64,000 nucleotides of DNA from Xenorhabdus griffiniae (GTDB lineage: Bacteria > Pseudomonadota > Gammaproteobacteria > Enterobacterales > Enterobacteriaceae): contig NZ_CP147737.1 of NCBI RefSeq assembly GCF_037265215.1, forward strand, positions 3,070,001 to 3,134,000, written 5' to 3'. This document shows, one piece after another, positions 1-64,000 of this stretch. The notes below the pieces were generated by a model. The model ran no database searches and was not told the DNA's origin. It worked only from the letters and a program-made list of their open reading frames with translations. How positions within the stretch are numbered: position 1 is the stretch's first letter; the number at the start of each line of letters is the position of its first letter. A program made the position numbers and the translations under genes.

Positions 1-1361
1 TTCCTAATATGCTGGAATACTTCCGCCCTGGTTCTCTGCTGGTGACTTCGGCGGACCGCCCTGACGTACTGATCACGGCATGTCTGGCAGCCATGAATGG
101 TGTTGAAATTGGTGCCGTATTGCTGACCGGTGGTTACTCAATTGACGATTCTATCCGTGAACTGTGCGAACGTGCATTCAACACCGGCCTGCCCGTTTTC
201 ACTGTGAAGACCAACACATGGCAGACTTCCCTGAATCTGCAAAGTTTCAGTCTGGAAGTGCCGGCCGATGACCATGAGCGCATCGAAAAAGTACAAAACT
301 ACGTTGCACAACACATCAGCAGCGAGTGGATCGATTCTCTGGCAGCTGCATCAGAGCGTCCAAACCTGCTGTCTCCACCTGCATTCCGTTACCAGTTAAC
401 CGAACTGGCTCGTCAGGCTGGCAAGCGTATCGTTCTGCCGGAAGGCGACGAACCACGTACCGTCAAAGCAGCGGCTATCTGTGCTGAGCGTGGCATTGCA
501 GAATGTATCCTGCTGGGCGATCCAGAAGAAATTCGTCGTGTAGCAGCGGCTCAAGGCGTTGAACTGGGCGCAGGTATTGAACTTGTTAACCCTGCATCCG
601 TACGTGAACGCTATGTGCCACGTCTGGTTGAACTGCGCAAGAACAAAGGCATGACCGAAGTTGTTGCCCGCGAACAACTGGAAGACAACGTCGTTCTGGG
701 CACCATGATGCTGGAACAAAACGAAGTTGATGGTCTGGTTTCCGGTGCAGTGCATACCACAGCAAACACCATCCGCCCGCCATTGCAGTTAATTAAAACG
801 GCACCAAACAGCTCTCTGGTTTCTTCTGTCTTCTTTATGTTGCTGCCAGAACAAGTGCTGGTTTACGGAGACTGTGCGATTAACCCAGATCCGACCGCAG
901 AACAACTGTCCGAAATTGCAATCCAATCTGCAGATTCTGCGAAAGCATTTGGTATTGAGCCTCGCGTTGCGATGATCTCTTACTCCACCGGAAACTCTGG
1001 TGCAGGCAGCGACGTTGAAAAAGTGCGTGAAGCAACCCGTCTGGCACAGGAAAAACGCCCAGATCTGATCATCGACGGCCCATTGCAGTATGACGCGGCT
1101 ATCATGGCAGATGTCGCGAAATCCAAGGCGCCGAACTCACCGGTTGCAGGCCAGGCCACCGTGTTCATCTTCCCGGATCTGAACACCGGTAATACCACTT
1201 ACAAAGCGGTACAGCGTTCAGCAGATCTGGTTTCTATCGGACCAATGCTGCAAGGTATGCGTAAACCCGTTAACGACCTGTCCCGTGGCGCACTGGTTGA
1301 TGATATCGTTTACACTGTTGCACTGACTGCAATTCAGGCAACCCAGCAAGAAAACGCGTAA
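1..1361 (+). CDS. pta: Phosphate acetyltransferase, C-terminal part (5' end outside window)
   Basis: Interconverts acetyl-CoA and acetyl phosphate in the cytoplasmic Pta-AckA pathway. The reading frame is open from base 3, so the gene enters from upstream; about 452 codons are visible, against roughly 710 residues for enterobacterial Pta. Visible are the end of the central DRTGG-type regulatory region (the stretch with SADRPDVL and LLTGGY) and the whole C-terminal PTA/PTB catalytic domain, with [20 protein letters not shown] near its start and [18 protein letters not shown] further on. The first ATG at 9 is internal, not the true start. GC content and codon use look like core chromosome, in contrast to the AT-rich block that follows. 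An intrinsic terminator sits 20 bases after the stop. ackA would be expected upstream but lies outside the window. Confidence 0.97.
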
Positions 1362-1381
1362 TTTTCTCGCTGCATAAACAT

Positions 1382-1424
1382 AAGATAGCCCTGCCCTATG
1401 CTGTTAGCGTGGGGCTATCTTTTT
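1382..1424 (+). terminator. Rho-independent terminator of pta
   Basis: A perfect 9-bp stem (AGATAGCCC at 1383-1391 with GGGCTATCT at 1412-1420) is followed directly by a T run. It lies 22 bases after the pta stop codon and faces the minus-strand gene that ends at 1482. Confidence 0.9.
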
Positions 1425-1481
1425 ATCTACTGATAATCAGCAATTATTTTTTAATGGTTCAGGGCGTCAGAAACTTTCTGT

Positions 1482-2159
1482 TTATACACAATTTGCCTTA
1501 AAATAATATTCTCCCCGCCAAAATCCCCATTTATCACTTTTGTCTGGTTCTAATACCATGTAACCTCCTTGATATCCAAACCCATATTGAAAATAAACAT
1601 TTCTCGCAGCAGGCGCTGGTATTAGTTTGATATTCCCATTTTTACCCAGTGTTTTTGATTTGTTTACCGCATATTCCATTAGAAAAATCCCACTATTTCT
1701 AATACCTATATGGGTAGCAAACTCTATAATAGAAGAAGGTTCTGTGACTTTTTCCTTGTTATTAGAAAATATCAACATACCAATTGGTTTTCCTTGAAAA
1801 AACATAACAAAGGAATAATGTTCTATTGAAGCTGAAACACCTGCAAAGTTACTTTCTAAGAGACTAGAGATTTGGGAAAGTATTCTATAGCTAGCCTTAT
1901 ACCTCGAATTCCATCGTTCCTGCTCCTGACTTAATTGTCTGTTCTGATTAGCACTTACCAACCAATCAGCATTAATCATGTTCGTTCTTATTTGATTAGC
2001 AACACATAAAGCCTCTTGAAGCTCAACCTCTCTGATAGTGATAAAATTCTTAATATTAAATCCCCTGGAAGGCGTATTTATTAAATTTGACGCACTACGC
2101 GTCAATGGTCCCGTTATATCTGGGCTCAAAATGCTAAAAAATTTAGATTCAAGTATCAT
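1482..2159 (-). CDS. GNAT-like N-acetyltransferase domain protein
   Basis: A 225-residue protein of unknown substrate. The C-terminal third resembles a GNAT acetyltransferase fold: a beta strand HYSFVMFFQGKPIGMLIFS, then HIGIRNSGIFLMEYAV around residues 145-165 where the acetyl-CoA loop (R/QxxGxG/A) would be, then AAARNVYFQYGF-like sequence (PAARNVYFQYGF), the usual end-of-fold motif. The loop is only partly canonical (RNSGIF), so catalytic activity is uncertain. The N-terminal 90 residues match nothing I recognise. The ATG at 2159 is preceded by GGGAG at good spacing, which supports the start. It stands alone, convergent with pta, next to the broken permease fragment. A role as a secreted-effector modifier or self-resistance enzyme is possible but not shown. 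Confidence 0.7.
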   Translation of the reverse strand: MILESKFFSILSPDITGPLTRSASNLINTPSRGFNIKNFITIREVELQEALCVANQIRTNMINADWLVSANQNRQLSQEQERWNSRYKASYRILSQISSLLESNFAGVSASIEHYSFVMFFQGKPIGMLIFSNNKEKVTEPSSIIEFATHIGIRNSGIFLMEYAVNKSKTLGKNGNIKLIPAPAARNVYFQYGFGYQGGYMVLEPDKSDKWGFWRGEYYFKANCV

Positions 2160-2206
2160 GATATATCTCCCAAATATAAAAATATCTTCATAGGATCTGT
2201 TTAATT

Positions 2207-2373
2207 CAATTTACCATTTCTTGCCGAATTTTCTGTTTTTCCCGATGTTTTCTCATTCACCACAACATTTCTAATATCACAAACCACACTGGCGTGCCAT
2301 ATAATGCAATACGGGTGTCATAATCAAATACCATGATCACCCCGTAAAGGCAAAAAATAGCAAGGTACACCAT
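2207..2373 (-). pseudogene. Displaced 3' end of a CycA-like permease gene
   Basis: This stretch is nearly identical to the 3' end of the intact permease at 16102-17529, in the same orientation; the shared block runs from about 2259 to 2373 (16157-16270 in the intact gene). Read on the minus strand it gives FDYDTRIALYGTPVWFVI, then a TGA where the intact gene has Arg, then MRKHREKQKIRQEMVN and a stop. The C-terminal tail differs from the intact copy (RMRKNREQQGMQDEMVN), so this is a homologous allele rather than a copy of that gene. A one-base deletion near 2341 also breaks the frame. It forms a direct repeat with the intact gene and may mark one edge of an inserted block. Confidence 0.8.
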
Positions 2374-3015
2374 GCTATACAGGGCGGGATTCCACTTTGC
2401 ATAAAAAGTATACATTTCGCAGATATTGATAATTTCTCACATTCAATACGATTTTATTGATAGGTTTTGATATCTGGCATGAACATTTATTGAGCTGGAA
2501 GAGAGTTGTTTTTATCCACAATAACCATATAGAAAGTGTGAGATCCTACCCTGTTACGCATATGGGTCGGACCTAGTTTTTCTGCTAGCCTTCCCTTCTC
2601 TAATATACCAATCTAACTTCAAGATGCGTGTGGTTTCTCCCCGCGATGCGGAGGAAATCAGGTTCCATATCATGTTGTAAATTGCAATTTGAAGTTTAAT
2701 GTGTATAGATTTTTATGGAATTTAGAATGATTTTTCAAATAAGAGGTTCAAGCCGGAGCCCCTATTATCATTTTAAAAACTCGGCCACTCTCGAAAGTTA
2801 TACATCATTAGGTGGGGAATCGAGAATTCTGCTGGCTGGAATTATGAGAATGAAAACAGTTTCAATCCATCTGGCAGTAACTGGAAAACACTAAAAAATG
2901 TGAAGCATTTGAGGTAGAATTTAATGCTTTTTATTATTTTAAAGTAAGTAATTGTGACTTTAAATACTATTTAATTATTTCTAAGTGTAACGTTTTTCTA
3001 TATAACTTTTCATAA
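2374..3015. other. Non-coding stretch between permease fragment and IS630 remnant
   Basis: No convincing gene on either strand. Around 2604-2707 it holds a MITE-like palindromic element listed separately. The rest is AT-rich sequence without recognisable signals. Confidence 0.6.
2604..2707. repeat. MITE-like element, copy 1 (about 104 bp)
   Basis: The ends are inverted relatives: TATACCAATCTAACTTCAAG at the left, and on the other strand TATACACATTAAACTTCAA at the right. The centre has a GC-richer imperfect hairpin (TCTCCCCGCGATGCGGAGGA). A second element with the same ends and a similar central hairpin lies at 42823-42928. No open reading frame fits inside, so it is a non-autonomous repeat. 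Confidence 0.6.
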
Positions 3016-4048
3016 TTATGAGAGTTTCATATTTCCTGTTCCTTTCCAACAGGTTGCTGAAGCGGTATTCAAGAAAATCTTAACTCTTTTGATGAGCTGC
3101 CACATATATTGGCAACAATGATTGCGTGTCACCGTTTCATGGAGTGATTGCCATAATCGTTCTATTTTGTTTAACCAGGGCGAGTAGACTGGAAGAAATA
3201 GAAGTGTCATGGTAGGATTATTCAACAGCCATTCTCTGACCTTCTTACTTTTATGGATACTGTAATTATCTAAAATCACGCTCAGCATTTCTGCATCACG
3301 ATAGATTCGCTTTAATACTTCTAACATATTGATAAATAAATCCGAGCTTTTTCTCATGCCCCCCGTAGACACGATCTTTCCTGTTTGGGCATCAAGACAA
3401 CCGGCAAAATAATATTTTTGATTTTGACCGGGTGTCACAACCCGTTTTTGTTGGCCTTTAAAGTACCAGTCAGCGCCAATTTTAGGATTGAAATCAATAT
3501 CAACTTCATCTTCATAAACAACAGGATGTTTTTTGCAAGCCTGAGAAAGTGCTTCAGTAATACGCGCCATTTTTTCGTCATATTCGGGAGCAGATTGTTT
3601 TAAGGTAGGGGCCGCTCGTCGCCAGACAATGCCTTGCTTGCAGAAGTAACAGTAAAGTGTGCTGATGGAAAGAGCAATATGCATATATTTTCTGAGTAAA
3701 AACACAAAAAATGAAAGACTCCAGCGAGAACCGAGATAGCCAAATTGCTGGGGCATGCTCCAAAAAATAAGAGAGAAGAGGCAGATAACGTGCTAAATGC
3801 CACTGAATATGACGCCCGGCAGGTAAGCTCGGTAAGCCCTCCCATCCTTGTTCTCTAAACTTTTTCAGTCAACGCCAAACGGAAGATTCGGCGCAACAAA
3901 GTATCCTCGCCACTTGGGGGACAGAATGTGTTTTACACAGTAGAAGTATCCCCATGATCCGCCGTGCATAATTTTTATCACGTGTTTTTTGAACGATTTT
4001 TTTCATCTGCCGACGTTCATTTCGTGAAGTGGGTGGTATGATAAGCAT
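3016..4048 (-). mobile_element. Degraded IS630-family insertion sequence (transposase pseudogene)
   Basis: The transposase runs from an ATG at 4048 to a stop at 3016 but is broken. The N-terminal helix-turn-helix part (RRIMGILLLCKTHSVPQVAR) is cut by an in-frame TGA near 3873, followed by frameshifts between about 3850 and 3750. The catalytic part is open from 3756 and keeps the IS630 DDE acids: YEDEVDIDFNPKIGADW, VILDNYSIHKS and NKIERLWQSLHE. It cannot make full-length transposase. I could not define terminal inverted repeats or a TA target duplication by eye, so the boundaries are those of the coding remnant. Confidence 0.85.
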
Positions 4049-4544
4049 GACTCGATCCTTTTTTCTGTGATTTTGCGTTTTGGGAACAAAAATTTCGCAA
4101 ATTTAGAATCGAGTTTCTTTGATACTCCTACCATTTTGACAAGCTATATAAGATAAATAACCTATTTCAACATACAATTATTAAAAATTAACATGGCAAA
4201 TTCAATAACCATAAAATAACATAGTATTCACCTTCAAATAACATGCAAATTATAATAATTTACTTTTCAAAAAATTTATTCGTCAAATTCACACATAGCC
4301 ATATGATTTTAAATGTTTTAAATGTTTTAAATGTTTTAAATGTTTTAAATGTTTTAAATGTTTTAAATGTTTTAAATGTTTTAAATGTTTTAAATGTTTT
4401 AAATGTTTTAAATGTTTTAAATGTTTTAAATTAAGTTAAAATTCAATTGGTAAAAATTACAGTAATAATTTATTGAGGTAAGTATAATTTATTCATATAA
4501 AAACAATATATATAATTTTAAGTTTATATAATTTGGAGAGAAAA
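4049..4544. other. Upstream region of the CDPS operon
   Basis: Very AT-rich and without a gene. It contains the IS630 flank, the 9-bp tandem array at 4307-4431, and about 110 bases between the array and the CDPS start in which the operon promoter presumably lies. The small ORF that runs through the array is only the translation of the repeat. Confidence 0.6.
4307..4431. repeat. Tandem repeat of TTTTAAATG, about 13.9 copies
   Basis: A perfect array of a 9-base unit runs without interruption for 125 bases. Each unit holds the palindrome TTTAAA. It ends 113 bases before the CDPS start codon, so it lies in or just above the promoter. Because the unit is a multiple of three, a change in copy number would not alter a reading frame but would alter spacing and DNA bending. 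Perfect identity between copies suggests recent expansion by slippage. Confidence 0.97.
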
Positions 4545-5276
4545 ATGTCCGAGTTGCTAATAAAAGATCCAGAACTAAATATTAAACCTGAAAGATATCG
4601 TACGAAAACGGCTTTTGTTTTTCCAGAAAGGAAAAGAAATAGCTTTGAATATGAAGATGAATGCTTTTTAGGTGTTAGCTTAGAAAATAAAAACTTCAAC
4701 TCTGAAAGATTCATTTCTATGATAGAATGGGTGAATAGACGATTTAGTAAATGTAAAATATTGATTGGGGATAGTATTCATAGAATCACTCTGGAAACAA
4801 TTTATGGTTATCAACCTGATGAGGCTTTTTCAAAAGCAATAATTATTGGTAAAGAATTTATTAATAAAGCTGAAACTCAATTAATGGATGTTAATTATAG
4901 AACTGAATTTTCTTTTATTACTTGTAGTGAAATTCAAAGTACGAAACTATATAAAAATTATAATATAAAGCTTGTTGATTTCTTTTCTTCTTCAAAAAAT
5001 TTTAAAGAATCAATTGAAAGTTTTGGTAAGAAATATCATAAAAACAAATGGGATGGTTTGAGTGAATATGAAAAAAAATATCGCTTAAATAAATCTAGTC
5101 AATATTTTTTAGAGGAGTTCTCTATCTTTGCATGTCTTGTTAAAAACGGCTCTAAAGTGATGGTCTATCCAGGAACTTTCAGTTCTCTGGCAGAAATAGC
5201 AGAAGGAAAGCATAAAGGTATCATCCAAGAGCTAGAAGATCTTACTGTGGTCTCTTTAAATATAAAAAGGAGATAA
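4545..5276 (+). CDS. tRNA-dependent cyclodipeptide synthase (CDPS)
   Basis: Predicted to take two aminoacyl-tRNAs and form a cyclic dipeptide (2,5-diketopiperazine) in the cytoplasm. The signature CFLGVS ends in the nucleophile Ser45. The second signature YFLEEFSIF holds Tyr187 and Glu191, matching AlbC Ser37, Tyr178 and Glu182; Ser-to-Tyr spacing is 142 here and 141 in AlbC. Tyr208-Pro209 follow, as in the XYP subfamily. At 243 residues the length is typical. I place the start at ATG 4545, because GGAGAG at 4535-4540 is its ribosome site; a TTG 12 bases earlier is in frame but overlaps that site. The oxygenase gene begins one base after the stop, so this is the first gene of an operon. Photorhabdus is known to encode CDPSs. 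The amino acids used here cannot be told from sequence. Confidence 0.9.
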   Translation: MSELLIKDPELNIKPERYRTKTAFVFPERKRNSFEYEDECFLGVSLENKNFNSERFISMIEWVNRRFSKCKILIGDSIHRITLETIYGYQPDEAFSKAIIIGKEFINKAETQLMDVNYRTEFSFITCSEIQSTKLYKNYNIKLVDFFSSSKNFKESIESFGKKYHKNKWDGLSEYEKKYRLNKSSQYFLEEFSIFACLVKNGSKVMVYPGTFSSLAEIAEGKHKGIIQELEDLTVVSLNIKRR

Positions 5277-5277
5277 T

Positions 5278-6246
5278 ATGTTGTATAAAAGTAAAAAAAA
5301 TAATTGGAAATTAGAAAAAGGAAAAATTTATAGTAATGTTTATTATAAACGTACTGATGAAAGACCTGTAACTAAAATTGCATCCCTACAACAAGCTATC
5401 ATATTGGATAATAAGCTACATTTCCCCTCGTCAGATATACGTAGTCAAGCTATTAATGATGGTGTTTTTTTTCTTGAAATTCCATCATGGATTAATTTAG
5501 ATGAATGTGATTCTTTTGCATCTAATTTTTATAGAGAGGATAATTCCCATAGTTATAGTAGATTTAGGAAAATCACTTCAGCTTTTTTTGATGATCCACT
5601 TCTCGGTTTTCATACACGTAGTGATCAAATAGAGCAATTTTTACTTGAGCGTCGATTTTGGCAAGATGTTTATCCTAATGCTATAACTAGTACTGGAGTC
5701 AACTTAATAAGATTAAGCAAAATAATTTTGCACTCTATTTTAGAATTAACTGATATTCCGATTAAAGATTGGTTCACAGCGACCGGTGGGTGTATTGATA
5801 CACAAGGAACTTATCACCTTACATTCAATCATTATCGTCCATATTTCCAAGGCATTGGTTTATCTTCTCATAAGGATGACGGATTTTTAACAATTTTACG
5901 TAGTAATTCTCCCGGATTGGAAGTAAATATTGATAACATATGGGAATCGGTTTCTCCACTAGAGAATCATTTTATTATTAACTTTGGTCTTTCTATGGAG
6001 ATATTAACAAAAAACACCATTCAGCCAGTAAATGCAATTATGCATAGAGTTTCACATCAATTAAAAGATAGGCATACATTTGGTCATTTTACCTCAAGCT
6101 ATTGTAATCCAGGAGAAGACGCAGGAATTTATAGTTATTCATCTGAACAAGGATTATTTAAAATATGCAATTCAAGAGAGCTAATTAATTTTAATGATGA
6201 AGAAATATATGAAGGTACATATCCACCTGATGGGAAGAATTTATGA
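5278..6246 (+). CDS. Fe(II)/2-oxoglutarate-type oxygenase 1 (isopenicillin N synthase-like)
   Basis: A 322-residue member of the isopenicillin N synthase-like non-haem iron family. It should bind Fe(II) through His198, Asp200 (SSHKDDGF) and His256 (IMHRV). The usual RxS co-substrate motif appears as RHT (DRHTFGHFT), so 2-oxoglutarate binding may be altered. GTYHLTFNHYRP lies just before the iron site and recurs almost unchanged in oxygenase 5. AGGAG precedes the ATG, which follows the CDPS stop by one base; its own stop overlaps the next start in ATGA. This indicates tight translational coupling. By context it probably hydroxylates or desaturates the cyclodipeptide. It has an N-terminal extension of about 30 residues compared with oxygenase 2. 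Confidence 0.85.
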   Translation: MLYKSKKNNWKLEKGKIYSNVYYKRTDERPVTKIASLQQAIILDNKLHFPSSDIRSQAINDGVFFLEIPSWINLDECDSFASNFYREDNSHSYSRFRKITSAFFDDPLLGFHTRSDQIEQFLLERRFWQDVYPNAITSTGVNLIRLSKIILHSILELTDIPIKDWFTATGGCIDTQGTYHLTFNHYRPYFQGIGLSSHKDDGFLTILRSNSPGLEVNIDNIWESVSPLENHFIINFGLSMEILTKNTIQPVNAIMHRVSHQLKDRHTFGHFTSSYCNPGEDAGIYSYSSEQGLFKICNSRELINFNDEEIYEGTYPPDGKNL

Positions 6247-7130
6247 AATTAGAAAAATATATTCCAGAGTGCGCTAGTTTTATAGATGGTAATTTACACC
6301 TAAAATCAAAAGAATCTTTAATTAAAGCATTAAAGGATGGATTTTTCTCTTTAAAAATACCTGAATATTTTGATTTAAAGCCAGGAATTAAAATATCAAA
6401 AAATTTTTATATTGATAAAAATAGTACTGCCATTAAACAATTTGATGGATATAAAGGCTATAAAAAGGAAAAAGATATTTATTTCAATCATGAAAATTAC
6501 CAAATAGAAAATATTTTGATTGATAAAGATAAAAGAGAAAAGCTATTTCCAAAGGAATTAAATGAACTATGTGATAAAATGCATGGTATAGGAAAGAACA
6601 TCTTATGTGAAGTACTTTCTTTTGTTGGAGTTAACAATTCACTGTGGAAAAAGATAACTGATGATGCTACTAATGGAGGTGGTATAAAATGGTTTACAGC
6701 CAATCATTATAGATCAAATTTAAACTTAGATGGAGCTCCAGCCCATAAAGATACTGGATTTATTACTGTATTATATTGTGATAAACCTGGTCTTGAAGCC
6801 TATATTGATGGAAAATGGCTTGATGTTGATATATGTAATAAAAGTTTTTTAATTAATTTTTGTGGAGCACTTGAGTTACTAACTAAAAATATGGAAATTC
6901 CTGTTAATGCTGTACTACATAGAGTTAGAAAACATGAAAAAAAAACGCATGAAGAAGATAGATTTTCTTTTGCAGCTTTTATAAACCCTGCAAGTTATAA
7001 GTATCTATATCAAGTTGATAATAATGGTTCATTTGCAAATGAAATTATTTTATGTAAGGATTTTTTGCTAGAATTTAATAAGAAAACCTGGTCTGATAGA
7101 TATTCGGATTTTGGTATTTTAAAAAAATAA
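6243..7130 (+). CDS. Fe(II)/2-oxoglutarate-type oxygenase 2
   Basis: A 295-residue paralogue of oxygenase 1. The facial triad is His168, Asp170 (PAHKDTGF) and His226 (VLHRV), and the C-terminal co-substrate motif is canonical (RFSFAAF, RxS). The preceding NHYRSN corresponds to NHYRP in its relatives. It overlaps the stop of oxygenase 1 by four bases. It is most like oxygenase 3 in spacing (identical residue numbers for the triad). It is the gene immediately before the P450. The substrate is inferred from context only: a cyclodipeptide or an oxidised intermediate. Confidence 0.85.
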   Translation: MKLEKYIPECASFIDGNLHLKSKESLIKALKDGFFSLKIPEYFDLKPGIKISKNFYIDKNSTAIKQFDGYKGYKKEKDIYFNHENYQIENILIDKDKREKLFPKELNELCDKMHGIGKNILCEVLSFVGVNNSLWKKITDDATNGGGIKWFTANHYRSNLNLDGAPAHKDTGFITVLYCDKPGLEAYIDGKWLDVDICNKSFLINFCGALELLTKNMEIPVNAVLHRVRKHEKKTHEEDRFSFAAFINPASYKYLYQVDNNGSFANEIILCKDFLLEFNKKTWSDRYSDFGILKK

Positions 7131-7149
7131 TTTATACAGGTATATTTTC

Positions 7150-8559
7150 ATGAATATATTTAAAAAAAATGAAATACCATTTCCTGGAAAAATAGTTCAT
7201 CACATTGGTCCTTGCTCTAAAACAGGACATGGATCATCATTTAATGATTTTACAATAACTAAAGGAAACGATGCATCTTCTTATTTTAAATGGTCAGGTA
7301 TTTATGAGTTGGCAAATAATAACGGAGGGATATGCACTTTTTGGATGAATGATAATTTGGCATTATATCAGAGCACTAATACTCCATTAGTAGATGAATG
7401 CAATTTAGAGCCTTCTATTAATACAAACGCTGAGTTATTTGGTGATTTTATTGGAACATTATTATGCAATGATGCTGAAAGAAATAGGAAAAGATCTGTT
7501 ATAGAACGTGTTTTTGGAAATGAAAGGTTCATAAAAAATTTACAGGATGATATTAAAAAACACTTTCATTTGTATGTAGAGAGAAATCTCGATAAACAAA
7601 TCCCCTTAGATGAATTTGCTTTAAATTTAATATCTTATACGAACAGTCATTTATGTGGTGTTTTAGATCTTAAAACCAAGCCATTGAGCGATTATATATC
7701 TAGTGAAAAATATGGTTATATTGCTAAAGATTTTTTTGAAATCGCTTCCGAGGTTATCAGTAAAGTAAATCACTCATCAATACATGATGCTGATTTAATT
7801 GTTGATATGACACGAGAAATATTAAAAGATAACTTTTATTCGATTAATTTAGCGCCAAGGACTAATATTATAAAGTCACACTTTTCAGTTCTGGGATATG
7901 ACTTTACAATAGAAAACATTATGAAATTAACAACAAGTGAACTTAAAGGATTAGGAACTATTATTATTGCATCGTATGATACCACTTCATTAAGTTTTAC
8001 TTGGTTACTTCTTTATCTTAATAATAATTTTGGTTGTATTCAAAAAATTAAAAAATCCATTGAAAAAAATGAAGATGTATTAGAATTATCTCTTCTTTAT
8101 GTGTTAGAAGCCATACGGCTAGGTGGCAGTAATCCTACGGCATTATGGAGAAGGGTAAAAAATTCTTTTTCCTTAAAATTTGGTAGATACGAAATTATTA
8201 TACCTAAAGGTACAATGATTTGGCTAGACCGAAGACAGGCTAATAGGGATTCTGATATATATCCTGAACCTAATAAATTTAACATATTAAATATTAAGAA
8301 AGTTTTAACAAATGATAATCCTCTTTCAATTTTAGATAGAAGAAGAAGTGAAATAAATTCATTCAATATGATTAATACGAAAGAAATGATAAGAAAATGT
8401 CCAGGAAGATTATTTTCAGTAATAGAGCAGGCAATATTACTTTCAGAATTATATAAAAGTTACGATGTAATATTAGATGGCGGAAATCTAAATTTAGCCA
8501 AGAAATATTCAATGCCACGCCCCAAAAACTCCGGATCAATTATAATCAGAAATAAATGA
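7150..8559 (+). CDS. Cytochrome P450, divergent
   Basis: A 469-residue haem monooxygenase-like protein with no membrane anchor, so probably soluble. The I-helix oxygen-activation motif is ASYDTT at residues 274-279, the K-helix ExxR is Glu320-Arg323 (EAIR), and the haem thiolate is Cys417 in RKCPGRLF. The usual FxxGxxxC loop before the cysteine is poorly conserved (NMINTKEMIRKC), lacking the standard Phe and Gly. The length is slightly above that of common bacterial CYPs. It sits in the middle of the oxygenase operon, 19 bases after oxygenase 2. P450s act on cyclodipeptides in known CDPS pathways (aryl coupling, aromatisation), so a similar role is likely. No ferredoxin or reductase gene is nearby. 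Confidence 0.88.
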   Translation: MNIFKKNEIPFPGKIVHHIGPCSKTGHGSSFNDFTITKGNDASSYFKWSGIYELANNNGGICTFWMNDNLALYQSTNTPLVDECNLEPSINTNAELFGDFIGTLLCNDAERNRKRSVIERVFGNERFIKNLQDDIKKHFHLYVERNLDKQIPLDEFALNLISYTNSHLCGVLDLKTKPLSDYISSEKYGYIAKDFFEIASEVISKVNHSSIHDADLIVDMTREILKDNFYSINLAPRTNIIKSHFSVLGYDFTIENIMKLTTSELKGLGTIIIASYDTTSLSFTWLLLYLNNNFGCIQKIKKSIEKNEDVLELSLLYVLEAIRLGGSNPTALWRRVKNSFSLKFGRYEIIIPKGTMIWLDRRQANRDSDIYPEPNKFNILNIKKVLTNDNPLSILDRRRSEINSFNMINTKEMIRKCPGRLFSVIEQAILLSELYKSYDVILDGGNLNLAKKYSMPRPKNSGSIIIRNK

Positions 8560-8584
8560 TTTCTTTAAAATTAGGAAATATATT

Positions 8585-9475
8585 ATGACAAATGTTCTGC
8601 CAGATGCAAAAATAATCAACAATAACCTTGTTTTTTCAACCCAAGATGGTTTTATAAAAGCATGTCAATATGGTGCTTTTCATCTTAAGTATCCAGAAAA
8701 TATAGATTTCTCCCCAGGAATAAAACTTGCTCAAAATTATTATTTGGAAAAAGATGGCGGCGTACTGGATGAATATAAAGGATTCCATAAAAAAGTTTTT
8801 GACAAAAGTTTATTAGGATATTCGTCCACAGGGAATGACCAAGATGAATTACTTCAAATTGAAAATTTCCTTTGGAAAACTTATTTTCCAAAAGGTGTTT
8901 CATCACTTTTATTTAAAATTAATGCTGTCAGTAAAATAGTGCTTAATGAAATTTTTCGTTTTTATAATATTAATCATCATGATATTGAAATAATAACTGG
9001 AGGATTAAATAAGGATGAATCTCTTCAATATTGTATATTCAACCATTATCGTTCAAACATAAAACACCCTGTCGGATTAACCGCACATAAAGATAGTGGA
9101 TTCATTACTACTCTTTATACTATAGAACCAGGGTTAGAGTCTTTTTATGAAGAAAATTGGATTCCATTTGATCCTAAATGTGGTTATTTCACTATTGTTA
9201 TGGGGCATTCATTAGAAATACTTACCGAGAATAAAAATATACCAATAAAAGCAAGTTATCATAGAGTCCGCCCATCAATTGAAAGAAGACATCATAAAGA
9301 AGAACGTTTTACGTTTGGAGTATATATTGGCCCTACATGGCAGCAAAATCTTTACCAATACAGCCGTGATGGTTCTCTTGTATCTATTGAATCATTTTTA
9401 GACTTTCAGAAACGCAAAGCAAAAGAAATGAAGTACAAATTTCATCCAAAAGTGGAAGTATTATATAATAAATAA
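8585..9475 (+). CDS. Fe(II)/2-oxoglutarate-type oxygenase 3
   Basis: A 296-residue paralogue. The iron ligands are His168, Asp170 (TAHKDSGF) and His226 (SYHRV), and the RxS motif is RFT (EERFTFGVY). NHYRSN precedes the iron site, as in oxygenase 2, with which it shares triad numbering. An AGGA ribosome site lies 9 bases before the ATG. It follows the P450 by 25 bases and is co-directional, so it belongs to the same operon. Base composition is as AT-rich as its neighbours. The function is inferred as oxidation of a cyclodipeptide-derived intermediate. Confidence 0.85.
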   Translation: MTNVLPDAKIINNNLVFSTQDGFIKACQYGAFHLKYPENIDFSPGIKLAQNYYLEKDGGVLDEYKGFHKKVFDKSLLGYSSTGNDQDELLQIENFLWKTYFPKGVSSLLFKINAVSKIVLNEIFRFYNINHHDIEIITGGLNKDESLQYCIFNHYRSNIKHPVGLTAHKDSGFITTLYTIEPGLESFYEENWIPFDPKCGYFTIVMGHSLEILTENKNIPIKASYHRVRPSIERRHHKEERFTFGVYIGPTWQQNLYQYSRDGSLVSIESFLDFQKRKAKEMKYKFHPKVEVLYNK

Positions 9476-9498
9476 CTTTTATTAAGGAATAAATAATT

Positions 9499-10440
9499 AT
9501 GATTAAATCACCGACGATGAGAAAAGAAGTTAATCTTCCACCTATGCCTAATAATTATGATTCATATCAAGAAATACCTACATTTAATATGATAAAAGGT
9601 TGGTTAAATAATAATGGAGAATTAAAATTAGATAGAGATTCAGGAATGGAATCGATATTAAAACATGGCTTCTTTTTGCTAAAATGCCCTTCTGATACTG
9701 ATTTGACATTTGGTGACCTATTTGTAAATAATTTTTATAAAGAAAAACAAATGGGTGAAATGAAAGATTTTACTGGATTTAAAGAATGCATCATAAATAA
9801 TGATTATGAAGGATATTTTGATCGCCCTCATGATCAGTGGGAAAATTTTTATATAGAAAAAAATAATTGGCATCTTATCCCTAAAAAAGTGTCAGAATTA
9901 GCAAATTTGATGTCATATTCAGGAATTAGTGTATTAAAGTCAGTTTTCTATTATATTGGTGTAAATTCTATTTATTGGTCAAAAATAACAGGAGGACTAA
10001 CAGAAAATTATGGACATCAAATGATAGCTTTTAATCATTTTCGTTCAGAAAAGAAAATTCGAGGGTGTAAATTCCATCGTGATTCTGGTTGGGTAACTAT
10101 ACTACGCTCTACTGAGCCTGGACTATTAGCTTATATTGATGGAAAATTATGGGCAATAAATCCAGAACCTGGATATTTTATTGTTAATTTTGGTAGCTCG
10201 ATAGAAGTATTGACTGAGTATATGCCTTCAAAAGTTCACGCTAATATTCATGGAGTTATTCGAACAAACAAAAATGATAGTGGAAAAGATAGAGTTTCAT
10301 ATGCCCTATTTTTGGATAGTTCCCTCGATGGAGATATCTATCGCTATGGATTTAATGGACCTGAAAAGATCCAGTCTGTAACAGAATTTGCAATACAAGA
10401 AGTTAATAGGACTTATAACAATAATAATGAAGCACTTTAA
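9499..10440 (+). CDS. Fe(II)/2-oxoglutarate-type oxygenase 4
   Basis: A 313-residue paralogue with iron ligands His193, Asp195 (KFHRDSGW) and His251 (NIHGV), and a canonical RxS (DRVSYALF). It differs from the others by HRD instead of HKD and by NIHGV, where the Arg after the distal His is replaced by Gly, so it may have diverged in substrate or co-substrate handling. It has about 25 extra N-terminal residues; MRKEVNLP at residue 7 could be a second start. AGGA precedes the first ATG. It lies 23 bases after oxygenase 3. Confidence 0.84.
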   Translation: MIKSPTMRKEVNLPPMPNNYDSYQEIPTFNMIKGWLNNNGELKLDRDSGMESILKHGFFLLKCPSDTDLTFGDLFVNNFYKEKQMGEMKDFTGFKECIINNDYEGYFDRPHDQWENFYIEKNNWHLIPKKVSELANLMSYSGISVLKSVFYYIGVNSIYWSKITGGLTENYGHQMIAFNHFRSEKKIRGCKFHRDSGWVTILRSTEPGLLAYIDGKLWAINPEPGYFIVNFGSSIEVLTEYMPSKVHANIHGVIRTNKNDSGKDRVSYALFLDSSLDGDIYRYGFNGPEKIQSVTEFAIQEVNRTYNNNNEAL

Positions 10441-10458
10441 TCTTCATAAGGGGGGTAT

Positions 10459-11355
10459 ATGAAAGAAGAAGTTCCTTATAGATGGGCTGAGGCCAAACTA
10501 AATGAAGGTGAAATTTTCTTTAATACGCATGATGGATTCAAACAAGCAATACAAGATGGATTCTTTTTTATTGAAAAACCAAAATCAATAGCATTGAACT
10601 ATGGAGATCTTTTTGCTAATGAATTTTATAAAAATAAAAAAGGTGAGCGTAATGACGAATATAGAGGGTTTAGATTTTTAGATTCATCTATTCTTGGTAA
10701 GAGAGAAGGATACTTTCTTAGAAAGGAAGATCAGGTTGAACAATTTTTTCTTGAACAATCTCTTTGGGAAAGATTTTTTCCAAATGAATTGTCGAAATTA
10801 GCATATGAAATGAAAAAGTTTGCAATTCAAATTCTAGAAGCTATTTTAAGATGTTTAAATATACCAACAAAATTATGGGATAAAGCAACTGGATATAGTT
10901 TGTCAGGAAGAGGAACCTATCATTTGACTTTTAATCATTTTAGACCATCAGTTCGTGCAAGAGGATTAAATATTCATAAAGATTCTGGATGGATAACGAT
11001 ATTACGATCTTTAGAGCCAGGACTTGAAATATTAAGGAAACAAGAATGGATCCCCATTTTACCTAAAGAAGATAATTTTATTGTAAATTTTGGTTGTGCC
11101 ATGGAAATTTTGACTAAAGATACTGATATTCCTGTGGCGGCTGTAGCTCACCGTGTTACTGAACAAAAAGAAAGAAACTTAAGTGATAGATTCTCATATG
11201 CTTTATTTGTTGATAGCAGCTTAGATAAAGAGCTATGTGAAGGTTTGTATCGTTATCATCCAACGAATGGATTGTTACTTGAAACTGACTTTGAAGATTT
11301 TTTAGATAAAATAGTTTACAAAACTTATGAGAAAGACACACAAGGATTATATTAA
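10459..11355 (+). CDS. Fe(II)/2-oxoglutarate-type oxygenase 5
   Basis: A 298-residue paralogue and the last gene of the operon. The iron ligands are His173, Asp175 (NIHKDSGW) and His231 (VAHRV), with RxS as DRFSYALF. GTYHLTFNHFRP is shared nearly letter for letter with oxygenase 1, and SYALFxDSSLD with oxygenase 4, which suggests a series of tandem duplications. The ribosome site AGGGGGG is unusually strong. It follows oxygenase 4 by 18 bases. Whether all five paralogues act in turn on one product cannot be judged from sequence. Confidence 0.85.
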   Translation: MKEEVPYRWAEAKLNEGEIFFNTHDGFKQAIQDGFFFIEKPKSIALNYGDLFANEFYKNKKGERNDEYRGFRFLDSSILGKREGYFLRKEDQVEQFFLEQSLWERFFPNELSKLAYEMKKFAIQILEAILRCLNIPTKLWDKATGYSLSGRGTYHLTFNHFRPSVRARGLNIHKDSGWITILRSLEPGLEILRKQEWIPILPKEDNFIVNFGCAMEILTKDTDIPVAAVAHRVTEQKERNLSDRFSYALFVDSSLDKELCEGLYRYHPTNGLLLETDFEDFLDKIVYKTYEKDTQGLY

Positions 11356-11798
11356 TATTGATGTTTGATTTCATGCTATATGTAGTATCTAGGGCTAACA
11401 CATGGGTGCTAAAAAATTAGTTAACTGCTTGAAAATTACTTCCCAATGCAGATAAAAGTCTTTACCTTATACAAAGTAAAGGTATTATTTATAACATAAA
11501 TTATTTAGTGTAAAAAAACTCATGCGTTAGCTCTGATATTGCATCAAGGAAAATTAATTTCTAAATATATATTTACAGCATGGAATATATGAATTTTTAT
11601 ACAATATTATTCATATCAATACGACATATTTATGTATTCTTTTCAAAAAAAGAAAAGGATAAAAACTAAATTTTGATACAACTTAATCTATTAATTCAAG
11701 TATTCATATTAAGCTTGGATTCGCTTAATAAGTTCAATTTCTGAGAAAGGCGGTCAGTTGCTATAGTAGGCATCTTTCTCGCCAAAGGAAAATGCACT
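11356..11798. other. Non-coding region after the CDPS operon
   Basis: No gene is seen. It contains an inverted repeat element at 11392-11533 (listed separately), AT-rich filler, and from about 11740 the start of the IS30 remnant leader. A weak stem (CTTTAC with GTAAAG around 11460-11485) could end the operon transcript, but it lacks a good T run. Confidence 0.5.
11392..11533. repeat. Possible MITE, 15-bp imperfect inverted ends
   Basis: GGGCTAACACATGGG at 11392-11406 pairs with CTCATGCGTTAGCTC at 11519-11533, with 12 of 15 positions matching. The interior is AT-rich and non-coding. No clear target duplication is visible. It lies 37 bases after the last oxygenase stop. It could be a small non-autonomous element or the scar of an IS. 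Confidence 0.4.
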
Positions 11799-12240
11799 AT
11801 GGCCTATACACAACTGACCGGAATAGAAAGATATCAGATTTTCAGCTTAAAAGAAGCCGGTTTTACGCAACGTTTGATCGCAACGTCTCTTAAACGAGCT
11901 CCGTCAACGATTAGCCGCGAATTGAAAAGAAACCAAGAAGAACAGAAGTACTGCCCTAAACAAGTCCAACTAATACTATCGTTGGAAAAGATCATAAAGG
12001 TGCATTATTAACCTTAGTTGAACGAAAATCGCTATTTACTGTCATCATTAAACTTGAAGATAAAACAGCGGAAGAGGTTGCAAAAGCGGCGATAAGACAT
12101 TTATCACATATAAAATAAAAGATTAAAACCATCACTGTAGATAGCGGATTGGAATTTGCCAAACACGAACTTATCAGTAAAAATTTAGAAGTAGGGATGA
12201 CTTCCCAAAAGGAACCGATTTTAATCAGGTATCAGAATGA
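11799..12240 (+). pseudogene. IS30-family transposase remnant, 5' part
   Basis: The N-terminus MAYTQLTGIERYQIFSLKEA with a helix-turn-helix (APSTISRELKRN) is typical of IS30-family transposases. After about residue 55 an internal deletion joins it, out of frame, to the catalytic region (TIVGKDHKGALLTLVERKS and later ITVDSGLEFAKHE, which carries a DDE acid). An in-frame TAA near 12116 breaks it again. The C-terminal end of the same gene reappears at about 13322-13440, on the far side of an IS630 element, so the IS630 inserted into it. Confidence 0.8.
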
Positions 12241-12251
12241 GAGATAAGTGC

Positions 12252-12812
12252 TCAAGAGAAATTAATTGCAAATTGATCACCATAACCGTCCAATAGCATA
12301 TTTAGCTCATCATCCATTGTCTCTTGAGTCCAAGTGATAAAACGTCGCCAGTGATATTTGGCTTGTTTCCAGACGATTTCAATCAGATTCAGCTCTGGGC
12401 TGTAGGCGGGAAGATAAAGTAAAATCAGGTTGTGCTCCCGTAACCAGCGAGTTCTGGTTTTTTCCTCGATCCCATGGTGGATACGCGCATTATCTAGCAC
12501 TAAAAATGTCAGCCGGTTGTCTCCTTGTTGGGCTACCTGCTCTAAAAAATCAATCACATCAGCTCGCGTAACACTGCCTGATATTAGCTGGTAAAACAGC
12601 GTGTTGGCCGTGTAATTTAATGCCCCCAGAACGGACCGTCTGTGATGGTCTTGGGGTTCAGTTTCATGGGGTTTACCCCGAGGGCTCCACCCATATTGCA
12701 CCGGCGGAGATGCGGCAAAACCGGCCTCATCAAAATAGACCAGACGGTCATGTCCTGACTGGGCTCCCACCTTAATTTTGCTTAGCAAGGCGGATTTTTT
12801 AGCAAACTCCAT
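12252..12812 (-). CDS. IS630-family transposase, orfB (catalytic DDE part)
   Basis: The 186-residue catalytic half carries the DDE acids in VYFDEAGF, FLVLDNARIHH and PELNLIEIVWKQAKY. It overlaps orfA by 31 bases in the -1 frame. A run of seven A on the coding strand (T7 at 12823-12829) lies just upstream of its ATG. Reading through with a -1 slip there gives SLKKKRNEMEFAKKSALL, which matches the continuous sequence of single-ORF relatives, so the real product is probably the orfA-orfB fusion. Confidence 0.9.
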   Translation of the reverse strand: MEFAKKSALLSKIKVGAQSGHDRLVYFDEAGFAASPPVQYGWSPRGKPHETEPQDHHRRSVLGALNYTANTLFYQLISGSVTRADVIDFLEQVAQQGDNRLTFLVLDNARIHHGIEEKTRTRWLREHNLILLYLPAYSPELNLIEIVWKQAKYHWRRFITWTQETMDDELNMLLDGYGDQFAINFS

Positions 12813-13255
12813 TTCGTTGCGCTTTTTTTCAGCGACAGGCGGGTTCGTTTATAGGTGAGCCCCTGCTTTTTCAGGGTATTCGCCAGCGTTTCAAGCGTAC
12901 AGGGCAGGGAACCATGCTTTGCCTCAACGCACTGAGCGATTCGGGCGAGCGTCAGGGACTCTGCGCGAGCTGCTTCGACCGCAGTGGCAATCATTTCAGG
13001 TGTCATGGCAAGATAGCGGCCTCCGGCATGACCCCCTAATAATCCCGCTATCCCGCAATGGTGCCATGTGTGAACCCAGTTGTAGATAACCCGGAGACTG
13101 CATCCTATCTCAACGGTGATCTGGGACGGCTTGACGCCTCTGGCAAGCATGAGCAACCCCGTTCCTCGTGTCCGGACATCCCGATGTGGGTGATTCAAGG
13201 CCAGTTGTTGCAATGTCATTCGTTCAGACTCAGAAAGTGTTATCTTCGATTTCAT
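12782..13255 (-). CDS. IS630-family transposase, orfA (DNA-binding part)
   Basis: The 157-residue N-terminal half with a helix-turn-helix region (MLARGVKPSQITVEIGCSL, then IYNWVHTW) and an LTYKRTRLSLKK end is typical of IS630 transposases. On its own it lacks catalytic residues. The zero frame ends at 12782, inside orfB, after an A7 slippage site. The arrangement resembles other IS630 members that use programmed frameshifting. Confidence 0.88.
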   Translation of the reverse strand: MKSKITLSESERMTLQQLALNHPHRDVRTRGTGLLMLARGVKPSQITVEIGCSLRVIYNWVHTWHHCGIAGLLGGHAGGRYLAMTPEMIATAVEAARAESLTLARIAQCVEAKHGSLPCTLETLANTLKKQGLTYKRTRLSLKKSATKWSLLKNPPC

Positions 13256-13321
13256 AAGAACAAGTGGAAAATTGGGTTATCGTGTTATCGATTATAGCAG
13301 TAATGCAGATAATTTATCTTA

Positions 13322-13440
13322 TTAACTTAAATCTCATCGCCAATCGATTAAATAAACTCCCTCTGAAGACCCGAGATTACAATGAGTTATTTAAAGGGAC
13401 ACCCACTCGTTTACTTCGTTCATAACGGTGTTGCACTTAT
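13322..13440 (+). pseudogene. IS30-family transposase remnant, 3' end
   Basis: Translation gives RLNKLPLKTRDYNELFKGTP, the conserved C-terminal segment of IS30 transposases, then after a small frameshift NGVALIM and a stop, corresponding to the usual C-terminal end. It continues the remnant at 11799-12240 on the far side of the inserted IS630. Confidence 0.7.
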
Positions 13441-13697
13441 TATGTAAATGCAAGAAGATATATAATAAACTTTCTAACTTTAATTTGTTTTTATAATTTA
13501 CCCCAATGACATTAAACACATAAAACTATAAGTAATATTAGTTTGATTTGTACAATAAAAAACAAACCATTGTATTATTTTCATAATTGATATAGTATTA
13601 TTCTCGTTAACTTCTTTTTCCAATCCTTCCATTTTTATCTAATTGTTTTAATCCAAATTAATATTTTTTATTTCCCCTATTTTTGGAGACTCTATGC
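13441..13697. promoter_or_regulatory. AT-rich leader of the MFS gene
   Basis: There is no gene here. It is strongly AT-rich and must hold the promoter of the MFS gene unless transcription comes through the IS elements. The ribosome site GGAG is at 13685-13688. I cannot assign -35/-10 boxes with confidence in such AT-rich sequence. Confidence 0.4.
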
Positions 13698-14933
13698 ATG
13701 AATCATTTTGATTTAGAAAAACACTCGTTTCAAAGTAAACTATCCGTAGGATTATTAGCTTTATTCACTGTGACTGTCTTTTTTGTGGGGGTCACAGAAT
13801 TTATGCTATCATCAATGTTTCCCCCTATAGCAAAAGCTTTTAATACTTCTATTGATAAAGTCTCTTTTTTAATATCAGCTTATGCATTATCTTACGCATT
13901 AGCTGCGCCAGTGTTAGGATACTTCTCTGATAGAATAAATAAAGTTAAGTTATTGTTATTAGCATTGTTATTATTCTCAATGGATGGTATAGCAATTGCT
14001 TTTTCTCCAACAATAGAAATTGCTATCTTCTTAAGAGTACTAGGAGGACTTGCTTCTGCTGTAATTATACCAACGGTATTTTCATTAGTATCCGACCTAG
14101 TTCCCTATAAAAATCAAGCAAGTGCAATGGGGGGAGTTATGTTAGGAATGACGCTAGGTATTGCACTGGGACCAGTACTAGCTGGAAGTCTTAATGATTT
14201 TATTCACTGGCGAGCACCATTTATTTTTTGCGCTATCGGTTCTTTTATTATTTTTTCTGTAGGCTACTTTTATCTAAAAAAAATTAAGAATAGAAATTAC
14301 AATACCTTTCCATTAAAGAAAAAATCATTAAAAGAAGATATTAATTGGTCAGTATTACGACCATTATTTGCTAAAGGTGCCTGGAATGGTGCAGGTGTAT
14401 CAGCATTTATATTATCGGGAGAAATTTTACATCAACGTTACGGTTTTCCTCCTTCTATAACAGGATTGTCTGTTAGCTTTTTTGGCTTTGGCCTTGGTCT
14501 TGGAAACATTTCCGCTGGATTACTTCGAAAATTAATTGCAAAAGAAGAAGGAATACTAATAGCGATAAATATTATTCTTTTTATTTTTATCTCTATATTT
14601 TTCCTATTTCCCCTACCACTATGGGGATATTTTTTATGCTTAGTTGCCTGGGGATGTGCATTAGGTGCTGGAGCTCCCATCAGTACTGTAGTTATCATAA
14701 AAAGAATAACACATTATAAAACAGTTATGCTATCTCTCGCTGAGACATTAAATAATATATTCATATTTTCCCTTGTTCCTCTATCAATTATGTTTTTGAG
14801 CAATGGAAATAGATACTTATCGTTAGTGGTCTTAGGGATTGGTTTGATTATAGGATTATTATTAACTATTTTTGATTTTCTCATAATTAGGAAAAATACA
14901 AGCCACCATATAATAAAGAATGACGATTATTAA
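13698..14933 (+). CDS. MFS drug/metabolite efflux transporter (DHA1-like)
   Basis: A 411-residue integral membrane protein with about 12 hydrophobic segments, of the proton-antiport DHA1 type (residue numbering from ATG 13698). YALSYALAAPVLGYFSDR carries the loop 2-3 motif, and GVMLGMTLGIALGPVLAG is the motif C region of antiporters. The ORF opens at TTG 13683, but ATG 13698 has GGAG nine bases upstream and is the better start. An identical TTGGAG arrangement is seen at the CDPS gene. Base composition matches the CDPS operon, from which it is separated by the IS nest. It may export the oxidised cyclodipeptide or give self-resistance; this is inference from position. Confidence 0.85.
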   Translation: MNHFDLEKHSFQSKLSVGLLALFTVTVFFVGVTEFMLSSMFPPIAKAFNTSIDKVSFLISAYALSYALAAPVLGYFSDRINKVKLLLLALLLFSMDGIAIAFSPTIEIAIFLRVLGGLASAVIIPTVFSLVSDLVPYKNQASAMGGVMLGMTLGIALGPVLAGSLNDFIHWRAPFIFCAIGSFIIFSVGYFYLKKIKNRNYNTFPLKKKSLKEDINWSVLRPLFAKGAWNGAGVSAFILSGEILHQRYGFPPSITGLSVSFFGFGLGLGNISAGLLRKLIAKEEGILIAINIILFIFISIFFLFPLPLWGYFLCLVAWGCALGAGAPISTVVIIKRITHYKTVMLSLAETLNNIFIFSLVPLSIMFLSNGNRYLSLVVLGIGLIIGLLLTIFDFLIIRKNTSHHIIKNDDY

Positions 14934-14993
14934 TATACCCATCGCCATTGAAGATGCTTGATTTCTTATCCAAACCAAATCATGTTTGCAACC

Positions 14994-15872
14994 ATGAAAA
15001 TTCATCTGACACCAGAACAAAAACGTGCCCTCGAATTGATGCATGATACCACTCGTGACAGTCGGGTCTGTGATCGTATCAAGGCCGTGCTGTTGGCATC
15101 AGAGGGCTGGACAGCTCAGATGATTGCCCAGGCCTTACGTATTCATGAAAGTACGGTCAGCCGTCACCTAAAAGATTTCATCGCTCAGGAAAAACTCATC
15201 CCAGAAAATGGCGGTTCTGAAAGCCATCTCTCTGCCGAACAAACCGCCGACCTGATTGATTATTTGGTGGCAAATATGTGGAATCAACGCTTAGAAGAAC
15301 AAAGCTCCGTTCGCCTTACCGAAGTCGGCTCAAGGGGGGAAGCTAATTTTTGGATCTCCACAGCAAATGATGAACAAGAAATTGCTCTGAATGGGGATCT
15401 TGCCCAGACAACTTTAGTTTTACCGGATGGCATTATTAGTGATTATTCCCAGCCACATTTTAATATCCCTGGAATAGTATTATCAAATGAAATTCACTAC
15501 ACAGAAGATACTTTCAATTCAGTCCAAAGAGCATTATTTGATACTATGACAGAACAAGAAGTTGCAAGCATGATTATTTATCAAACTATATCTCATGAAT
15601 TTGGTCATGCTTTAGGTCTACTTCATCCATCTGAAAATCAAGAAGACGTCGACTTATATAGTAACGAATTTTCCATAGACACACAGGGCAGACATATTCT
15701 TGCCATGACAGTAACAGCACAGCGTCGCTTGGGACAGCAAGACTCCAACGTGCCATTAATGACACCTGATGATACTTATTTTGCCGCGTTGTCTTATCAA
15801 CTGCATAGACGATTAGAAGAGAGAGATAAAAGAGATATTCTCATTCGCAGAGAGTTGCACAGAAAAACCTAA
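14994..15872 (+). CDS. Chimeric ORF: IS630 transposase N-terminus fused to a metzincin protease domain
   Basis: Residues 1-95 or so (MKIHLTPEQKRALELMHD to LIDYLVANM) are the helix-turn-helix part of an IS630 transposase. From about residue 95 the sequence changes to a zinc metalloprotease: SSVRLTEVGSRGEANFWIS resembles the first strands of matrixin-type domains, and HEFGHALGLLH at residues 201-211 is a full HExxHxxGxxH metzincin zinc site. ILAMT further on could be the Met-turn. The protease has no signal peptide or pro-region of its own, so an IS insertion seems to have removed its 5' end and supplied a start codon in frame. ATG 14994 is the usual IS630 start; no clear ribosome site is seen. 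It may be non-functional debris or a new fusion. Confidence 0.75.
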   Translation: MKIHLTPEQKRALELMHDTTRDSRVCDRIKAVLLASEGWTAQMIAQALRIHESTVSRHLKDFIAQEKLIPENGGSESHLSAEQTADLIDYLVANMWNQRLEEQSSVRLTEVGSRGEANFWISTANDEQEIALNGDLAQTTLVLPDGIISDYSQPHFNIPGIVLSNEIHYTEDTFNSVQRALFDTMTEQEVASMIIYQTISHEFGHALGLLHPSENQEDVDLYSNEFSIDTQGRHILAMTVTAQRRLGQQDSNVPLMTPDDTYFAALSYQLHRRLEERDKRDILIRRELHRKT

Positions 15873-16017
15873 TATATTTTATCCTATGGCACAAATTCTG
15901 ATATCCTTTATTGCATTATTATTATATTAATATAACTTCAATAGGCATATCGAACCATGTATACAAGCAGCGTATTTAGAAGTAAAAAAGGAAACAAAAC
16001 AGCCAAATAGGATGGTG

Positions 16018-16075
16018 AAATTCATGGAGAAATTATTATCAATATTGCTTAACAAATAATTACCTCCATGAATTT
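16018..16075 (-). terminator. Hairpin after the permease gene
   Basis: AAATTCATGGAG at 16018-16029 pairs with CTCCATGAATTT at 16064-16075, with further A/T pairing towards the loop. It lies 27 bases past the permease stop, between convergent genes. The T run is weak, so it may act as a terminator or only as an mRNA 3' stabiliser. Confidence 0.55.
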
Positions 16076-16101
16076 TGCTAAATTAAGGGTCGACAAATCC
16101 T

Positions 16102-17529
16102 TTAATTTACCATTTCATCCTGCATACCCTGCTGTTCGCGATTTTTCCGCATACGCCACAACATTTCCAATATCACAAACCACACTGGCGTACCATATAA
16201 TGCAATACGGGTGTCATAATCAAACACCATGATCACCACCGTAAAGGCAAAAAATAGCAAGGTACACCATGTCATAGGAATGCCCATTGGCATTTTATAG
16301 ATAGATTTTTTATGCAGGTCAGGACGTTTCTTGCGGTAAGCCAGATAAGCAATCAGTATCATGCACCAGCTATAAATCACCATAATGGCGGCCACAGTCG
16401 TAACAATAGTAAATAATTTCATGACATTGGGGATAATAAATAGCAAGAATACGCCACTTGCCATGCAAAGCACCGAAAATATCAAACTAAATATAGGAAC
16501 GGCACTGTTGATTGAAAGTTGCCCAAATTTGCTGTGCGCCAGCTTTTCCGTGGACAAACCATAAAGCATACGGGTACAGGCATATAACCCACTGTTGGCC
16601 GAGGACATCGCCGAAGTCAGGGCAACAAAATTAATCACCGCTGCTGCTGCTGGCAACCCTGCCAATGCAAACAACGTCACAAAGGGACTCACTTCCGATG
16701 AAATCTGTGGCCATGAGGTAACAGCAATAATGCACATCATGGAAAGCACGTAAAAGATAATGACCCTGATCGGAATACTGTTGATCGCTTTGGGTAAGAT
16801 TTTCTCTGGCTCTTTGGTTTCAGCTGTCACGGTGCCAACCAGCTCAATACCGGTAAAAGAGAAAATGGCAATCTGAAAACCCGCCAGAAATCCCAACACG
16901 CCATTGGGCAGAAAGACTTCAGGCTCCGTCAAATGGTTTATAGAAGCGGTCACACCATTGGGAGAAGTCCAGCCGACAAAAACCATGCCAATGCCAACGA
17001 CAATTAAAGCCACTATCGTCACCACCTTAATCATGGTAAACCAGAATTCCGTTTCACCAAACAGCCGTACTGAGAAGAAATTACACAGGCACATCAATGC
17101 CAAAATAAACAGTGCTGTTAACCAAAGCCAACTGTCTGGGAACCAATACTGGATATAGCCACCACATACCACCACATCTGCGATGCAACTGACGATCCAG
17201 CTCATCCAATAAGTCCACCCCAGAAAATAGCTGGCCTTATCCCCAAGATAATCCGCGACAAAATCAGCAAACGTCCTGTAATCCAATTTGGTGAGCAACA
17301 GTTCCCCCATTGCCCGCATGACCATAAAAGCAAAAAAGCCAATCAAAAGATAAGTCAGGATAATTGAAGTCCCTGATACTGCGATGGTTTTCCCTGCTCC
17401 CATAAACAATCCTGTACCAATGGCACCACCAATTGCGATCAACTGAACATGGCGCTTACCCAATCCACGGTGCAGTTTTTGCTCACTGGCAGATTGTTCC
17501 ACCGGTGTTTTTAATGATCTCGTCATCAA
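16102..17529 (-). CDS. CycA-like amino acid permease (APC family)
   Basis: A 475-residue inner-membrane amino acid:proton symporter with about 12 membrane segments. The N-terminal HVQLIAIGGAIGTGLFMG and the later ETKEPEKILPKAINSIPIR are hallmarks of the amino acid transporter (AAT) group. Overall it follows E. coli CycA (D-Ser/D-Ala/Gly) closely (for example GTGLFMGAGKTI and NSGLYACTRMLYGL), more than AroP or GabP. It lies 32 bases after astE on the same strand, so it may be cotranscribed and take up an amino acid that feeds the arginine pathway. Its 3' end is repeated at 2207-2373. The substrate is uncertain. Confidence 0.85.
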   Translation of the reverse strand: MMTRSLKTPVEQSASEQKLHRGLGKRHVQLIAIGGAIGTGLFMGAGKTIAVSGTSIILTYLLIGFFAFMVMRAMGELLLTKLDYRTFADFVADYLGDKASYFLGWTYWMSWIVSCIADVVVCGGYIQYWFPDSWLWLTALFILALMCLCNFFSVRLFGETEFWFTMIKVVTIVALIVVGIGMVFVGWTSPNGVTASINHLTEPEVFLPNGVLGFLAGFQIAIFSFTGIELVGTVTAETKEPEKILPKAINSIPIRVIIFYVLSMMCIIAVTSWPQISSEVSPFVTLFALAGLPAAAAVINFVALTSAMSSANSGLYACTRMLYGLSTEKLAHSKFGQLSINSAVPIFSLIFSVLCMASGVFLLFIIPNVMKLFTIVTTVAAIMVIYSWCMILIAYLAYRKKRPDLHKKSIYKMPMGIPMTWCTLLFFAFTVVIMVFDYDTRIALYGTPVWFVILEMLWRMRKNREQQGMQDEMVN

Positions 17530-17561
17530 TAACCTCTACGGCTTGCTGTTTTATGAATTGA

Positions 17562-18569
17562 TTAGGTTAATTTTTCTAACAACAGTCCTGCCCGTAGCCC
17601 AACAGCAACATGAGCGTTGGGAAACAGGATAAAGTTGGCAGGCGATTCAATCTTCCAGGATTGATGTTGCTGATGGGCGATATCAAAACCTTGCGGTAAT
17701 TCAGTGAAATTTTTTGTATCTTCTGGGATATTGAGCTGAAAACTGTCATGTTGTTTGATAATTGCATCAACCACACGATAGCGTTTAAGCGCCGCTTTAA
17801 CGCGTTTACCTGAAGGCAATCCAGCAATCAAATCCTGCAAGGCCGTGGTAATATTGCTGAACCTGGTTAAATCATTTTGTCCAAAAGGCAGCGCCTTACC
17901 GATCTCCAGCGTGCAACTATCCACATTGTAATGTTCGCTGGTAAAGTGACTGAACGTTCCCCCTGCTGTGTTATGAAATACCAAGGCATCGAGATCGCTA
18001 TCTTCCAGCCATTGTAAAAAATCCGCAGCATATTCACGTGCCTGGTATGGCAATAGGGCGAACTGTTCATGGCAGGAACCTCGGATTGCGGTATGAAGAT
18101 CAAGGTGCCGATATTGCGTTGATGCCATCACCGCCGTTTCATGAAAAAATCGCTGGATAACAGACTCCAATTCCATTGCCCGCTCCGATTCATTCCCTAA
18201 AGGAAAATTTTGATAACGGCCACCAAACATACGGTTGAGATCATAATCAATATATCGCTGCCCTGCCCGCATGGCGGGTAAATTGCCAAATACCAGCAGC
18301 AGGTTATGTTGCAATGGCAATTTTCCCTGAGCCAGTTGTGATAATAACTGGATAAGTATTTCTACCGGTGCCGTTTCATTGCCATGAATTCCGGCGGAGA
18401 TAATCAACGTATCGACAGATTTTTCTTGTGAAGAGGCCCCTGTTACTTGTGGTCGTTTTTGCGGTAATAACTGTAATACCCCTTCCGCTAGCCATGATGA
18501 CTGAATCGTTGGCGGAAAAACCAGGTTATTTTCGATCTTGTTTTCAAGCAATAAAGTCAGTAAATCCAT
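17562..18569 (-). CDS. astE: Succinylglutamate desuccinylase
   Basis: Last step of the arginine succinyltransferase (AST) pathway: hydrolyses N-succinylglutamate to glutamate and succinate. The protein has 335 residues, close to the usual length of about 320. AGIHGNETAPVEIL holds the zinc-binding His and Glu of the AstE/aspartoacylase (M14-like) fold, and DLNRMFGG the arginine region; HLDLHTAIRG supplies the third metal ligand. The 12-base gap from astB and the shared strand place it as the final enzyme gene in astCADBE. Confidence 0.96.
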   Translation of the reverse strand: MDLLTLLLENKIENNLVFPPTIQSSWLAEGVLQLLPQKRPQVTGASSQEKSVDTLIISAGIHGNETAPVEILIQLLSQLAQGKLPLQHNLLLVFGNLPAMRAGQRYIDYDLNRMFGGRYQNFPLGNESERAMELESVIQRFFHETAVMASTQYRHLDLHTAIRGSCHEQFALLPYQAREYAADFLQWLEDSDLDALVFHNTAGGTFSHFTSEHYNVDSCTLEIGKALPFGQNDLTRFSNITTALQDLIAGLPSGKRVKAALKRYRVVDAIIKQHDSFQLNIPEDTKNFTELPQGFDIAHQQHQSWKIESPANFILFPNAHVAVGLRAGLLLEKLT

Positions 18570-18581
18570 TTCATCTCCTGA

Positions 18582-19925
18582 TTAATTCTGAAACTCATAA
18601 ATCGAACCTAACTTGAGGATCTGTGTCAGTTCATCAAGGGCAGAATAGACCTCCCTCAATAGCTGCGGATCAGCAAGATCAGCCGCATACAGGGAATCCC
18701 GATAATGGCGTTCCACCCATGCCGTCAGGCGTTGATACAATTTTGGTGTCATCAAGGTAGCTGGATTGACAGCTGCCAACTCTTGTTCATTTAAAACAAC
18801 CCTGAGTCGCAAACAAGCCGGCCCACCGCCATTGCGCATACTTTCCCGCAAGTCAAAAAAGTGGAGCTTATTGATGGGGGAATTTCCTTTTGCAATCAAT
18901 TCTTGCAAATAAGCTGAGACATTGTGATTTTGGCGGCACTCTTCCGGTAAAATCAGCATCATGTTGCCATCCGGCTGGCTCAACAGCTGGCTGTTAAACA
19001 AGTAAGATTCGACCGCATCCTGAAGAGTGACTTGCTCCATAGGCACTTCAATCGCCACCAAGTTGTGCCCAAGCCGCGCCATTTTTTCCCCCAACTCGGC
19101 CAAAACTGATTGCTGATTTAAAAAAGCCTGCTGATGATGAAAAAGAACATGACGGTTGCTCACTGAGATGACATCGTTATGAAACACACCACTATCAATG
19201 GCTGCGGGATTTTGTTGGGCAAATACCGTCCTGGAGTCCTCTAATTGATGCAGGCGGGCGATTGCCTGGCTAGCTTCCAGTGTCTGCCGAGGGGGATAAC
19301 GCTTAGGTACAATCCCTTCCTGCAATGCCTTGCGTCCGTAAACAAATAACTGCACACCAGCTTCGTCATATTCGCCACAAAAACGATTGTGGTTTGCCGC
19401 ACCTTCATCTCCCCAATCCACATGTTGTGGCAGAGGATCATGATGAACAAAATAGTTTTGCGCTGGGAAAGTTGCTTTCAGAGCTCGTGAAGTCGTGGTG
19501 CTTTCCAGCGAACGATGCAGCTTGTTATTTAAATTTGCTACCGTGAAGTGGACACGTTGATCCGCACTATCTGCTGAAGGGGAAACCGTTGCCGCATTTG
19601 CTGTCCACATGGAAGAGGCGGAACTGAGATTAGACAATAACAACGGAGAATATTGGGCGACTTTATTTAATACCTGTTCGTCACTGCCGGTAAACCCGAT
19701 CTGTCGCAACACGGGCAGGTTAGGACGCTGTTGCGGGGGCAAAACCCCCTGTACTAACCCCATATCAGACAACGCCTTCATTTTCATCAATCCCTGAAGT
19801 GCGGCTTTACGCGGATTAGATTCTTTCCCTTGATGATTGATGGACGCTTTATTCCCCGTTGACAGGCCGGCGTAATGGTGTGTCATGCCGATCAAACCAT
19901 CAAAATTTGCTTCAATTCCTGACAT
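18582..19925 (-). CDS. astB: N-succinylarginine dihydrolase
   Basis: Second step of the AST pathway: hydrolyses succinylarginine to succinylornithine, two ammonia and CO2. About 447 residues from my chosen start, the same as E. coli Ast[18 protein letters not shown] at the N-terminus and [17 protein letters not shown] near the C-terminus are family signatures. The ORF opens further upstream at 19940, but ATG 19925 has GAGGTGG just before it and matches family N-termini, so I start there. It overlaps the end of astD by 14 bases, implying translational coupling. Confidence 0.96.
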
Positions 19926-21423
19926 AACCACCTCTGACATCCGATTGATTGATGAAAAAATTAAGTCCTGGTGCCGGTGTTTCAGGCAACACTAAATTTT
20001 CCGTCGTCAGGGAAGCCATCGGCCAGGCGCAATAATCCGCGGCATAATAAGCACTGGGGCGATGATTACCAGAAGCCCCAATACCACCAAACGGAGCCTT
20101 GCTGGATGCGCCTGTCAGCGGCTTATTCCAGTTCACGATCCCCGCTCTGGCCGCTTGCATTAACTTCTCAAACAGGCAGGGATCAGGAGAAATTAGCCCG
20201 GTTGCCAGCCCAAATCGGGTATCATTTGCCATTGAGATGGCTTCATCAAAAGTGGTATAGCGCTTAACTGTCAACAGAGGCCCAAAATATTCTTCGTCAG
20301 GAATATCGTTGACATTGGTGAGATCAATGATGCCGGGTGTCATAAACGTCGAATGCGGATCAGGCTGGGTTAAGGTGAGCAAAGATCTCCCCCCCAGGGC
20401 CAATAACGTATTCTGAGCGTCCAACAAACTCTCCACCGCCGCTAAAGAGATGACGCCGCCGATAAAAGGCTGAGGATCAGCATTCCAATGACCAGGCACA
20501 ATCTGGCCTGCGACATCAACTAACTGTTGGATCAACGCATCGCCCTTCTCCCCTTGCTTCACCAACAACCTACGGGCACAAGTGCAGCGCTGCCCCGCAG
20601 AGATAAAGGCTGACTGGATGATGGTGTAAACCGCGGCGTCAATATCATCATAATCGTCTACAATCAGGGCATTGTTGCCGCCCATCTCCAGAGCCAGCAT
20701 TTTTTCTGGCTGACCTGCCAATAAGCGATGAAAGTGAAACCCCGTTGCTGCACTGCCTGTAAATAGCACACCATCAATTTCGCGATTATCCAGCAAGGCA
20801 CCGCCAGTTTCTTTGCCTCCTTGAACCAAATTCAATACCCCTACAGGCAATCCCGCTTTAATCCACAACTCCACGGTTTTTTCCGCCGTCAGCGGCGTTA
20901 ATTCGCTGGGCTTGAACACCAATGTATTACCGGCAATGAGCGCAGGGACAATATGTCCATTCGGTAAATGCCCCGGAAAATTATAGGGACCGAAGATAGC
21001 CATCACTCCGTGAGGACGATGCTGTAATATCGCTTTTCCGTCTGGCATCGGTGTTTCGGAATACCCCGTTCGCTGTAGCCATGCTTCAATTGAAATGGCA
21101 ACCTTACCTATCATCGATTGGACTTCTGTCCGTGTTTCCCACAAAGGCTTACTGGTTTCCTCACTGATCACCTGGGCGATTTTTTCTTTTTCTTGAGTCA
21201 GCAAATCAGCAAATGTCTGAATAATCGCAATCCGTTTTTCAACCGCCAATCCAGACCATGCAGGAAATGCTTTGCGGGCGGATTGGCAGGCTTCAACTAC
21301 CTGATGCTCAGAAGCACCGTTCGCCTGCCATAAGATCCGCTGATCTACAGGAGAATATTTAATAACAGGCAGGCCCTTCCCTGCTATCCACTCACCGCCA
21401 ATGTAATTTGCTTGATGATTCAT
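19912..21423 (-). CDS. astD: Succinylglutamate-semialdehyde dehydrogenase
   Basis: Fourth step of the AST pathway: NAD-dependent oxidation of succinylglutamate semialdehyde. It is a member of the aldehyde dehydrogenase superfamily: the catalytic Cys is in [12 protein letters not shown] and the general base Glu in [29 protein letters not shown] is typical of AstD. I use ATG 21423 ([12 protein letters not shown]), because GAGG lies eight bases upstream; the in-frame TTG at 21444 is not supported. The length is 503 residues against about 492 in E. coli. Confidence 0.96.
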
Positions 21424-21496
21424 TGTGAAATTCCTCAATTGCAACAGCGCTTAATGACAAAGTTTTAATTGTGAAAACCGAGAATGGTGAAAACGG

Positions 21497-22528
21497 CTAA
21501 GAGAAAAGAGAAACGAAGCGTACCGGATCGCCATCATCCACATGCAGTACTGCCATTTCTGCGGAGGTAAGCAGCAATTCATCGCTATCCAAAGATTCAG
21601 AAACAGACAACAGGAGTGCTTTAAACGCTTGAAAATTCAGGTTAGAGACAATGCATTGTACGCCGCCCTGTGATCGGGAAACCTGATCGTTTCTTTTAAC
21701 ATGCACAAGCCGGCTGGCTCTGATTGTCCGTACATTGTCAATTTCGGCATCCAGGATAGCGCCCGCATCAAAAATATCGACCGCATCGTGATAAGCAAAT
21801 CCCTCTTTTTCCAAAATAGCGCGGGCAGGCAGCGTATTTTCATGTACCTGACCAATGGTCTGGCGTGCTTCTTCTGGTAACAAAGGGACATAAATGGGAT
21901 GAAACGGCATCAATTCTGCAATAAACGTTTTGGAGCCAATGCCCGTCAAGTAGTCAGCTTCAGCAAAGGAGACATTAAAGAAATGTTTCCCTAGAGCATC
22001 CCAGAATGGCGATTCACCCTGTTGATTCGCAACGCCACGCATTTCCGCAAAAATGCATTTTGGAAAGAGAGGTCTGAATGCGGCAATAAACTGAAAACGG
22101 CTTCGGGAAAGAAAAACACCATTGCCTCCGCCGTGATAATCGGGATCAAGGAATAACGTACACAATTCAGTGCATCCGGTATAATCCTGCCCGACAATCA
22201 ACGTTTCAAATGTGTTATAGACACCCAATTCGCGGGAAGCTCGCACTGATCGATGTACGCGAAAATTGTAAAAAGGCTCTTCCAGCCCAACAGCAACTTC
22301 CAGCGCACTGACACCAACAACACGATGCTTTTCCGTATCTTCCAAGGTAAATAAAAATCCTTGTTGTGCTCGTCCCTTTGCATCGTTGAAAGAATCAATA
22401 CTGCGTGAAATCCGTGCCGCCAGATATTCCTGATTATTGGGTAATGTCGTCAGGCCAATTCCTGCACGGGACGAAAGATTGAGGATATCCCCTAAATCTT
22501 CATATTGAACGGGTCTAAATAACATCAT
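21497..22528 (-). CDS. astA: Arginine N-succinyltransferase
   Basis: First step of the AST pathway: transfers succinyl from succinyl-CoA to the alpha-amino group of arginine. The 343 residues match the usual length. The N-terminus MMLFRPVQYEDL and the segments GLTTLPNNQEYLAARI, TELCTLFLDPDYHGGGNG and FAEMRGVANQQGESPFWDAL are AstA hallmarks. It sits between astC and astD in the canonical order, with 20 bases to astC and 52 bases to the astD ORF. Confidence 0.97.
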   Translation of the reverse strand: MMLFRPVQYEDLGDILNLSSRAGIGLTTLPNNQEYLAARISRSIDSFNDAKGRAQQGFLFTLEDTEKHRVVGVSALEVAVGLEEPFYNFRVHRSVRASRELGVYNTFETLIVGQDYTGCTELCTLFLDPDYHGGGNGVFLSRSRFQFIAAFRPLFPKCIFAEMRGVANQQGESPFWDALGKHFFNVSFAEADYLTGIGSKTFIAELMPFHPIYVPLLPEEARQTIGQVHENTLPARAILEKEGFAYHDAVDIFDAGAILDAEIDNVRTIRASRLVHVKRNDQVSRSQGGVQCIVSNLNFQAFKALLLSVSESLDSDELLLTSAEMAVLHVDDGDPVRFVSLFS

Positions 22529-22548
22529 GATATCACCTCAAATCAGCT

Positions 22549-23760
22549 TTATTCCTGCACAAATCGCTTGAGGGCGCTTTCAAGGCGGATGAAACCGTCA
22601 TTGATATCCTGCTGTTCGATATTTAATGCAGGAGCAAAACGCAACACATTGGGACCGGCTATCAAAGCAATCAATCCCTCTTCCGCAGCGATATTAGTCA
22701 GGTTTTTCGCTTTGCCCTGATATTTTTCAACCAACTCAGCGCCCAACAATAACCCTTTACCACGTAATTCACTGAATACTTGATAACGTTGATTAAGCTT
22801 GGCCATCCTCCTCATAAATTCATGGTGACGCTCTTGCACCCCAGCAAGAAACTTCGGTTGGTTCACCAACTCGACGACTTTGTTAGCAACGGCTGCCGCC
22901 AGCGGATTTCCACCAAATGTTGTACCGTGTGATCCCGGCTGGAAAGCCTCTGCGATATGTTGCCTGACCAACATGGCACCAATCGGGAATCCACCACCCA
23001 GCCCTTTGGCACTGGTTAAGATATCTGGCTCTACCCCAATCCCCTCGTAGGCATACAAATACCCGGTGCGGCCTATGCCTGTTTGGATTTCGTCAAAAAT
23101 CAGCAATGCTTGATATTGATCACATAATTCCCGTAATACTTTTAAAAATGCCGGCTCGGCAGGGATCACCCCGCCTTCCCCAATGATCGGTTCAACAATC
23201 ACAGCACAGGTTTTTTCTGATATATGGGCCTTGATAGTATCGATATCATTAAATGGCAGGTGAGTAATTTGCTGCGGCAATGGCGCAAAGTCTTGAGAAT
23301 ATTTAGGTTGCCCTCCGACAGTCACCGTAAATAATGTTCTGCCGTGGAAGGAATTCTCAAATGAAATAATTTCGTTCTTATGATTGCCATATTTATCTAA
23401 TGCATATTTCCTGGCAATTTTTAATGCAGCTTCATTTGCTTCTGCTCCTGAATTACAGAAAAAAACCTTATCTGCGAATGTATTTTCAACCAGAGATTTC
23501 GCCAGTTTTAAAACAGGTTCATTTGTATAACCATTACCAATATGCCATATGTTTTCCATTTGAAAATTTAATACATTCTTTAATTCATCATTAGCATGAC
23601 CAAGTGAATTCACCGCAATTCCACCAGCAAAATCAATATATTCCTTACCATTCTGATCCCAGACACGTGAGCCTTTAGCGACGACAGGGATAAAATTTGC
23701 CGGTGAAAAACAGGGAACCATATACTGGTCAAACCAATTTCTTTGGATCGTGTTCAACAT
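22549..23760 (-). CDS. astC: Succinylornithine transaminase
   Basis: Third step of the AST pathway: a class III PLP aminotransferase that converts succinylornithine and 2-oxoglutarate to the semialdehyde and glutamate. It may also act on acetylornithine (ArgD-like). The PLP lysine is Lys252 in [25 protein letters not shown] and [15 protein letters not shown] are the cofactor-binding segments. It is 403 residues long. GAGGA precedes the ATG. It is the first gene of the minus-strand operon. I see no clear sigma-54 (GG-N10-GC) promoter or ArgR box upstream, so regulation may differ from E. coli. Confidence 0.96.
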
Positions 23761-24305
23761 TTGTGTTTCCTCACATGATTAAAATATAAAAAATAAGGAA
23801 TCATTTTATATATTATTAAATTTAACCTTTAATGATTGGTCTTATTTTCACTGCTTTGATAAACTCCTAATGACTTTACTCAATAACATTATCACGAGAT
23901 TCTTTTTGATCTTTTTTGATCAGAAATTAATCTCATCATCACTTTGAGCATTAACAAAGTCAATACAATTTTTTCACAATAAATTTGCTTTATGATGATT
24001 TTCACAATTCATAAAATGCTTTTATTTTCGATTTATGCACTGTTTATGCATAAAAAAATAAACAAAAAGCAGTATAGAATTGAAGATAATGACAATGGGG
24101 TATTATTGTTAGATAATTATTCAATAATTATGGTTATAAGATATGCCGATAAACTAAAAAATGTATTTGCAATTAAAAATTTTTTATTAAAAAGATATAT
24201 TCTTTTAATAATCAAATTGTTATAATGAAATTCATTTTTAGTGCCTTACCGTGAAATTCAACCTAGTTTCTTCATAAGTAACCTTTCACCAGCCCCACTA
24301 TTTTT
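23761..24305. promoter_or_regulatory. Upstream region of the ast operon
   Basis: A long AT-rich region that must hold the minus-strand ast promoter. On the minus strand TTGACT near 23963-23968 is followed 17 bases later by GATGAT, a poor -10 match. A direct repeat (GATCAAAAAA, GATCAAAAAG) lies at about 23902-23921 and could be a regulator site. A 77-codon ORF at 23992-24225 has no ribosome site and is not called. Confidence 0.35.
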
Positions 24306-24578
24306 ATGCTCTCCAAAAACAATTTGTTACTCACTTTCGATAGAAATCCACGAAAAGCTGATTGGAACACATTGTATATATTGAAAAATATCATTACAAC
24401 GCTTTGGAGTTGTGAACCAAAAGATATAAACATTCATGTTAGTGAAAAAGAAACACCTATTGAAAACTTGATTGAATATGTTTTTCAGTTAATTGCTACT
24501 GAATGTCCTAACCTCAGCAATTTGGCAACAGAGTTGTATATCTTTGAAGGTTTAACTAAAGGTTTTTTATATATTTGA
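24306..24578 (+). CDS. Hypothetical small protein (90 aa)
   Basis: I do not recognise this protein. It is soluble, with a beta-like start (LLLTFDRN), a long helical middle and several acidic residues, and no signal peptide or membrane segment. There is no strong ribosome site before the ATG, although the codon pattern and amino acid mix look protein-like. It stands alone between the divergent ast operon and the TPS island, and is followed by a hairpin at 24639-24668 that could end its transcript. Confidence 0.4.
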   Translation: MLSKNNLLLTFDRNPRKADWNTLYILKNIITTLWSCEPKDINIHVSEKETPIENLIEYVFQLIATECPNLSNLATELYIFEGLTKGFLYI

Positions 24579-24638
24579 GAAGAAAATAGAAAATAAGTTT
24601 ACTTTTAATTATCAATTAAATTAACATCAGATTAATAG

Positions 24639-24668
24639 AAGAAAGCCACTTAATTAAGCCGCTTTCTT
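24639..24668. terminator. Hairpin between convergent genes
   Basis: AAGAAAGC pairs with GCTTTCTT, with an inner self-complementary CTTAATTAAG separated by two mismatches. It could terminate both the small gene to the left and the TPS gene ending at 24730. The T run is modest on either side. Confidence 0.5.
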
Positions 24669-24729
24669 AATTTCTTGAAGTATTGAATTATTTATTCAAA
24701 AAGAATAAAGTTGTTTTAGATATACTTCA

Positions 24730-25695
24730 TCACCAAGGTTTACCATCTATAAATACTTTAGTTTTCGCTTCATCACCATAAAAATGTATATTTTTCATAT
24801 CTTCAGCTCCATTTGTTGTAACATATATATTCCCCCCACTATTATTTACATGAATTTCAGGACCCTTCAAATTACGCAAATTAACACCAACACCATCTTC
24901 ACTACTTGCTAATCGAATTCTATCATCAGCATACATACCACCTAATTCTTTAACATTGATTGAAAATTCAGGTTTGGCTCCTTCACCTTCAATAAGGCGA
25001 GTTAGTTTAGGATCTTTCATATGAGGTGCTATAGTTCCGGTCACTGCAATAATGACGGGAGCTTTAACTATGCCATTTATTTCTAAAGCCCTACTCATAA
25101 GAGAAACTCCTTTAGGGCCATTACTTATTCCGGGTTTAAGCTCTAAACCTTTTTTACCAACAGTAATTTTTCCTTTGGCTATTTCTAAAGTAAGCAAATC
25201 TTTTTTATTAAATGTAGGTTTACCTGTAGTAATAGTAAAATCATTGTTATTAATAAAACTAGCTCCATTAATCATAACACCATTAGGGTTAGCTATAATA
25301 ACTCTAGCTTTATCCCCAACTACCTCTAATGCACCTAAAAGTTGAGACTGATTACCACCAACCACCTCATTAACAATTAATTCTGCGGTTCTATTTTTAA
25401 GATTAGGGTTTTTATCTAATTGGCCTGCTAATTCAGAAATTGTTTGATTTAGTGAATTATTTAAAACTAAACCTTGGTCTCCAATGTTAAATTCTTTATA
25501 GATATTTCTAGACATTCCAGAAAGAGTAGGAGTAGCTATATTAACAACTGGTACGTTGTTAACATTTTGAATTTGAGTATTAGAATCATTAGGGACTATT
25601 GGATTGGCTAAAGCTGAATTGATAAAAACAAATAAAGAGGCAAGAGAAAATGAAATTAATTTCACAACAGGGGTAGTATTTTTAAATATAGTCAT
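24730..25695 (-). CDS. Free-standing TPS-domain protein (mini-TpsA 3)
   Basis: A 321-residue exported protein made only of a Sec signal peptide (hydrophobic core, likely cut after Ala30 in SALANP) and one two-partner-secretion domain of the filamentous haemagglutinin type. NNVPVVNIATP, YKEFNIGDQGLVLNNS, VVGGNQSQLLG and IANPNGVMINGASF are the conserved beta-helix cap motifs (the last is the NPNG box). The usual long repeat region and toxin end are absent; it stops about 30 residues after the domain, in a short tail ending DGKPW. Two other proteins here (36591-37547 and 39416-40384) share this architecture and size, so it is unlikely to be an accidental truncation. It would need a TpsB pore; the one at 37568-39266 is broken. 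Confidence 0.85.
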   Translation of the reverse strand: MTIFKNTTPVVKLISFSLASLFVFINSALANPIVPNDSNTQIQNVNNVPVVNIATPTLSGMSRNIYKEFNIGDQGLVLNNSLNQTISELAGQLDKNPNLKNRTAELIVNEVVGGNQSQLLGALEVVGDKARVIIANPNGVMINGASFINNNDFTITTGKPTFNKKDLLTLEIAKGKITVGKKGLELKPGISNGPKGVSLMSRALEINGIVKAPVIIAVTGTIAPHMKDPKLTRLIEGEGAKPEFSINVKELGGMYADDRIRLASSEDGVGVNLRNLKGPEIHVNNSGGNIYVTTNGAEDMKNIHFYGDEAKTKVFIDGKPW

Positions 25696-26022
25696 AATTT
25701 AATCTTCTTTAAGTTGATAATCTCAGTTTTTAAATTACATTAATATTATCTTGAGAAACGAGAAATTGTTTTGATAAAATTTAAACTAATTTAATAAATT
25801 TTGTTACAATAGAAATTAGTTCAAGACCCCCTCATTTTTACTTAATTTTAGGCTTAAATAGTATTTTTACTAAAATATAATACATCTGAATTATGTTCAA
25901 CAAAATCAAAATCTTAACCATCATCTAATAATAAGTAAAAAACTGAAAAATCTCAGTCTTATGAAATAAGATTTTTAATTCAAATCATTAAATTTTTACT
26001 AAGCCTGAAATTTTTTAAATAT
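25696..26022. other. AT-rich spacer upstream of mini-TpsA 3
   Basis: No gene on either strand. It presumably holds the promoter of the minus-strand TPS gene. A short inverted repeat AAAAATCTCAG...GATTTTT near 25946-25976 resembles the hairpins found after the immunity genes. Confidence 0.45.
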
Positions 26023-26610
26023 TTAAGCAATCAGTTGAACAGGAAAACTTATTAAAACATGTCCTGTTTTAGCATCAACACCAGTAACAACGACAAAATG
26101 ACCAATTTTACTACCTTGATCACACATCATAGCACTCCAAGAACCCATTTTATTTAAGGAATCAAAAGCTTCCCATCCTACAAAACCGCCTCGCCAGCCA
26201 GTATCATGTTTGTTAAGATCCATAGCCAACTCTTCAGGACTTTTCAATCCCCCACCTAGTTTTGTTTGAGAGACCGGAATTTTTCTATCTTGAAGTCACA
26301 TTTCACCACATCCCCCCACATCCTGTTGGAGTTTTTTGCCCTACAACATCAGGCTCTGCTATTTCATCTAATACGCTCCAATTTCCACCAGCACCAGCTT
26401 TTGGTGTAACAGGTTTAATATCTATTTTATTAAGAATTCCCTCTCCTCGTAATACACCTAAAGGTATTTAGCCCCTGTTAAAAATGCTGCCACATTCTCT
26501 AAAGATTTTTGATCACCTTGGGCTGCTTTTGCTACCGTTGATTTAATACCCTCCCATGCATAACCATTTCTAATAGAGTCAAATGCATTTGCAACAGCTT
26601 GATCCTTTTT
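26023..26610 (-). pseudogene. Displaced CdiA-CT toxin cassette, degraded (copy 2)
   Basis: Minus-strand remnant of the C39/papain-like toxin domain found at 28638-29330 and at the end of the CdiA-like gene. Its last 75 codons are open and read LNKHDTGWRGGFVGWEAFD and GHFVVVTGVDAKTGHVLI, then switch at once to SFPVQLIA and a stop. That ending is the C-terminal motif of the neighbouring immunity proteins, so a deletion has fused toxin to immunity tail. Upstream, frameshifts around 26270 and 26465 and base changes break the catalytic-cysteine region. It has no start of its own. Confidence 0.8.
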
Positions 26611-26647
26611 ATGGATCAAAATTAATGTGAAAATTTTATTTAAAAAT

Positions 26648-26676
26648 AAAACCAGAAGACCGTAAGGATCTTACGG
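26648..26676 (-). terminator. Terminator-like hairpin after immunity-type gene B1
   Basis: On the minus strand CCGTAAG and CTTACGG form a 7-bp stem with a 3-base loop, followed by TCTTCTGGTTTT. It is a diverged copy of the better hairpin at 29373-29402 and occupies the same place after its gene. Confidence 0.6.
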
Positions 26677-26694
26677 ATTTATTTTAAAAAAACA

Positions 26695-27090
26695 TTATTC
26701 TATTTCTCTAATATAGTACTTTTCCGGACTATACCAACGTATAGTTTTGTATTTTCCCGATATAAGTTTCTTATCGTTTTTGTAATAATCCATGACTTCT
26801 TCAGGGGACCAACTACGGCCGCATGAAAAGAGAGCTTCTTCCTTAATTAATCCTTCAATTATTTTTATTTTTTCTTCTTCTGTATCTACAAGTAATTCCA
26901 TAAACTCTACAGATGTATCTACATATATACCTCTATCTAGATAGTCTCTTCTAATCTTATCGGTTATTAAAGAAAAGCCTAAAAATTTCATTTTATTAAC
27001 TAGATTAGTTTCATTCTTTGTAATCATGATTTCCAAAGTATTAGTTGCCATATAATTGACAATAATTGAATTTTCAGGATATTTAATCAT
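26695..27090 (-). CDS. Immunity-type protein B1 (131 aa)
   Basis: A small cytoplasmic-looking acidic protein with no known family that I recognise. It is a close paralogue of the protein at 29420-29818: both begin YPENSIIV and share EEEKIKIIxxLIKEEALFSCGRSWSPEEVMDYY and YYIREIE ends. Each copy follows an A-type immunity gene and precedes a displaced toxin cassette. By position in a CDI locus it is a candidate second immunity protein or cassette accessory. AAGG lies upstream of the ATG. Confidence 0.65.
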   Translation of the reverse strand: MIKYPENSIIVNYMATNTLEIMITKNETNLVNKMKFLGFSLITDKIRRDYLDRGIYVDTSVEFMELLVDTEEEKIKIIEGLIKEEALFSCGRSWSPEEVMDYYKNDKKLISGKYKTIRWYSPEKYYIREIE

Positions 27091-27164
27091 TTTACATTTA
27101 CCTTAACTGAGGCTGAAGTAAGAATAAGGTTATAATAAATTCAATAGCTCTTCAATAAATTAAG

Positions 27165-27231
27165 AAAGATCTCAGTTCCATAAACTTTTTATTAAAGCAT
27201 ACTTAGAATTTTTATTGAACCTGAGATCTTT
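27165..27231. repeat. Inverted repeat AAAGATCTCAG, copy 1
   Basis: AAAGATCTCAG at 27165-27175 pairs with CTGAGATCTTT at 27221-27231. The same pair recurs at 28327-28370 and 29893-29959, each time just after an immunity-type gene. It could be a terminator stem or a recombination-associated repeat. Confidence 0.6.
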
Positions 27232-27238
27232 TAAAGAT

Positions 27239-27496
27239 TTAACTAATCAGTTGAACAGGAAAACTAATTTCTCTACCCTTAGCACAATCCCAACTTAGTT
27301 TAGCCAGCATTCCAGTTATTCTTGGTTGAAAAGGCATTACAGACATTAACCAATTATCAAGATTTCCTATACATTTAATACTTTCTGCAACTTCTAAATA
27401 AATAACAAGTTTTGCTTGAAAATATTTAATTTTCCCATCTACATCAAAACAGTAAGTAATTATATCAGAATCTTTATCGTGATATGTCCAAGACAA
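27239..27496 (-). pseudogene. C-terminal domain of immunity-type protein A1, split off by a frameshift
   Basis: An 85-residue open frame that is nearly identical to the last 85 residues of the intact protein at 29967-31007 and ends KGREISFPVQLIS. In the intact copy it is joined to the preceding 260 residues; here one A is missing from a poly-A tract (T8 on the plus strand at 27533-27540, T9 at 30261-30269), which shifts the frame. It could be restored by slippage. Confidence 0.75.
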
Positions 27497-27513
27497 CTTA
27501 ATAGATTTGTATT

Positions 27514-28290
27514 CTATTTTAGGTATTTTTGATTTTTTTTACGTTTAGGAGGATCAATTCTATTTTTGACTAAAGATAACTCTGTCCACTCTACATACCC
27601 ATTAGGATATATCCATACCGCAGTTGCTGGACACTCATCACTATCAAACCAATCAGGTATTTCACGAGGTTCTTCTGAAGTTAAATTAGGTAAAAGGTTT
27701 TCTATTACATTTTGGGGTTGATCCCAGAATGGATAATGATATTTAGGAGTGGGTAAAGTTTTTCTAAACAAATCTATTTGTTCTTCGATAGTGCCTTCTA
27801 AAAATTTTCCTTTTTTACCGAGTTTGAGATGCTCTTCTTTCATTAATCTTTCCAATAACCAGAAGAAAATTTCTTTTCTATGTTCGAAAGTGAAATAAGG
27901 AGGAATTTCAATAGAGGTTGGATAAGGTCTTGAATATCTAAATAATGTTTCAAGAGAATTGCCCTCAGACAACATAATAATTTGTTCATATTCATTTTCA
28001 GATACTATATAATCATTATGAGGGAACAACTGAATTGGAAAAATAACTTTTTTACCTCTAACATATCTATAGGTTATTTCAATTAACTCACTAGATCTAT
28101 AAGGTAATCTAGATAATTTATAATCCTCTAAATCGTTTAAAATTTCAATACTTATTCCACCATGAAGTTTTGCCTGAAAATGTTCGCTAATTCCATCTAT
28201 ATTCAAATAATAAGTAACCACATTTGAATCTCTATTATGATTCATCGATATCAAAATAATATTTTTAATATTTAAAGATAATTTTTTCAT
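27514..28290 (-). CDS. Immunity-type protein A1, truncated by frameshift
   Basis: The N-terminal 258 residues of a protein whose full form (346 aa) is at 29967-31007. The first 95 residues form the immunity-type domain that ends KKVIFPIQLFP. The middle is a conserved segment containing YHYPFWDQPQNVIENLLPNL and CPATAVWIYPNGYVEWTE. It then leaves frame at the poly-A tract and stops after a few unrelated residues (NQKYLK). I start at ATG 28290; the ORF opens with GTG three codons earlier. It lies downstream of the displaced toxin's own small immunity gene. Confidence 0.65.
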   Translation of the reverse strand: MKKLSLNIKNIILISMNHNRDSNVVTYYLNIDGISEHFQAKLHGGISIEILNDLEDYKLSRLPYRSSELIEITYRYVRGKKVIFPIQLFPHNDYIVSENEYEQIIMLSEGNSLETLFRYSRPYPTSIEIPPYFTFEHRKEIFFWLLERLMKEEHLKLGKKGKFLEGTIEEQIDLFRKTLPTPKYHYPFWDQPQNVIENLLPNLTSEEPREIPDWFDSDECPATAVWIYPNGYVEWTELSLVKNRIDPPKRKKNQKYLK

Positions 28291-28326
28291 TCTAAACACT
28301 ATACTTATAGATTATATCAAGATTAG

Positions 28327-28370
28327 AAAGATCTCAGCTTAAGAAAAAATTCATTAAAACTGAGATCTTT
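28327..28370. repeat. Inverted repeat AAAGATCTCAG, copy 2
   Basis: AAAGATCTCAG at 28327-28337 pairs with CTGAGATCTTT at 28360-28370, with a 22-base AT-rich loop. It lies immediately after the minus-strand gene that ends at 28376. The shorter loop makes this the best terminator candidate of the three copies. Confidence 0.6.
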
Positions 28371-28375
28371 TAAAA

Positions 28376-28660
28376 TCATATTAACTGAACAGGGAAATTA
28401 ATTTCCCTTCTTTTTTCAATGTAATCCCAAGTGATTCTATGAAATTTATGAATAACTTTAAAATCAATAGGTAGTAGACATGTTAAAAACCCCTCTAATT
28501 CAGAATTAGCAGAAATAAGTTGTATTCCTTCTAAATCTTCAGCAGTAGTAGAAAATATTTTTTCCATATTGTCATGTAAGAAATAAAAAACGATTTTTTT
28601 AGTATCGTAATCGTAATCTATATGTGTGATCTGTACATTACTTTTGTTTAAAGACGGCAT
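28376..28660 (-). CDS. Small immunity-type protein (94 aa), partner of the displaced toxin
   Basis: A single immunity-type domain: it ends KRREINFPVQLI, the FPxQL motif shared with both halves of the 346-residue A-type protein. The frame starts at ATG 28660 and overlaps the 3' end of the toxin cassette by 23 bases, as is usual for a toxin and its cognate immunity gene. No signal peptide, so probably cytoplasmic. The family is not one I can name. The assignment rests on overlap and shared motif. Confidence 0.65.
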   Translation of the reverse strand: MPSLNKSNVQITHIDYDYDTKKIVFYFLHDNMEKIFSTTAEDLEGIQLISANSELEGFLTCLLPIDFKVIHKFHRITWDYIEKRREINFPVQLI

Positions 28661-29330
28661 TTCCGCTCCAAGTATTCATAAATTCAGATTCAGTCATTTT
28701 ATAGCTAGTTTTATTCCAAGGATCTTTTATTAAAACATGCCCTGTTTTAGCATCAACACCGGTAACAACTACAAAATGGCCAATTTTATTACCTTGATCC
28801 CACATTATAGCACTCCAATAACCTAATTTATTTAAATTATCAAAGTTTTCCCATCCTACAAAACCACCTCTCCAGCCAGTATCATGTTTATTAAGATCTC
28901 TAGCCAGTTTTTCAACATCCTTTAATCCTCCACCTAATTCAACTTGGGTAACATCTGTAATATTTCTATCTTTAAGTAACATTTCACCAAAAGCGCCTCC
29001 ACATCCTGTTGGAGTTTTTTGTTTTACAACGTTGGGATCTACTAATTCATCTAATACGTTCCAATTTCCACCAGCACCACCTTTTGGTGAAGCAAGTTTA
29101 ATATTTACTTTATTAAGAACTCCCTCTCCATGTACTACTCCTAAAGGTACTTTAACTCCAGTCAAAAATCCAGCCACATGCTCTAAAGATTTTTGATCAC
29201 CTTGGGCTGCTTTTGCTACCGTTGATTTAATACCTTCCCATGCATAACCATTTCTAATAGAGTCAAATGCATTTGCAACAGCTTGATCCTTTTTAGACAA
29301 ATCACTTATCGCTCTATTTATAGCTGATTC
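28638..29330 (-). pseudogene. Displaced CdiA-CT toxin cassette with intact toxin domain (copy 1)
   Basis: It begins with sequence matching the end of the CdiA-like gene (SDLSKKDQAVANAFDSIRNG) and runs to the same NAVFKQK end. The C39/papain-like core is kept: TPTGCGGAFGEML (the first Cys is the probable nucleophile), GHFVVVTGVD (His) and VLIKDPW (Asp). Nothing upstream gives a start: the frame opens after a TAA near 29337, the only early start codon is a TTG at 29300, and there is no signal or TPS domain. This is how orphan cdiA-CT modules look; it could be expressed only after recombination into the main gene through the shared segment. Confidence 0.8.
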
Positions 29331-29372
29331 TTTTTATGGATCAATATTAATGAAAAAATTTGATGTGATAAT

Positions 29373-29402
29373 AAAACCAGAAGACCGTAAGGGTCTTCCG
29401 GC
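29373..29402 (-). terminator. Intrinsic terminator after immunity-type gene B2
   Basis: On the minus strand CCGGAAGACC and GGTCTTCTGG form a 10-bp stem (one G-T pair) around the loop CTTAC, followed by TTTT. It lies 18 bases after the stop at 29420. Confidence 0.8.
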
Positions 29403-29419
29403 TTTATTTAAAAAAAATA

Positions 29420-29818
29420 TTATTCTATTTCTCTAATATAGTACTTTTCCGAGCCATACCAATGTATAGTTTTGTATTTTTCCGATATAAGTTTTTTATC
29501 ATTTTTGTAATAATCCATGACTTCTTCAGGGGACCAACTACGACCACATGAAAAGAGAGCTTCTTCTTTGATTAATGATTTAATTATTTTTATTTTTTCT
29601 TCTTCCGTATCTACTGATAGTTTCATAAAATTTGCAAAGGGGTCTATATAATATCTATCATTATCCTTATAGTATTCTCTGATTTCATCAGTTATTAGAA
29701 AAAAACCTAATAATTTCATCTTGTTAATTAAACTATCTCCATTTTTTGTAACCATAATCCTTAAAGTATCAGTAGATATATCTTCAACAATAATTGAATT
29801 TTCAGGATATCTGCTCAT
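29420..29818 (-). CDS. Immunity-type protein B2 (132 aa)
   Basis: Paralogue of the protein at 26695-27090, with the same EEALFSCGRSWSPEEVMDYY core and YYIREIE end; they differ mostly in the central third (EIREYYKDNDRYYIDPFANF here), as expected for immunity proteins under diversification. It follows the A-type immunity gene by 148 bases that include an inverted repeat, and it is followed by a good terminator. Its function is inferred only from the CDI context. AAGG lies before the ATG. Confidence 0.65.
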   Translation of the reverse strand: MSRYPENSIIVEDISTDTLRIMVTKNGDSLINKMKLLGFFLITDEIREYYKDNDRYYIDPFANFMKLSVDTEEEKIKIIKSLIKEEALFSCGRSWSPEEVMDYYKNDKKLISEKYKTIHWYGSEKYYIREIE

Positions 29819-29892
29819 TGTACATTTACCTTAACTGAGACTGAAGTAAGAATAGGGTTATAATAAATTCAATAGCTCTTCAATAAATTAAG

Positions 29893-29959
29893 AAAGATCT
29901 CAGTTCCATAAACTTTTTATTAAAGCATACTTAGAACTTTTATTGAACCTGAGATCTTT
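29893..29959. repeat. Inverted repeat AAAGATCTCAG, copy 3
   Basis: The arms AAAGATCTCAG at 29893-29903 and CTGAGATCTTT at 29949-29959 and most of the loop are nearly identical to copy 1. This is part of a duplicated block of about 1.65 kb (26.64-28.3 kb and 29.37-31.04 kb). Confidence 0.6.
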
Positions 29960-29966
29960 TAAATAG

Positions 29967-31007
29967 TTAACTAATCAACTGAATAGGAAAACTAATTTCT
30001 CTACCCTTAGCACAATCCCAACTTAGTTTAGCCAGCATTCCAGTTATTCTTGGTTGAAAAGACATTACAGACATTAACCAATTATCAAGATTTCCTATAC
30101 ATTTAATACTTTCTGCAACTTCTAAATAAATAACAAGTTTTGCTTGAAAATATTTAATTTTCCCATCCACATCAAAACAGTAAGTAATTATATCAGAATC
30201 TTTATCGTGATGTATCCAAGACAACTTAATAGATTTGTATTCTATTTTAGGTATTTTTGATTTTTTTTTGCGTTTAGGAGGATCAATTCTATTTTTGACT
30301 AAAGATAACTCTGTCCACTCTACATACCCATTAGGGTATATCCATACCGCAGTTGCTGGACACTCATCACTATCAAACCAATCAGGTATTTCACGAGGTT
30401 CTTCTGAAGTTAAATTAGGTAAAAGGTTTTCTATTACATTTTGGGGTTGATCCCAGAATGGATAATGATATCTAGGAGTGGGTAAAGTTTTTCTAAACAA
30501 ATCTATTTGTTCTTCGATAGTGCCTTCTAAAAATTTTCCTTTTTTACCGAGTTTAAGATGCCCTTCTTTCATTAATCTTTCCAATAACCAAAAGAAATTT
30601 TCTTTTCTATGTTCGAAAGTAAAAGAAGGATCTGTCTCAACAGAAGTTGGATAAGGTCTTGAATATTTAAATAGTGTTTCAAGAGGATTACCTTCAGATA
30701 GCATAATAATTTGCTCATACTCATTTTCAGTCACCATATAGTCATTATAAGGAAATAACTGAATTGGAAAAATAACTTTTTTACCTCTGATATACCTATA
30801 GGTTATTTCAGTTAATTCCCTAGATTTATGAGGCAATTTAAATAGTTTATTTTCTTCTGAATTGGTTGAAATTTCAATACTTATTCCACCGTAAATTTTT
30901 ACCTGAAAGTATTTATTAATTCCATCTATATTCAAATAATAAGTAACCACATTTGAATCTCTATTATGATTCATCGATATCAAAATAATATTTTTAATAT
31001 TTAACAT
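29967..31007 (-). CDS. Immunity-type protein A2, two-domain (346 aa), after the CdiA-like gene
   Basis: It contains the same domain twice. The N-terminal copy spans about residues 1-95 (NIKNIILISMNHNRDSNVVT to KKVIFPIQLFP) and the C-terminal copy about 262-346 (KLSWIHHDKDSDIITYCFDV to KGREISFPIQLIS); both have a D-x-IVTYY-like strand and a final FPIQL. The middle holds FWDQPQNVIENLLPNL and AVWIYPNGYVEW. I start at ATG 31007, which has GAGGG upstream; the ATG at 31037 has no ribosome site. It is the first gene after the toxin end of the CdiA-like gene, so it is the likely cognate immunity protein. Confidence 0.7.
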   Translation of the reverse strand: MLNIKNIILISMNHNRDSNVVTYYLNIDGINKYFQVKIYGGISIEISTNSEENKLFKLPHKSRELTEITYRYIRGKKVIFPIQLFPYNDYMVTENEYEQIIMLSEGNPLETLFKYSRPYPTSVETDPSFTFEHRKENFFWLLERLMKEGHLKLGKKGKFLEGTIEEQIDLFRKTLPTPRYHYPFWDQPQNVIENLLPNLTSEEPREIPDWFDSDECPATAVWIYPNGYVEWTELSLVKNRIDPPKRKKKSKIPKIEYKSIKLSWIHHDKDSDIITYCFDVDGKIKYFQAKLVIYLEVAESIKCIGNLDNWLMSVMSFQPRITGMLAKLSWDCAKGREISFPIQLIS

Positions 31008-31054
31008 TATAAAACCCTCAAATTTTTTAAAAAACATGAATGTATATCTTTTTT

Positions 31055-31075
31055 AAAGCCACCTTAAGTGGCTTT
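31055..31075. terminator. Hairpin between CdiA-like gene and immunity gene
   Basis: AAAGCCAC and GTGGCTTT form an 8-bp stem with a CTTAA loop. It sits 25 bases after the exoprotein stop and could limit transcription into the immunity gene. The U run is good only in the plus direction, so its effect on the minus-strand genes is uncertain. Confidence 0.45.
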
Positions 31076-31099
31076 TTATAAACTTAAACCTAATACTAA

Positions 31100-32575
31100 T
31101 TACTTTTGTTTAAAGACGGCATTTCCGCTCCAAGCATTCATAAAATCAGTTTCAGTCATTTTATAGCTAGTTCCACCTTCACCTTTCCTTCCTCCTTTCC
31201 AAGGATCTTTTATTAAAACATGTCCTGTTTTAGCATCAACACCGGTAACAACTACAAAATGACCAATTTTACTACCTTGATCCCATATTATAGCACTCCA
31301 AGAACCTAATTTATTTAAATTATCAAAGTTTTCCCATCCTACAAAACCGCCTTGCCAGCCAGTATCATGTTTATTAAGATCTCTAGCCAACTCTTCAGGA
31401 CTTTTCAATCCCCCACCTAGTTTTGTTTGATTAACATCTGTAATATTTCTATCTTTAAGTAACATTTCACCACAAGCACCTCCACACCCTGTTGGAGTTT
31501 TTTGTCCTACAACATTAGGGTCTACTAATTCATCTAATACGTTCCAATTTCCACCAGCACCACCTTTTAGTGTAACAGGTTTAATATTTACTTTATTAAG
31601 AATTCCCTCTCCACGTACCACTCCTAAAGGTACTTTGGCTCCAATTAAAAATCCAGCCACATGCTCTAAAGATTTTTGATCACCTTGGGCTGCTTTTGCT
31701 ACCGTTGATTTAATACCTTCCCATGCATAACCATTTCTAATAGAGTCAAATGCATTTGCAACAGCTTGGTCTTTCTTAGCTAAATCACTTCTTGCTCTGT
31801 CACAATAATTACTTCCAGTTGCACAGGTTACTAAAGCTGCTGCTGCATCAAATGTAGTATCTAATCCAGCTGCTGCCAAATCTCCAGTTTCATATAAGAA
31901 AATTAACACACCATTGACCATTGAAGATGCTACATTCTCGCCAATTTTTTCGCGAACTAATGTTTTTATATATTCCGCATCTGCTTCAAGCGCCTTTCTA
32001 GCCTTATTTCCAGATAGTGAGTTAAATTCAATAGCTATTTCACCAGCATGAGCTCCACTATGAACACCTTCTGCGGTTCCTGAAACAAGCCCTCCTGCAA
32101 TACCGCCAACTATTTTAGTTTTAATTAAACCGCTAGTCGTATCTTTGTAAAAATTATCACCTAAAGATAAAACTGCAATTTCAGCAGCTAGTGCTCCAGC
32201 CGCGGCAGCTTTAGGATCATTATCTCCAATTTCAGCCGCTAAAGCAGAAATTGCAGCATGACTAAATAATTTTCCAGGTATGCCTAAAGCAGGCGTATTC
32301 TCAGCAATTAAATTAGCCCCTTCTGCATGTATTTGATCAGCAACAGTAGATAACAATGCTGTTCTAAAGTTATCCTTAAAACTTCCACCTTGAATAGCGG
32401 TGTTTAAACCTGATTTAATCAAGGTCTGACCGGTAACACGTTGCGCTGTTCTAATCCAATCGCCTTTAGTTAATAGTGCCAATTTAGCTTTATCAGCACC
32501 TCCCGCGGCCTTAGTCCAGCCCATTGCAGAATCGAAACCAGCTAATGCTCCCCCAACTACCATTGAAGTGACCAC
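31100..32575 (-). CDS. CdiA-like exoprotein, C-terminal part with C39/papain-like toxin domain (frameshifted from N-terminal part)
   Basis: The 491-residue continuation of the exoprotein ending at 32557. It has a DUF637-type haemagglutinin region (FDSAMGWTKAAGG, ALLTKGDWIRTAQRVTGQTL, FRTALLSTVADQIHAEGANL), a hydrophobic glycine-rich stretch, a pretoxin segment (DQAVANAFDSIRNG) and a toxin of about 150 residues. The toxin core reads QKTPTGCGGACGEML (Cys364 the probable nucleophile), GHFVVVTGVD and VLIKDPW, matching the Cys-His-Asp order of peptidase C39 / papain-fold proteins. It would act inside a neighbouring cell as a cysteine protease or related hydrolase. The ATG at 32575 is internal; the real start belongs to the upstream frame. 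One T added at 32620-32623 would join the frames cleanly. Confidence 0.85.
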   Translation of the reverse strand: MVTSMVVGGALAGFDSAMGWTKAAGGADKAKLALLTKGDWIRTAQRVTGQTLIKSGLNTAIQGGSFKDNFRTALLSTVADQIHAEGANLIAENTPALGIPGKLFSHAAISALAAEIGDNDPKAAAAGALAAEIAVLSLGDNFYKDTTSGLIKTKIVGGIAGGLVSGTAEGVHSGAHAGEIAIEFNSLSGNKARKALEADAEYIKTLVREKIGENVASSMVNGVLIFLYETGDLAAAGLDTTFDAAAALVTCATGSNYCDRARSDLAKKDQAVANAFDSIRNGYAWEGIKSTVAKAAQGDQKSLEHVAGFLIGAKVPLGVVRGEGILNKVNIKPVTLKGGAGGNWNVLDELVDPNVVGQKTPTGCGGACGEMLLKDRNITDVNQTKLGGGLKSPEELARDLNKHDTGWQGGFVGWENFDNLNKLGSWSAIIWDQGSKIGHFVVVTGVDAKTGHVLIKDPWKGGRKGEGGTSYKMTETDFMNAWSGNAVFKQK

Positions 32576-35500
32576 TGATTTAACTGTGTCACTATTACCC
32601 AGGTCTTTAAAGATCTTAGAAAACCCTCATTTTCAACTACTGAAACTGCCGCTTTACTGGCTACAGCCGCCATACCCGCAGTGATTGCTCCTTGCGCTAC
32701 TGCACTACCACCCGCTAATGAAGCTGCAGCTGGAGCTGCATATCCCGCAGTTACTGCCGCAACAGCGACTGCAATAACTGCCCCAACAACCGGATTTAAA
32801 TGTTTATTAGTTTGATTCCATTCAGTGTAGGCATCTTGGACTTTGTTCCATTGAACATCGCTACGTTTATTAATATCTTTGATCCAAGACATGCCCTGCT
32901 CAGTACTTAGTAAAGTAACGGCATCTTCTAAGATTTGATCATTTTTGGCTTTAATATCGGATGTAATGCCTTGAGCTGCATTAACTGTAAGTGTTCCTCC
33001 TACATTAACTTGAGGTAAAATCCATTTATTTTCTTGATAGCCTTGATCGTTTTGTTTAATGAAAAAACCCTTAGAGACTGTAATGGTTTGTTTAAATTTA
33101 TTAGCTTCTACAGCTTTAAAATTAATTTTTCCTTGTAAACTAGTTAAATTAGTATTTTTACCAGCCTCAATTTTACTGGCTTCAAAAGTACTATCATCTC
33201 TACTTAGAATATTAATATAACCTGTAGAGGCCGAAAACTCAGTTACTACTGGAGTCGTTGTTCGATTAATTTCTTTGATTTCTTTTTTCTTTCCCCACCA
33301 GTTTCGTTTTGTGGCGGTTGATTCATAATATACAGTTTCATCTAAAGCCTGAGCATATAAATATCCGCCTTTAGCAGCTATATCCATAGTACCAGAAGCC
33401 ATAGCTTCTCTTAGAGAACCATTTGAAACATCTGCAAGATTTCTTAAACCTTCAACAGCTAATTTAGTAGCTTTGAATAAAATACTTCCTTCTGAAGTTA
33501 TCGTTAATAAACCATTAGCTCCTAAAGTTGTTCCTTTATGAGTTACATGCTCATAATTATCATCTTTCATAGAATATTTTCTATTAAGAACGGAATCGAA
33601 ACTAATATTATTTCCCGAAGTTACAGTAAGATTTCTTCCAGATATCAAATCAGTGCCTTGGGTTGAAATATCTCCATTAGCTACCAAAGCAAGATCTTTA
33701 TCACTTTTAATAGACGTTATTAAATTAGCATCAAGAAAATAATTTGAATCTGGATCTCCTCTACCATAATCTTTAGCAACAGATACTAAATGATTTCCAG
33801 CTAATAATGAAGTACTTCCCTTAGAATTAATTTGAGCTGCTTGTAGTACGAGAAGTCCGCCAGAATTTATCGCTATATTTCCAGAATTAATAAATGTAGT
33901 TAAGTCTTCTACATTACCCCAATCAAAAGCATATCTTTGATTAAACTTTTTCAAACCTATTGCAATGCCTTTCCCCGCAGTTAAATTAACACTATCAGTT
34001 GCATCTACTTTCACTAAATCATTATTACCGCCACAATTATTTGCTAAGCCCCCTAAACAATTTATCTGCACACCAGCCAAAACCAGATTTTTACCCGCAG
34101 TCATTGAAAGATTTTTAGCAAGAATCGGGCTTCTAAGATCAAAAGGTTCTTTAAGAATTTGTTTTGATATCTGTTCATGAGCTGGGCTCATGATGTAGTT
34201 TTTAAGTTCTTTATCATTATTTTCAATAGTAATATCTTCATTTGCAGAAAATATCATATTTTGGGTTTTACCAATAAGTTTAGTATTCTCAAAAGTAATA
34301 TTTTTTCCAGCTGAAACAATTAAATCTTGTAAAGTACCGATAAAACCAGCTATCGCATAAGGCAAATCAGTATAAGATTTAACCATAGAATCTTCATCAC
34401 TGATGCCATAAACTTTAACATTCCCCTCTTTTGCAATTAAATTAGCAGATTTTGCATATAGTTTAAGTCTTCTAAGATCAATGTTATTACCTGCTATAAG
34501 GGATACTTCGTTTTCCGATCTTAATTCACTTTTTATTGCATTTATATCAGTATTTGCAATAAATTTAAGATCGTTATTAGCTTTTATCGCCCCATGAACA
34601 TTGATTTCATTAGCTTTCAATACAACGTTATTACCTTCAACAGAAATTGAATCGTCATTAGCATTATTCATTCTGTATGCATATTGATCATCTGTTCTAA
34701 AATAAGCATCATCAAGCTGTACAGTATTTATATTAACTGACTTATTAAAATCTACTACCAAATTATTTTCTGCTTTTATCTGGGGGGTTATTTTTAAATA
34801 AGGATTAGGTTCATAATACAAGCCACTGATATAAGAATGATTTAAGTCTTGTCCAGTAAGAATTAAATCTTTTTTAGAGGCAATATTATTAGTACTATTC
34901 AATATATCAGCATAAATATAAGAATTACCCCATGAATGAAGCCCTTCTCTAGAAAATGCCAATTCAAAACCTTTATTTTTAGAAAAAGTATCATTATAGT
35001 CTGTTAACCTATCAAATTTAGATATTACTTTATTTTCTAAATGTTTAGTTCTAACTATTAGATCTCCACTATTAGTGGTAATTCTAGCTCCGATATTTTT
35101 AACTAGATCAGATTTATCTCCCCGAACGTTTTTTTGAATCCATAAGTTATTTCCGGCTGAAATTGAAGGGGAGCTACTAAAATCATTGAAATCACGCTCA
35201 TTTCCGTTTGTAATGACACGTCCTAATAATCTTAAATCGTTTCCAGCTGTTAGTTGAATATTATTTTCAATTTTATTTTTACTTGCTAAAGTAATGCTAC
35301 CTCCAGCACTTACTGATTCAAGTCTAGGAAAAATCTTTTCATTATCCTTAGCGGTTCTTTTATCTAAAGAACCTATAATAATATTATTAGCCCCTATATT
35401 TAAATCTGTTTTAGCTAAAATATTTCTATTCTTAGTTTTATCATTGTTGAATTCACTCACAAGGCTTACATCACCATTAACATTTATAGTAATGTCTCCT

Positions 35501-36342
35501 TGAATACTCCGTAAATCATTTAAATTAACACCAACACCATCTTCGGTAGCTAATATATTGATTTTATTAGCATACATACCACCCAAGGCTTTAGTATCTA
35601 CTGCTAACCTTGGTGAATTTCCTTCACCTTTAATATTACCAATTAACATACCATTTTGGTAATTTATTTGATTAGTACCTTGAATTATGGTTAGATTAGT
35701 TGGCTTTGCTTGAATTTTACTATTTAATTCTAAAGCTCTACTAATGATGTCGATAGAACTTAATTCACCTAAACTACCATCTAAACCTTCGCCATTAATA
35801 TTAATTTTCCCTTTAGTTACTTTTAAAGTATCTAAAAATCCTTCACTATTTAGAGTAGGTTTACCGGTAGTTAATGTTGCATTAGATAGGTTAAAAAATC
35901 CGCAGCCATCACAAGTAATTCCATTAGGATTAGATATCATTACAGCGGCTTTATCACCAGCTATTTCTAATATACCCTTAAGTTGAGATTGGTTTCCATT
36001 CGTTACTTCATTGATAATTAATTTTGCAGTTTTATTTGTAAAATTAGGGTTTTTATCTAAATCCCCTATTATTTCAGAAGTTACTTGTCCCAATGAATTA
36101 TTTAATACCAAACCTTGCTCTTCAACATTAAAATCTTTATAAGTATTGTAAGAGACACCAGCATTATTAGGTTTAGCTATATTAATAACTGGTACATCAT
36201 CAAGTATATCAACTTGAGTTTGAGAATTATTGGGAACTACTGGATTTGCAAAAGCTGAATTGAGAGGGTATATACCTATTAAGTATATAAGTAGATAGCA
36301 GAGTATATTTGCATATTGATTGGGATTATCAGATTTTTTCAT
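32557..36342 (-). CDS. CdiA/FhaB-like exoprotein, N-terminal part (TpsA)
   Basis: 1261 residues: a Sec signal peptide (likely cut after Ala32 in AFANP), a TPS domain to about residue 290 (VPVINIAKP, LVLNNSLGQ, NGNQSQLKG, ISNPNGITCDGCGFF), then a long beta-helix of irregular haemagglutinin repeats (many LTAGNDL, SAGKNITF and AGNNLWIQK-like turns), a WWGKKKE segment, and a hydrophobic Ala/Gly-rich stretch. At ENEG it runs out of frame because the coding strand has only four T (A4 at 32620-32623). With one more T it would read SKIFKDLGNSDTVKSV and continue into the ORF at 31100-32575, giving about 1750 residues. As it stands it makes a toxin-less protein. The partner TpsB is just upstream and also broken. 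Contact-dependent inhibition is the likely original role. Confidence 0.88.
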   Translation of the reverse strand: MKKSDNPNQYANILCYLLIYLIGIYPLNSAFANPVVPNNSQTQVDILDDVPVINIAKPNNAGVSYNTYKDFNVEEQGLVLNNSLGQVTSEIIGDLDKNPNFTNKTAKLIINEVTNGNQSQLKGILEIAGDKAAVMISNPNGITCDGCGFFNLSNATLTTGKPTLNSEGFLDTLKVTKGKININGEGLDGSLGELSSIDIISRALELNSKIQAKPTNLTIIQGTNQINYQNGMLIGNIKGEGNSPRLAVDTKALGGMYANKINILATEDGVGVNLNDLRSIQGDITINVNGDVSLVSEFNNDKTKNRNILAKTDLNIGANNIIIGSLDKRTAKDNEKIFPRLESVSAGGSITLASKNKIENNIQLTAGNDLRLLGRVITNGNERDFNDFSSSPSISAGNNLWIQKNVRGDKSDLVKNIGARITTNSGDLIVRTKHLENKVISKFDRLTDYNDTFSKNKGFELAFSREGLHSWGNSYIYADILNSTNNIASKKDLILTGQDLNHSYISGLYYEPNPYLKITPQIKAENNLVVDFNKSVNINTVQLDDAYFRTDDQYAYRMNNANDDSISVEGNNVVLKANEINVHGAIKANNDLKFIANTDINAIKSELRSENEVSLIAGNNIDLRRLKLYAKSANLIAKEGNVKVYGISDEDSMVKSYTDLPYAIAGFIGTLQDLIVSAGKNITFENTKLIGKTQNMIFSANEDITIENNDKELKNYIMSPAHEQISKQILKEPFDLRSPILAKNLSMTAGKNLVLAGVQINCLGGLANNCGGNNDLVKVDATDSVNLTAGKGIAIGLKKFNQRYAFDWGNVEDLTTFINSGNIAINSGGLLVLQAAQINSKGSTSLLAGNHLVSVAKDYGRGDPDSNYFLDANLITSIKSDKDLALVANGDISTQGTDLISGRNLTVTSGNNISFDSVLNRKYSMKDDNYEHVTHKGTTLGANGLLTITSEGSILFKATKLAVEGLRNLADVSNGSLREAMASGTMDIAAKGGYLYAQALDETVYYESTATKRNWWGKKKEIKEINRTTTPVVTEFSASTGYINILSRDDSTFEASKIEAGKNTNLTSLQGKINFKAVEANKFKQTITVSKGFFIKQNDQGYQENKWILPQVNVGGTLTVNAAQGITSDIKAKNDQILEDAVTLLSTEQGMSWIKDINKRSDVQWNKVQDAYTEWNQTNKHLNPVVGAVIAVAVAAVTAGYAAPAAASLAGGSAVAQGAITAGMAAVASKAAVSVVENEGFLRSLKTWVIVTQLNQWSLQW

Positions 36343-36537
36343 AATTTTTCCATTATAGTATCTTATAATCTCAATTTTTAATAAACAACCTTTAAAAACT
36401 GAGAAGTATAACTAATAAATATGTGCATACACATTTTATCCGTTTCTTACAATTAATATCGGGTTACTTATATCAATTAATAGTGTATTATTTCAGTCAT
36501 TTAATTCTTCCTTCTATATAAGTTGATTTTTACAATT

Positions 36538-36564
36538 GAAACCCATTTATTTCAAATGGGTTTC
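36538..36564. terminator. Hairpin after mini-TpsA 2
   Basis: GAAACCCATTT and AAATGGGTTTC form an 11-bp perfect stem with the loop ATTTC. It lies 27 bases after the minus-strand stop at 36591, ahead of the CdiA-like gene, so the latter may have its own promoter at 36343-36530. Confidence 0.65.
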
Positions 36565-36590
36565 TTTAATCTAACTTGAAACATTAAGTT

Positions 36591-37547
36591 TTATAGTCCT
36601 ACTTGAACCCAACCACCATTATCTGACCATTGATATTTTATGCCTTTATGAGTAAATTGAGGAGTTCTTATATTAATCATATCCCCCCTAAGAAGTCCTT
36701 TGATATTAACGTTATTACTATTAACAGCATCTATAGTAAGTTGATTTTTACCATCTAAATCATTAAAATTAACACCAGCTCCTCTTTCAGTAATTTTTAC
36801 CATAATTCTATTAGCATATATACCGCCAAGATCACTAGTATCTATTGAAAATTCAGGCTTAACTCCTTCTCCTTCAATTGCATTATAAGCAAGTTTTTTC
36901 ATGTCAACCAAAACACCTCCAGCATTGATACCAACGAAATCTGCTTCAATATCACCATGAATTTTGAAAGATCTACCAAACATATTAAGATAGTTAACAT
37001 TGGTACTATCTATACCATTTTCGCCAATAGTAATTTCACCTTTAGTTACCTTTAATGCAATCGGATTTCGTTTCCTATCAAAATCGAAAATCCCAGTACT
37101 AATATTAGCTTCATGTATATTATTAAAACTAAGCCCGTTAATCATAACACCATTGGGGTTAGCTATCATTACAGTGGCTGGAATTCCAGCCACTTCTAAT
37201 TTTCCTAAAAGTTGAGATTGATTACCTCCAATTACTTCATTTATAATTACACCTGCTGGTAGTGTTCTAAAATTAGGATTTTTATCTAACTGACCTACTA
37301 ATTCAGAAGTTACCTGTTCCATTGCATTATTTAGTACTAATCCCTGCTCTCCAACATTAAATTCTTTGTAAATGTTGCGCGATACTCTTGAAAGATTAGG
37401 AGCGGATATATTAACAACGGGTATATTGTTAATGTTTTGAACTTGTGTTTTTGAATCATTAGGAATTACTCCATCTGCGAAAGCTGAATTTGCAGTTACT
37501 AAAGATATAAAAGAACTTAGTATAACTAACTTAAATTTGATAGTCAT
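36591..37547 (-). CDS. Free-standing TPS-domain protein (mini-TpsA 2)
   Basis: A 318-residue exported protein: a Sec signal peptide (likely cut after Ala24 in SAFAD) and one TPS domain with NNIPVVNISAP, YKEFNVGEQGLVLNNA, VIGGNQSQLLG and IANPNGVMINGLSF. It ends in a short tail with YQWSDNGGWVQVGL and has no repeat region. It starts 20 bases after the TpsB gene, so it is in the position of the cognate TpsA of that operon. It shares architecture and length with 24730-25695 and 39416-40384. Function unknown: a secreted beta-helix cap, or a competitor for TpsB. Confidence 0.85.
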   Translation of the reverse strand: MTIKFKLVILSSFISLVTANSAFADGVIPNDSKTQVQNINNIPVVNISAPNLSRVSRNIYKEFNVGEQGLVLNNAMEQVTSELVGQLDKNPNFRTLPAGVIINEVIGGNQSQLLGKLEVAGIPATVMIANPNGVMINGLSFNNIHEANISTGIFDFDRKRNPIALKVTKGEITIGENGIDSTNVNYLNMFGRSFKIHGDIEADFVGINAGGVLVDMKKLAYNAIEGEGVKPEFSIDTSDLGGIYANRIMVKITERGAGVNFNDLDGKNQLTIDAVNSNNVNIKGLLRGDMINIRTPQFTHKGIKYQWSDNGGWVQVGL

Positions 37548-37567
37548 ATAGCTATTTCCTTATGTAA

Positions 37568-39266
37568 TTAGAAATTAATTGAAGCAGACCAATATATAAC
37601 TAAATTATCCGGTTTAAGATATTTAGGATAATTTATAGGCTTTCCAATTGTAATTGAATAATTACTTATACTATTATTTAGAGTTAACCCTAATGAAGTT
37701 CCTGTTAAATTACCTCCTTCTGAAGATTTAGCTATTTCTTCTTTAAGCCAGCCAGTATCCAATGAACCGTTCAAAGAAAATTCACCCAATTTTGGAATAG
37801 TTATCATTTTCCAATTAAGTTCGTTTCTCCAATATCCTCCAGAATTTCCTGTGATATATCGTTCTTTAAATCCTCTGACCGAATACAACCCCCCTATAGA
37901 CAATCTTTCACTAGAATAAAGATTCTTTAAACTATATTGCCCATAAGCAGAAGTAAAATAATAAATATCGTTAGTTAAAGGTTTGTAATAACTTAAACTA
38001 CCACTAAATTTATGAAATTTACTTTTAGGTGTATTTTTAAAATTATCATCTTTAGTAGCCCCTAATGTAGATAACCCTTTGGTTATTGTAGGATTAAATC
38101 TAAAATATCCTCCTAATAAAGCAGAGCTGTAATTAAAACCCAGATATAAAGTATTTAAATTTGCTCCACTAGATAATTTATAATCTCCTAGAATATTTTC
38201 AGTTTTACGGGAAGTAAAACCGGCATTCAAACCTAACTTTTGTTTCCCATCTCTATATAAAGTTCTATTTGCTGATACAGAATGTGACCGACCTTTACCT
38301 ATATAACGTAATGCCCCGAAATAATTTATAGGAATGTCTTGATATGATTCATTTTTTGAATATTGGTAATTAAATAACCAATAACCAATAACCATAAGGA
38401 ATACTTATATTTGAAGAAATGTACCAAGTTTTATGATTACCTTTGAAATCAATATCTTTATTACCGTAAAATGACCAAGAATCAGCTAAGCGTAATACAT
38501 TATCTAACTGTAAAGAAACATTAAGCTGATCTCTACCTTTACTTTTTTGTCCGCTGTTATCTAAACCAAAACCTATATTTAAAGGTAATCTAGATGAAAT
38601 TTTTTCTAATACAATATCAGAATACCCTACTTTATCAGAAGGTCTGATATCTATTTTAACTTGATAAGATTGTAATCTATTTAATTGATCTAACCCTTGT
38701 TCAATATCTCTTAAATTAAGTATTTTTTCTTTTATATTGGGAAAAACCATTTTTAATTCTAAAGGTTCTTCATTATCAATAGTTATTCTATTAATCTTGC
38801 CTTCAACAACTGTGATGACAAGATTACCTTCATGTATATCAAATACATCTTACTGCCTTAAAAAAGCTCTTGAAGTAATAAAACCTATTTCCATATAATA
38901 AGCGGATATTTCATCAATTAAAGAAGAAATATCTTTAGATGTCATACAATTGAAAATATTTTCCTTTATTAAATTTTCTTGATTTGATTTTGGAAAATGT
39001 AAGGCGTTATTAATAGAGATACTAGTAATTATTTGACAAGGTAGATTATTACTTAAAATAGGAGATTCTTTTGGTTTAACTACTTTAAGATCTGAACCTA
39101 GGTCTTGCTGTTTCTGAGAATCACTTAATATATCTTTTTGTTTTTGTTTAAGAATTTCTTGATCTACGGGGTTAATATTAGATAATTTATAAGGTACAGC
39201 TATAGTTTTCGAAGAAAATACTAGAATTGTATAGAGGAAGAGTTTGATAATTTTTTTGACTGTCAT
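37568..39266 (-). pseudogene. TpsB outer-membrane transporter (FhaC/CdiB/ShlB type), broken
   Basis: The family exports TpsA proteins through an Omp85-type pore: signal peptide, two periplasmic POTRA domains, 16-strand barrel. The first 138 codons (39266-38850) give the signal peptide and POTRA 1. They end at a TAA where the frame continues unchanged with DVFDIHEGNLVITVVEG, the start of POTRA 2, so this is a nonsense change, probably from CAA (QQD). The barrel is then cut at 38373-38393, where AATAACC occurs three times; with two copies the frame would read PYGYWLFNYQYS and continue to the stop at 37568. The barrel keeps SIGGLYSVRGFKER (the loop 6 VRGF motif) and a final strand ending in Phe (IYWSASINF). 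Two lesions, both potentially reversible, inactivate it. Confidence 0.88.
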
Positions 39267-39376
39267 TTGCTTTATGATCTTATTCTGATTTTTTGAAAAA
39301 TTAGAATTATGTAGAGTAAATTTTTACATAAAGTTGACATAATCCTAACTAAATGAAATTTATAAGGATGTTTATC

Positions 39377-39408
39377 GAAAAAGCCCACTTAATTTGGTGG
39401 ACTTTTTC
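39377..39408 (-). terminator. Intrinsic terminator after mini-TpsA 1
   Basis: On the minus strand GAAAAAGTCCAC and GTGGGCTTTTTC pair with one mismatch around CAAATTAA, and the T run forms part of the stem. It lies 8 bases after the stop at 39416, ahead of the TpsB gene. Confidence 0.75.
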
Positions 39409-39415
39409 TTCTTAT

Positions 39416-40384
39416 TTATTTATTAAATATAGTGCCGTAGGGATTTCCATCTTGTATAAAAACTAGCCCTTCACTAGATGTGATCTGTGCATTATTTTGA
39501 GTAAAATGTTGAGGAGCAAAGGATGAGATATGTTTTTTACTCTTAATATCGCTAATAAATCGTACCGGACCACTAGATATTATGGAAATGCCAATGCCAT
39601 TATTTCCAACACTTTGTAAATTACCTAGATTAATACCAAGTCCATTTTCAGTAGAGGATATCTGAATGTTATTAGCATACATACCACCTAGAGCTTTAGT
39701 ATCAATTGCAAACTGAGGTTTGTTTTTGTAATCTGTTTCATTACCACCTGTTTGTATAAAAAGACTTTTCGCATTAATTTTACCATTCAATTCAAGAGCT
39801 CTACTTATAAGAGCAACCGAATTTGCACCAGTGGCATCTAATCCTCTTTCACCAATAGTAATTTTACCATTAGCTACCTTAGTACCTTGTAATGCTCCAT
39901 CTGGTCTTAGAGCAACTTTACCGGTATTTAAACTTATACTATCTGAATTAACAAAACTGGCTCCGTTAATTACAATGCCGTTTTGGTTAGATATTAATAC
40001 ATTAGCTTTATTACCAGCTACTTCTAGTTTCCCTAAAAGTTGAGATTGATTACCACCAACTACTTCATTAATAATAACCTTAGCAGAATTACTCAAGTTA
40101 GGATTTTTATTTAAATAACCCGCTAGCTGAGAGTTTACTCCATTTGTAGAGTTATTTAAAACAGCTCCACGAGTTTCTACGTTAAACTCTTTATAAAGAT
40201 TATGAGAAACTCCAGCACCATTTGGATTAGCTATATTAACAACAGGTACATTGTTAACATTTTGGACTTGTGTTTGTGAATTATCTGGGATTATTGGATT
40301 AGCAAAAGCTGTTATACTTGCAAAAGAAATAAAAGAACTTACTAGCGTTTTTGTGAAAATTTTAGATTTCTTAAATTTTGTCAT
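39416..40384 (-). CDS. Free-standing TPS-domain protein (mini-TpsA 1)
   Basis: A 322-residue exported protein, first gene of the minus-strand TPS island. Signal peptide likely cut after Ala28 (TAFANP). TPS motifs: NNVPVVNIANP, YKEFNVETRGAVLNNS, VVGGNQSQLLG; the NPNG box is changed to SNQNGIVINGASF. Later TKALGGMYANNI and GLGINLGNL match the CdiA-like gene and its other relatives. It ends with FIQDGNPYGTIFNK. Its own terminator separates it from TpsB. Third member of a set with the same size and layout. Confidence 0.85.
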   Translation of the reverse strand: MTKFKKSKIFTKTLVSSFISFASITAFANPIIPDNSQTQVQNVNNVPVVNIANPNGAGVSHNLYKEFNVETRGAVLNNSTNGVNSQLAGYLNKNPNLSNSAKVIINEVVGGNQSQLLGKLEVAGNKANVLISNQNGIVINGASFVNSDSISLNTGKVALRPDGALQGTKVANGKITIGERGLDATGANSVALISRALELNGKINAKSLFIQTGGNETDYKNKPQFAIDTKALGGMYANNIQISSTENGLGINLGNLQSVGNNGIGISIISSGPVRFISDIKSKKHISSFAPQHFTQNNAQITSSEGLVFIQDGNPYGTIFNK

Positions 40385-40979
40385 GATTTAAATTACCTTT
40401 ATTAAATAATGGATACATACTACTTACTTAATTCATCCCAATCTAAAAGGAATGTTTTTATAATTAAATAATCAAGTTATGAAATTATATTTTCGTTATC
40501 ATTGGTAACTATAAATTAACATCATTAAAAATAAATCAATGAAAATTAATTTTAATTAATAAAATCGTTTCATGTTTCACATTTATAATTAGTCATTAGA
40601 TTAAAAAAATCATGCCGAAATTAAAATCTGATAGCAAATATAATTTCACCATCAGGACGATATAGTGAAGAAAATGTTAACAATATCCCGATCTAGAATC
40701 CTTGACTAATTCCCATTTACAAAAAAGCGTGATGTTTATCCTCTTGATTCTCTTTTGCCTGTTAATAGTAATGCCATTCCTTCTCTTTTCTCAGCCCAAA
40801 AACCAAGCACTTTTTCGAGACTCCAATACTCCTTATCATCATTAAAATAACCCATCTATATAATAACAAATAGTTACCATTAACATTGAGAATTATATTT
40901 ATTAATATTGCCATGCCATAAATCACGCTTGCAGTTTTATAAGAAAAAAATAACCATAGTGGATTGAGTAAGCAGATAT
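40385..40979. other. Divergent intergenic region between TPS island and ABC transporter
   Basis: It should contain the minus-strand promoter of mini-TpsA 1 and the plus-strand promoter of the exporter. Both ends are strongly AT-rich. In the middle a 39-codon minus-strand ORF (40736-40855) has a more GC-balanced, protein-like sequence and may be a gene remnant. I cannot place promoter boxes with confidence. Confidence 0.45.
40736..40855 (-). pseudogene. Possible small ORF or gene remnant (39 aa)
   Basis: ATG at 40855 to TAA at 40736. It includes YWSLEKVLGFWAEKREGMAL, which has a protein-like mix of residues and is rich in Trp, Lys and Glu. There is no ribosome site before the ATG. It could be the tail of a lost gene. 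I recognise no family. Confidence 0.25.
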
Positions 40980-42659
40980 ATGAATTTTCATATTAATTAT
41001 AACCTCCGAAATGGCTTGTTTTTTATGACTCTAATAGCTTATTTATATCGTCAATCTTGGGTATTACTGTTGGTATCGACAATAAGCGCATTAATTAGTG
41101 GGTTTGCCGGTGCTTCGATAGTTGGGATGATCAGTCAAGGAGTAACAGAAGAAATTAACCTGATTACATTTCTTTGGAGCTTTTTTGGTATCTGTTTTAT
41201 TTTTTTTATTACTAAGACTGTGTCAGAAATTACATTATCGCATTTAGCCCAATCCACGGTTTTTTCATTACGTCTAAGTTTAAGTAATAAAATTTTGCGG
41301 GCACCACTTAAAAAACTACATAAACTTGGGCGGCACGGTCTATTGGCGGTTTTAACCAAAGATGTCGATGTTTTTGTACACTCCTTTATGTTGGCCCCCT
41401 CTGTTTTTGGTAATATCACCCTAATCATAGCCTGTTTTGGTTATTTAGCCTGGATGTCATGGCAACTGTTTCTCATTTTAGCGGCACTTAGCCTTATCGG
41501 TATGTATGTGTTTTATCTATGGGAAAAATATCCATTACAATTAATGACAGATATGCGTGATCAAATAGATAAAATATACCTTAATTTCCAAAGCCTGATT
41601 GATGGCAGTAAAGAGCTGCAACTCAATAAACAAAAAGGAAATCTTTTCATTGATAAAGTGATTGCACCTGCTGCCAAAGTGTTCCAGGAGATCTGTATTA
41701 AAGCGAACTCCAGCTATGCTTGGGTGATTAATGCCAGTTCTGTAACATTTTATGTCATGATTGGTATTATTATTTTTGTTGTTCCGATTTGGCTTCCCCA
41801 GGAACCATCAACATTGGTGACTGTATCGTTGCTTGTTCTCTTCTTATCAGGCCCAATCAGTGAAGTTATTGGCGCAATTCCGGAGCTGAGAGAGGCGGAA
41901 GTTTCATTAAATAAAATGCGGCGTCTTGACAGCCAACTGGAAGAAGCCCTGTCGGCACAAATTGAAGGTCCCAACCCATTTAACAAACAGCAAGCCATCG
42001 AGATTGAGCTGAAAGATGTTATCCACCATTACACAACGGATAAAGAAGATCGCCAGTTTGCACTCGGTCCATTAAGTTTAAAAATATCGCAAGGTGAAAT
42101 TGTTTTTATTGTCGGTGGGAATGGCAGTGGGAAAACAACTCTTGCTATGTTGCTTGTTGGCCTGTTTGAGCAAGAATCCGGTACTATCTCATTAAATGGT
42201 GTGGAAGTTACACCAGCAAATAATGAACATTATCGTCAACATTTTGCGGCCGTTTTTTCTGATTACCATCTATTTGAGCAGTTACTCAATAGCGATGCGA
42301 ATGTCACCGAAAAAGCAACACATTATATTGAAGCATTAAATATGGCGCACAAAGTTAAAATTGTTGATGGCGGATTTTCCACCACAAATCTTTCCGCAGG
42401 TCAACGGAAGCGACTGGCTTTAGTTTCAGCTTACCTGGAAGACCGCCCTATTTATCTGTTTGATGAGTGGGCCGCCGACCAGGACCCTGTGTTTAAACGC
42501 TTATTCTATACTGAACTACTGCCGGAATTAAAAGCCAGAGGTAAAACTGTCCTGGTTATTAGTCATGACGATGCTTACTTTAATATATCTGACCGCATTA
42601 TTAAATTAGAGGATGGTCATATTAAAGAAGTTGATCACAAGGACCATTATATTCAATAA
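40980..42659 (+). CDS. Cyclic peptide export ABC transporter (fused permease-ATPase)
   Basis: A 559-residue inner-membrane half-transporter of the SyrD/PvdE/YojI group that exports nonribosomal and cyclic peptides. Six membrane helices lie in residues about 15-300. The ATPase has Walker A GGNGSGKTT, signature LSAGQRKRLAL, Walker B IYLFDEWAADQDP and the switch His in VISHDD. ATG 40980 opens the frame; ATG 41025 (MTLIAYLYRQS) would suit the family N-terminus, but neither has a strong ribosome site. A terminator follows, and the NRPS genes start 440 bases on in the same direction. By position it corresponds to the exporter of PAX-type loci. Confidence 0.9.
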   Translation: MNFHINYNLRNGLFFMTLIAYLYRQSWVLLLVSTISALISGFAGASIVGMISQGVTEEINLITFLWSFFGICFIFFITKTVSEITLSHLAQSTVFSLRLSLSNKILRAPLKKLHKLGRHGLLAVLTKDVDVFVHSFMLAPSVFGNITLIIACFGYLAWMSWQLFLILAALSLIGMYVFYLWEKYPLQLMTDMRDQIDKIYLNFQSLIDGSKELQLNKQKGNLFIDKVIAPAAKVFQEICIKANSSYAWVINASSVTFYVMIGIIIFVVPIWLPQEPSTLVTVSLLVLFLSGPISEVIGAIPELREAEVSLNKMRRLDSQLEEALSAQIEGPNPFNKQQAIEIELKDVIHHYTTDKEDRQFALGPLSLKISQGEIVFIVGGNGSGKTTLAMLLVGLFEQESGTISLNGVEVTPANNEHYRQHFAAVFSDYHLFEQLLNSDANVTEKATHYIEALNMAHKVKIVDGGFSTTNLSAGQRKRLALVSAYLEDRPIYLFDEWAADQDPVFKRLFYTELLPELKARGKTVLVISHDDAYFNISDRIIKLEDGHIKEVDHKDHYIQ

Positions 42660-42681
42660 AATGAAATAAAGCTTATCGCAG

Positions 42682-42710
42682 AGAGCCTGATAAAGCAGGC
42701 TCTTATTTCA
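42682..42710 (+). terminator. Terminator after the ABC exporter gene
   Basis: AGAGCCTG at 42682-42689 pairs with CAGGCTCT at 42696-42703 around the loop ATAAAG, followed by TATTTC. It lies 22 bases after the stop. Confidence 0.75.
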
Positions 42711-42822
42711 CTTTATATACCCAGAAAAACCTGAGAAAAAATCACTAACGGTAATAAAATTTATTACATAATTCCTATAATAAAATGAGATACATTAGAA
42801 AAACATTATTAGAAATGTGTAA

Positions 42823-42928
42823 TATGTCAATCATCTTTCAAGACGTGCCTTATATCTCCGCCGCTAAGCGGGGAGATATAAACAATTACATTGATTTGCA
42901 AGCTGCAACTTGAAGTTGGATTGGTATA
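42823..42928. repeat. MITE-like element, copy 2 (about 106 bp)
   Basis: The ends are TATGTCAATCATCTTTCAAG at the left and, on the other strand, TATACCAATCCAACTTCAAG at the right. The second nearly equals the end of copy 1 at 2604-2707. The centre is a hairpin (TTATATCTCC with GGAGATATAA around GCCGCTAAGCGG). Its place between exporter terminator and NRPS promoter means it could affect NRPS transcription. Confidence 0.6.
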
Positions 42929-43098
42929 AACATAACTTCCTAATCGGCAAGAAGGAATTAAATAAATATAAAAAATAAGACTGTTCTTTTTTATTAGAAT
43001 GGTCAGTTATTTTTATTGTTAAAACCCAAGTGTGATTTTTTGTTTTATCAGTTCTCATGTTTTTATTTTTAATGTACCCATAAAAAGGGAGCTATAGA

Positions 43099-46000
43099 AT
43101 GAATTACCCTGAAAAATTGAAATCATTCCCTTTATCAGAAGCTCAACGCAGCCGCTGGTTTCAATATCAAATTGACCCTGACAAACGCGGTCAAAATAAT
43201 AGTGCATTTTGTGCACGCATTAAAGGATTAACGGCCAAGCGTTTAGAAGAAGCTCTCAATAAACTGGTACAAAGACATCCGATGCTGCGGGCAAGTTTTG
43301 GACTACACCACGGCGAATTAGGTTATTGCATCGCAGACAGCGCTAATATCACACTTGCAGTACAGGATGCTCAACATCTTAGCGAAGAAACGCTTAAACA
43401 GCGTGTTCACGACGATTGCTGGCATATGTTTGACCTGGCCCATCCGTTGCGGGTTTATGCCAGCTGGTATCAATGCAATCAACAAGAAAGTGTCATGGTC
43501 TTGACCTTTGATCATCTGGCCGTTGATGGCTGGTCTTATTGGATGCTGTTAGATGAACTTGATGCTCTGCTGTCGGCAAAACCCCTGGAACCCGCACCAG
43601 AAAATAGTTTCCACGATTATGTGGAATGGCAACAACAATGGCTAAAAAGTACCAGCGCTAAAAAACAACAACAATTCTGGCAAAACACATTGGCGGGGGA
43701 TTTAGCTGTCTCACAATGGCCACCGAAAAACAGCCCCCTGCCCGCCACAGGAAAAATATCGTTAAAGAAAATCATTAACCAGTCACTGACGCACAAGCTG
43801 CAAACATTAGCACTAAAATATGACAACAGCCTATTTGCTGTTTTTCTGGCTGCTTACCAAATTCTTCTCAGCCGTTATACCGCAGTGGATGACGTCATTA
43901 TCGGTTCTATCTTGCCGGGCAGAGGCCGTGCACGTTGGGGAAAATTAGTCGGCGAATTTATCAATCCGGTTGCTTTACGCTGCCAGATAAACCGTGATAT
44001 GACCGTACAGGAACATATCACACAAGCGATGAAGACTATTCGGCAGGGTATTGAAAACCAGAAATATCCGTTCACCAAGATACTGGAACAACTAAAACTG
44101 CAACGCAATGCAGAGGTTCACCCCGTTTTCCAGACAGTCATGATATTCCAAAAAGCCAGATATATCGGTGACCTGACTACCCTCTGGATGGCTGAAGATG
44201 ACGATATCACGGTACAGTGGGGAAATGCAGAGTTACGACCTTTCCCATATCCCCTCTATGCCGATGTCCCCGTTCCATTGATGATAAATGTCTTAGAATC
44301 TGGCGAGCATATTGGTTATACCTTTTATTACGACACGGCAATATTTGACGCAGCATTCATCTCCCAGCTTATGCAAAACCTTTTGACTCTGCTGGAAGCG
44401 ATGGTAAACGACGAACAACAGACAATTGATCGTTTGCCATTGATGGATGAACAGGCACGTCAGAAAATCCTTCATGATTTTAACAATACGGATAAGCCCT
44501 TCCCGCAACACGCCTTAATCCATCAATTTATTGAGCAACAAGCAGCACGCAACCCAACTGCCATTGCACTGCTATATGAGAATACGCAGCTCAGTTATAT
44601 GGAATTGAATCAGCGGGCTAACCAGCTAGCTCATGCCCTTGTCGCAACGGGAATTCATCCCGATGATCGCGTCGCCGTTTGCATGGAGCGTAGTTTGGAT
44701 ATGGTCATTAGTCTGTTGGGGATTTTGAAAGCGGGGGCGGCTTATGTGCCACTCGATCCGGAATATCCCACAGACAGGCTCGCTTATATCCTGTCAGACA
44801 GTGAACCTGTGATCCTGCTAACTCATCATGGCTTGCAAGAACAACTGCCCGTGACTGAAATTCCTGTCTGGTTTTTAGATAATCCCACCGTTCAGGCTAA
44901 TATTACCCGCCAGGATAATGATAACTTAGAGGCCGCTTATTTAGGGCTGACATCACGTCATCTGGCCTATGTCCTCTATACCTCTGGCTCAACCGGACTC
45001 CCCAAAGGGGTGATGAATGAGCATCGCGGCGTGGTTAACCGTTTGCTTTGGGCGCAAGAAGCTTATCAATTAACCCCACACGATCGCGTCTTACAAAAAA
45101 CGCCGTTTAGTTTTGATGTTTCCGTCTGGGAATTCTTCCTTCCCCTGATGGTTGGGGCGCAATTAGTGATGGCTCGCCCCGGTGGTCATAAAGAACCGCA
45201 TTATTTATTGGAAGAGATAGAACGCCGTCATATCACGACGATCCACTTTGTGCCCTCCATGTTGCAAAGTTTTCTCCATTACATTCCGGCCGGACGCTGC
45301 CTTTCCCTACGCCAAATTTTATGCAGTGGGGAAGCGCTGCCTTATGCCTTGCAACAACACTGTCTTTCTCACTTGCCTCACAGTGAACTGCATAATTTAT
45401 ATGGCCCCACGGAGGCCGCCATTGATGTCACGGCCTGGCAATGTGTTCCGGATCGCTATATCGGACAAGTGCCGATTGGACAGCCTATTGCCAATATCCA
45501 AATCTATATTCTCGATACTCATGGAGAAGCCGTTCCAATTGGTATGGCGGGGGAAATTTATATCGGTGGAGTGGGTGTCGCCCGTGGTTATTTAAACCTG
45601 CCTGAATTAACCGCTGAACGTTTTATTAACGACCCATTTAATGCCGATCCTGATGCTCGTCTGTATAAAACTGGCGATCTGGGACGTTGGCTACCAGATG
45701 GCAGTATCGCCTATCTGGGACGCAACGACTTTCAAGTCAAAATTCGCGGATTGCGTATTGAGCTGGGTGAAATTGAAACTTGCCTGACCCAGTGTGCGGG
45801 CATTCGTGAAGCGGTGGTGATTGCCCGTGACAATGGACCCCATGACAAACGACTGGTTGCCTATTTGATCCCAAATCAGGATAGCACCCCAAGCATTTCT
45901 CAACTGCGTGAGCAATTAAGCCGCACTCTCGCCGATTACATGATACCGGCTGCCTTTGTGGTAATGGAGGCGTTTCCTCTCTCGCCAAATGGCAAACTCG

Positions 46001-46338
46001 ATCGCAAAGCTCTGCCTGCTCCCGATCACACAGCGATGTCAAGTCGTGAATATGCGGCTCCAGAAAGCGAAACCGAAACGCAATTGGCCGCCATTTGGCA
46101 AACATTATTGGGGCTGGATCGGGTAAGTCGCTATGACAACTTCTTTGAGCTAGGTGGTCATTCTCTGTTAGTGCTACAGCTACAGTCGCAAATAAAACAA
46201 ACATTTGATGTTGAATTATCTATTCATCAACTGTTTTCCCACCCAACCCTCTGTCAACTTGAAGAATGCATTATTGACTCTCTATTGCTGCAATTCGATT
46301 CAGAGTCTCTGCAAGATGTTTATAAATCAATGAATTAG
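43099..46338 (+). CDS. paxA: NRPS, one module C-A-T, serine-type pocket (PaxA-like)
   Basis: A 1079-residue synthetase: condensation domain (about 5-450), adenylation domain (about 480-980), carrier (about 1000-1060, Ser1022 in FFELGGHSLL). The C-domain active site is FDHLAVDGW, with catalytic His139 but Asp in place of the first His. As the first domain of the line with nothing upstream, it is a candidate lipo-initiation (starter C) domain. The adenylation pocket read by eye against GrsA is D-V-W-H-L-S-L-I-D-(K), the well known serine code. It sits 36 bases before the two-module gene. The 1+2+at least 3.5 module layout and the adjacent exporter match PAX lipopeptide loci, so the symbol is tentative. 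Confidence 0.92.
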   Translation: MNYPEKLKSFPLSEAQRSRWFQYQIDPDKRGQNNSAFCARIKGLTAKRLEEALNKLVQRHPMLRASFGLHHGELGYCIADSANITLAVQDAQHLSEETLKQRVHDDCWHMFDLAHPLRVYASWYQCNQQESVMVLTFDHLAVDGWSYWMLLDELDALLSAKPLEPAPENSFHDYVEWQQQWLKSTSAKKQQQFWQNTLAGDLAVSQWPPKNSPLPATGKISLKKIINQSLTHKLQTLALKYDNSLFAVFLAAYQILLSRYTAVDDVIIGSILPGRGRARWGKLVGEFINPVALRCQINRDMTVQEHITQAMKTIRQGIENQKYPFTKILEQLKLQRNAEVHPVFQTVMIFQKARYIGDLTTLWMAEDDDITVQWGNAELRPFPYPLYADVPVPLMINVLESGEHIGYTFYYDTAIFDAAFISQLMQNLLTLLEAMVNDEQQTIDRLPLMDEQARQKILHDFNNTDKPFPQHALIHQFIEQQAARNPTAIALLYENTQLSYMELNQRANQLAHALVATGIHPDDRVAVCMERSLDMVISLLGILKAGAAYVPLDPEYPTDRLAYILSDSEPVILLTHHGLQEQLPVTEIPVWFLDNPTVQANITRQDNDNLEAAYLGLTSRHLAYVLYTSGSTGLPKGVMNEHRGVVNRLLWAQEAYQLTPHDRVLQKTPFSFDVSVWEFFLPLMVGAQLVMARPGGHKEPHYLLEEIERRHITTIHFVPSMLQSFLHYIPAGRCLSLRQILCSGEALPYALQQHCLSHLPHSELHNLYGPTEAAIDVTAWQCVPDRYIGQVPIGQPIANIQIYILDTHGEAVPIGMAGEIYIGGVGVARGYLNLPELTAERFINDPFNADPDARLYKTGDLGRWLPDGSIAYLGRNDFQVKIRGLRIELGEIETCLTQCAGIREAVVIARDNGPHDKRLVAYLIPNQDSTPSISQLREQLSRTLADYMIPAAFVVMEAFPLSPNGKLDRKALPAPDHTAMSSREYAAPESETETQLAAIWQTLLGLDRVSRYDNFFELGGHSLLVLQLQSQIKQTFDVELSIHQLFSHPTLCQLEECIIDSLLLQFDSESLQDVYKSMN

Positions 46339-46374
46339 ATTTTAATTTACCTTGTTTTAAATGGTGATAATCAA

Positions 46375-49300
46375 ATGAATAATAACGAGCTTTCATCTCT
46401 ACCATTAGCGGAACGCAGAAGACTACTTGAGTTAGCCAAATCAGCAAAAATAACCCGCCAATCGACACAAAAGACAACAATCACGGCTCAACCGCGTGAT
46501 AACGGCGTGCCATTATCCTGGACACAACAACGTTTATGGTTTCTTGCTCAGTTAGATCCTGCTGCACAAACGGCATACCATATGTCAGTAGGGTTGAACC
46601 TACAAGGCAAACTAAACCTGAATGCCTTGCAAGCAGCCTTGGATCGCATTGTGGCACGCCATGAAATTCTGCGTACCACTATCGTGACGGTAGAAGGCGA
46701 AGCCCAACAAATCATTCATGATGCAGATTGTGGTTTTCCCCTGATACAAGAAGATTTCAGCCAGTCCTATTCCGCAGGAACGGATCCAGAACAACAAGCG
46801 GCCATTGAAAAAATCGCCTGTCTTGAAGCAAACCACCCTTTTGATTTTGTTCATGGCCCATTAGCACGGGGACGCTTGCTAAAACTGGCAGAAGATCAGC
46901 ATGTCCTGCTGTTAACTCAACACCATATTATCTCTGATGGCTGGTCAGTCAGTGTCTTTATGCAAGAACTGTCCACACTTTATCGCGCATTCTGTCAAGG
47001 ACAGCCTGATCCCATGCCCGCCCTGACCATTCAGTATGCTGATTATGTTCTCTGGCAGAAAAATGAGTTACAGGGAGAGGCGCTGGAAAAACAGGTCGAA
47101 TTCTGGCGTAACACCCTGCAAGGTGCTCCCGCACTTCTGGAAGTACCTAGCGACCGTCCACGCCCCGCGAAGCAAAGCTATACCGGCGGACGGGTTAATA
47201 TTATTCTTCCTCCCGCATTACAGACCGGTTTAAAAGAACTCAGCCAGCGTCACGGAACCACCTTATTTATGACGTTATTGGCGGGATGGGCTACATTGCT
47301 TGGCCGACTGAGTGGTCAGGATGATATTGTGATTGGCACTCCCATCGCCAATCGCCAGCAGCCTGAATTAGCCCCTTTAATCGGCTTTTTTGCCAATACA
47401 TTGGCGTTACGTGTGCAATTGCATAATAACCCCAGTGTCAGTGAACTACTGGCACAAGTAAAAGAACAAGCAATCAATGCCTTTGTCCACCAAGACCTGC
47501 CCTTTGAACAATTGGTCGAGATCTTACAACCTCCGCGCAGCTTAAGTCATAGCCCCATTTTTCAGGTCATGCTGGCAACCAATAATACGCCGGGACAACG
47601 GCATTTTGAGCTGCCAGGATTGGTATTAGATGAGCGGCCATTAATCAGGGATAGTGCTTACTTTGACCTGACATTAACCCTGGATGAAACTGAAAATGGG
47701 TTAGTGGGTGATCTGGAATATGCCCGTGATCTGTTCGACCACGCCACGATTGAGCGTATAGTCAGCCACTTAAACTCCTTGCTGGCGGCAATGGTGGCTG
47801 ATGATAGCCGGCGCGTGGCTGAACTGCCGTTGATAACACCCCAGCAACGCCAACAATTGTTGGTGGATTTTAATGACACAGACTTCACCTACCCACAAGA
47901 TAAGTTGATCCACCAGCTCTTTGAACAACAAGCAGAATCAAGACCTGATGCTATTGCCTTGGTGTACCAAGATACGCAACTAAGTTATGCCGAACTAAAC
48001 CAACGCGCCAACCAACTGGCCCACCGCCTGATTGCCTTTGGTATACGCCCAGATGACCGCGTGGCACTGTGTGTCGGGCGCAGCCTGGATATGATCATTG
48101 GCATGTTAGGCATTCTCAAAGCAGGGGCAGGTTACGTTCCATTCGATCCAGAATATCCTGCCGAACGGCTGGCTTATCAGTTATCAGACAGCACACCAAA
48201 GTTATTATTGACCCAAAAACAGTTACAGCCAAGTTTACCGCTGACGGAAGTGCCGTTCTGGTTACTGGATGATGAAAATTATCTAAATGTTGCGGCACAA
48301 CAGCCGACCCATAATCCTGATGCCAGCCAGTCAGCACACCATCTGGCCTATATTATCTATACCTCCGGTTCGACTGGATTGCCTAAAGGCGTGATGCTGG
48401 AACACCGTAATGTCGTCAATTTTATTCATGCTCAACATCAAATCAGCCATCCCCAACCAGGGGATCGCATTCTGCAATTTGCGACCATGGCATTCGATAC
48501 CTCCGTCTCAGATATTTTCCCGACCCTGGCTGCGGGGGCAACTTTAGTCCTGCGTCCTGCCCATATCCGTGTACCGGATATAGAATTTATCGATTTTTTA
48601 CAGCAGCAGAAGATCACCATTATGGATGTGCCGACTGCGTTCTGGCACCAATGGGTACAGGAGATGAAAGCCGATCGTACAGGTTTCAGCCCTTACCTGC
48701 ATACGGTGATTGTCGGTGGTGAGAAAGCGGAATACCGCCATTGGGTAGATTGGCAATCATTGCCCGAAACGCAACGCTGCCGTTGGATCAACACTTATGG
48801 CCCAACTGAAACCACCGTGATCGTGACTTCACTGCTCCTAAATGGTGTCACCCCCACCGAGATTATCCATAGCATTCCTATTGGCCGCCCCAATGCCAAT
48901 TCCCGTATTTATATTCTCGATCCCTTCGGTCAACCTGTTCCCATCGGTGTCAGTGGAGAGATTTATATTGGTGGCGCCGGTGTCGCTCGTGGTTACTTAA
49001 ACCGACCAGAACTGACGGCAGAACGCTTCATACCCGATCCGTTCAGCAAAGAAGCTAATGCCCGTCTATATAAAAGCGGCGATCTGGGGCGCTGGCTGCC
49101 GGACGGTAACATTGAATATTTAGGACGCAATGATTTTCAGGTCAAGCTACGTGGCTTCCGTATTGAATTGGGAGAAATCGAAGCGCAATTGGCAGCTTGC
49201 GACGGAGTTAAAGATGTTGTCGTCATTGCCCGTGAAGAAACGGCTGGCGACAAGCGTCTGGTTGCCTACCTGATACCACAACCTGGTGTTACGCTCACGC

Positions 49301-52300
49301 CTTCCCATCTGCGTGAACAATTGAGTATCCACCTGATGGAGCACATGATCCCCAGTGCATTTGTCATACTGGACACCTTCCCCCTATCCGGCAGCGGTAA
49401 ATTAGATCGCAAGGCTTTGCCTGCACCGGATCGTACTGCCATTGTCAGCCGTGAATATGAAGCCCCTCAAGGGGATATTGAGCAGAAACTGGCAGAAATC
49501 TGGCAATCCCTGCTGGGGCTGGAGCAAGTGGGACGTCATGACCATTTCTTTGAGTTGGGTGGTCACTCTTTACTGACAGTACAGATGGCAACCCGCTTGC
49601 GCCAGGTTTTCAACCTTAAAGTGGACTTGCAAGATCTATTTACTCATCCCATTTTGTCCGATTTGGCACAATCACTGGATACAACCAATCAACCAGTACA
49701 ACATGCCACACAACCAGCGATATTACCCGCCGACCGGCAACAAATTCTGCCACTCTCCTGGGCACAACAACGCCTGTGGTTCCTGGCGCAGTTAGATCCT
49801 GCCGCCCAAACGGCATATCACATCTCTGGTGGGTTACGTCTGCAAGGCCAGTTAAACCTGAATGCACTGCAAGCGGCTTTGGATAAGATCGTTGCCCGCC
49901 ATGAAATTCTGCGCACCACGATCAAAATGGAGGAGGGTATTGTCCGGCAAGTCATTGCCGATGCGGAGCGTGGCTTCAAGTTGACCATTAAAGATCTCAG
50001 CCAGTTAACTGAGACAGAAAAACAGGCGGCTATTGATACCGCCGCTCAATTTGAAACTAACCATCCCTTTGATTTTGCCCTGGAGCCATTAATTCGCGGA
50101 CAATTGCTAAAACTCGCCAATAATGAACATGTTCTGTTGTTGACTCAGCACCACATGATTTCGGATGGCTGGTCATTAAACATCCTGATATATGAATTCA
50201 CCACCCTCTACCGTGCTTTCATTCAGGGGCAAAACGATCCACTGCCTGCACTGACAGTGCAATATGCTGACTATGCTCTCTGGCAGCAACAATGGCTACA
50301 GGGTGAAGTGCGGGAAAAACAGGTCAGTTTCTGGCGAAAAGCCCTGCAAGGCGCTCCGGCGTTACTGGCGCTGCCAACAGACAGGCCACGCCCTGCGGTT
50401 CAGAACTACCATGGCGATCAAGTGGCATTCACCCTTTCACCTGCATTAAGTGATGGCTTAAAGGCATTGAGCCAGCGCCATGGTGCCACATTATTTATGA
50501 CATTGCTGGCTGCATGGTCAATCTTGCTTGCCCGCATCAGTGGTCAACACGATATTGTTATTGGAACCCCGATCGCTAACCGGCAGCACCGTGAATTAGA
50601 GCCGTTGATTGGTTTCTTCGCCAATACGCTGGCACTCAGGATAAAACTGGAAGATAACCCCACCGTTAGCACGTTATTGGCACAAGTCAAAGCCCATGCA
50701 CTGGCAGCTTATGTACATCAAGACTTACCCTTTGAACAATTGGTCGAAGCGTTGCAACCGCCACGTAGCTTGAGTTATAGCCCGATATTTCAGGTTATGC
50801 TCGCGCTGGATAACACACCGATACAACAATCCCTTGAATTACCCGGTTTAGTGTTGGATGAATTGCCGTTGACCCGCAGAAGCACCCATTTCGATCTGTC
50901 ACTTTCCATGAACGACACCAATAATGGGTTAATTGGCGAATTGGAATACGCCAGTGATCTGTTTGATCGTGCCAGTATTGAACGGCTGGCACGCTACCTG
51001 CAAACCCTGTTAGCCGCGATGGTGGTGGCTGATAATGCTCTGCGGATACAAGATTTACCGTTGCTGCAACCGCAACAACGCAAGCAGGTATTAGTGGATT
51101 TCAACCATACCGCTCAGCCCTATCCACAAGACAGGTTGATCCACCAATTATTCGAACAACAAGTGGAACAAACACCTGATGCGCTCGCATTAGTGTTTGG
51201 TGATGACCAACTCAGTTACGCCGAACTGAATCGTCATGCTAACCAACTGGCTCACCATTTGATTGCGTCTGGCGTGCGTCCCGATGACCGTATCGCTATC
51301 TGTGCCGACCGCAGTCTGGATCTGATCATTGGTCTGTATGGCATCCTTAAAGCGGGTGCAGGTTATATTCCCCTTGATCCGGAGTACCCGACAGAACGAC
51401 TGGCTTATCAGCTATCAGACAGCCAACCTACCTGGCTGTTAACTCAGTGCCATTTACAGACACGTTTGCTGACACAAGGCATTCCAATCTTATTGTTAGA
51501 TGATGACAGCCATCGTAACGCGGTGGCACAACAACCCACTCATAACCCTGATGTTCGCCAACTGGGACTGCAACCCCATCATTTGGCCTATATCATCTAT
51601 ACCTCCGGCTCCACGGGCAAACCTAAAGGGGTGATGCTGGAACACCGTAATGTGATGAACTTTATCCATGCGCAACGCCAGACCAGCCAGCCACAATGGG
51701 GTGATCGTATTCTGCAATTTGCGACCATCGCCTTTGATACTTCGGTATCCGATATCTTTCCAACCCTGGCCTCCGGCGCGACACTGGTTCTGCGTCCGCC
51801 TCATATCCGAATACCGGATATCACTTTTGTCACCTTCTTACGCGAGCAGAAGATCACCATCATAGATATGCCAACTGCCTTCTGGCACCACTGGGTACAG
51901 GAGATGATGGCAGGTCGCAGTAGTTTTAGCCCCTACCTGCACACCCTTATTGTCGGCGGCGAAAAAGCAGAACATCGTCATTTAATAAACTGGTTATCTC
52001 ACCCGGAAACGCAATCCTGCCGTTGGATTAACTCCTATGGCCCGACTGAAACCACCGTTATTGCCACAACCTTAACCGTAGATCATCTGACGATAGATAA
52101 CACGCAAGTTCCATATCTCAATGACAATATTCCGATTGGTCGCCCATTACCCAATACCTGTATCTATATTTTGGATACCCTCGGTCAACCGGTTCCTATT
52201 GGTGTCCGTGGTGAAATTCACATCGCTGGTTCAGGTGTTGCACGGGGTTATCTGAATAAGCCGGAGATGACAGCGGAGAAATTTGTCGCCGATCCATTCA

Positions 52301-53046
52301 GCGCACAGCCAAATGCGCGCATGTACAAAACCGGTGACTTAGGACGCTGGTTGCCAAACGGTATGATTGAATATCTGGGACGCAACGATTTTCAGGTCAA
52401 GATACGCGGCTTCCGCATTGAACTGGGGGAAATTGAAGCACAACTCGCCACCTGTGAAGGCGTCAGAGATGCTGTAGTCATCGCCCGTGAAGAAGAAACC
52501 GGCGACAAACGTCTGGTAGCCTACATCATTCCACAATCCGGTTTCACACTAGAAGCCAATCGCCTGCGTGAACAACTCAATAACCGTCTGGCTAGTTATA
52601 TGGTGCCTGGCGCGTTTGTTGTGCTGGAAGCCTTCCCGCTAACCGGAAGCGGCAAATTAGATCGCAAGGCACTGCCAGCACCGGATCGTTCCGCCATCGC
52701 CAGCCGTGAATACGAAGCGCCCCAAGGTGAAATCGAACAGCAAATTGCCGCTATCCTGCAGAATTTATTGGGACTAGAACAAATAGGACGCCATGACAGC
52801 TTCTTTGATCTGGGTGGAAACTCCCTATCAATCATTCAGTTAATGGCAAGATTACGTGATGCATTCCATCTTGAAGTGTCTATTCAAGACATATTTACCC
52901 ATCCAGAACTTTCTGAACTCGCCGAGCTTATCGCATCAAGACAGATCGAAACCTTTTTCGCACAAGAAGACATCGAATTGCTGCAAAAAGAATTGGAAAA
53001 CTTGTCCGAAGATGAACTGCGTGCCCTGCTAAATGGAGATAATTAA
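46375..53046 (+). CDS. paxB: NRPS, two modules C-A-T-C-A-T, lysine-type pockets (PaxB-like)
   Basis: 2223 residues. Module 1: C domain with QHHIISDGWS (His184 catalytic), A domain, carrier Ser1065 (FFELGGHSLL). Module 2: C domain with QHHMISDGWS (His1260), A domain, carrier Ser2150 (FFDLGGNSLS). Both C domains look like LCL type, so residues 1-3 stay L. The pockets read D-T-S-D-I-G-T-V-I and D-T-S-D-I-G-S-V-I: the acidic residue at GrsA position 278 suits a basic side chain such as lysine. The N-terminal 40 residues (helical, LPLAERRRLLELAKSAK) and the acidic C-terminal tail (ELENLSEDELRALLNGD) look like docking elements. Four bases separate it from the next gene. Confidence 0.93.
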   Translation: MNNNELSSLPLAERRRLLELAKSAKITRQSTQKTTITAQPRDNGVPLSWTQQRLWFLAQLDPAAQTAYHMSVGLNLQGKLNLNALQAALDRIVARHEILRTTIVTVEGEAQQIIHDADCGFPLIQEDFSQSYSAGTDPEQQAAIEKIACLEANHPFDFVHGPLARGRLLKLAEDQHVLLLTQHHIISDGWSVSVFMQELSTLYRAFCQGQPDPMPALTIQYADYVLWQKNELQGEALEKQVEFWRNTLQGAPALLEVPSDRPRPAKQSYTGGRVNIILPPALQTGLKELSQRHGTTLFMTLLAGWATLLGRLSGQDDIVIGTPIANRQQPELAPLIGFFANTLALRVQLHNNPSVSELLAQVKEQAINAFVHQDLPFEQLVEILQPPRSLSHSPIFQVMLATNNTPGQRHFELPGLVLDERPLIRDSAYFDLTLTLDETENGLVGDLEYARDLFDHATIERIVSHLNSLLAAMVADDSRRVAELPLITPQQRQQLLVDFNDTDFTYPQDKLIHQLFEQQAESRPDAIALVYQDTQLSYAELNQRANQLAHRLIAFGIRPDDRVALCVGRSLDMIIGMLGILKAGAGYVPFDPEYPAERLAYQLSDSTPKLLLTQKQLQPSLPLTEVPFWLLDDENYLNVAAQQPTHNPDASQSAHHLAYIIYTSGSTGLPKGVMLEHRNVVNFIHAQHQISHPQPGDRILQFATMAFDTSVSDIFPTLAAGATLVLRPAHIRVPDIEFIDFLQQQKITIMDVPTAFWHQWVQEMKADRTGFSPYLHTVIVGGEKAEYRHWVDWQSLPETQRCRWINTYGPTETTVIVTSLLLNGVTPTEIIHSIPIGRPNANSRIYILDPFGQPVPIGVSGEIYIGGAGVARGYLNRPELTAERFIPDPFSKEANARLYKSGDLGRWLPDGNIEYLGRNDFQVKLRGFRIELGEIEAQLAACDGVKDVVVIAREETAGDKRLVAYLIPQPGVTLTPSHLREQLSIHLMEHMIPSAFVILDTFPLSGSGKLDRKALPAPDRTAIVSREYEAPQGDIEQKLAEIWQSLLGLEQVGRHDHFFELGGHSLLTVQMATRLRQVFNLKVDLQDLFTHPILSDLAQSLDTTNQPVQHATQPAILPADRQQILPLSWAQQRLWFLAQLDPAAQTAYHISGGLRLQGQLNLNALQAALDKIVARHEILRTTIKMEEGIVRQVIADAERGFKLTIKDLSQLTETEKQAAIDTAAQFETNHPFDFALEPLIRGQLLKLANNEHVLLLTQHHMISDGWSLNILIYEFTTLYRAFIQGQNDPLPALTVQYADYALWQQQWLQGEVREKQVSFWRKALQGAPALLALPTDRPRPAVQNYHGDQVAFTLSPALSDGLKALSQRHGATLFMTLLAAWSILLARISGQHDIVIGTPIANRQHRELEPLIGFFANTLALRIKLEDNPTVSTLLAQVKAHALAAYVHQDLPFEQLVEALQPPRSLSYSPIFQVMLALDNTPIQQSLELPGLVLDELPLTRRSTHFDLSLSMNDTNNGLIGELEYASDLFDRASIERLARYLQTLLAAMVVADNALRIQDLPLLQPQQRKQVLVDFNHTAQPYPQDRLIHQLFEQQVEQTPDALALVFGDDQLSYAELNRHANQLAHHLIASGVRPDDRIAICADRSLDLIIGLYGILKAGAGYIPLDPEYPTERLAYQLSDSQPTWLLTQCHLQTRLLTQGIPILLLDDDSHRNAVAQQPTHNPDVRQLGLQPHHLAYIIYTSGSTGKPKGVMLEHRNVMNFIHAQRQTSQPQWGDRILQFATIAFDTSVSDIFPTLASGATLVLRPPHIRIPDITFVTFLREQKITIIDMPTAFWHHWVQEMMAGRSSFSPYLHTLIVGGEKAEHRHLINWLSHPETQSCRWINSYGPTETTVIATTLTVDHLTIDNTQVPYLNDNIPIGRPLPNTCIYILDTLGQPVPIGVRGEIHIAGSGVARGYLNKPEMTAEKFVADPFSAQPNARMYKTGDLGRWLPNGMIEYLGRNDFQVKIRGFRIELGEIEAQLATCEGVRDAVVIAREEETGDKRLVAYIIPQSGFTLEANRLREQLNNRLASYMVPGAFVVLEAFPLTGSGKLDRKALPAPDRSAIASREYEAPQGEIEQQIAAILQNLLGLEQIGRHDSFFDLGGNSLSIIQLMARLRDAFHLEVSIQDIFTHPELSELAELIASRQIETFFAQEDIELLQKELENLSEDELRALLNGDN

Positions 53047-53050
53047 TTAA

Positions 53051-56000
53051 ATGAGTAACAAAGAACTAAGCCTGTTTGAATTAAGACAAGCGGTACTCCA
53101 GAAAAAAATTAAAGAACGCATTGAAAACCGTCAGATTGAGGAAAAAAAGCAGATCAGAGAAAAAAGGCACATTATCCCGAGAAACGCTGATCAGCAAACG
53201 CTTCCCCTCTCCTGGGCACAGCAACGCTTATGGCTCCTGGCGCAGTTAGATCCAGCAGCACAAGCGGCATATCACATTCCAGGCGGTCTGCGTCTGCAAG
53301 GTTATCTGAATTTAGATGCCCTGCAAGCTGCATTAAACAGAATTGTTGCTCGTCATGAAATTCTGCGCACGACTATCAAGATGGTCGAAGGCCAAGCCCT
53401 GCAAGTTATTGGTAAACCAGATAGCGGCTTCTCTTTGGCAGTGGAAGAGCTCAGCCATCTTCCTGCGGAAAAACAACAAATTACCCTCGAAGAGATAACC
53501 CAGCGTGAAACCAGCCAGCCATTTGACTTTGCGCAAGGCCCCCTAATCAGGGGGCGCTTGCTGCGACTGGCTGCAAATGAACATATCCTGTTATTAACCC
53601 AGCATCATATTATTTCCGATGGTTGGTCCCTTAACATCCTGATGCACGAGCTTTCCACGCTTTATCATGCGTTCAGCGAAGGACAAGGTGATCCCCTGCC
53701 CGCTTTGACACTCCAATATGCTGACTATGCCCTTTGGCAAAGAGAGTGGCTACAGGGAGAATTATTGGAAAAACAGGTGAATTTCTGGCGCGATGCGTTA
53801 CAGGGTGCTCCTGCGCTTTTGGAACTACCGACAGACCGGCCACGCCCAGAGCAGCAAAGTTATGCCGGAGGGTATGTTGATATTACTCTGTCACCGGAAT
53901 TAAGTAGTGGATTAAGAAGCCTTAGCCAGCGTCACGGGACAACATTATTCATGACCTTGATGGCGGGGTGGATTACTTTACTTTCCCGTCTTAGCGGGCA
54001 GAAAGATCTGGTGGTTGGCACACCTGTTGCTAATCGGCAATATAGCGAATTAGAGCCGTTAATTGGCTTTTTTGTTAACACGCTGGCTCTGCGCATTCAA
54101 ATAGATGACAATCCAACGGTCAGCGCTCTGCTAGCCAGGGTCAAGGCACATGCACTCAATGCCTACGCACATCAAGATCTGCCATTCGAACAATTGGTGG
54201 AAGTGCTAAAACCACCACGTAGCCTCAGTCATAGCCCGATTTTTCAGGTGATGATGTCAGTGGATAATACCCCTGGACAGCAGAATATAGCATTGCCGGA
54301 TATCACCATTAGTGAAATCAATCTGGCTGAAAACAGCTCGCATTTCGATCTGTCTCTCTCAATAAATGATACCGAAAATGGGTTAGTGGGTGGCCTGGAA
54401 TATTCCAGTGATCTGTTTGACCATGCCAGCGTTGAACGTATCGCCAGTTACCTGCAAACCCTGCTGACCGCGATGGTTAAAGATGATTCGCAACCAGTGG
54501 AAAGTTTACCCCTATTGCAATCATATCAACGCACTCAAGTGTTAGATGATTTCAATGATACGGCCTTCCCATATCCACAAACCTTATTGATCCATCAACT
54601 GTTTGAACAACAGGTGGAACAAACCCCTGACGCCACCGCTTTAGTGTTTGGCGATAGCCAACTGAGTTACGCAGAGCTAAACCGTCATGCTAACCAATTG
54701 GCACACCATTTAATCGCTTCGGGTGTTCGTCCTGATGATCGCGTGGCGATCTGCGCTGATCGCAGTCTGGATTTAATTATTGGTTTATACGCCATTCTTA
54801 AGGCTGGCGCCGGCTACATTCCACTCGATCCGGAATACCCGGCTGAACGTCTGGCCTACCAGTTATCAGACAGCAAACCGGTGTTATTGCTGACCCAACA
54901 GCACCTACAGACTCATTTGCCAATACAGGAGACTCCTGTCTGGCTGCTGGATGATCAATATAATCGGGATAACGTGGCAAAACAGCCAGCCCATAATCCC
55001 GATACTGATCAATTGGGACTGAAACCGCATCATCTGGCTTATATCATCTACACTTCCGGCTCTACCGGCCAGCCTAAAGGCGTGATGCTGGAACATCGCA
55101 ATGTGGTGAACTTTATCCATGCTCAACATCAAACCAGCAAACCACAATTGGGGGATCGTATCCTGCAATTTGCGACTATCGCTTTTGATACCTCGGTATC
55201 GGATATTTTCCCCACCCTGGCCTCTGGTGCGACACTGGTGCTGCGTCCGCCCCATATTCGGATACCGGATATGACTTTTGTCACCTTCCTGCGTAAGCAG
55301 AAGATCACCATTATGGATATGCCGACCGCTTTCTGGCACTTGTGGGTACAGGAGATGATGGCTGGGCGCAGCGGTTTTAGCCCCCACCTGCATACCCTGA
55401 TTGTGGGGGGGGAAAAAGCGGAGTACCGTCATTTGATCAGCTGGCTGTCTCATCAGGAAACCCAATCCTGCCGCTGGATTAACTCTTATGGCCCAACGGA
55501 AACTACGGTGATTGCCACCACGCTGAAATTGGACCACCAAAATTTACCCCAGCTTAAAGGGGTTATCCCGATTGGTTATCCGTTGCCTAATACCCGTATT
55601 TATATTCTGGATACGCACGGCCAGCCGGTTCCCATTGGCGTCAGTGGTGAAATTCATATTGCCGGTGCCGGTGTAGCCCGTGGTTACCTCAATCGCCCCG
55701 ATTTAACTGCGGAAAAATTTGTGGCGGATCCATTTAGCACACAACCTGATGCCCGTATGTACAAAACCGGCGATCTGGGACGCTGGTTACCCGATGGCGC
55801 AATTGAATATTTAGGGCGCAATGATTTTCAGGTCAAGCTACGCGGGTTCCGCATTGAACTGGGGGAAATTGAAACCCAACTGGTGGCTTGCGCAGGCGTC
55901 AGCGATGCCGTGGTGATCGCCCGTGAAGAAGAAAGCGGTGATAAGCGTTTAATCGCCTATGTGATCCCAGAAACCGGCATGACACTTAGTCCGGCTGAAT

Positions 56001-59000
56001 TACGCAAGCAACTGAGCAGCCGATTGATGGAACATATGCTACCCAGTGCCTTTGTTATGCTGGATGCCTTCCCAATGTCCGCCAACGGTAAACTGGATCG
56101 CAAGGCCCTGCCAGCACCGGATCAAAGCGCTATTGTCAGCCGTGAATACGAAGTACCACAAGGAGAAACTGAACAAACTCTGGCCGCAATCTGGCAATCC
56201 CTGCTGAATGTAGAACAAATCGGACGGCAAGATAATTTCTTTGAACTAGGCGGGCATTCACTACTCGTGGTCAATTTAATTGAGCAAGTGCGTCTTCACG
56301 GCCTGTCTCTGGATGTCAACGCGGTCTTTTCTGCTCCCACGCTGGCAGCCATGAGCAGCCTAATTCGTCACCATGATACTCAATCTACGCCTCTACAGGA
56401 CGTACCGCCTAACCTGATTAAAGAAGACAGCACTATCATTACCCCAGATATGCTGCCACTGCTGGAATTGACCCAAGACCAGATAGATCAGATTGTTTCC
56501 CATGTAACAGGCGGTATCTCTAACGTCCAGGACATTTATCCATTGGGGCCATTGCAAGAAGGTATCCTGTTCCACCATTTGCTGGAAACGGAAGGTGATC
56601 TCTATCTGGACAACCATTTGATGATTTTCGACAGCCGGACACGGCTGGAGAGTTTCTTGCAGGCATTGCAGCAAGTGATTGAGCGGCACGATATTCTGCG
56701 CAGCGCTGTTTACTGGAAAGAGCTTCTTAAACCCGTACAAATCGTCTATCGTCATGCACCATTGCCAATCATTGAACTCACACTATCGACAGAGGAACCC
56801 CCAGAAACCCAGCTACGCCGCCTCACCGATCCCCGTGCAATACGGATGGATATTACTAAAGCACCTCTGTTATCTGCTCATATAGCCAACGATCCTGCTT
56901 CTGGTAAGTGGTTACTCTCCTTGCTGTATCACCACTTAGTGTGTGATCACATATCACTGGATATGATATTCAGTGAAATACAAACCCTGCTTTTGGGGGA
57001 AAGTGAAAATTTACCTACGCCACTGCCTTACCGAAACTTTATCGCGCAGATCCGCAATGTGCCTTTAGAGGTTCACCAGAACTACTTCCGCGAATTATTG
57101 GGTGATGTGGAAGAACCCACACTGCCGTTTGGGTTGCTTGACGTACAAGGTGGCGGTCTCAATGAGATAGTGGAAAACGTTCTCACGCTGGATAGCAAGC
57201 TGGCCCAAAATCTCCGTGATTGCGCCCGTCAATTGGGGATGAGTGCGGCCGTATTGTTTCATGTGGCCTGGGCGCAGGTGCTGGCGCGATGCAGTGGACG
57301 GAATGATGTCGTATTCGGTACTGTTCTGCTGGGACGGTTACAAGGTGGGATTGGTGCCTCCGAAGTGCTAGGGATGTTTATTAATACCTTACCTATTCGC
57401 GTTAAGTTACAGGCCCGTACCGTTAAGCAGACAGTACAAGAAACTTATCAGCAGCTAACCGCATTATTGGACCATGAACAGGCACCTCTGGCGGTTGCCC
57501 AACGTTGCAGTGGTATTCAGGCACCATTGCCACTGTTTAACAGTCTGCTGAATTTCCGTCATAGCCCACGCGAAGATGAACACGTGGCTGCAATGGCGTG
57601 GGAAGGTATTGATGAGATCGAGGGTGAAGAGCGCAGTAACTACCCCTTATCCCTGGATGTGGATGATTTTGATGACGGATTTGCACTGACCGCACAATGC
57701 AACCAGCAAATTAATCCGGTGCGCATTACTGCCTATATGAAGACGGCACTGGAAGGCATTGTGGCCGCGCTGCAATATGCACCTGAACAAGCCATTGAGA
57801 CAATCGACATCCTGTCACGAGCCGAACGTACCCAACTACTGGAAACATTTAACGATAACGTCGTCACTTATCCGCAAGACGCCTTAATCCATCAACTGCT
57901 TGAACAGCAGGCAGCACGCACACCGGATGCGATTGCATTGGTCTTTGGTGAGAGCGAACTGAGTTATGCGGCACTAAACCGTCAGGCTAACCAACTGGCA
58001 CACCAGCTGATTGCCGCGGGGGTATGCCCCGATGATCGCGTGGCAATCTGTGTTGACCGCAGTCTGGATTTGATTATTGGTTTGTACGCCATTCTTAAGG
58101 CGGGAGCCGGCTATGTTCCGCTTGATCCCGAATACCCGGCCGAACGGCTGGCGTATCAACTGTCGGACAGCAAACCGGTGTTATTGCTGACGCAGCGCCC
58201 TTTACAGGGGCTGTTGCCAATATCAGATACGCCTGTCTGGTTGCTGGATGATGAAAGCCAGCGCAATAACGTAGCAAAACAGCCGATCCATAATCCGGAT
58301 ATTCAACTTCAACCCCATCATCTGGCGTATATCATCTATACTTCCGGCTCCACCGGCCAGCCCAAAGGCGTGATGCTGGAGCACCGCAATGTGGTGAACT
58401 TTATCCATGCACAGCACCAGACCAGCGAACCACAATCAGGGGATCGTATCCTGCAATTTGCGACTATCGCCTTTGATACCTCGGTATCCGATATTTTCCC
58501 TACCCTGGCCGCCGGTGCGACACTGGTTTTGCGACCGCCCCATATTCGGATACCGGATATGACTTTTGTCACCTTCCTGCGTGAACAGAAGATCACCATT
58601 ATAGATATGCCGACCGCCTTCTGGCACCTGTGGGTACAGGAGATGATGGCCGGCCGCAGCGGTTTTAGCCCCTATCTGCATACCCTGATTGTGGGCGGCG
58701 AAAAAGCAGAATATCGCCATTTAATCAGCTGGCTGTCTCATCAGGAAACCCAATCCTGCCGCTGGATTAATTCTTATGGCCCAACAGAAACCACGGTCAT
58801 TGCGACCACATTAAAAGTGGATGGAACGAGTACGCTATCGACTGATATCACCGATAATATCCCGATTGGCTATCCACTGCCGAATACCCGTATTTATATT
58901 CTGGATACGCACGGCCGGCCGGTTCCTCTCGGCGTCAGTGGTGAAATTCATATCGGTGGCGCCGGTGTGGCCCGTGGTTACCTCAATCGCCCGGATTTAA

Positions 59001-62000
59001 CCGCGGAAAAATTTGTAGCGGATCCGTTTAGCACCCAGCCCGATGCCCGTATGTACAAAACCGGCGATCTGGGGCGCTGGTTACCCGATGGCGCAATTGA
59101 GTATCTGGGACGCAATGATTTTCAAATTAAGATCCGTGGCTTCCGCATTGAACTGGGGGAAATTGAAACCCAACTGCTGGCTTATAAAGATGTCCACGAT
59201 GCCGTGGTGATCGCCCGTGAAGAAGAAAACGGTGACAAACGCTTAATTGCCTATGTGATCCCCAAAGCCGGCAGCACGCTAAAACCGGCGGAGTTACGTG
59301 AACACCTCAGTGCCCGCCTGCTGGAATATATGTTACCCCGTGCCTTTGTTATACTGGATGCTTTCCCGATGTCCGCCAACGGTAAACTGGATCGCAAGGC
59401 CCTGCCGGCACCGGATCAAAACGCTATCGTCAGCCGTGAATATGAAGCGCCACAGGGTGAAACCGAACAGAAACTGGCGGCAGTCTGGCAATCGCTGCTG
59501 GAACTGGAACAGGTCGGGCGCCATGACAATTTCTTCGAACTGGGCGGCCATTCCCTGCTGGTCGTCAGCCTGATCGAACAGTTGCGCCAGCAAGGGCTTT
59601 CTCTGGCGGTCAGCGCGGTCTTCGCTGCCCCTACCCTGGCGGCCATGAGCGCCCGCTTACATCAAAAGCAAGATGCCGCGCTAGCGGTTATCCCGCCTAA
59701 CCTGATCCGCGAAGACAGCCCGCAGATTACGCCCGCTATGCTGCCACTGGTGACATTAACCCAGGCCCAAATTGACCGTATTGTTGACCATGTCCCGGGC
59801 GGTGTCGCCAATATTCAGGATATTTACCCGCTTGGCCCCTTGCAGGAAGGCATCCTGTTCCACCATTTACTGACCGAAACCGGTGACACCTATCTTGAAA
59901 ATATTCTGATGCACTTTGACAACCGGCCACGGCTGACGCGTTTCTTGCAGGCGTTGCAGCAGGTGATTGACCGGCACGATATCCAACGCAGTGCCTTCCA
60001 CTGGCAGGAGCTGCCCATTCCCGTGCAGGTGGTCTACCGTCATGCGCCCCTGCCGATCACAGAGTTGACATTATCCGCCGGAGAACGTGCTGAAACCCAG
60101 CTACGGCGTCTGACCGATCCGGACAGCATACGGTTAGATATTACTCAGGCGCCATTACTGGCTGCTTATATCGCCCGGGATCCTGATACCGATCAATGGT
60201 GGTTAAGCCTGCTGCATCACCATCTGGTTTGTGACCATCTGTCACTGGAAATCATTTTCAGTGAAGTGCAAACACTGATCCTCGGAGAAGCCGCACACCT
60301 GCCCGCCCCATTGCCTTACCGCAATTTTATCGCCCAGACCCGTCAGGTGCCGATTGAAGTGCATCAGGCTTATTTCCAGCAGTTACTGGGCGACGTGGAA
60401 GAACCGACGCTACCGTTTGGGTTACTGGATGTACAGGGGAATAGCCGCGATAAGCACGATAAAATCGTGGAAGATATTGTCACCTTAGATGAGGAACTGG
60501 CCCAACAGATCCGGAATTGCGCCCGTCAATTGGGGATCAGTGCGGCCGTGCTATTCCATGTGGCCTGGGCGCAGGTATTGGCACAGTGTAGTGGCCGTGA
60601 AGATGTGGTATTCGGTACGGTGTTATTGGGCCGCTTACAGGGGGGGATGGGCGCTTCACAGGTGCTGGGGATGTTTATCAATACCCTGCCAGTCCGTATC
60701 CCGTTACAGGCCCGTACCGTAAAACAGGCGGTACAGGAAACCTACCAGCGCCTGAGTGAATTACTGGATCATGAGCAAACCCCTCTGGCGATTGCCCAGC
60801 GGTGCAGCGGCGTGCCGGCCTCATTGCCACTGTTTAACAGTTTGCTGAATTTCCGTCACAGCCCGCGTGATGAGGAAGCGGCGCATTCATTGGCTTGGGA
60901 CGGTATTCAGGTGCTGGACAGTGAAGAGCGCAGTAACTACCCCTTATCCCTGGATGTGGACGATTTTGATGATGGATTTGCACTCACCGCACAATGCAGC
61001 CAGCAAATTAATCCGGTGCGCATTACTGCCTATATGAAGACGGCACTGGAAGGCATTGTGGCCGCGCTGCAATATGCGCCTGAGCAACCTATCCACGCTA
61101 TTGATATCTTGCCACGGGCCGAACGTACCCAACTACTGGAAACATTTAACGATACTATTGTTGAGTATCCGCAAGACGCCTTAATCCATCAACTGTTTGA
61201 ACAACAGGCAACACGTACACCGGATGCCATTGCATTGGTCTTTGGCGAAAACGAACTGAGTTATGCGGCACTAAACCGCCAGGCTAACCAACTGGCACAC
61301 CAACTGATCGCCGCGGGGGTACGCCCCGATGATCGCGTGGCAATCTGTGTTGACCGCAGTCTGGATTTGATTATTGGTCTGTACGCCATTCTTAAGGCGG
61401 GAGCCGGCTATGTTCCGCTTGATCCCGAATACCCGACCGAACGGCTGGCGTATCAACTGTCGGACAGCAAACCGGTGTTATTGCTGACACAGAGCTCTTT
61501 ACAGGGACTGTTGCCAATATCAGATATGCCTGTCTGGTTGCTGGATGATGAAAGCCAGCGCAATAACGTAGCAAAACAGCCGATCCATAATCCGGATATT
61601 CAACTTCAACCTCATCATCTGGCGTATATTATCTATACTTCCGGCTCCACCGGCCAGCCCAAAGGCGTGATGCTGGAGCACCGCAATGTGGTGAACTTTA
61701 TCCATGCACAGCACCAGACCAGCGAACCACAATCAGGGGATCGTATCCTGCAATTTGCGACTATCGCTTTTGATACCTCGGTATCGGATATTTTCCCGAC
61801 CCTGGCCGCCGGTGCGACACTGGTTTTGCGACCGCCCCATATTCGGATACCGGATATGACTTTTGTCACCTTCCTGCGTGAACAGAAGATCACCATTATA
61901 GATATGCCGACCGCCTTCTGGCACCTGTGGGTACAGGAGATGATGGCCGGTCGCAGCGGTTTTAGCCCCTACCTGCATACCCTGATTGTGGGCGGCGAAA

Positions 62001-64000
62001 AAGCAGAATATCGCCATTTAATCAACTGGCTGTCTCATCAGGAAACCCAATCCTGCCGCTGGATTAACTCTTATGGTCCTACCGAAACCACGGTGATTGC
62101 CACCACGCTGAAATTGGACCACCAAAATTTACCCCAGCTTAAAGGGGTTATCCCGATTGGCTATCCACTGCCGAATACCCGTATTTATATTCTGGATACG
62201 CACGGCCGGCCGGTTCCTCTCGGCGTCAGTGGTGAAATTCATATCGGTGGCGCCGGTGTGGCCCGTGGTTACCTCAATCGTCCGGATTTAACCGCCGAAA
62301 AATTTGTGGCGGATCCATTTAGCATCCAGCCCGATGCCCGTATGTACAAGACCGGTGATCTGGGGCGCTGGCTACCCGATGGCGCGATTGAATATTTAGG
62401 ACGCAACGATTTTCAAATTAAGATCCGTGGCTTTCGCATTGAACTGGGGGAAATTGAAACCCAACTGCTGGCTTGCGAAGACGTCCACGATGCCGTGGTG
62501 ATCGCCCGTGAAGAAGAAAGCGGTGACAAACGCTTAATTGCCTATGTGATCCCCAAAGCTGGCAGCACGCTAAAACCGGCGGAGTTACGTGAACACCTCA
62601 GTTCCCGCCTGCTGGAATATATGTTACCCCGTGCCTTTGTTATACTGGACGCTTTCCCGATGTCCGCCAACGGTAAACTGGATCGCAAGGCCCTGCCGGC
62701 ACCGGATCAAAGCGCTATCGTCAGCCGTGAATATGAAGCGCCACAGGGTGAAACTGAACAGAAACTGGCGGCAGTCTGGCAATCGCTGCTGGAACTGGAA
62801 CAGGTCGGGCGCCATGACAATTTCTTTGAACTGGGCGGCCATTCCCTGCTGGTCGTCAGCCTGATCGAACAGTTGCGCCAGCAAGGGCTTTCTCTGGCGG
62901 TCAGCGCGGTCTTCGCTGCCCCTACCCTGGCGGCCATGAGCGCCCGCTTACATCAAAAGCAAGATGCCGCGCTAGCGGTTATCCCGCCTAACCTGATCCG
63001 CGAAGACAGCCCGCAGATTACGCCCGCCATGCTGCCACTGGTGACATTAACCCAGGCCCAAATTGACCGTATTGTTGACCATGTCCCGGGCGGTGTCGCC
63101 AATATTCAGGATATTTACCCGCTTGGCCCCTTGCAGGAAGGCATTCTGTTCCACCATTTACTGACCGAAACCGGTGACACCTACCTTGAAAATATTCTGA
63201 TGCACTTTGACAACCGGCCACGGCTGACGCGTTTCTTGCAGGCGTTGCAGCAGGTGATTGACCGGCACGATATCCAACGCAGTGCCTTCCACTGGCAGGA
63301 GCTGCCCATTCCCGTGCAGGTGGTCTACCGTCATGCCCCTCTGCCGATCACAGAGCTGACGTTATCCGCCGGAGAACGTGCCGAAACCCAGCTACGGCGT
63401 CTGACCGATCCGGACAGCATACGGTTAGATATTACTCAGGCGCCATTACTGGCCGCTTATATCGCCCGGGATCCTGATACCGATCAATGGTGGTTAAGCC
63501 TGCTGCATCACCATCTGGTTTGTGACCATCTGTCACTGGAAATCATTTTCAGTGAAGTGCAGGCACTGATCCTCGGAGAAGCCGCACACCTGCCCGCCCC
63601 ATTGCCTTACCGCAATTTTATCGCCCAGACCCGTCAGGTGCCGATTGAAGTGCATCAGGCTTATTTCCAGCAGTTACTGGGCGACGTGGAAGAACCGACG
63701 CTGCCCTTTGGGTTACTGGATGTACAGGGAAACAGCCGCGATAAGCACGATAAAATCGTGGAAGATATTGTCACCTTAGATGAGGAACTGGCCCAACAGA
63801 TCCGGAATTGCGCCCGTCAATTGGGGATCAGTGCGGCCGTGCTATTCCATGTCGCCTGGGCGCAGGTATTGGCACAGTGCGGCGGCCGTGAAGATGTGGT
63901 ATTCGGTACGGTGTTATTGGGCCGCTTACAGGGGGGCATGGGCGCTTCACAGGTGCTGGGGATGTTTATCAATACCCTGCCAGTCCGTATCCCGTTACAG
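53051..64000 (+). CDS. paxC: NRPS, C-A-T then repeated dual C/E-A-T modules, incomplete (PaxC-like)
   Basis: 3650 codons are open to the window edge with no stop. Domains: a coiled N-terminal docking segment (KIKERIENRQIEEKKQ); C with QHHIISDGWS (His186), A, carrier Ser1070; dual C/E, A, carrier Ser2168; dual C/E, A, carrier Ser3265; then a third dual C/E domain starting near residue 3330, cut by the window end. The dual C/E calls rest on DIYPLGPLQEGILFHHLL followed by the HHLxxxxGD motif (residue 1175 on, and at 2271 and 3368) and the atypical HHLVCDH active site. They imply that residues 4, 5 and 6 become D. All three pockets read D-T-S-D-I-G-S-V-I, lysine-like. A fourth module would complete the 1+2+4 PAX layout. 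Confidence 0.93.
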   Translation, partial: MSNKELSLFELRQAVLQKKIKERIENRQIEEKKQIREKRHIIPRNADQQTLPLSWAQQRLWLLAQLDPAAQAAYHIPGGLRLQGYLNLDALQAALNRIVARHEILRTTIKMVEGQALQVIGKPDSGFSLAVEELSHLPAEKQQITLEEITQRETSQPFDFAQGPLIRGRLLRLAANEHILLLTQHHIISDGWSLNILMHELSTLYHAFSEGQGDPLPALTLQYADYALWQREWLQGELLEKQVNFWRDALQGAPALLELPTDRPRPEQQSYAGGYVDITLSPELSSGLRSLSQRHGTTLFMTLMAGWITLLSRLSGQKDLVVGTPVANRQYSELEPLIGFFVNTLALRIQIDDNPTVSALLARVKAHALNAYAHQDLPFEQLVEVLKPPRSLSHSPIFQVMMSVDNTPGQQNIALPDITISEINLAENSSHFDLSLSINDTENGLVGGLEYSSDLFDHASVERIASYLQTLLTAMVKDDSQPVESLPLLQSYQRTQVLDDFNDTAFPYPQTLLIHQLFEQQVEQTPDATALVFGDSQLSYAELNRHANQLAHHLIASGVRPDDRVAICADRSLDLIIGLYAILKAGAGYIPLDPEYPAERLAYQLSDSKPVLLLTQQHLQTHLPIQETPVWLLDDQYNRDNVAKQPAHNPDTDQLGLKPHHLAYIIYTSGSTGQPKGVMLEHRNVVNFIHAQHQTSKPQLGDRILQFATIAFDTSVSDIFPTLASGATLVLRPPHIRIPDMTFVTFLRKQKITIMDMPTAFWHLWVQEMMAGRSGFSPHLHTLIVGGEKAEYRHLISWLSHQETQSCRWINSYGPTETTVIATTLKLDHQNLPQLKGVIPIGYPLPNTRIYILDTHGQPVPIGVSGEIHIAGAGVARGYLNRPDLTAEKFVADPFSTQPDARMYKTGDLGRWLPDGAIEYLGRNDFQVKLRGFRIELGEIETQLVACAGVSDAVVIAREEESGDKRLIAYVIPETGMTLSPAELRKQLSSRLMEHMLPSAFVMLDAFPMSANGKLDRKALPAPDQSAIVSREYEVPQGETEQTLAAIWQSLLNVEQIGRQDNFFELGGHSLLVVNLIEQVRLHGLSLDVNAVFSAPTLAAMSSLIRHHDTQSTPLQDVPPNLIKEDSTIITPDMLPLLELTQDQIDQIVSHVTGGISNVQDIYPLGPLQEGILFHHLLETEGDLYLDNHLMIFDSRTRLESFLQALQQVIERHDILRSAVYWKELLKPVQIVYRHAPLPIIELTLSTEEPPETQLRRLTDPRAIRMDITKAPLLSAHIANDPASGKWLLSLLYHHLVCDHISLDMIFSEIQTLLLGESENLPTPLPYRNFIAQIRNVPLEVHQNYFRELLGDVEEPTLPFGLLDVQGGGLNEIVENVLTLDSKLAQNLRDCARQLGMSAAVLFHVAWAQVLARCSGRNDVVFGTVLLGRLQGGIGASEVLGMFINTLPIRVKLQARTVKQTVQETYQQLTALLDHEQAPLAVAQRCSGIQAPLPLFNSLLNFRHSPREDEHVAAMAWEGIDEIEGEERSNYPLSLDVDDFDDGFALTAQCNQQINPVRITAYMKTALEGIVAALQYAPEQAIETIDILSRAERTQLLETFNDNVVTYPQDALIHQLLEQQAARTPDAIALVFGESELSYAALNRQANQLAHQLIAAGVCPDDRVAICVDRSLDLIIGLYAILKAGAGYVPLDPEYPAERLAYQLSDSKPVLLLTQRPLQGLLPISDTPVWLLDDESQRNNVAKQPIHNPDIQLQPHHLAYIIYTSGSTGQPKGVMLEHRNVVNFIHAQHQTSEPQSGDRILQFATIAFDTSVSDIFPTLAAGATLVLRPPHIRIPDMTFVTFLREQKITIIDMPTAFWHLWVQEMMAGRSGFSPYLHTLIVGGEKAEYRHLISWLSHQETQSCRWINSYGPTETTVIATTLKVDGTSTLSTDITDNIPIGYPLPNTRIYILDTHGRPVPLGVSGEIHIGGAGVARGYLNRPDLTAEKFVADPFSTQPDARMYKTGDLGRWLPDGAIEYLGRNDFQIKIRGFRIELGEIETQLLAYKDVHDAVVIAREEENGDKRLIAYVIPKAGSTLKPAELREHLSARLLEYMLPRAFVILDAFPMSANGKLDRKALPAPDQNAIVSREYEAPQGETEQKLAAVWQSLLELEQVGRHDNFFELGGHSLLVVSLIEQLRQQGLSLAVSAVFAAPTLAAMSARLHQKQDAALAVIPPNLIREDSPQITPAMLPLVTLTQAQIDRIVDHVPGGVANIQDIYPLGPLQEGILFHHLLTETGDTYLENILMHFDNRPRLTRFLQALQQVIDRHDIQRSAFHWQELPIPVQVVYRHAPLPITELTLSAGERAETQLRRLTDPDSIRLDITQAPLLAAYIARDPDTDQWWLSLLHHHLVCDHLSLEIIFSEVQTLILGEAAHLPAPLPYRNFIAQTRQVPIEVHQAYFQQLLGDVEEPTLPFGLLDVQGNSRDKHDKIVEDIVTLDEELAQQIRNCARQLGISAAVLFHVAWAQVLAQCSGREDVVFGTVLLGRLQGGMGASQVLGMFINTLPVRIPLQARTVKQAVQETYQRLSELLDHEQTPLAIAQRCSGVPASLPLFNSLLNFRHSPRDEEAAHSLAWDGIQVLDSEERSNYPLSLDVDDFDDGFALTAQCSQQINPVRITAYMKTALEGIVAALQYAPEQPIHAIDILPRAERTQLLETFNDTIVEYPQDALIHQLFEQQATRTPDAIALVFGENELSYAALNRQANQLAHQLIAAGVRPDDRVAICVDRSLDLIIGLYAILKAGAGYVPLDPEYPTERLAYQLSDSKPVLLLTQSSLQGLLPISDMPVWLLDDESQRNNVAKQPIHNPDIQLQPHHLAYIIYTSGSTGQPKGVMLEHRNVVNFIHAQHQTSEPQSGDRILQFATIAFDTSVSDIFPTLAAGATLVLRPPHIRIPDMTFVTFLREQKITIIDMPTAFWHLWVQEMMAGRSGFSPYLHTLIVGGEKAEYRHLINWLSHQETQSCRWINSYGPTETTVIATTLKLDHQNLPQLKGVIPIGYPLPNTRIYILDTHGRPVPLGVSGEIHIGGAGVARGYLNRPDLTAEKFVADPFSIQPDARMYKTGDLGRWLPDGAIEYLGRNDFQIKIRGFRIELGEIETQLLACEDVHDAVVIAREEESGDKRLIAYVIPKAGSTLKPAELREHLSSRLLEYMLPRAFVILDAFPMSANGKLDRKALPAPDQSAIVSREYEAPQGETEQKLAAVWQSLLELEQVGRHDNFFELGGHSLLVVSLIEQLRQQGLSLAVSAVFAAPTLAAMSARLHQKQDAALAVIPPNLIREDSPQITPAMLPLVTLTQAQIDRIVDHVPGGVANIQDIYPLGPLQEGILFHHLLTETGDTYLENILMHFDNRPRLTRFLQALQQVIDRHDIQRSAFHWQELPIPVQVVYRHAPLPITELTLSAGERAETQLRRLTDPDSIRLDITQAPLLAAYIARDPDTDQWWLSLLHHHLVCDHLSLEIIFSEVQALILGEAAHLPAPLPYRNFIAQTRQVPIEVHQAYFQQLLGDVEEPTLPFGLLDVQGNSRDKHDKIVEDIVTLDEELAQQIRNCARQLGISAAVLFHVAWAQVLAQCGGREDVVFGTVLLGRLQGGMGASQVLGMFINTLPVRIPLQ
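57624..64000 (+). repeat. Near-identical tandem NRPS module duplication (about 3.29 kb unit)
   Basis: From about 57624 the sequence of one dual-C/E end, A, T and dual C/E repeats from 60921 with very few changes, offset 3297 bases, falling to 3291 after a short divergent patch near 58815-58860 / 62112-62151. In that patch the second copy instead matches the previous module (LDHQNLPQLKGVIPIGYPLP at about 55530-55590), a mosaic typical of gene conversion. Confidence 0.9.

Follow-up and report, generated by a model that had tools for sequence, protein, structure and literature searches.

Bicyclomycin clusters and the locus of Xenorhabdus griffiniae ID10

The gene cluster for bicyclomycin was described in 2018 from Streptomyces and Pseudomonas aeruginosa. 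It comprises bcmA, encoding a cyclodipeptide synthase (CDPS), bcmB, bcmC, bcmE, bcmF and bcmG, encoding 2OG dioxygenases, bcmD, encoding a cytochrome P450, and bcmT, encoding an MFS transporter (PMC5930311), and the product of the characterised bcmA-G/bcmT clusters is bicyclomycin (PMC5930311, PMC6934819). Association of bcm clusters with mobile elements has also been reported (PMC5930311). A genome paper from 2024 gives X. griffiniae ID10 in its Table 1 as CP147737.1, with a genome of 4,767,870 bp; in the passages available, it lists bcmA-G of this strain with bicyclomycins as the named product, an assignment predicted from cluster homology, and describes strain HGB2511 as being without the cluster (PMC11566119).

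The DNA analysed here, referred to as the window, is a stretch of 64,000 nucleotides from NZ_CP147737.1. Its genes are the known bicyclomycin recipe, matching bcmA-G and bcmT in number, kind and order, and the pathway is thus already known; it is the seven biosynthetic genes that carry the identification. As the ID10 genome gave a single CDPS match, the cluster in the window is the same locus as the published bcmA-G (PMC11566119). A preliminary description of this DNA had stated that no product was described for such a layout. This was wrong: the layout is that of bcmA-G/bcmT, for which the characterised clusters have bicyclomycin as product (PMC5930311, PMC6934819), and the match to a characterised cluster and product holds gene by gene. 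Its pointing to Xenorhabdus/Photorhabdus, by contrast, proved correct. Judged from its sequence, the locus is almost certainly a complete and apparently functional bcm cluster of the Gram-negative type that was acquired horizontally by X. griffiniae ID10.

Organisation of the cluster

Seven genes on the + strand, all with open frames in the ORF list, occupy positions 4545-11355 in the order CDPS, two oxygenases, P450 and three oxygenases, with neighbouring genes ranging from a 4-nt overlap to a spacing of 25 nt. The order A-B-C-D-E-F-G is kept according to both the ORF list and the tblastn comparison of loci. The preliminary description had reported this nearly gapless set, and both the ORFs and the Pfam matches bear it out: CDPS, 2OG-FeII_Oxy (five times), p450 and, for the transporter, MFS_1 all score above the curated cut-offs. 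In NCBIfam, tRNA_cyclodipep exceeds its cut-off for the CDPS, and no family was assigned to the oxygenases and the P450. ATG was chosen as the start codon of the CDPS gene (4545) and of the MFS gene (13698), for which the ORF list has TTG codons 12 and 15 nt upstream, respectively.

The MFS gene (13698..14933, + strand) is by position probably the bcmT of the Gram-negative type. It had previously been noted as a nearby exporter gene; the gene is indeed present but lies outside the uninterrupted unit, as 2,342 bp bearing a transposase on the opposite strand separate it from the last oxygenase gene. This transposase consists of two overlapping ORFs (12252..13255, - strand) with DDE_3 and HTH_29 domains and is presumably IS630-like. 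A further DDE_3 transposase ORF lies upstream of the cluster (3016..3756, - strand), and transposase-related ORFs are present on both sides.

These elements raise the question of whether the copy is silent or decaying, with insertion sequences taking it apart in the way seen in Photorhabdus khanii, where the cluster of strain NC19 is fragmented (PMC5930311). Besides this precedent, such a course fits the transposase-related ORFs on both sides and the transposase that parts bcmG from the MFS gene, but all eight frames (seven biosynthetic, one MFS) are open and the catalytic residues of the enzymes are kept; a silent or decaying copy is rather unlikely. We infer that this bcm copy would be expressed and would yield the same compound; in native P. 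aeruginosa SCV20265, which has an intact cluster, bicyclomycin was reported as not detectable (PMC5930311).

Cyclodipeptide synthase and tailoring enzymes

The CDPS encoded by bcmA (4545..5276, + strand) has the catalytic residues Ser45, Tyr187 and Glu191 that had been pointed out in the preliminary description, and they are invariant in 25/25 aligned CDPS sequences. Since none of the 24 relatives in this alignment exceeds 54% identity to BcmA, the specificity of the enzyme for Ile and Leu, with cyclo(L-Ile-L-Leu) as the expected product, is predicted by homology only. A metagenome fragment of 153 residues is 88% identical to BcmA.

The five oxygenases had been called isopenicillin N synthase-like, which is correct for the superfamily but misses the actual type, as they are Bcm-type 2OG-Fe(II) dioxygenases. 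In a tree of 58 rows, the dioxygenases split into five clades, each with 11 or 12 rows, that have supports of 98-100 / 96-100, and each of the Bcm clades B, C, E, F and G contains one window protein. In every one of these clades, Paraburkholderia humisilvae supplies the partner of the window protein, with starred support in four cases and 91/86 for the pair of the 9499-10440 protein. Rows of fewer than 280 or more than 345 residues (B and F of P. khanii, B of Williamsia) were left out of the tree, as were both frame-split F rows of Streptomyces somaliensis.

The HxD...H iron ligands are intact in all five window dioxygenases. In BcmB (5278..6246, + strand), whose counterpart in S. cinnamoneus performs a hydroxylation and forms the ether bridge (PMC6934819), H198/D200 are found in 13/13 rows and H256 in 12/13, with a truncated P. 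khanii protein as the exception. Conservation extends to 12/12 rows for H168/D170/H226 of BcmC (6243..7130, + strand), a predicted hydroxylase by its described role (PMC6934819), for H168/D170/H226 of the 8585-9475 protein, and for H173/D175/H231 of BcmG (10459..11355, + strand), likewise a predicted hydroxylase. For the 9499-10440 protein, H193/D195 are present in 12/13 rows and H251 in 12/13, the exceptions being the two split halves from S. somaliensis; this count includes both halves and omits the short P. khanii row.

The best PDB matches are 7v2t for the 5278-6246 protein (2.7e-105), 8xhp for 6243-7130 (1.3e-69, with 8xhq close behind), 8xhy for 9499-10440 (1.8e-102) and 8xht for 10459-11355 (1.8e-107); the 8585-9475 enzyme has no strong match, its best being 8xhq at 4.3e-36. 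The PDB names of the matched chains say just 'dioxygenase'. A literature search combining BcmB, bicyclomycin and crystal structure found no structure paper, and the chains are therefore assigned to Bcm enzymes solely from their best matches.

The P450 (bcmD, 7150..8559, + strand), a predicted hydroxylase, shares 43% identity over 460 columns with a protein that carries the UniRef name of S. cinnamoneus BcmD (P0285). It is 50% identical to a P. aeruginosa P450 (289 member sequences), which we infer to be BcmD of SCV20265. The residues E320 and R323 of the ExxR motif and the haem ligand C417 are invariant in all rows with a letter at those positions, which are 12 of the 13.

Two of the dioxygenase names need to be read with care, as BcmE of Gram-negative clusters groups with BcmF of Gram-positive ones and vice versa (PMC5930311). 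This is also seen here in both the tree and the loci: in the actinobacterial clusters, the counterpart of the 8585-9475 protein is encoded by the sixth gene and that of the 9499-10440 protein by the fifth. In S. cinnamoneus, BcmE catalyses the first hydroxylation and BcmF the final desaturation (PMC6934819). By orthology, the gene at 9499..10440 (+ strand), bcmF in Gram-negative numbering, would encode the first hydroxylase, and the gene at 8585..9475 (+ strand), bcmE in the same numbering, the terminal desaturase.

From the chemistry in the literature, BcmA would join Ile and Leu from aminoacyl-tRNAs to cyclo(L-Ile-L-Leu), which the five dioxygenases and the P450 would convert to bicyclomycin through hydroxylation, bridging and a final desaturation. 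The suggestion that all enzymes act on one product was right according to the bcm match, with six oxidases working in turn on one small diketopiperazine. Bicyclomycin would then be exported by BcmT, the MFS gene being the putative exporter gene, and would inhibit the transcription terminator Rho, its target in the literature, in competitors.

A cluster of the same architecture could also, through a shifted substrate or oxidation, produce a related and undescribed congener of bicyclomycin. The window biosynthetic proteins share 38-59% identity with their counterparts in the other complete clusters, apart from the 8585-9475 protein, which is 52% identical to that of P. humisilvae and 33-37% to those of the remainder; the BcmC row of the window (WIN_C2) has a long branch of 1.48, and Bcm enzymes are promiscuous (PMC6934819). 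Yet the proteins of P. aeruginosa and Streptomyces share 30-56% identity, a range in which the window also falls, and their bicyclomycin is stereochemically identical (PMC5930311), while the composition of all five window rows deviates from the alignment, a deviation consistent with AT-rich genes that may make the BcmC branch longer. A congener is very unlikely. An undescribed pathway, as the preliminary description supposed, has next to no chance of being correct, for nothing favours it beyond the failure to recognise the layout, and the gene-by-gene bcm match, the dioxygenase tree and the published ID10 listing (PMC11566119) all speak against it. With bicyclomycin as the predicted product, the question is closed: there is no undescribed pathway here, and the locus is already in print.

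Distribution and probable horizontal acquisition

Scanning the GTDB genome collection with the CDPS alignment yielded 30 loci, in which the genes were sought by tblastn at 1e-10. All seven genes A-G were matched in 11 of these loci, CDPS and P450 only in 4 (cyanobacteria) and CDPS only in 14; the one left over is the fragmentary cluster of P. khanii (L027), and on the NC19 contig F, A and a truncated B were found. Among the 11 full loci is that of S. somaliensis (L052), in which the P450 and one oxygenase are split across frames. Genes missing from sparse loci may lie past the contig end, as the contigs of L033, L045 and L046 measure 3.2, 4.0 and 9.4 kb.

Within the genus Xenorhabdus, the CDPS was found in 1 of 30 genomes, and it was absent from the other X. 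griffiniae genome searched, a draft of 270 contigs. Of 148 genomes searched with BcmB, the other 147 gave nothing bcm-like, 21 of them having weak matches only (best E 2.0e-8), and tblastn with BcmB found no match in the plasmid collection. The GC content is 26-31% in bcmA-G and 32.5% in the MFS gene, compared with 43.91% for the X. griffiniae genome. Low GC, the surrounding transposase genes and the presence of the CDPS in just 1 of the 30 genus genomes make the cluster look horizontally acquired. Elsewhere in the X. griffiniae genome, the transposase that separates bcmG from the MFS gene recurs as one further full copy (99%) and as 3 partial matches, in keeping with the mobile-element association described for bcm clusters (PMC5930311). 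Entries of X. bovienii are 80% identical to the P450 and 80% identical to the MFS protein of the window, so that, going by these identities, at least one further Xenorhabdus probably carries the cluster.

Transporter and Rho

With the product of the MFS gene directly after bcmG in P. humisilvae, the MFS protein shares 49% identity, less than with several Photorhabdus MFS proteins (52-56%) and hardly more than with other MFS genes of the genus; its two closest relatives are 91% and 80% (X. bovienii) identical. Matches at E 1e-20 or better occur in 24/30 genus genomes and are mostly 42-48% identical, the longest of them being full-length at 43-47%; a second match within the X. griffiniae genome (46%) has two internal stops. 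In addition, the protein stays under every listed NCBIfam cut-off (Bcr/CflA 67.6 vs 200.9 bits). The gene is probably bcmT by its position, strand and low GC; the sequence alone is not decisive. Expression of a bcmT gene, its source unstated in the passage, gave bicyclomycin resistance in E. coli (PMC7443133), and the MFS protein BcmH is dispensable in S. cinnamoneus (PMC6934819).

Rho of the X. griffiniae genome is identical to that of E. coli (strain E308) at 403/419 positions. None of the 16 differences is known to fall on a bicyclomycin contact, and the target is therefore probably sensitive. An altered Rho was considered as a means of self-resistance and rejected on the same comparison.

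The repeat upstream of bcmA

A perfect tandem array of the 9-bp unit TTTTAAATG (4307..4431, no strand assigned), with 13.9 copies and 100% matches in TRF, lies 113 bp upstream of bcmA in a leader of 17% GC. Three consecutive exact units occur in 1 of 30 genus genomes and within this array only. In 12 other loci, the 600 bp ahead of bcmA hold no comparable array; L029, L035 and L052 have imperfect repeats of about two copies there. A coding role was considered for the array and rejected, as there is no convincing reading frame, and a promoter scan upstream of bcmA found 6 sites, an uninformative number given that shuffled sequences have 5.4 on average. The array is without mention in the passages of the bcm literature considered here, in which no regulatory process is known for the operon (PMC6934819).

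The array might change its length by slippage and thereby switch or tune the operon, a form of phase variation that we regard as unlikely; if true, it would be an undescribed control of bicyclomycin production. It could also be a meaningless AT-rich expansion. The array is of use as a testable repeat ahead of the bcm operon.

Comparison with known bcm clusters

Compared with the published bcmA-G of X. griffiniae ID10 there is no difference, as the window cluster is that record itself (PMC11566119). P. humisilvae (L028) has the same seven genes and an MFS gene, with E and F in the same order as in the window. The cluster of P. aeruginosa SCV20265, representing the Gram-negative type, shares the CDPS, the five 2OG dioxygenases, the P450, the downstream MFS gene in the same orientation and the E/F order (PMC5930311); the window cluster differs from it by the transposase that separates the MFS gene from bcmG, by being AT-rich, by the 9-bp repeat upstream of bcmA and by its host. 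The S. cinnamoneus cluster encodes the same seven enzymes as the window, but E and F are swapped, and the transporter gene bcmT/bcmH is found upstream in opposite orientation (PMC5930311, PMC6934819). The locus on Photorhabdus NZ_AYSJ01000007 (P. khanii NC19, given as P. temperata in PMC5930311) resembles the window in its CDPS (55%) and its association with transposases, but the cluster is fragmented there and complete in the window. What the locus usefully adds to the known systems is a complete cluster carried by an insect-pathogenic symbiont, set against the fragmented one in Photorhabdus.

Surroundings of the bcm genes

A perfect tandem array of the 9-bp unit TTTTAAATG (13.9 copies, window 4307-4431) lies 113 bp upstream of bcmA, the cyclodipeptide synthase (CDPS) gene of the bicyclomycin (bcm) cluster, and this is its sole occurrence within the genus set searched (30 genomes). 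At the other end, the MFS gene (candidate bcmT, 13698-14933) is followed by an ORF (14958-15872) with an N-terminal, transposase-like helix-turn-helix and, in its second half, a metallopeptidase-like HEFGHALGLLHP stretch; this ORF looks like a peptidase fragment joined to a transposon remnant. Elsewhere in the genome (G000:C1:2304385-2305539), a second member of this MFS family, at 46%, carries two internal stops. A second biosynthetic cluster lies in the window at 40980-53046, where an ABC transporter gene precedes two NRPS genes whose products (1079 aa and 2223 aa) together contain three condensation and three adenylation domains.

Related loci in other bacteria

In Pseudomonas sp. KFB-139, a single protein of 797 residues (P0249) contains P450 and 2OG-FeII domains and is apparently a BcmD fused to a neighbouring oxygenase. 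The bcm cluster of Streptomyces somaliensis (L052) has a frame-split P450 and one frame-split dioxygenase, possibly through decay or, alternatively, sequencing error.

At four cyanobacterial loci from Symploca and Okeania (L033, L043, L045, L046), three of them on short contigs, a BcmA-like CDPS gene precedes one for a BcmD-like P450 (42-44%), and none of the Bcm dioxygenases found a match; a different diketopiperazine pathway in cyanobacteria is possible. Three consecutive CDPS-like matches (42%, 31% and 32%) occur in a Prochloraceae cyanobacterium MAG (L042, 10001-13904).

All of the bcm cluster is present in the Gram-negative Pseudomonas fragi D12 (L055, 10001-17165). Despite this host, genes five and six (the bcmE and bcmF positions) stand in the actinobacterial order, and in the tree its B and E dioxygenases pair with those of Actinokineospora, its C and F proteins are outermost in their clades and its G protein is unresolved. 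The locus departs from the Gram-negative rule of PMC5930311, and therefore perhaps represents a separate transfer.
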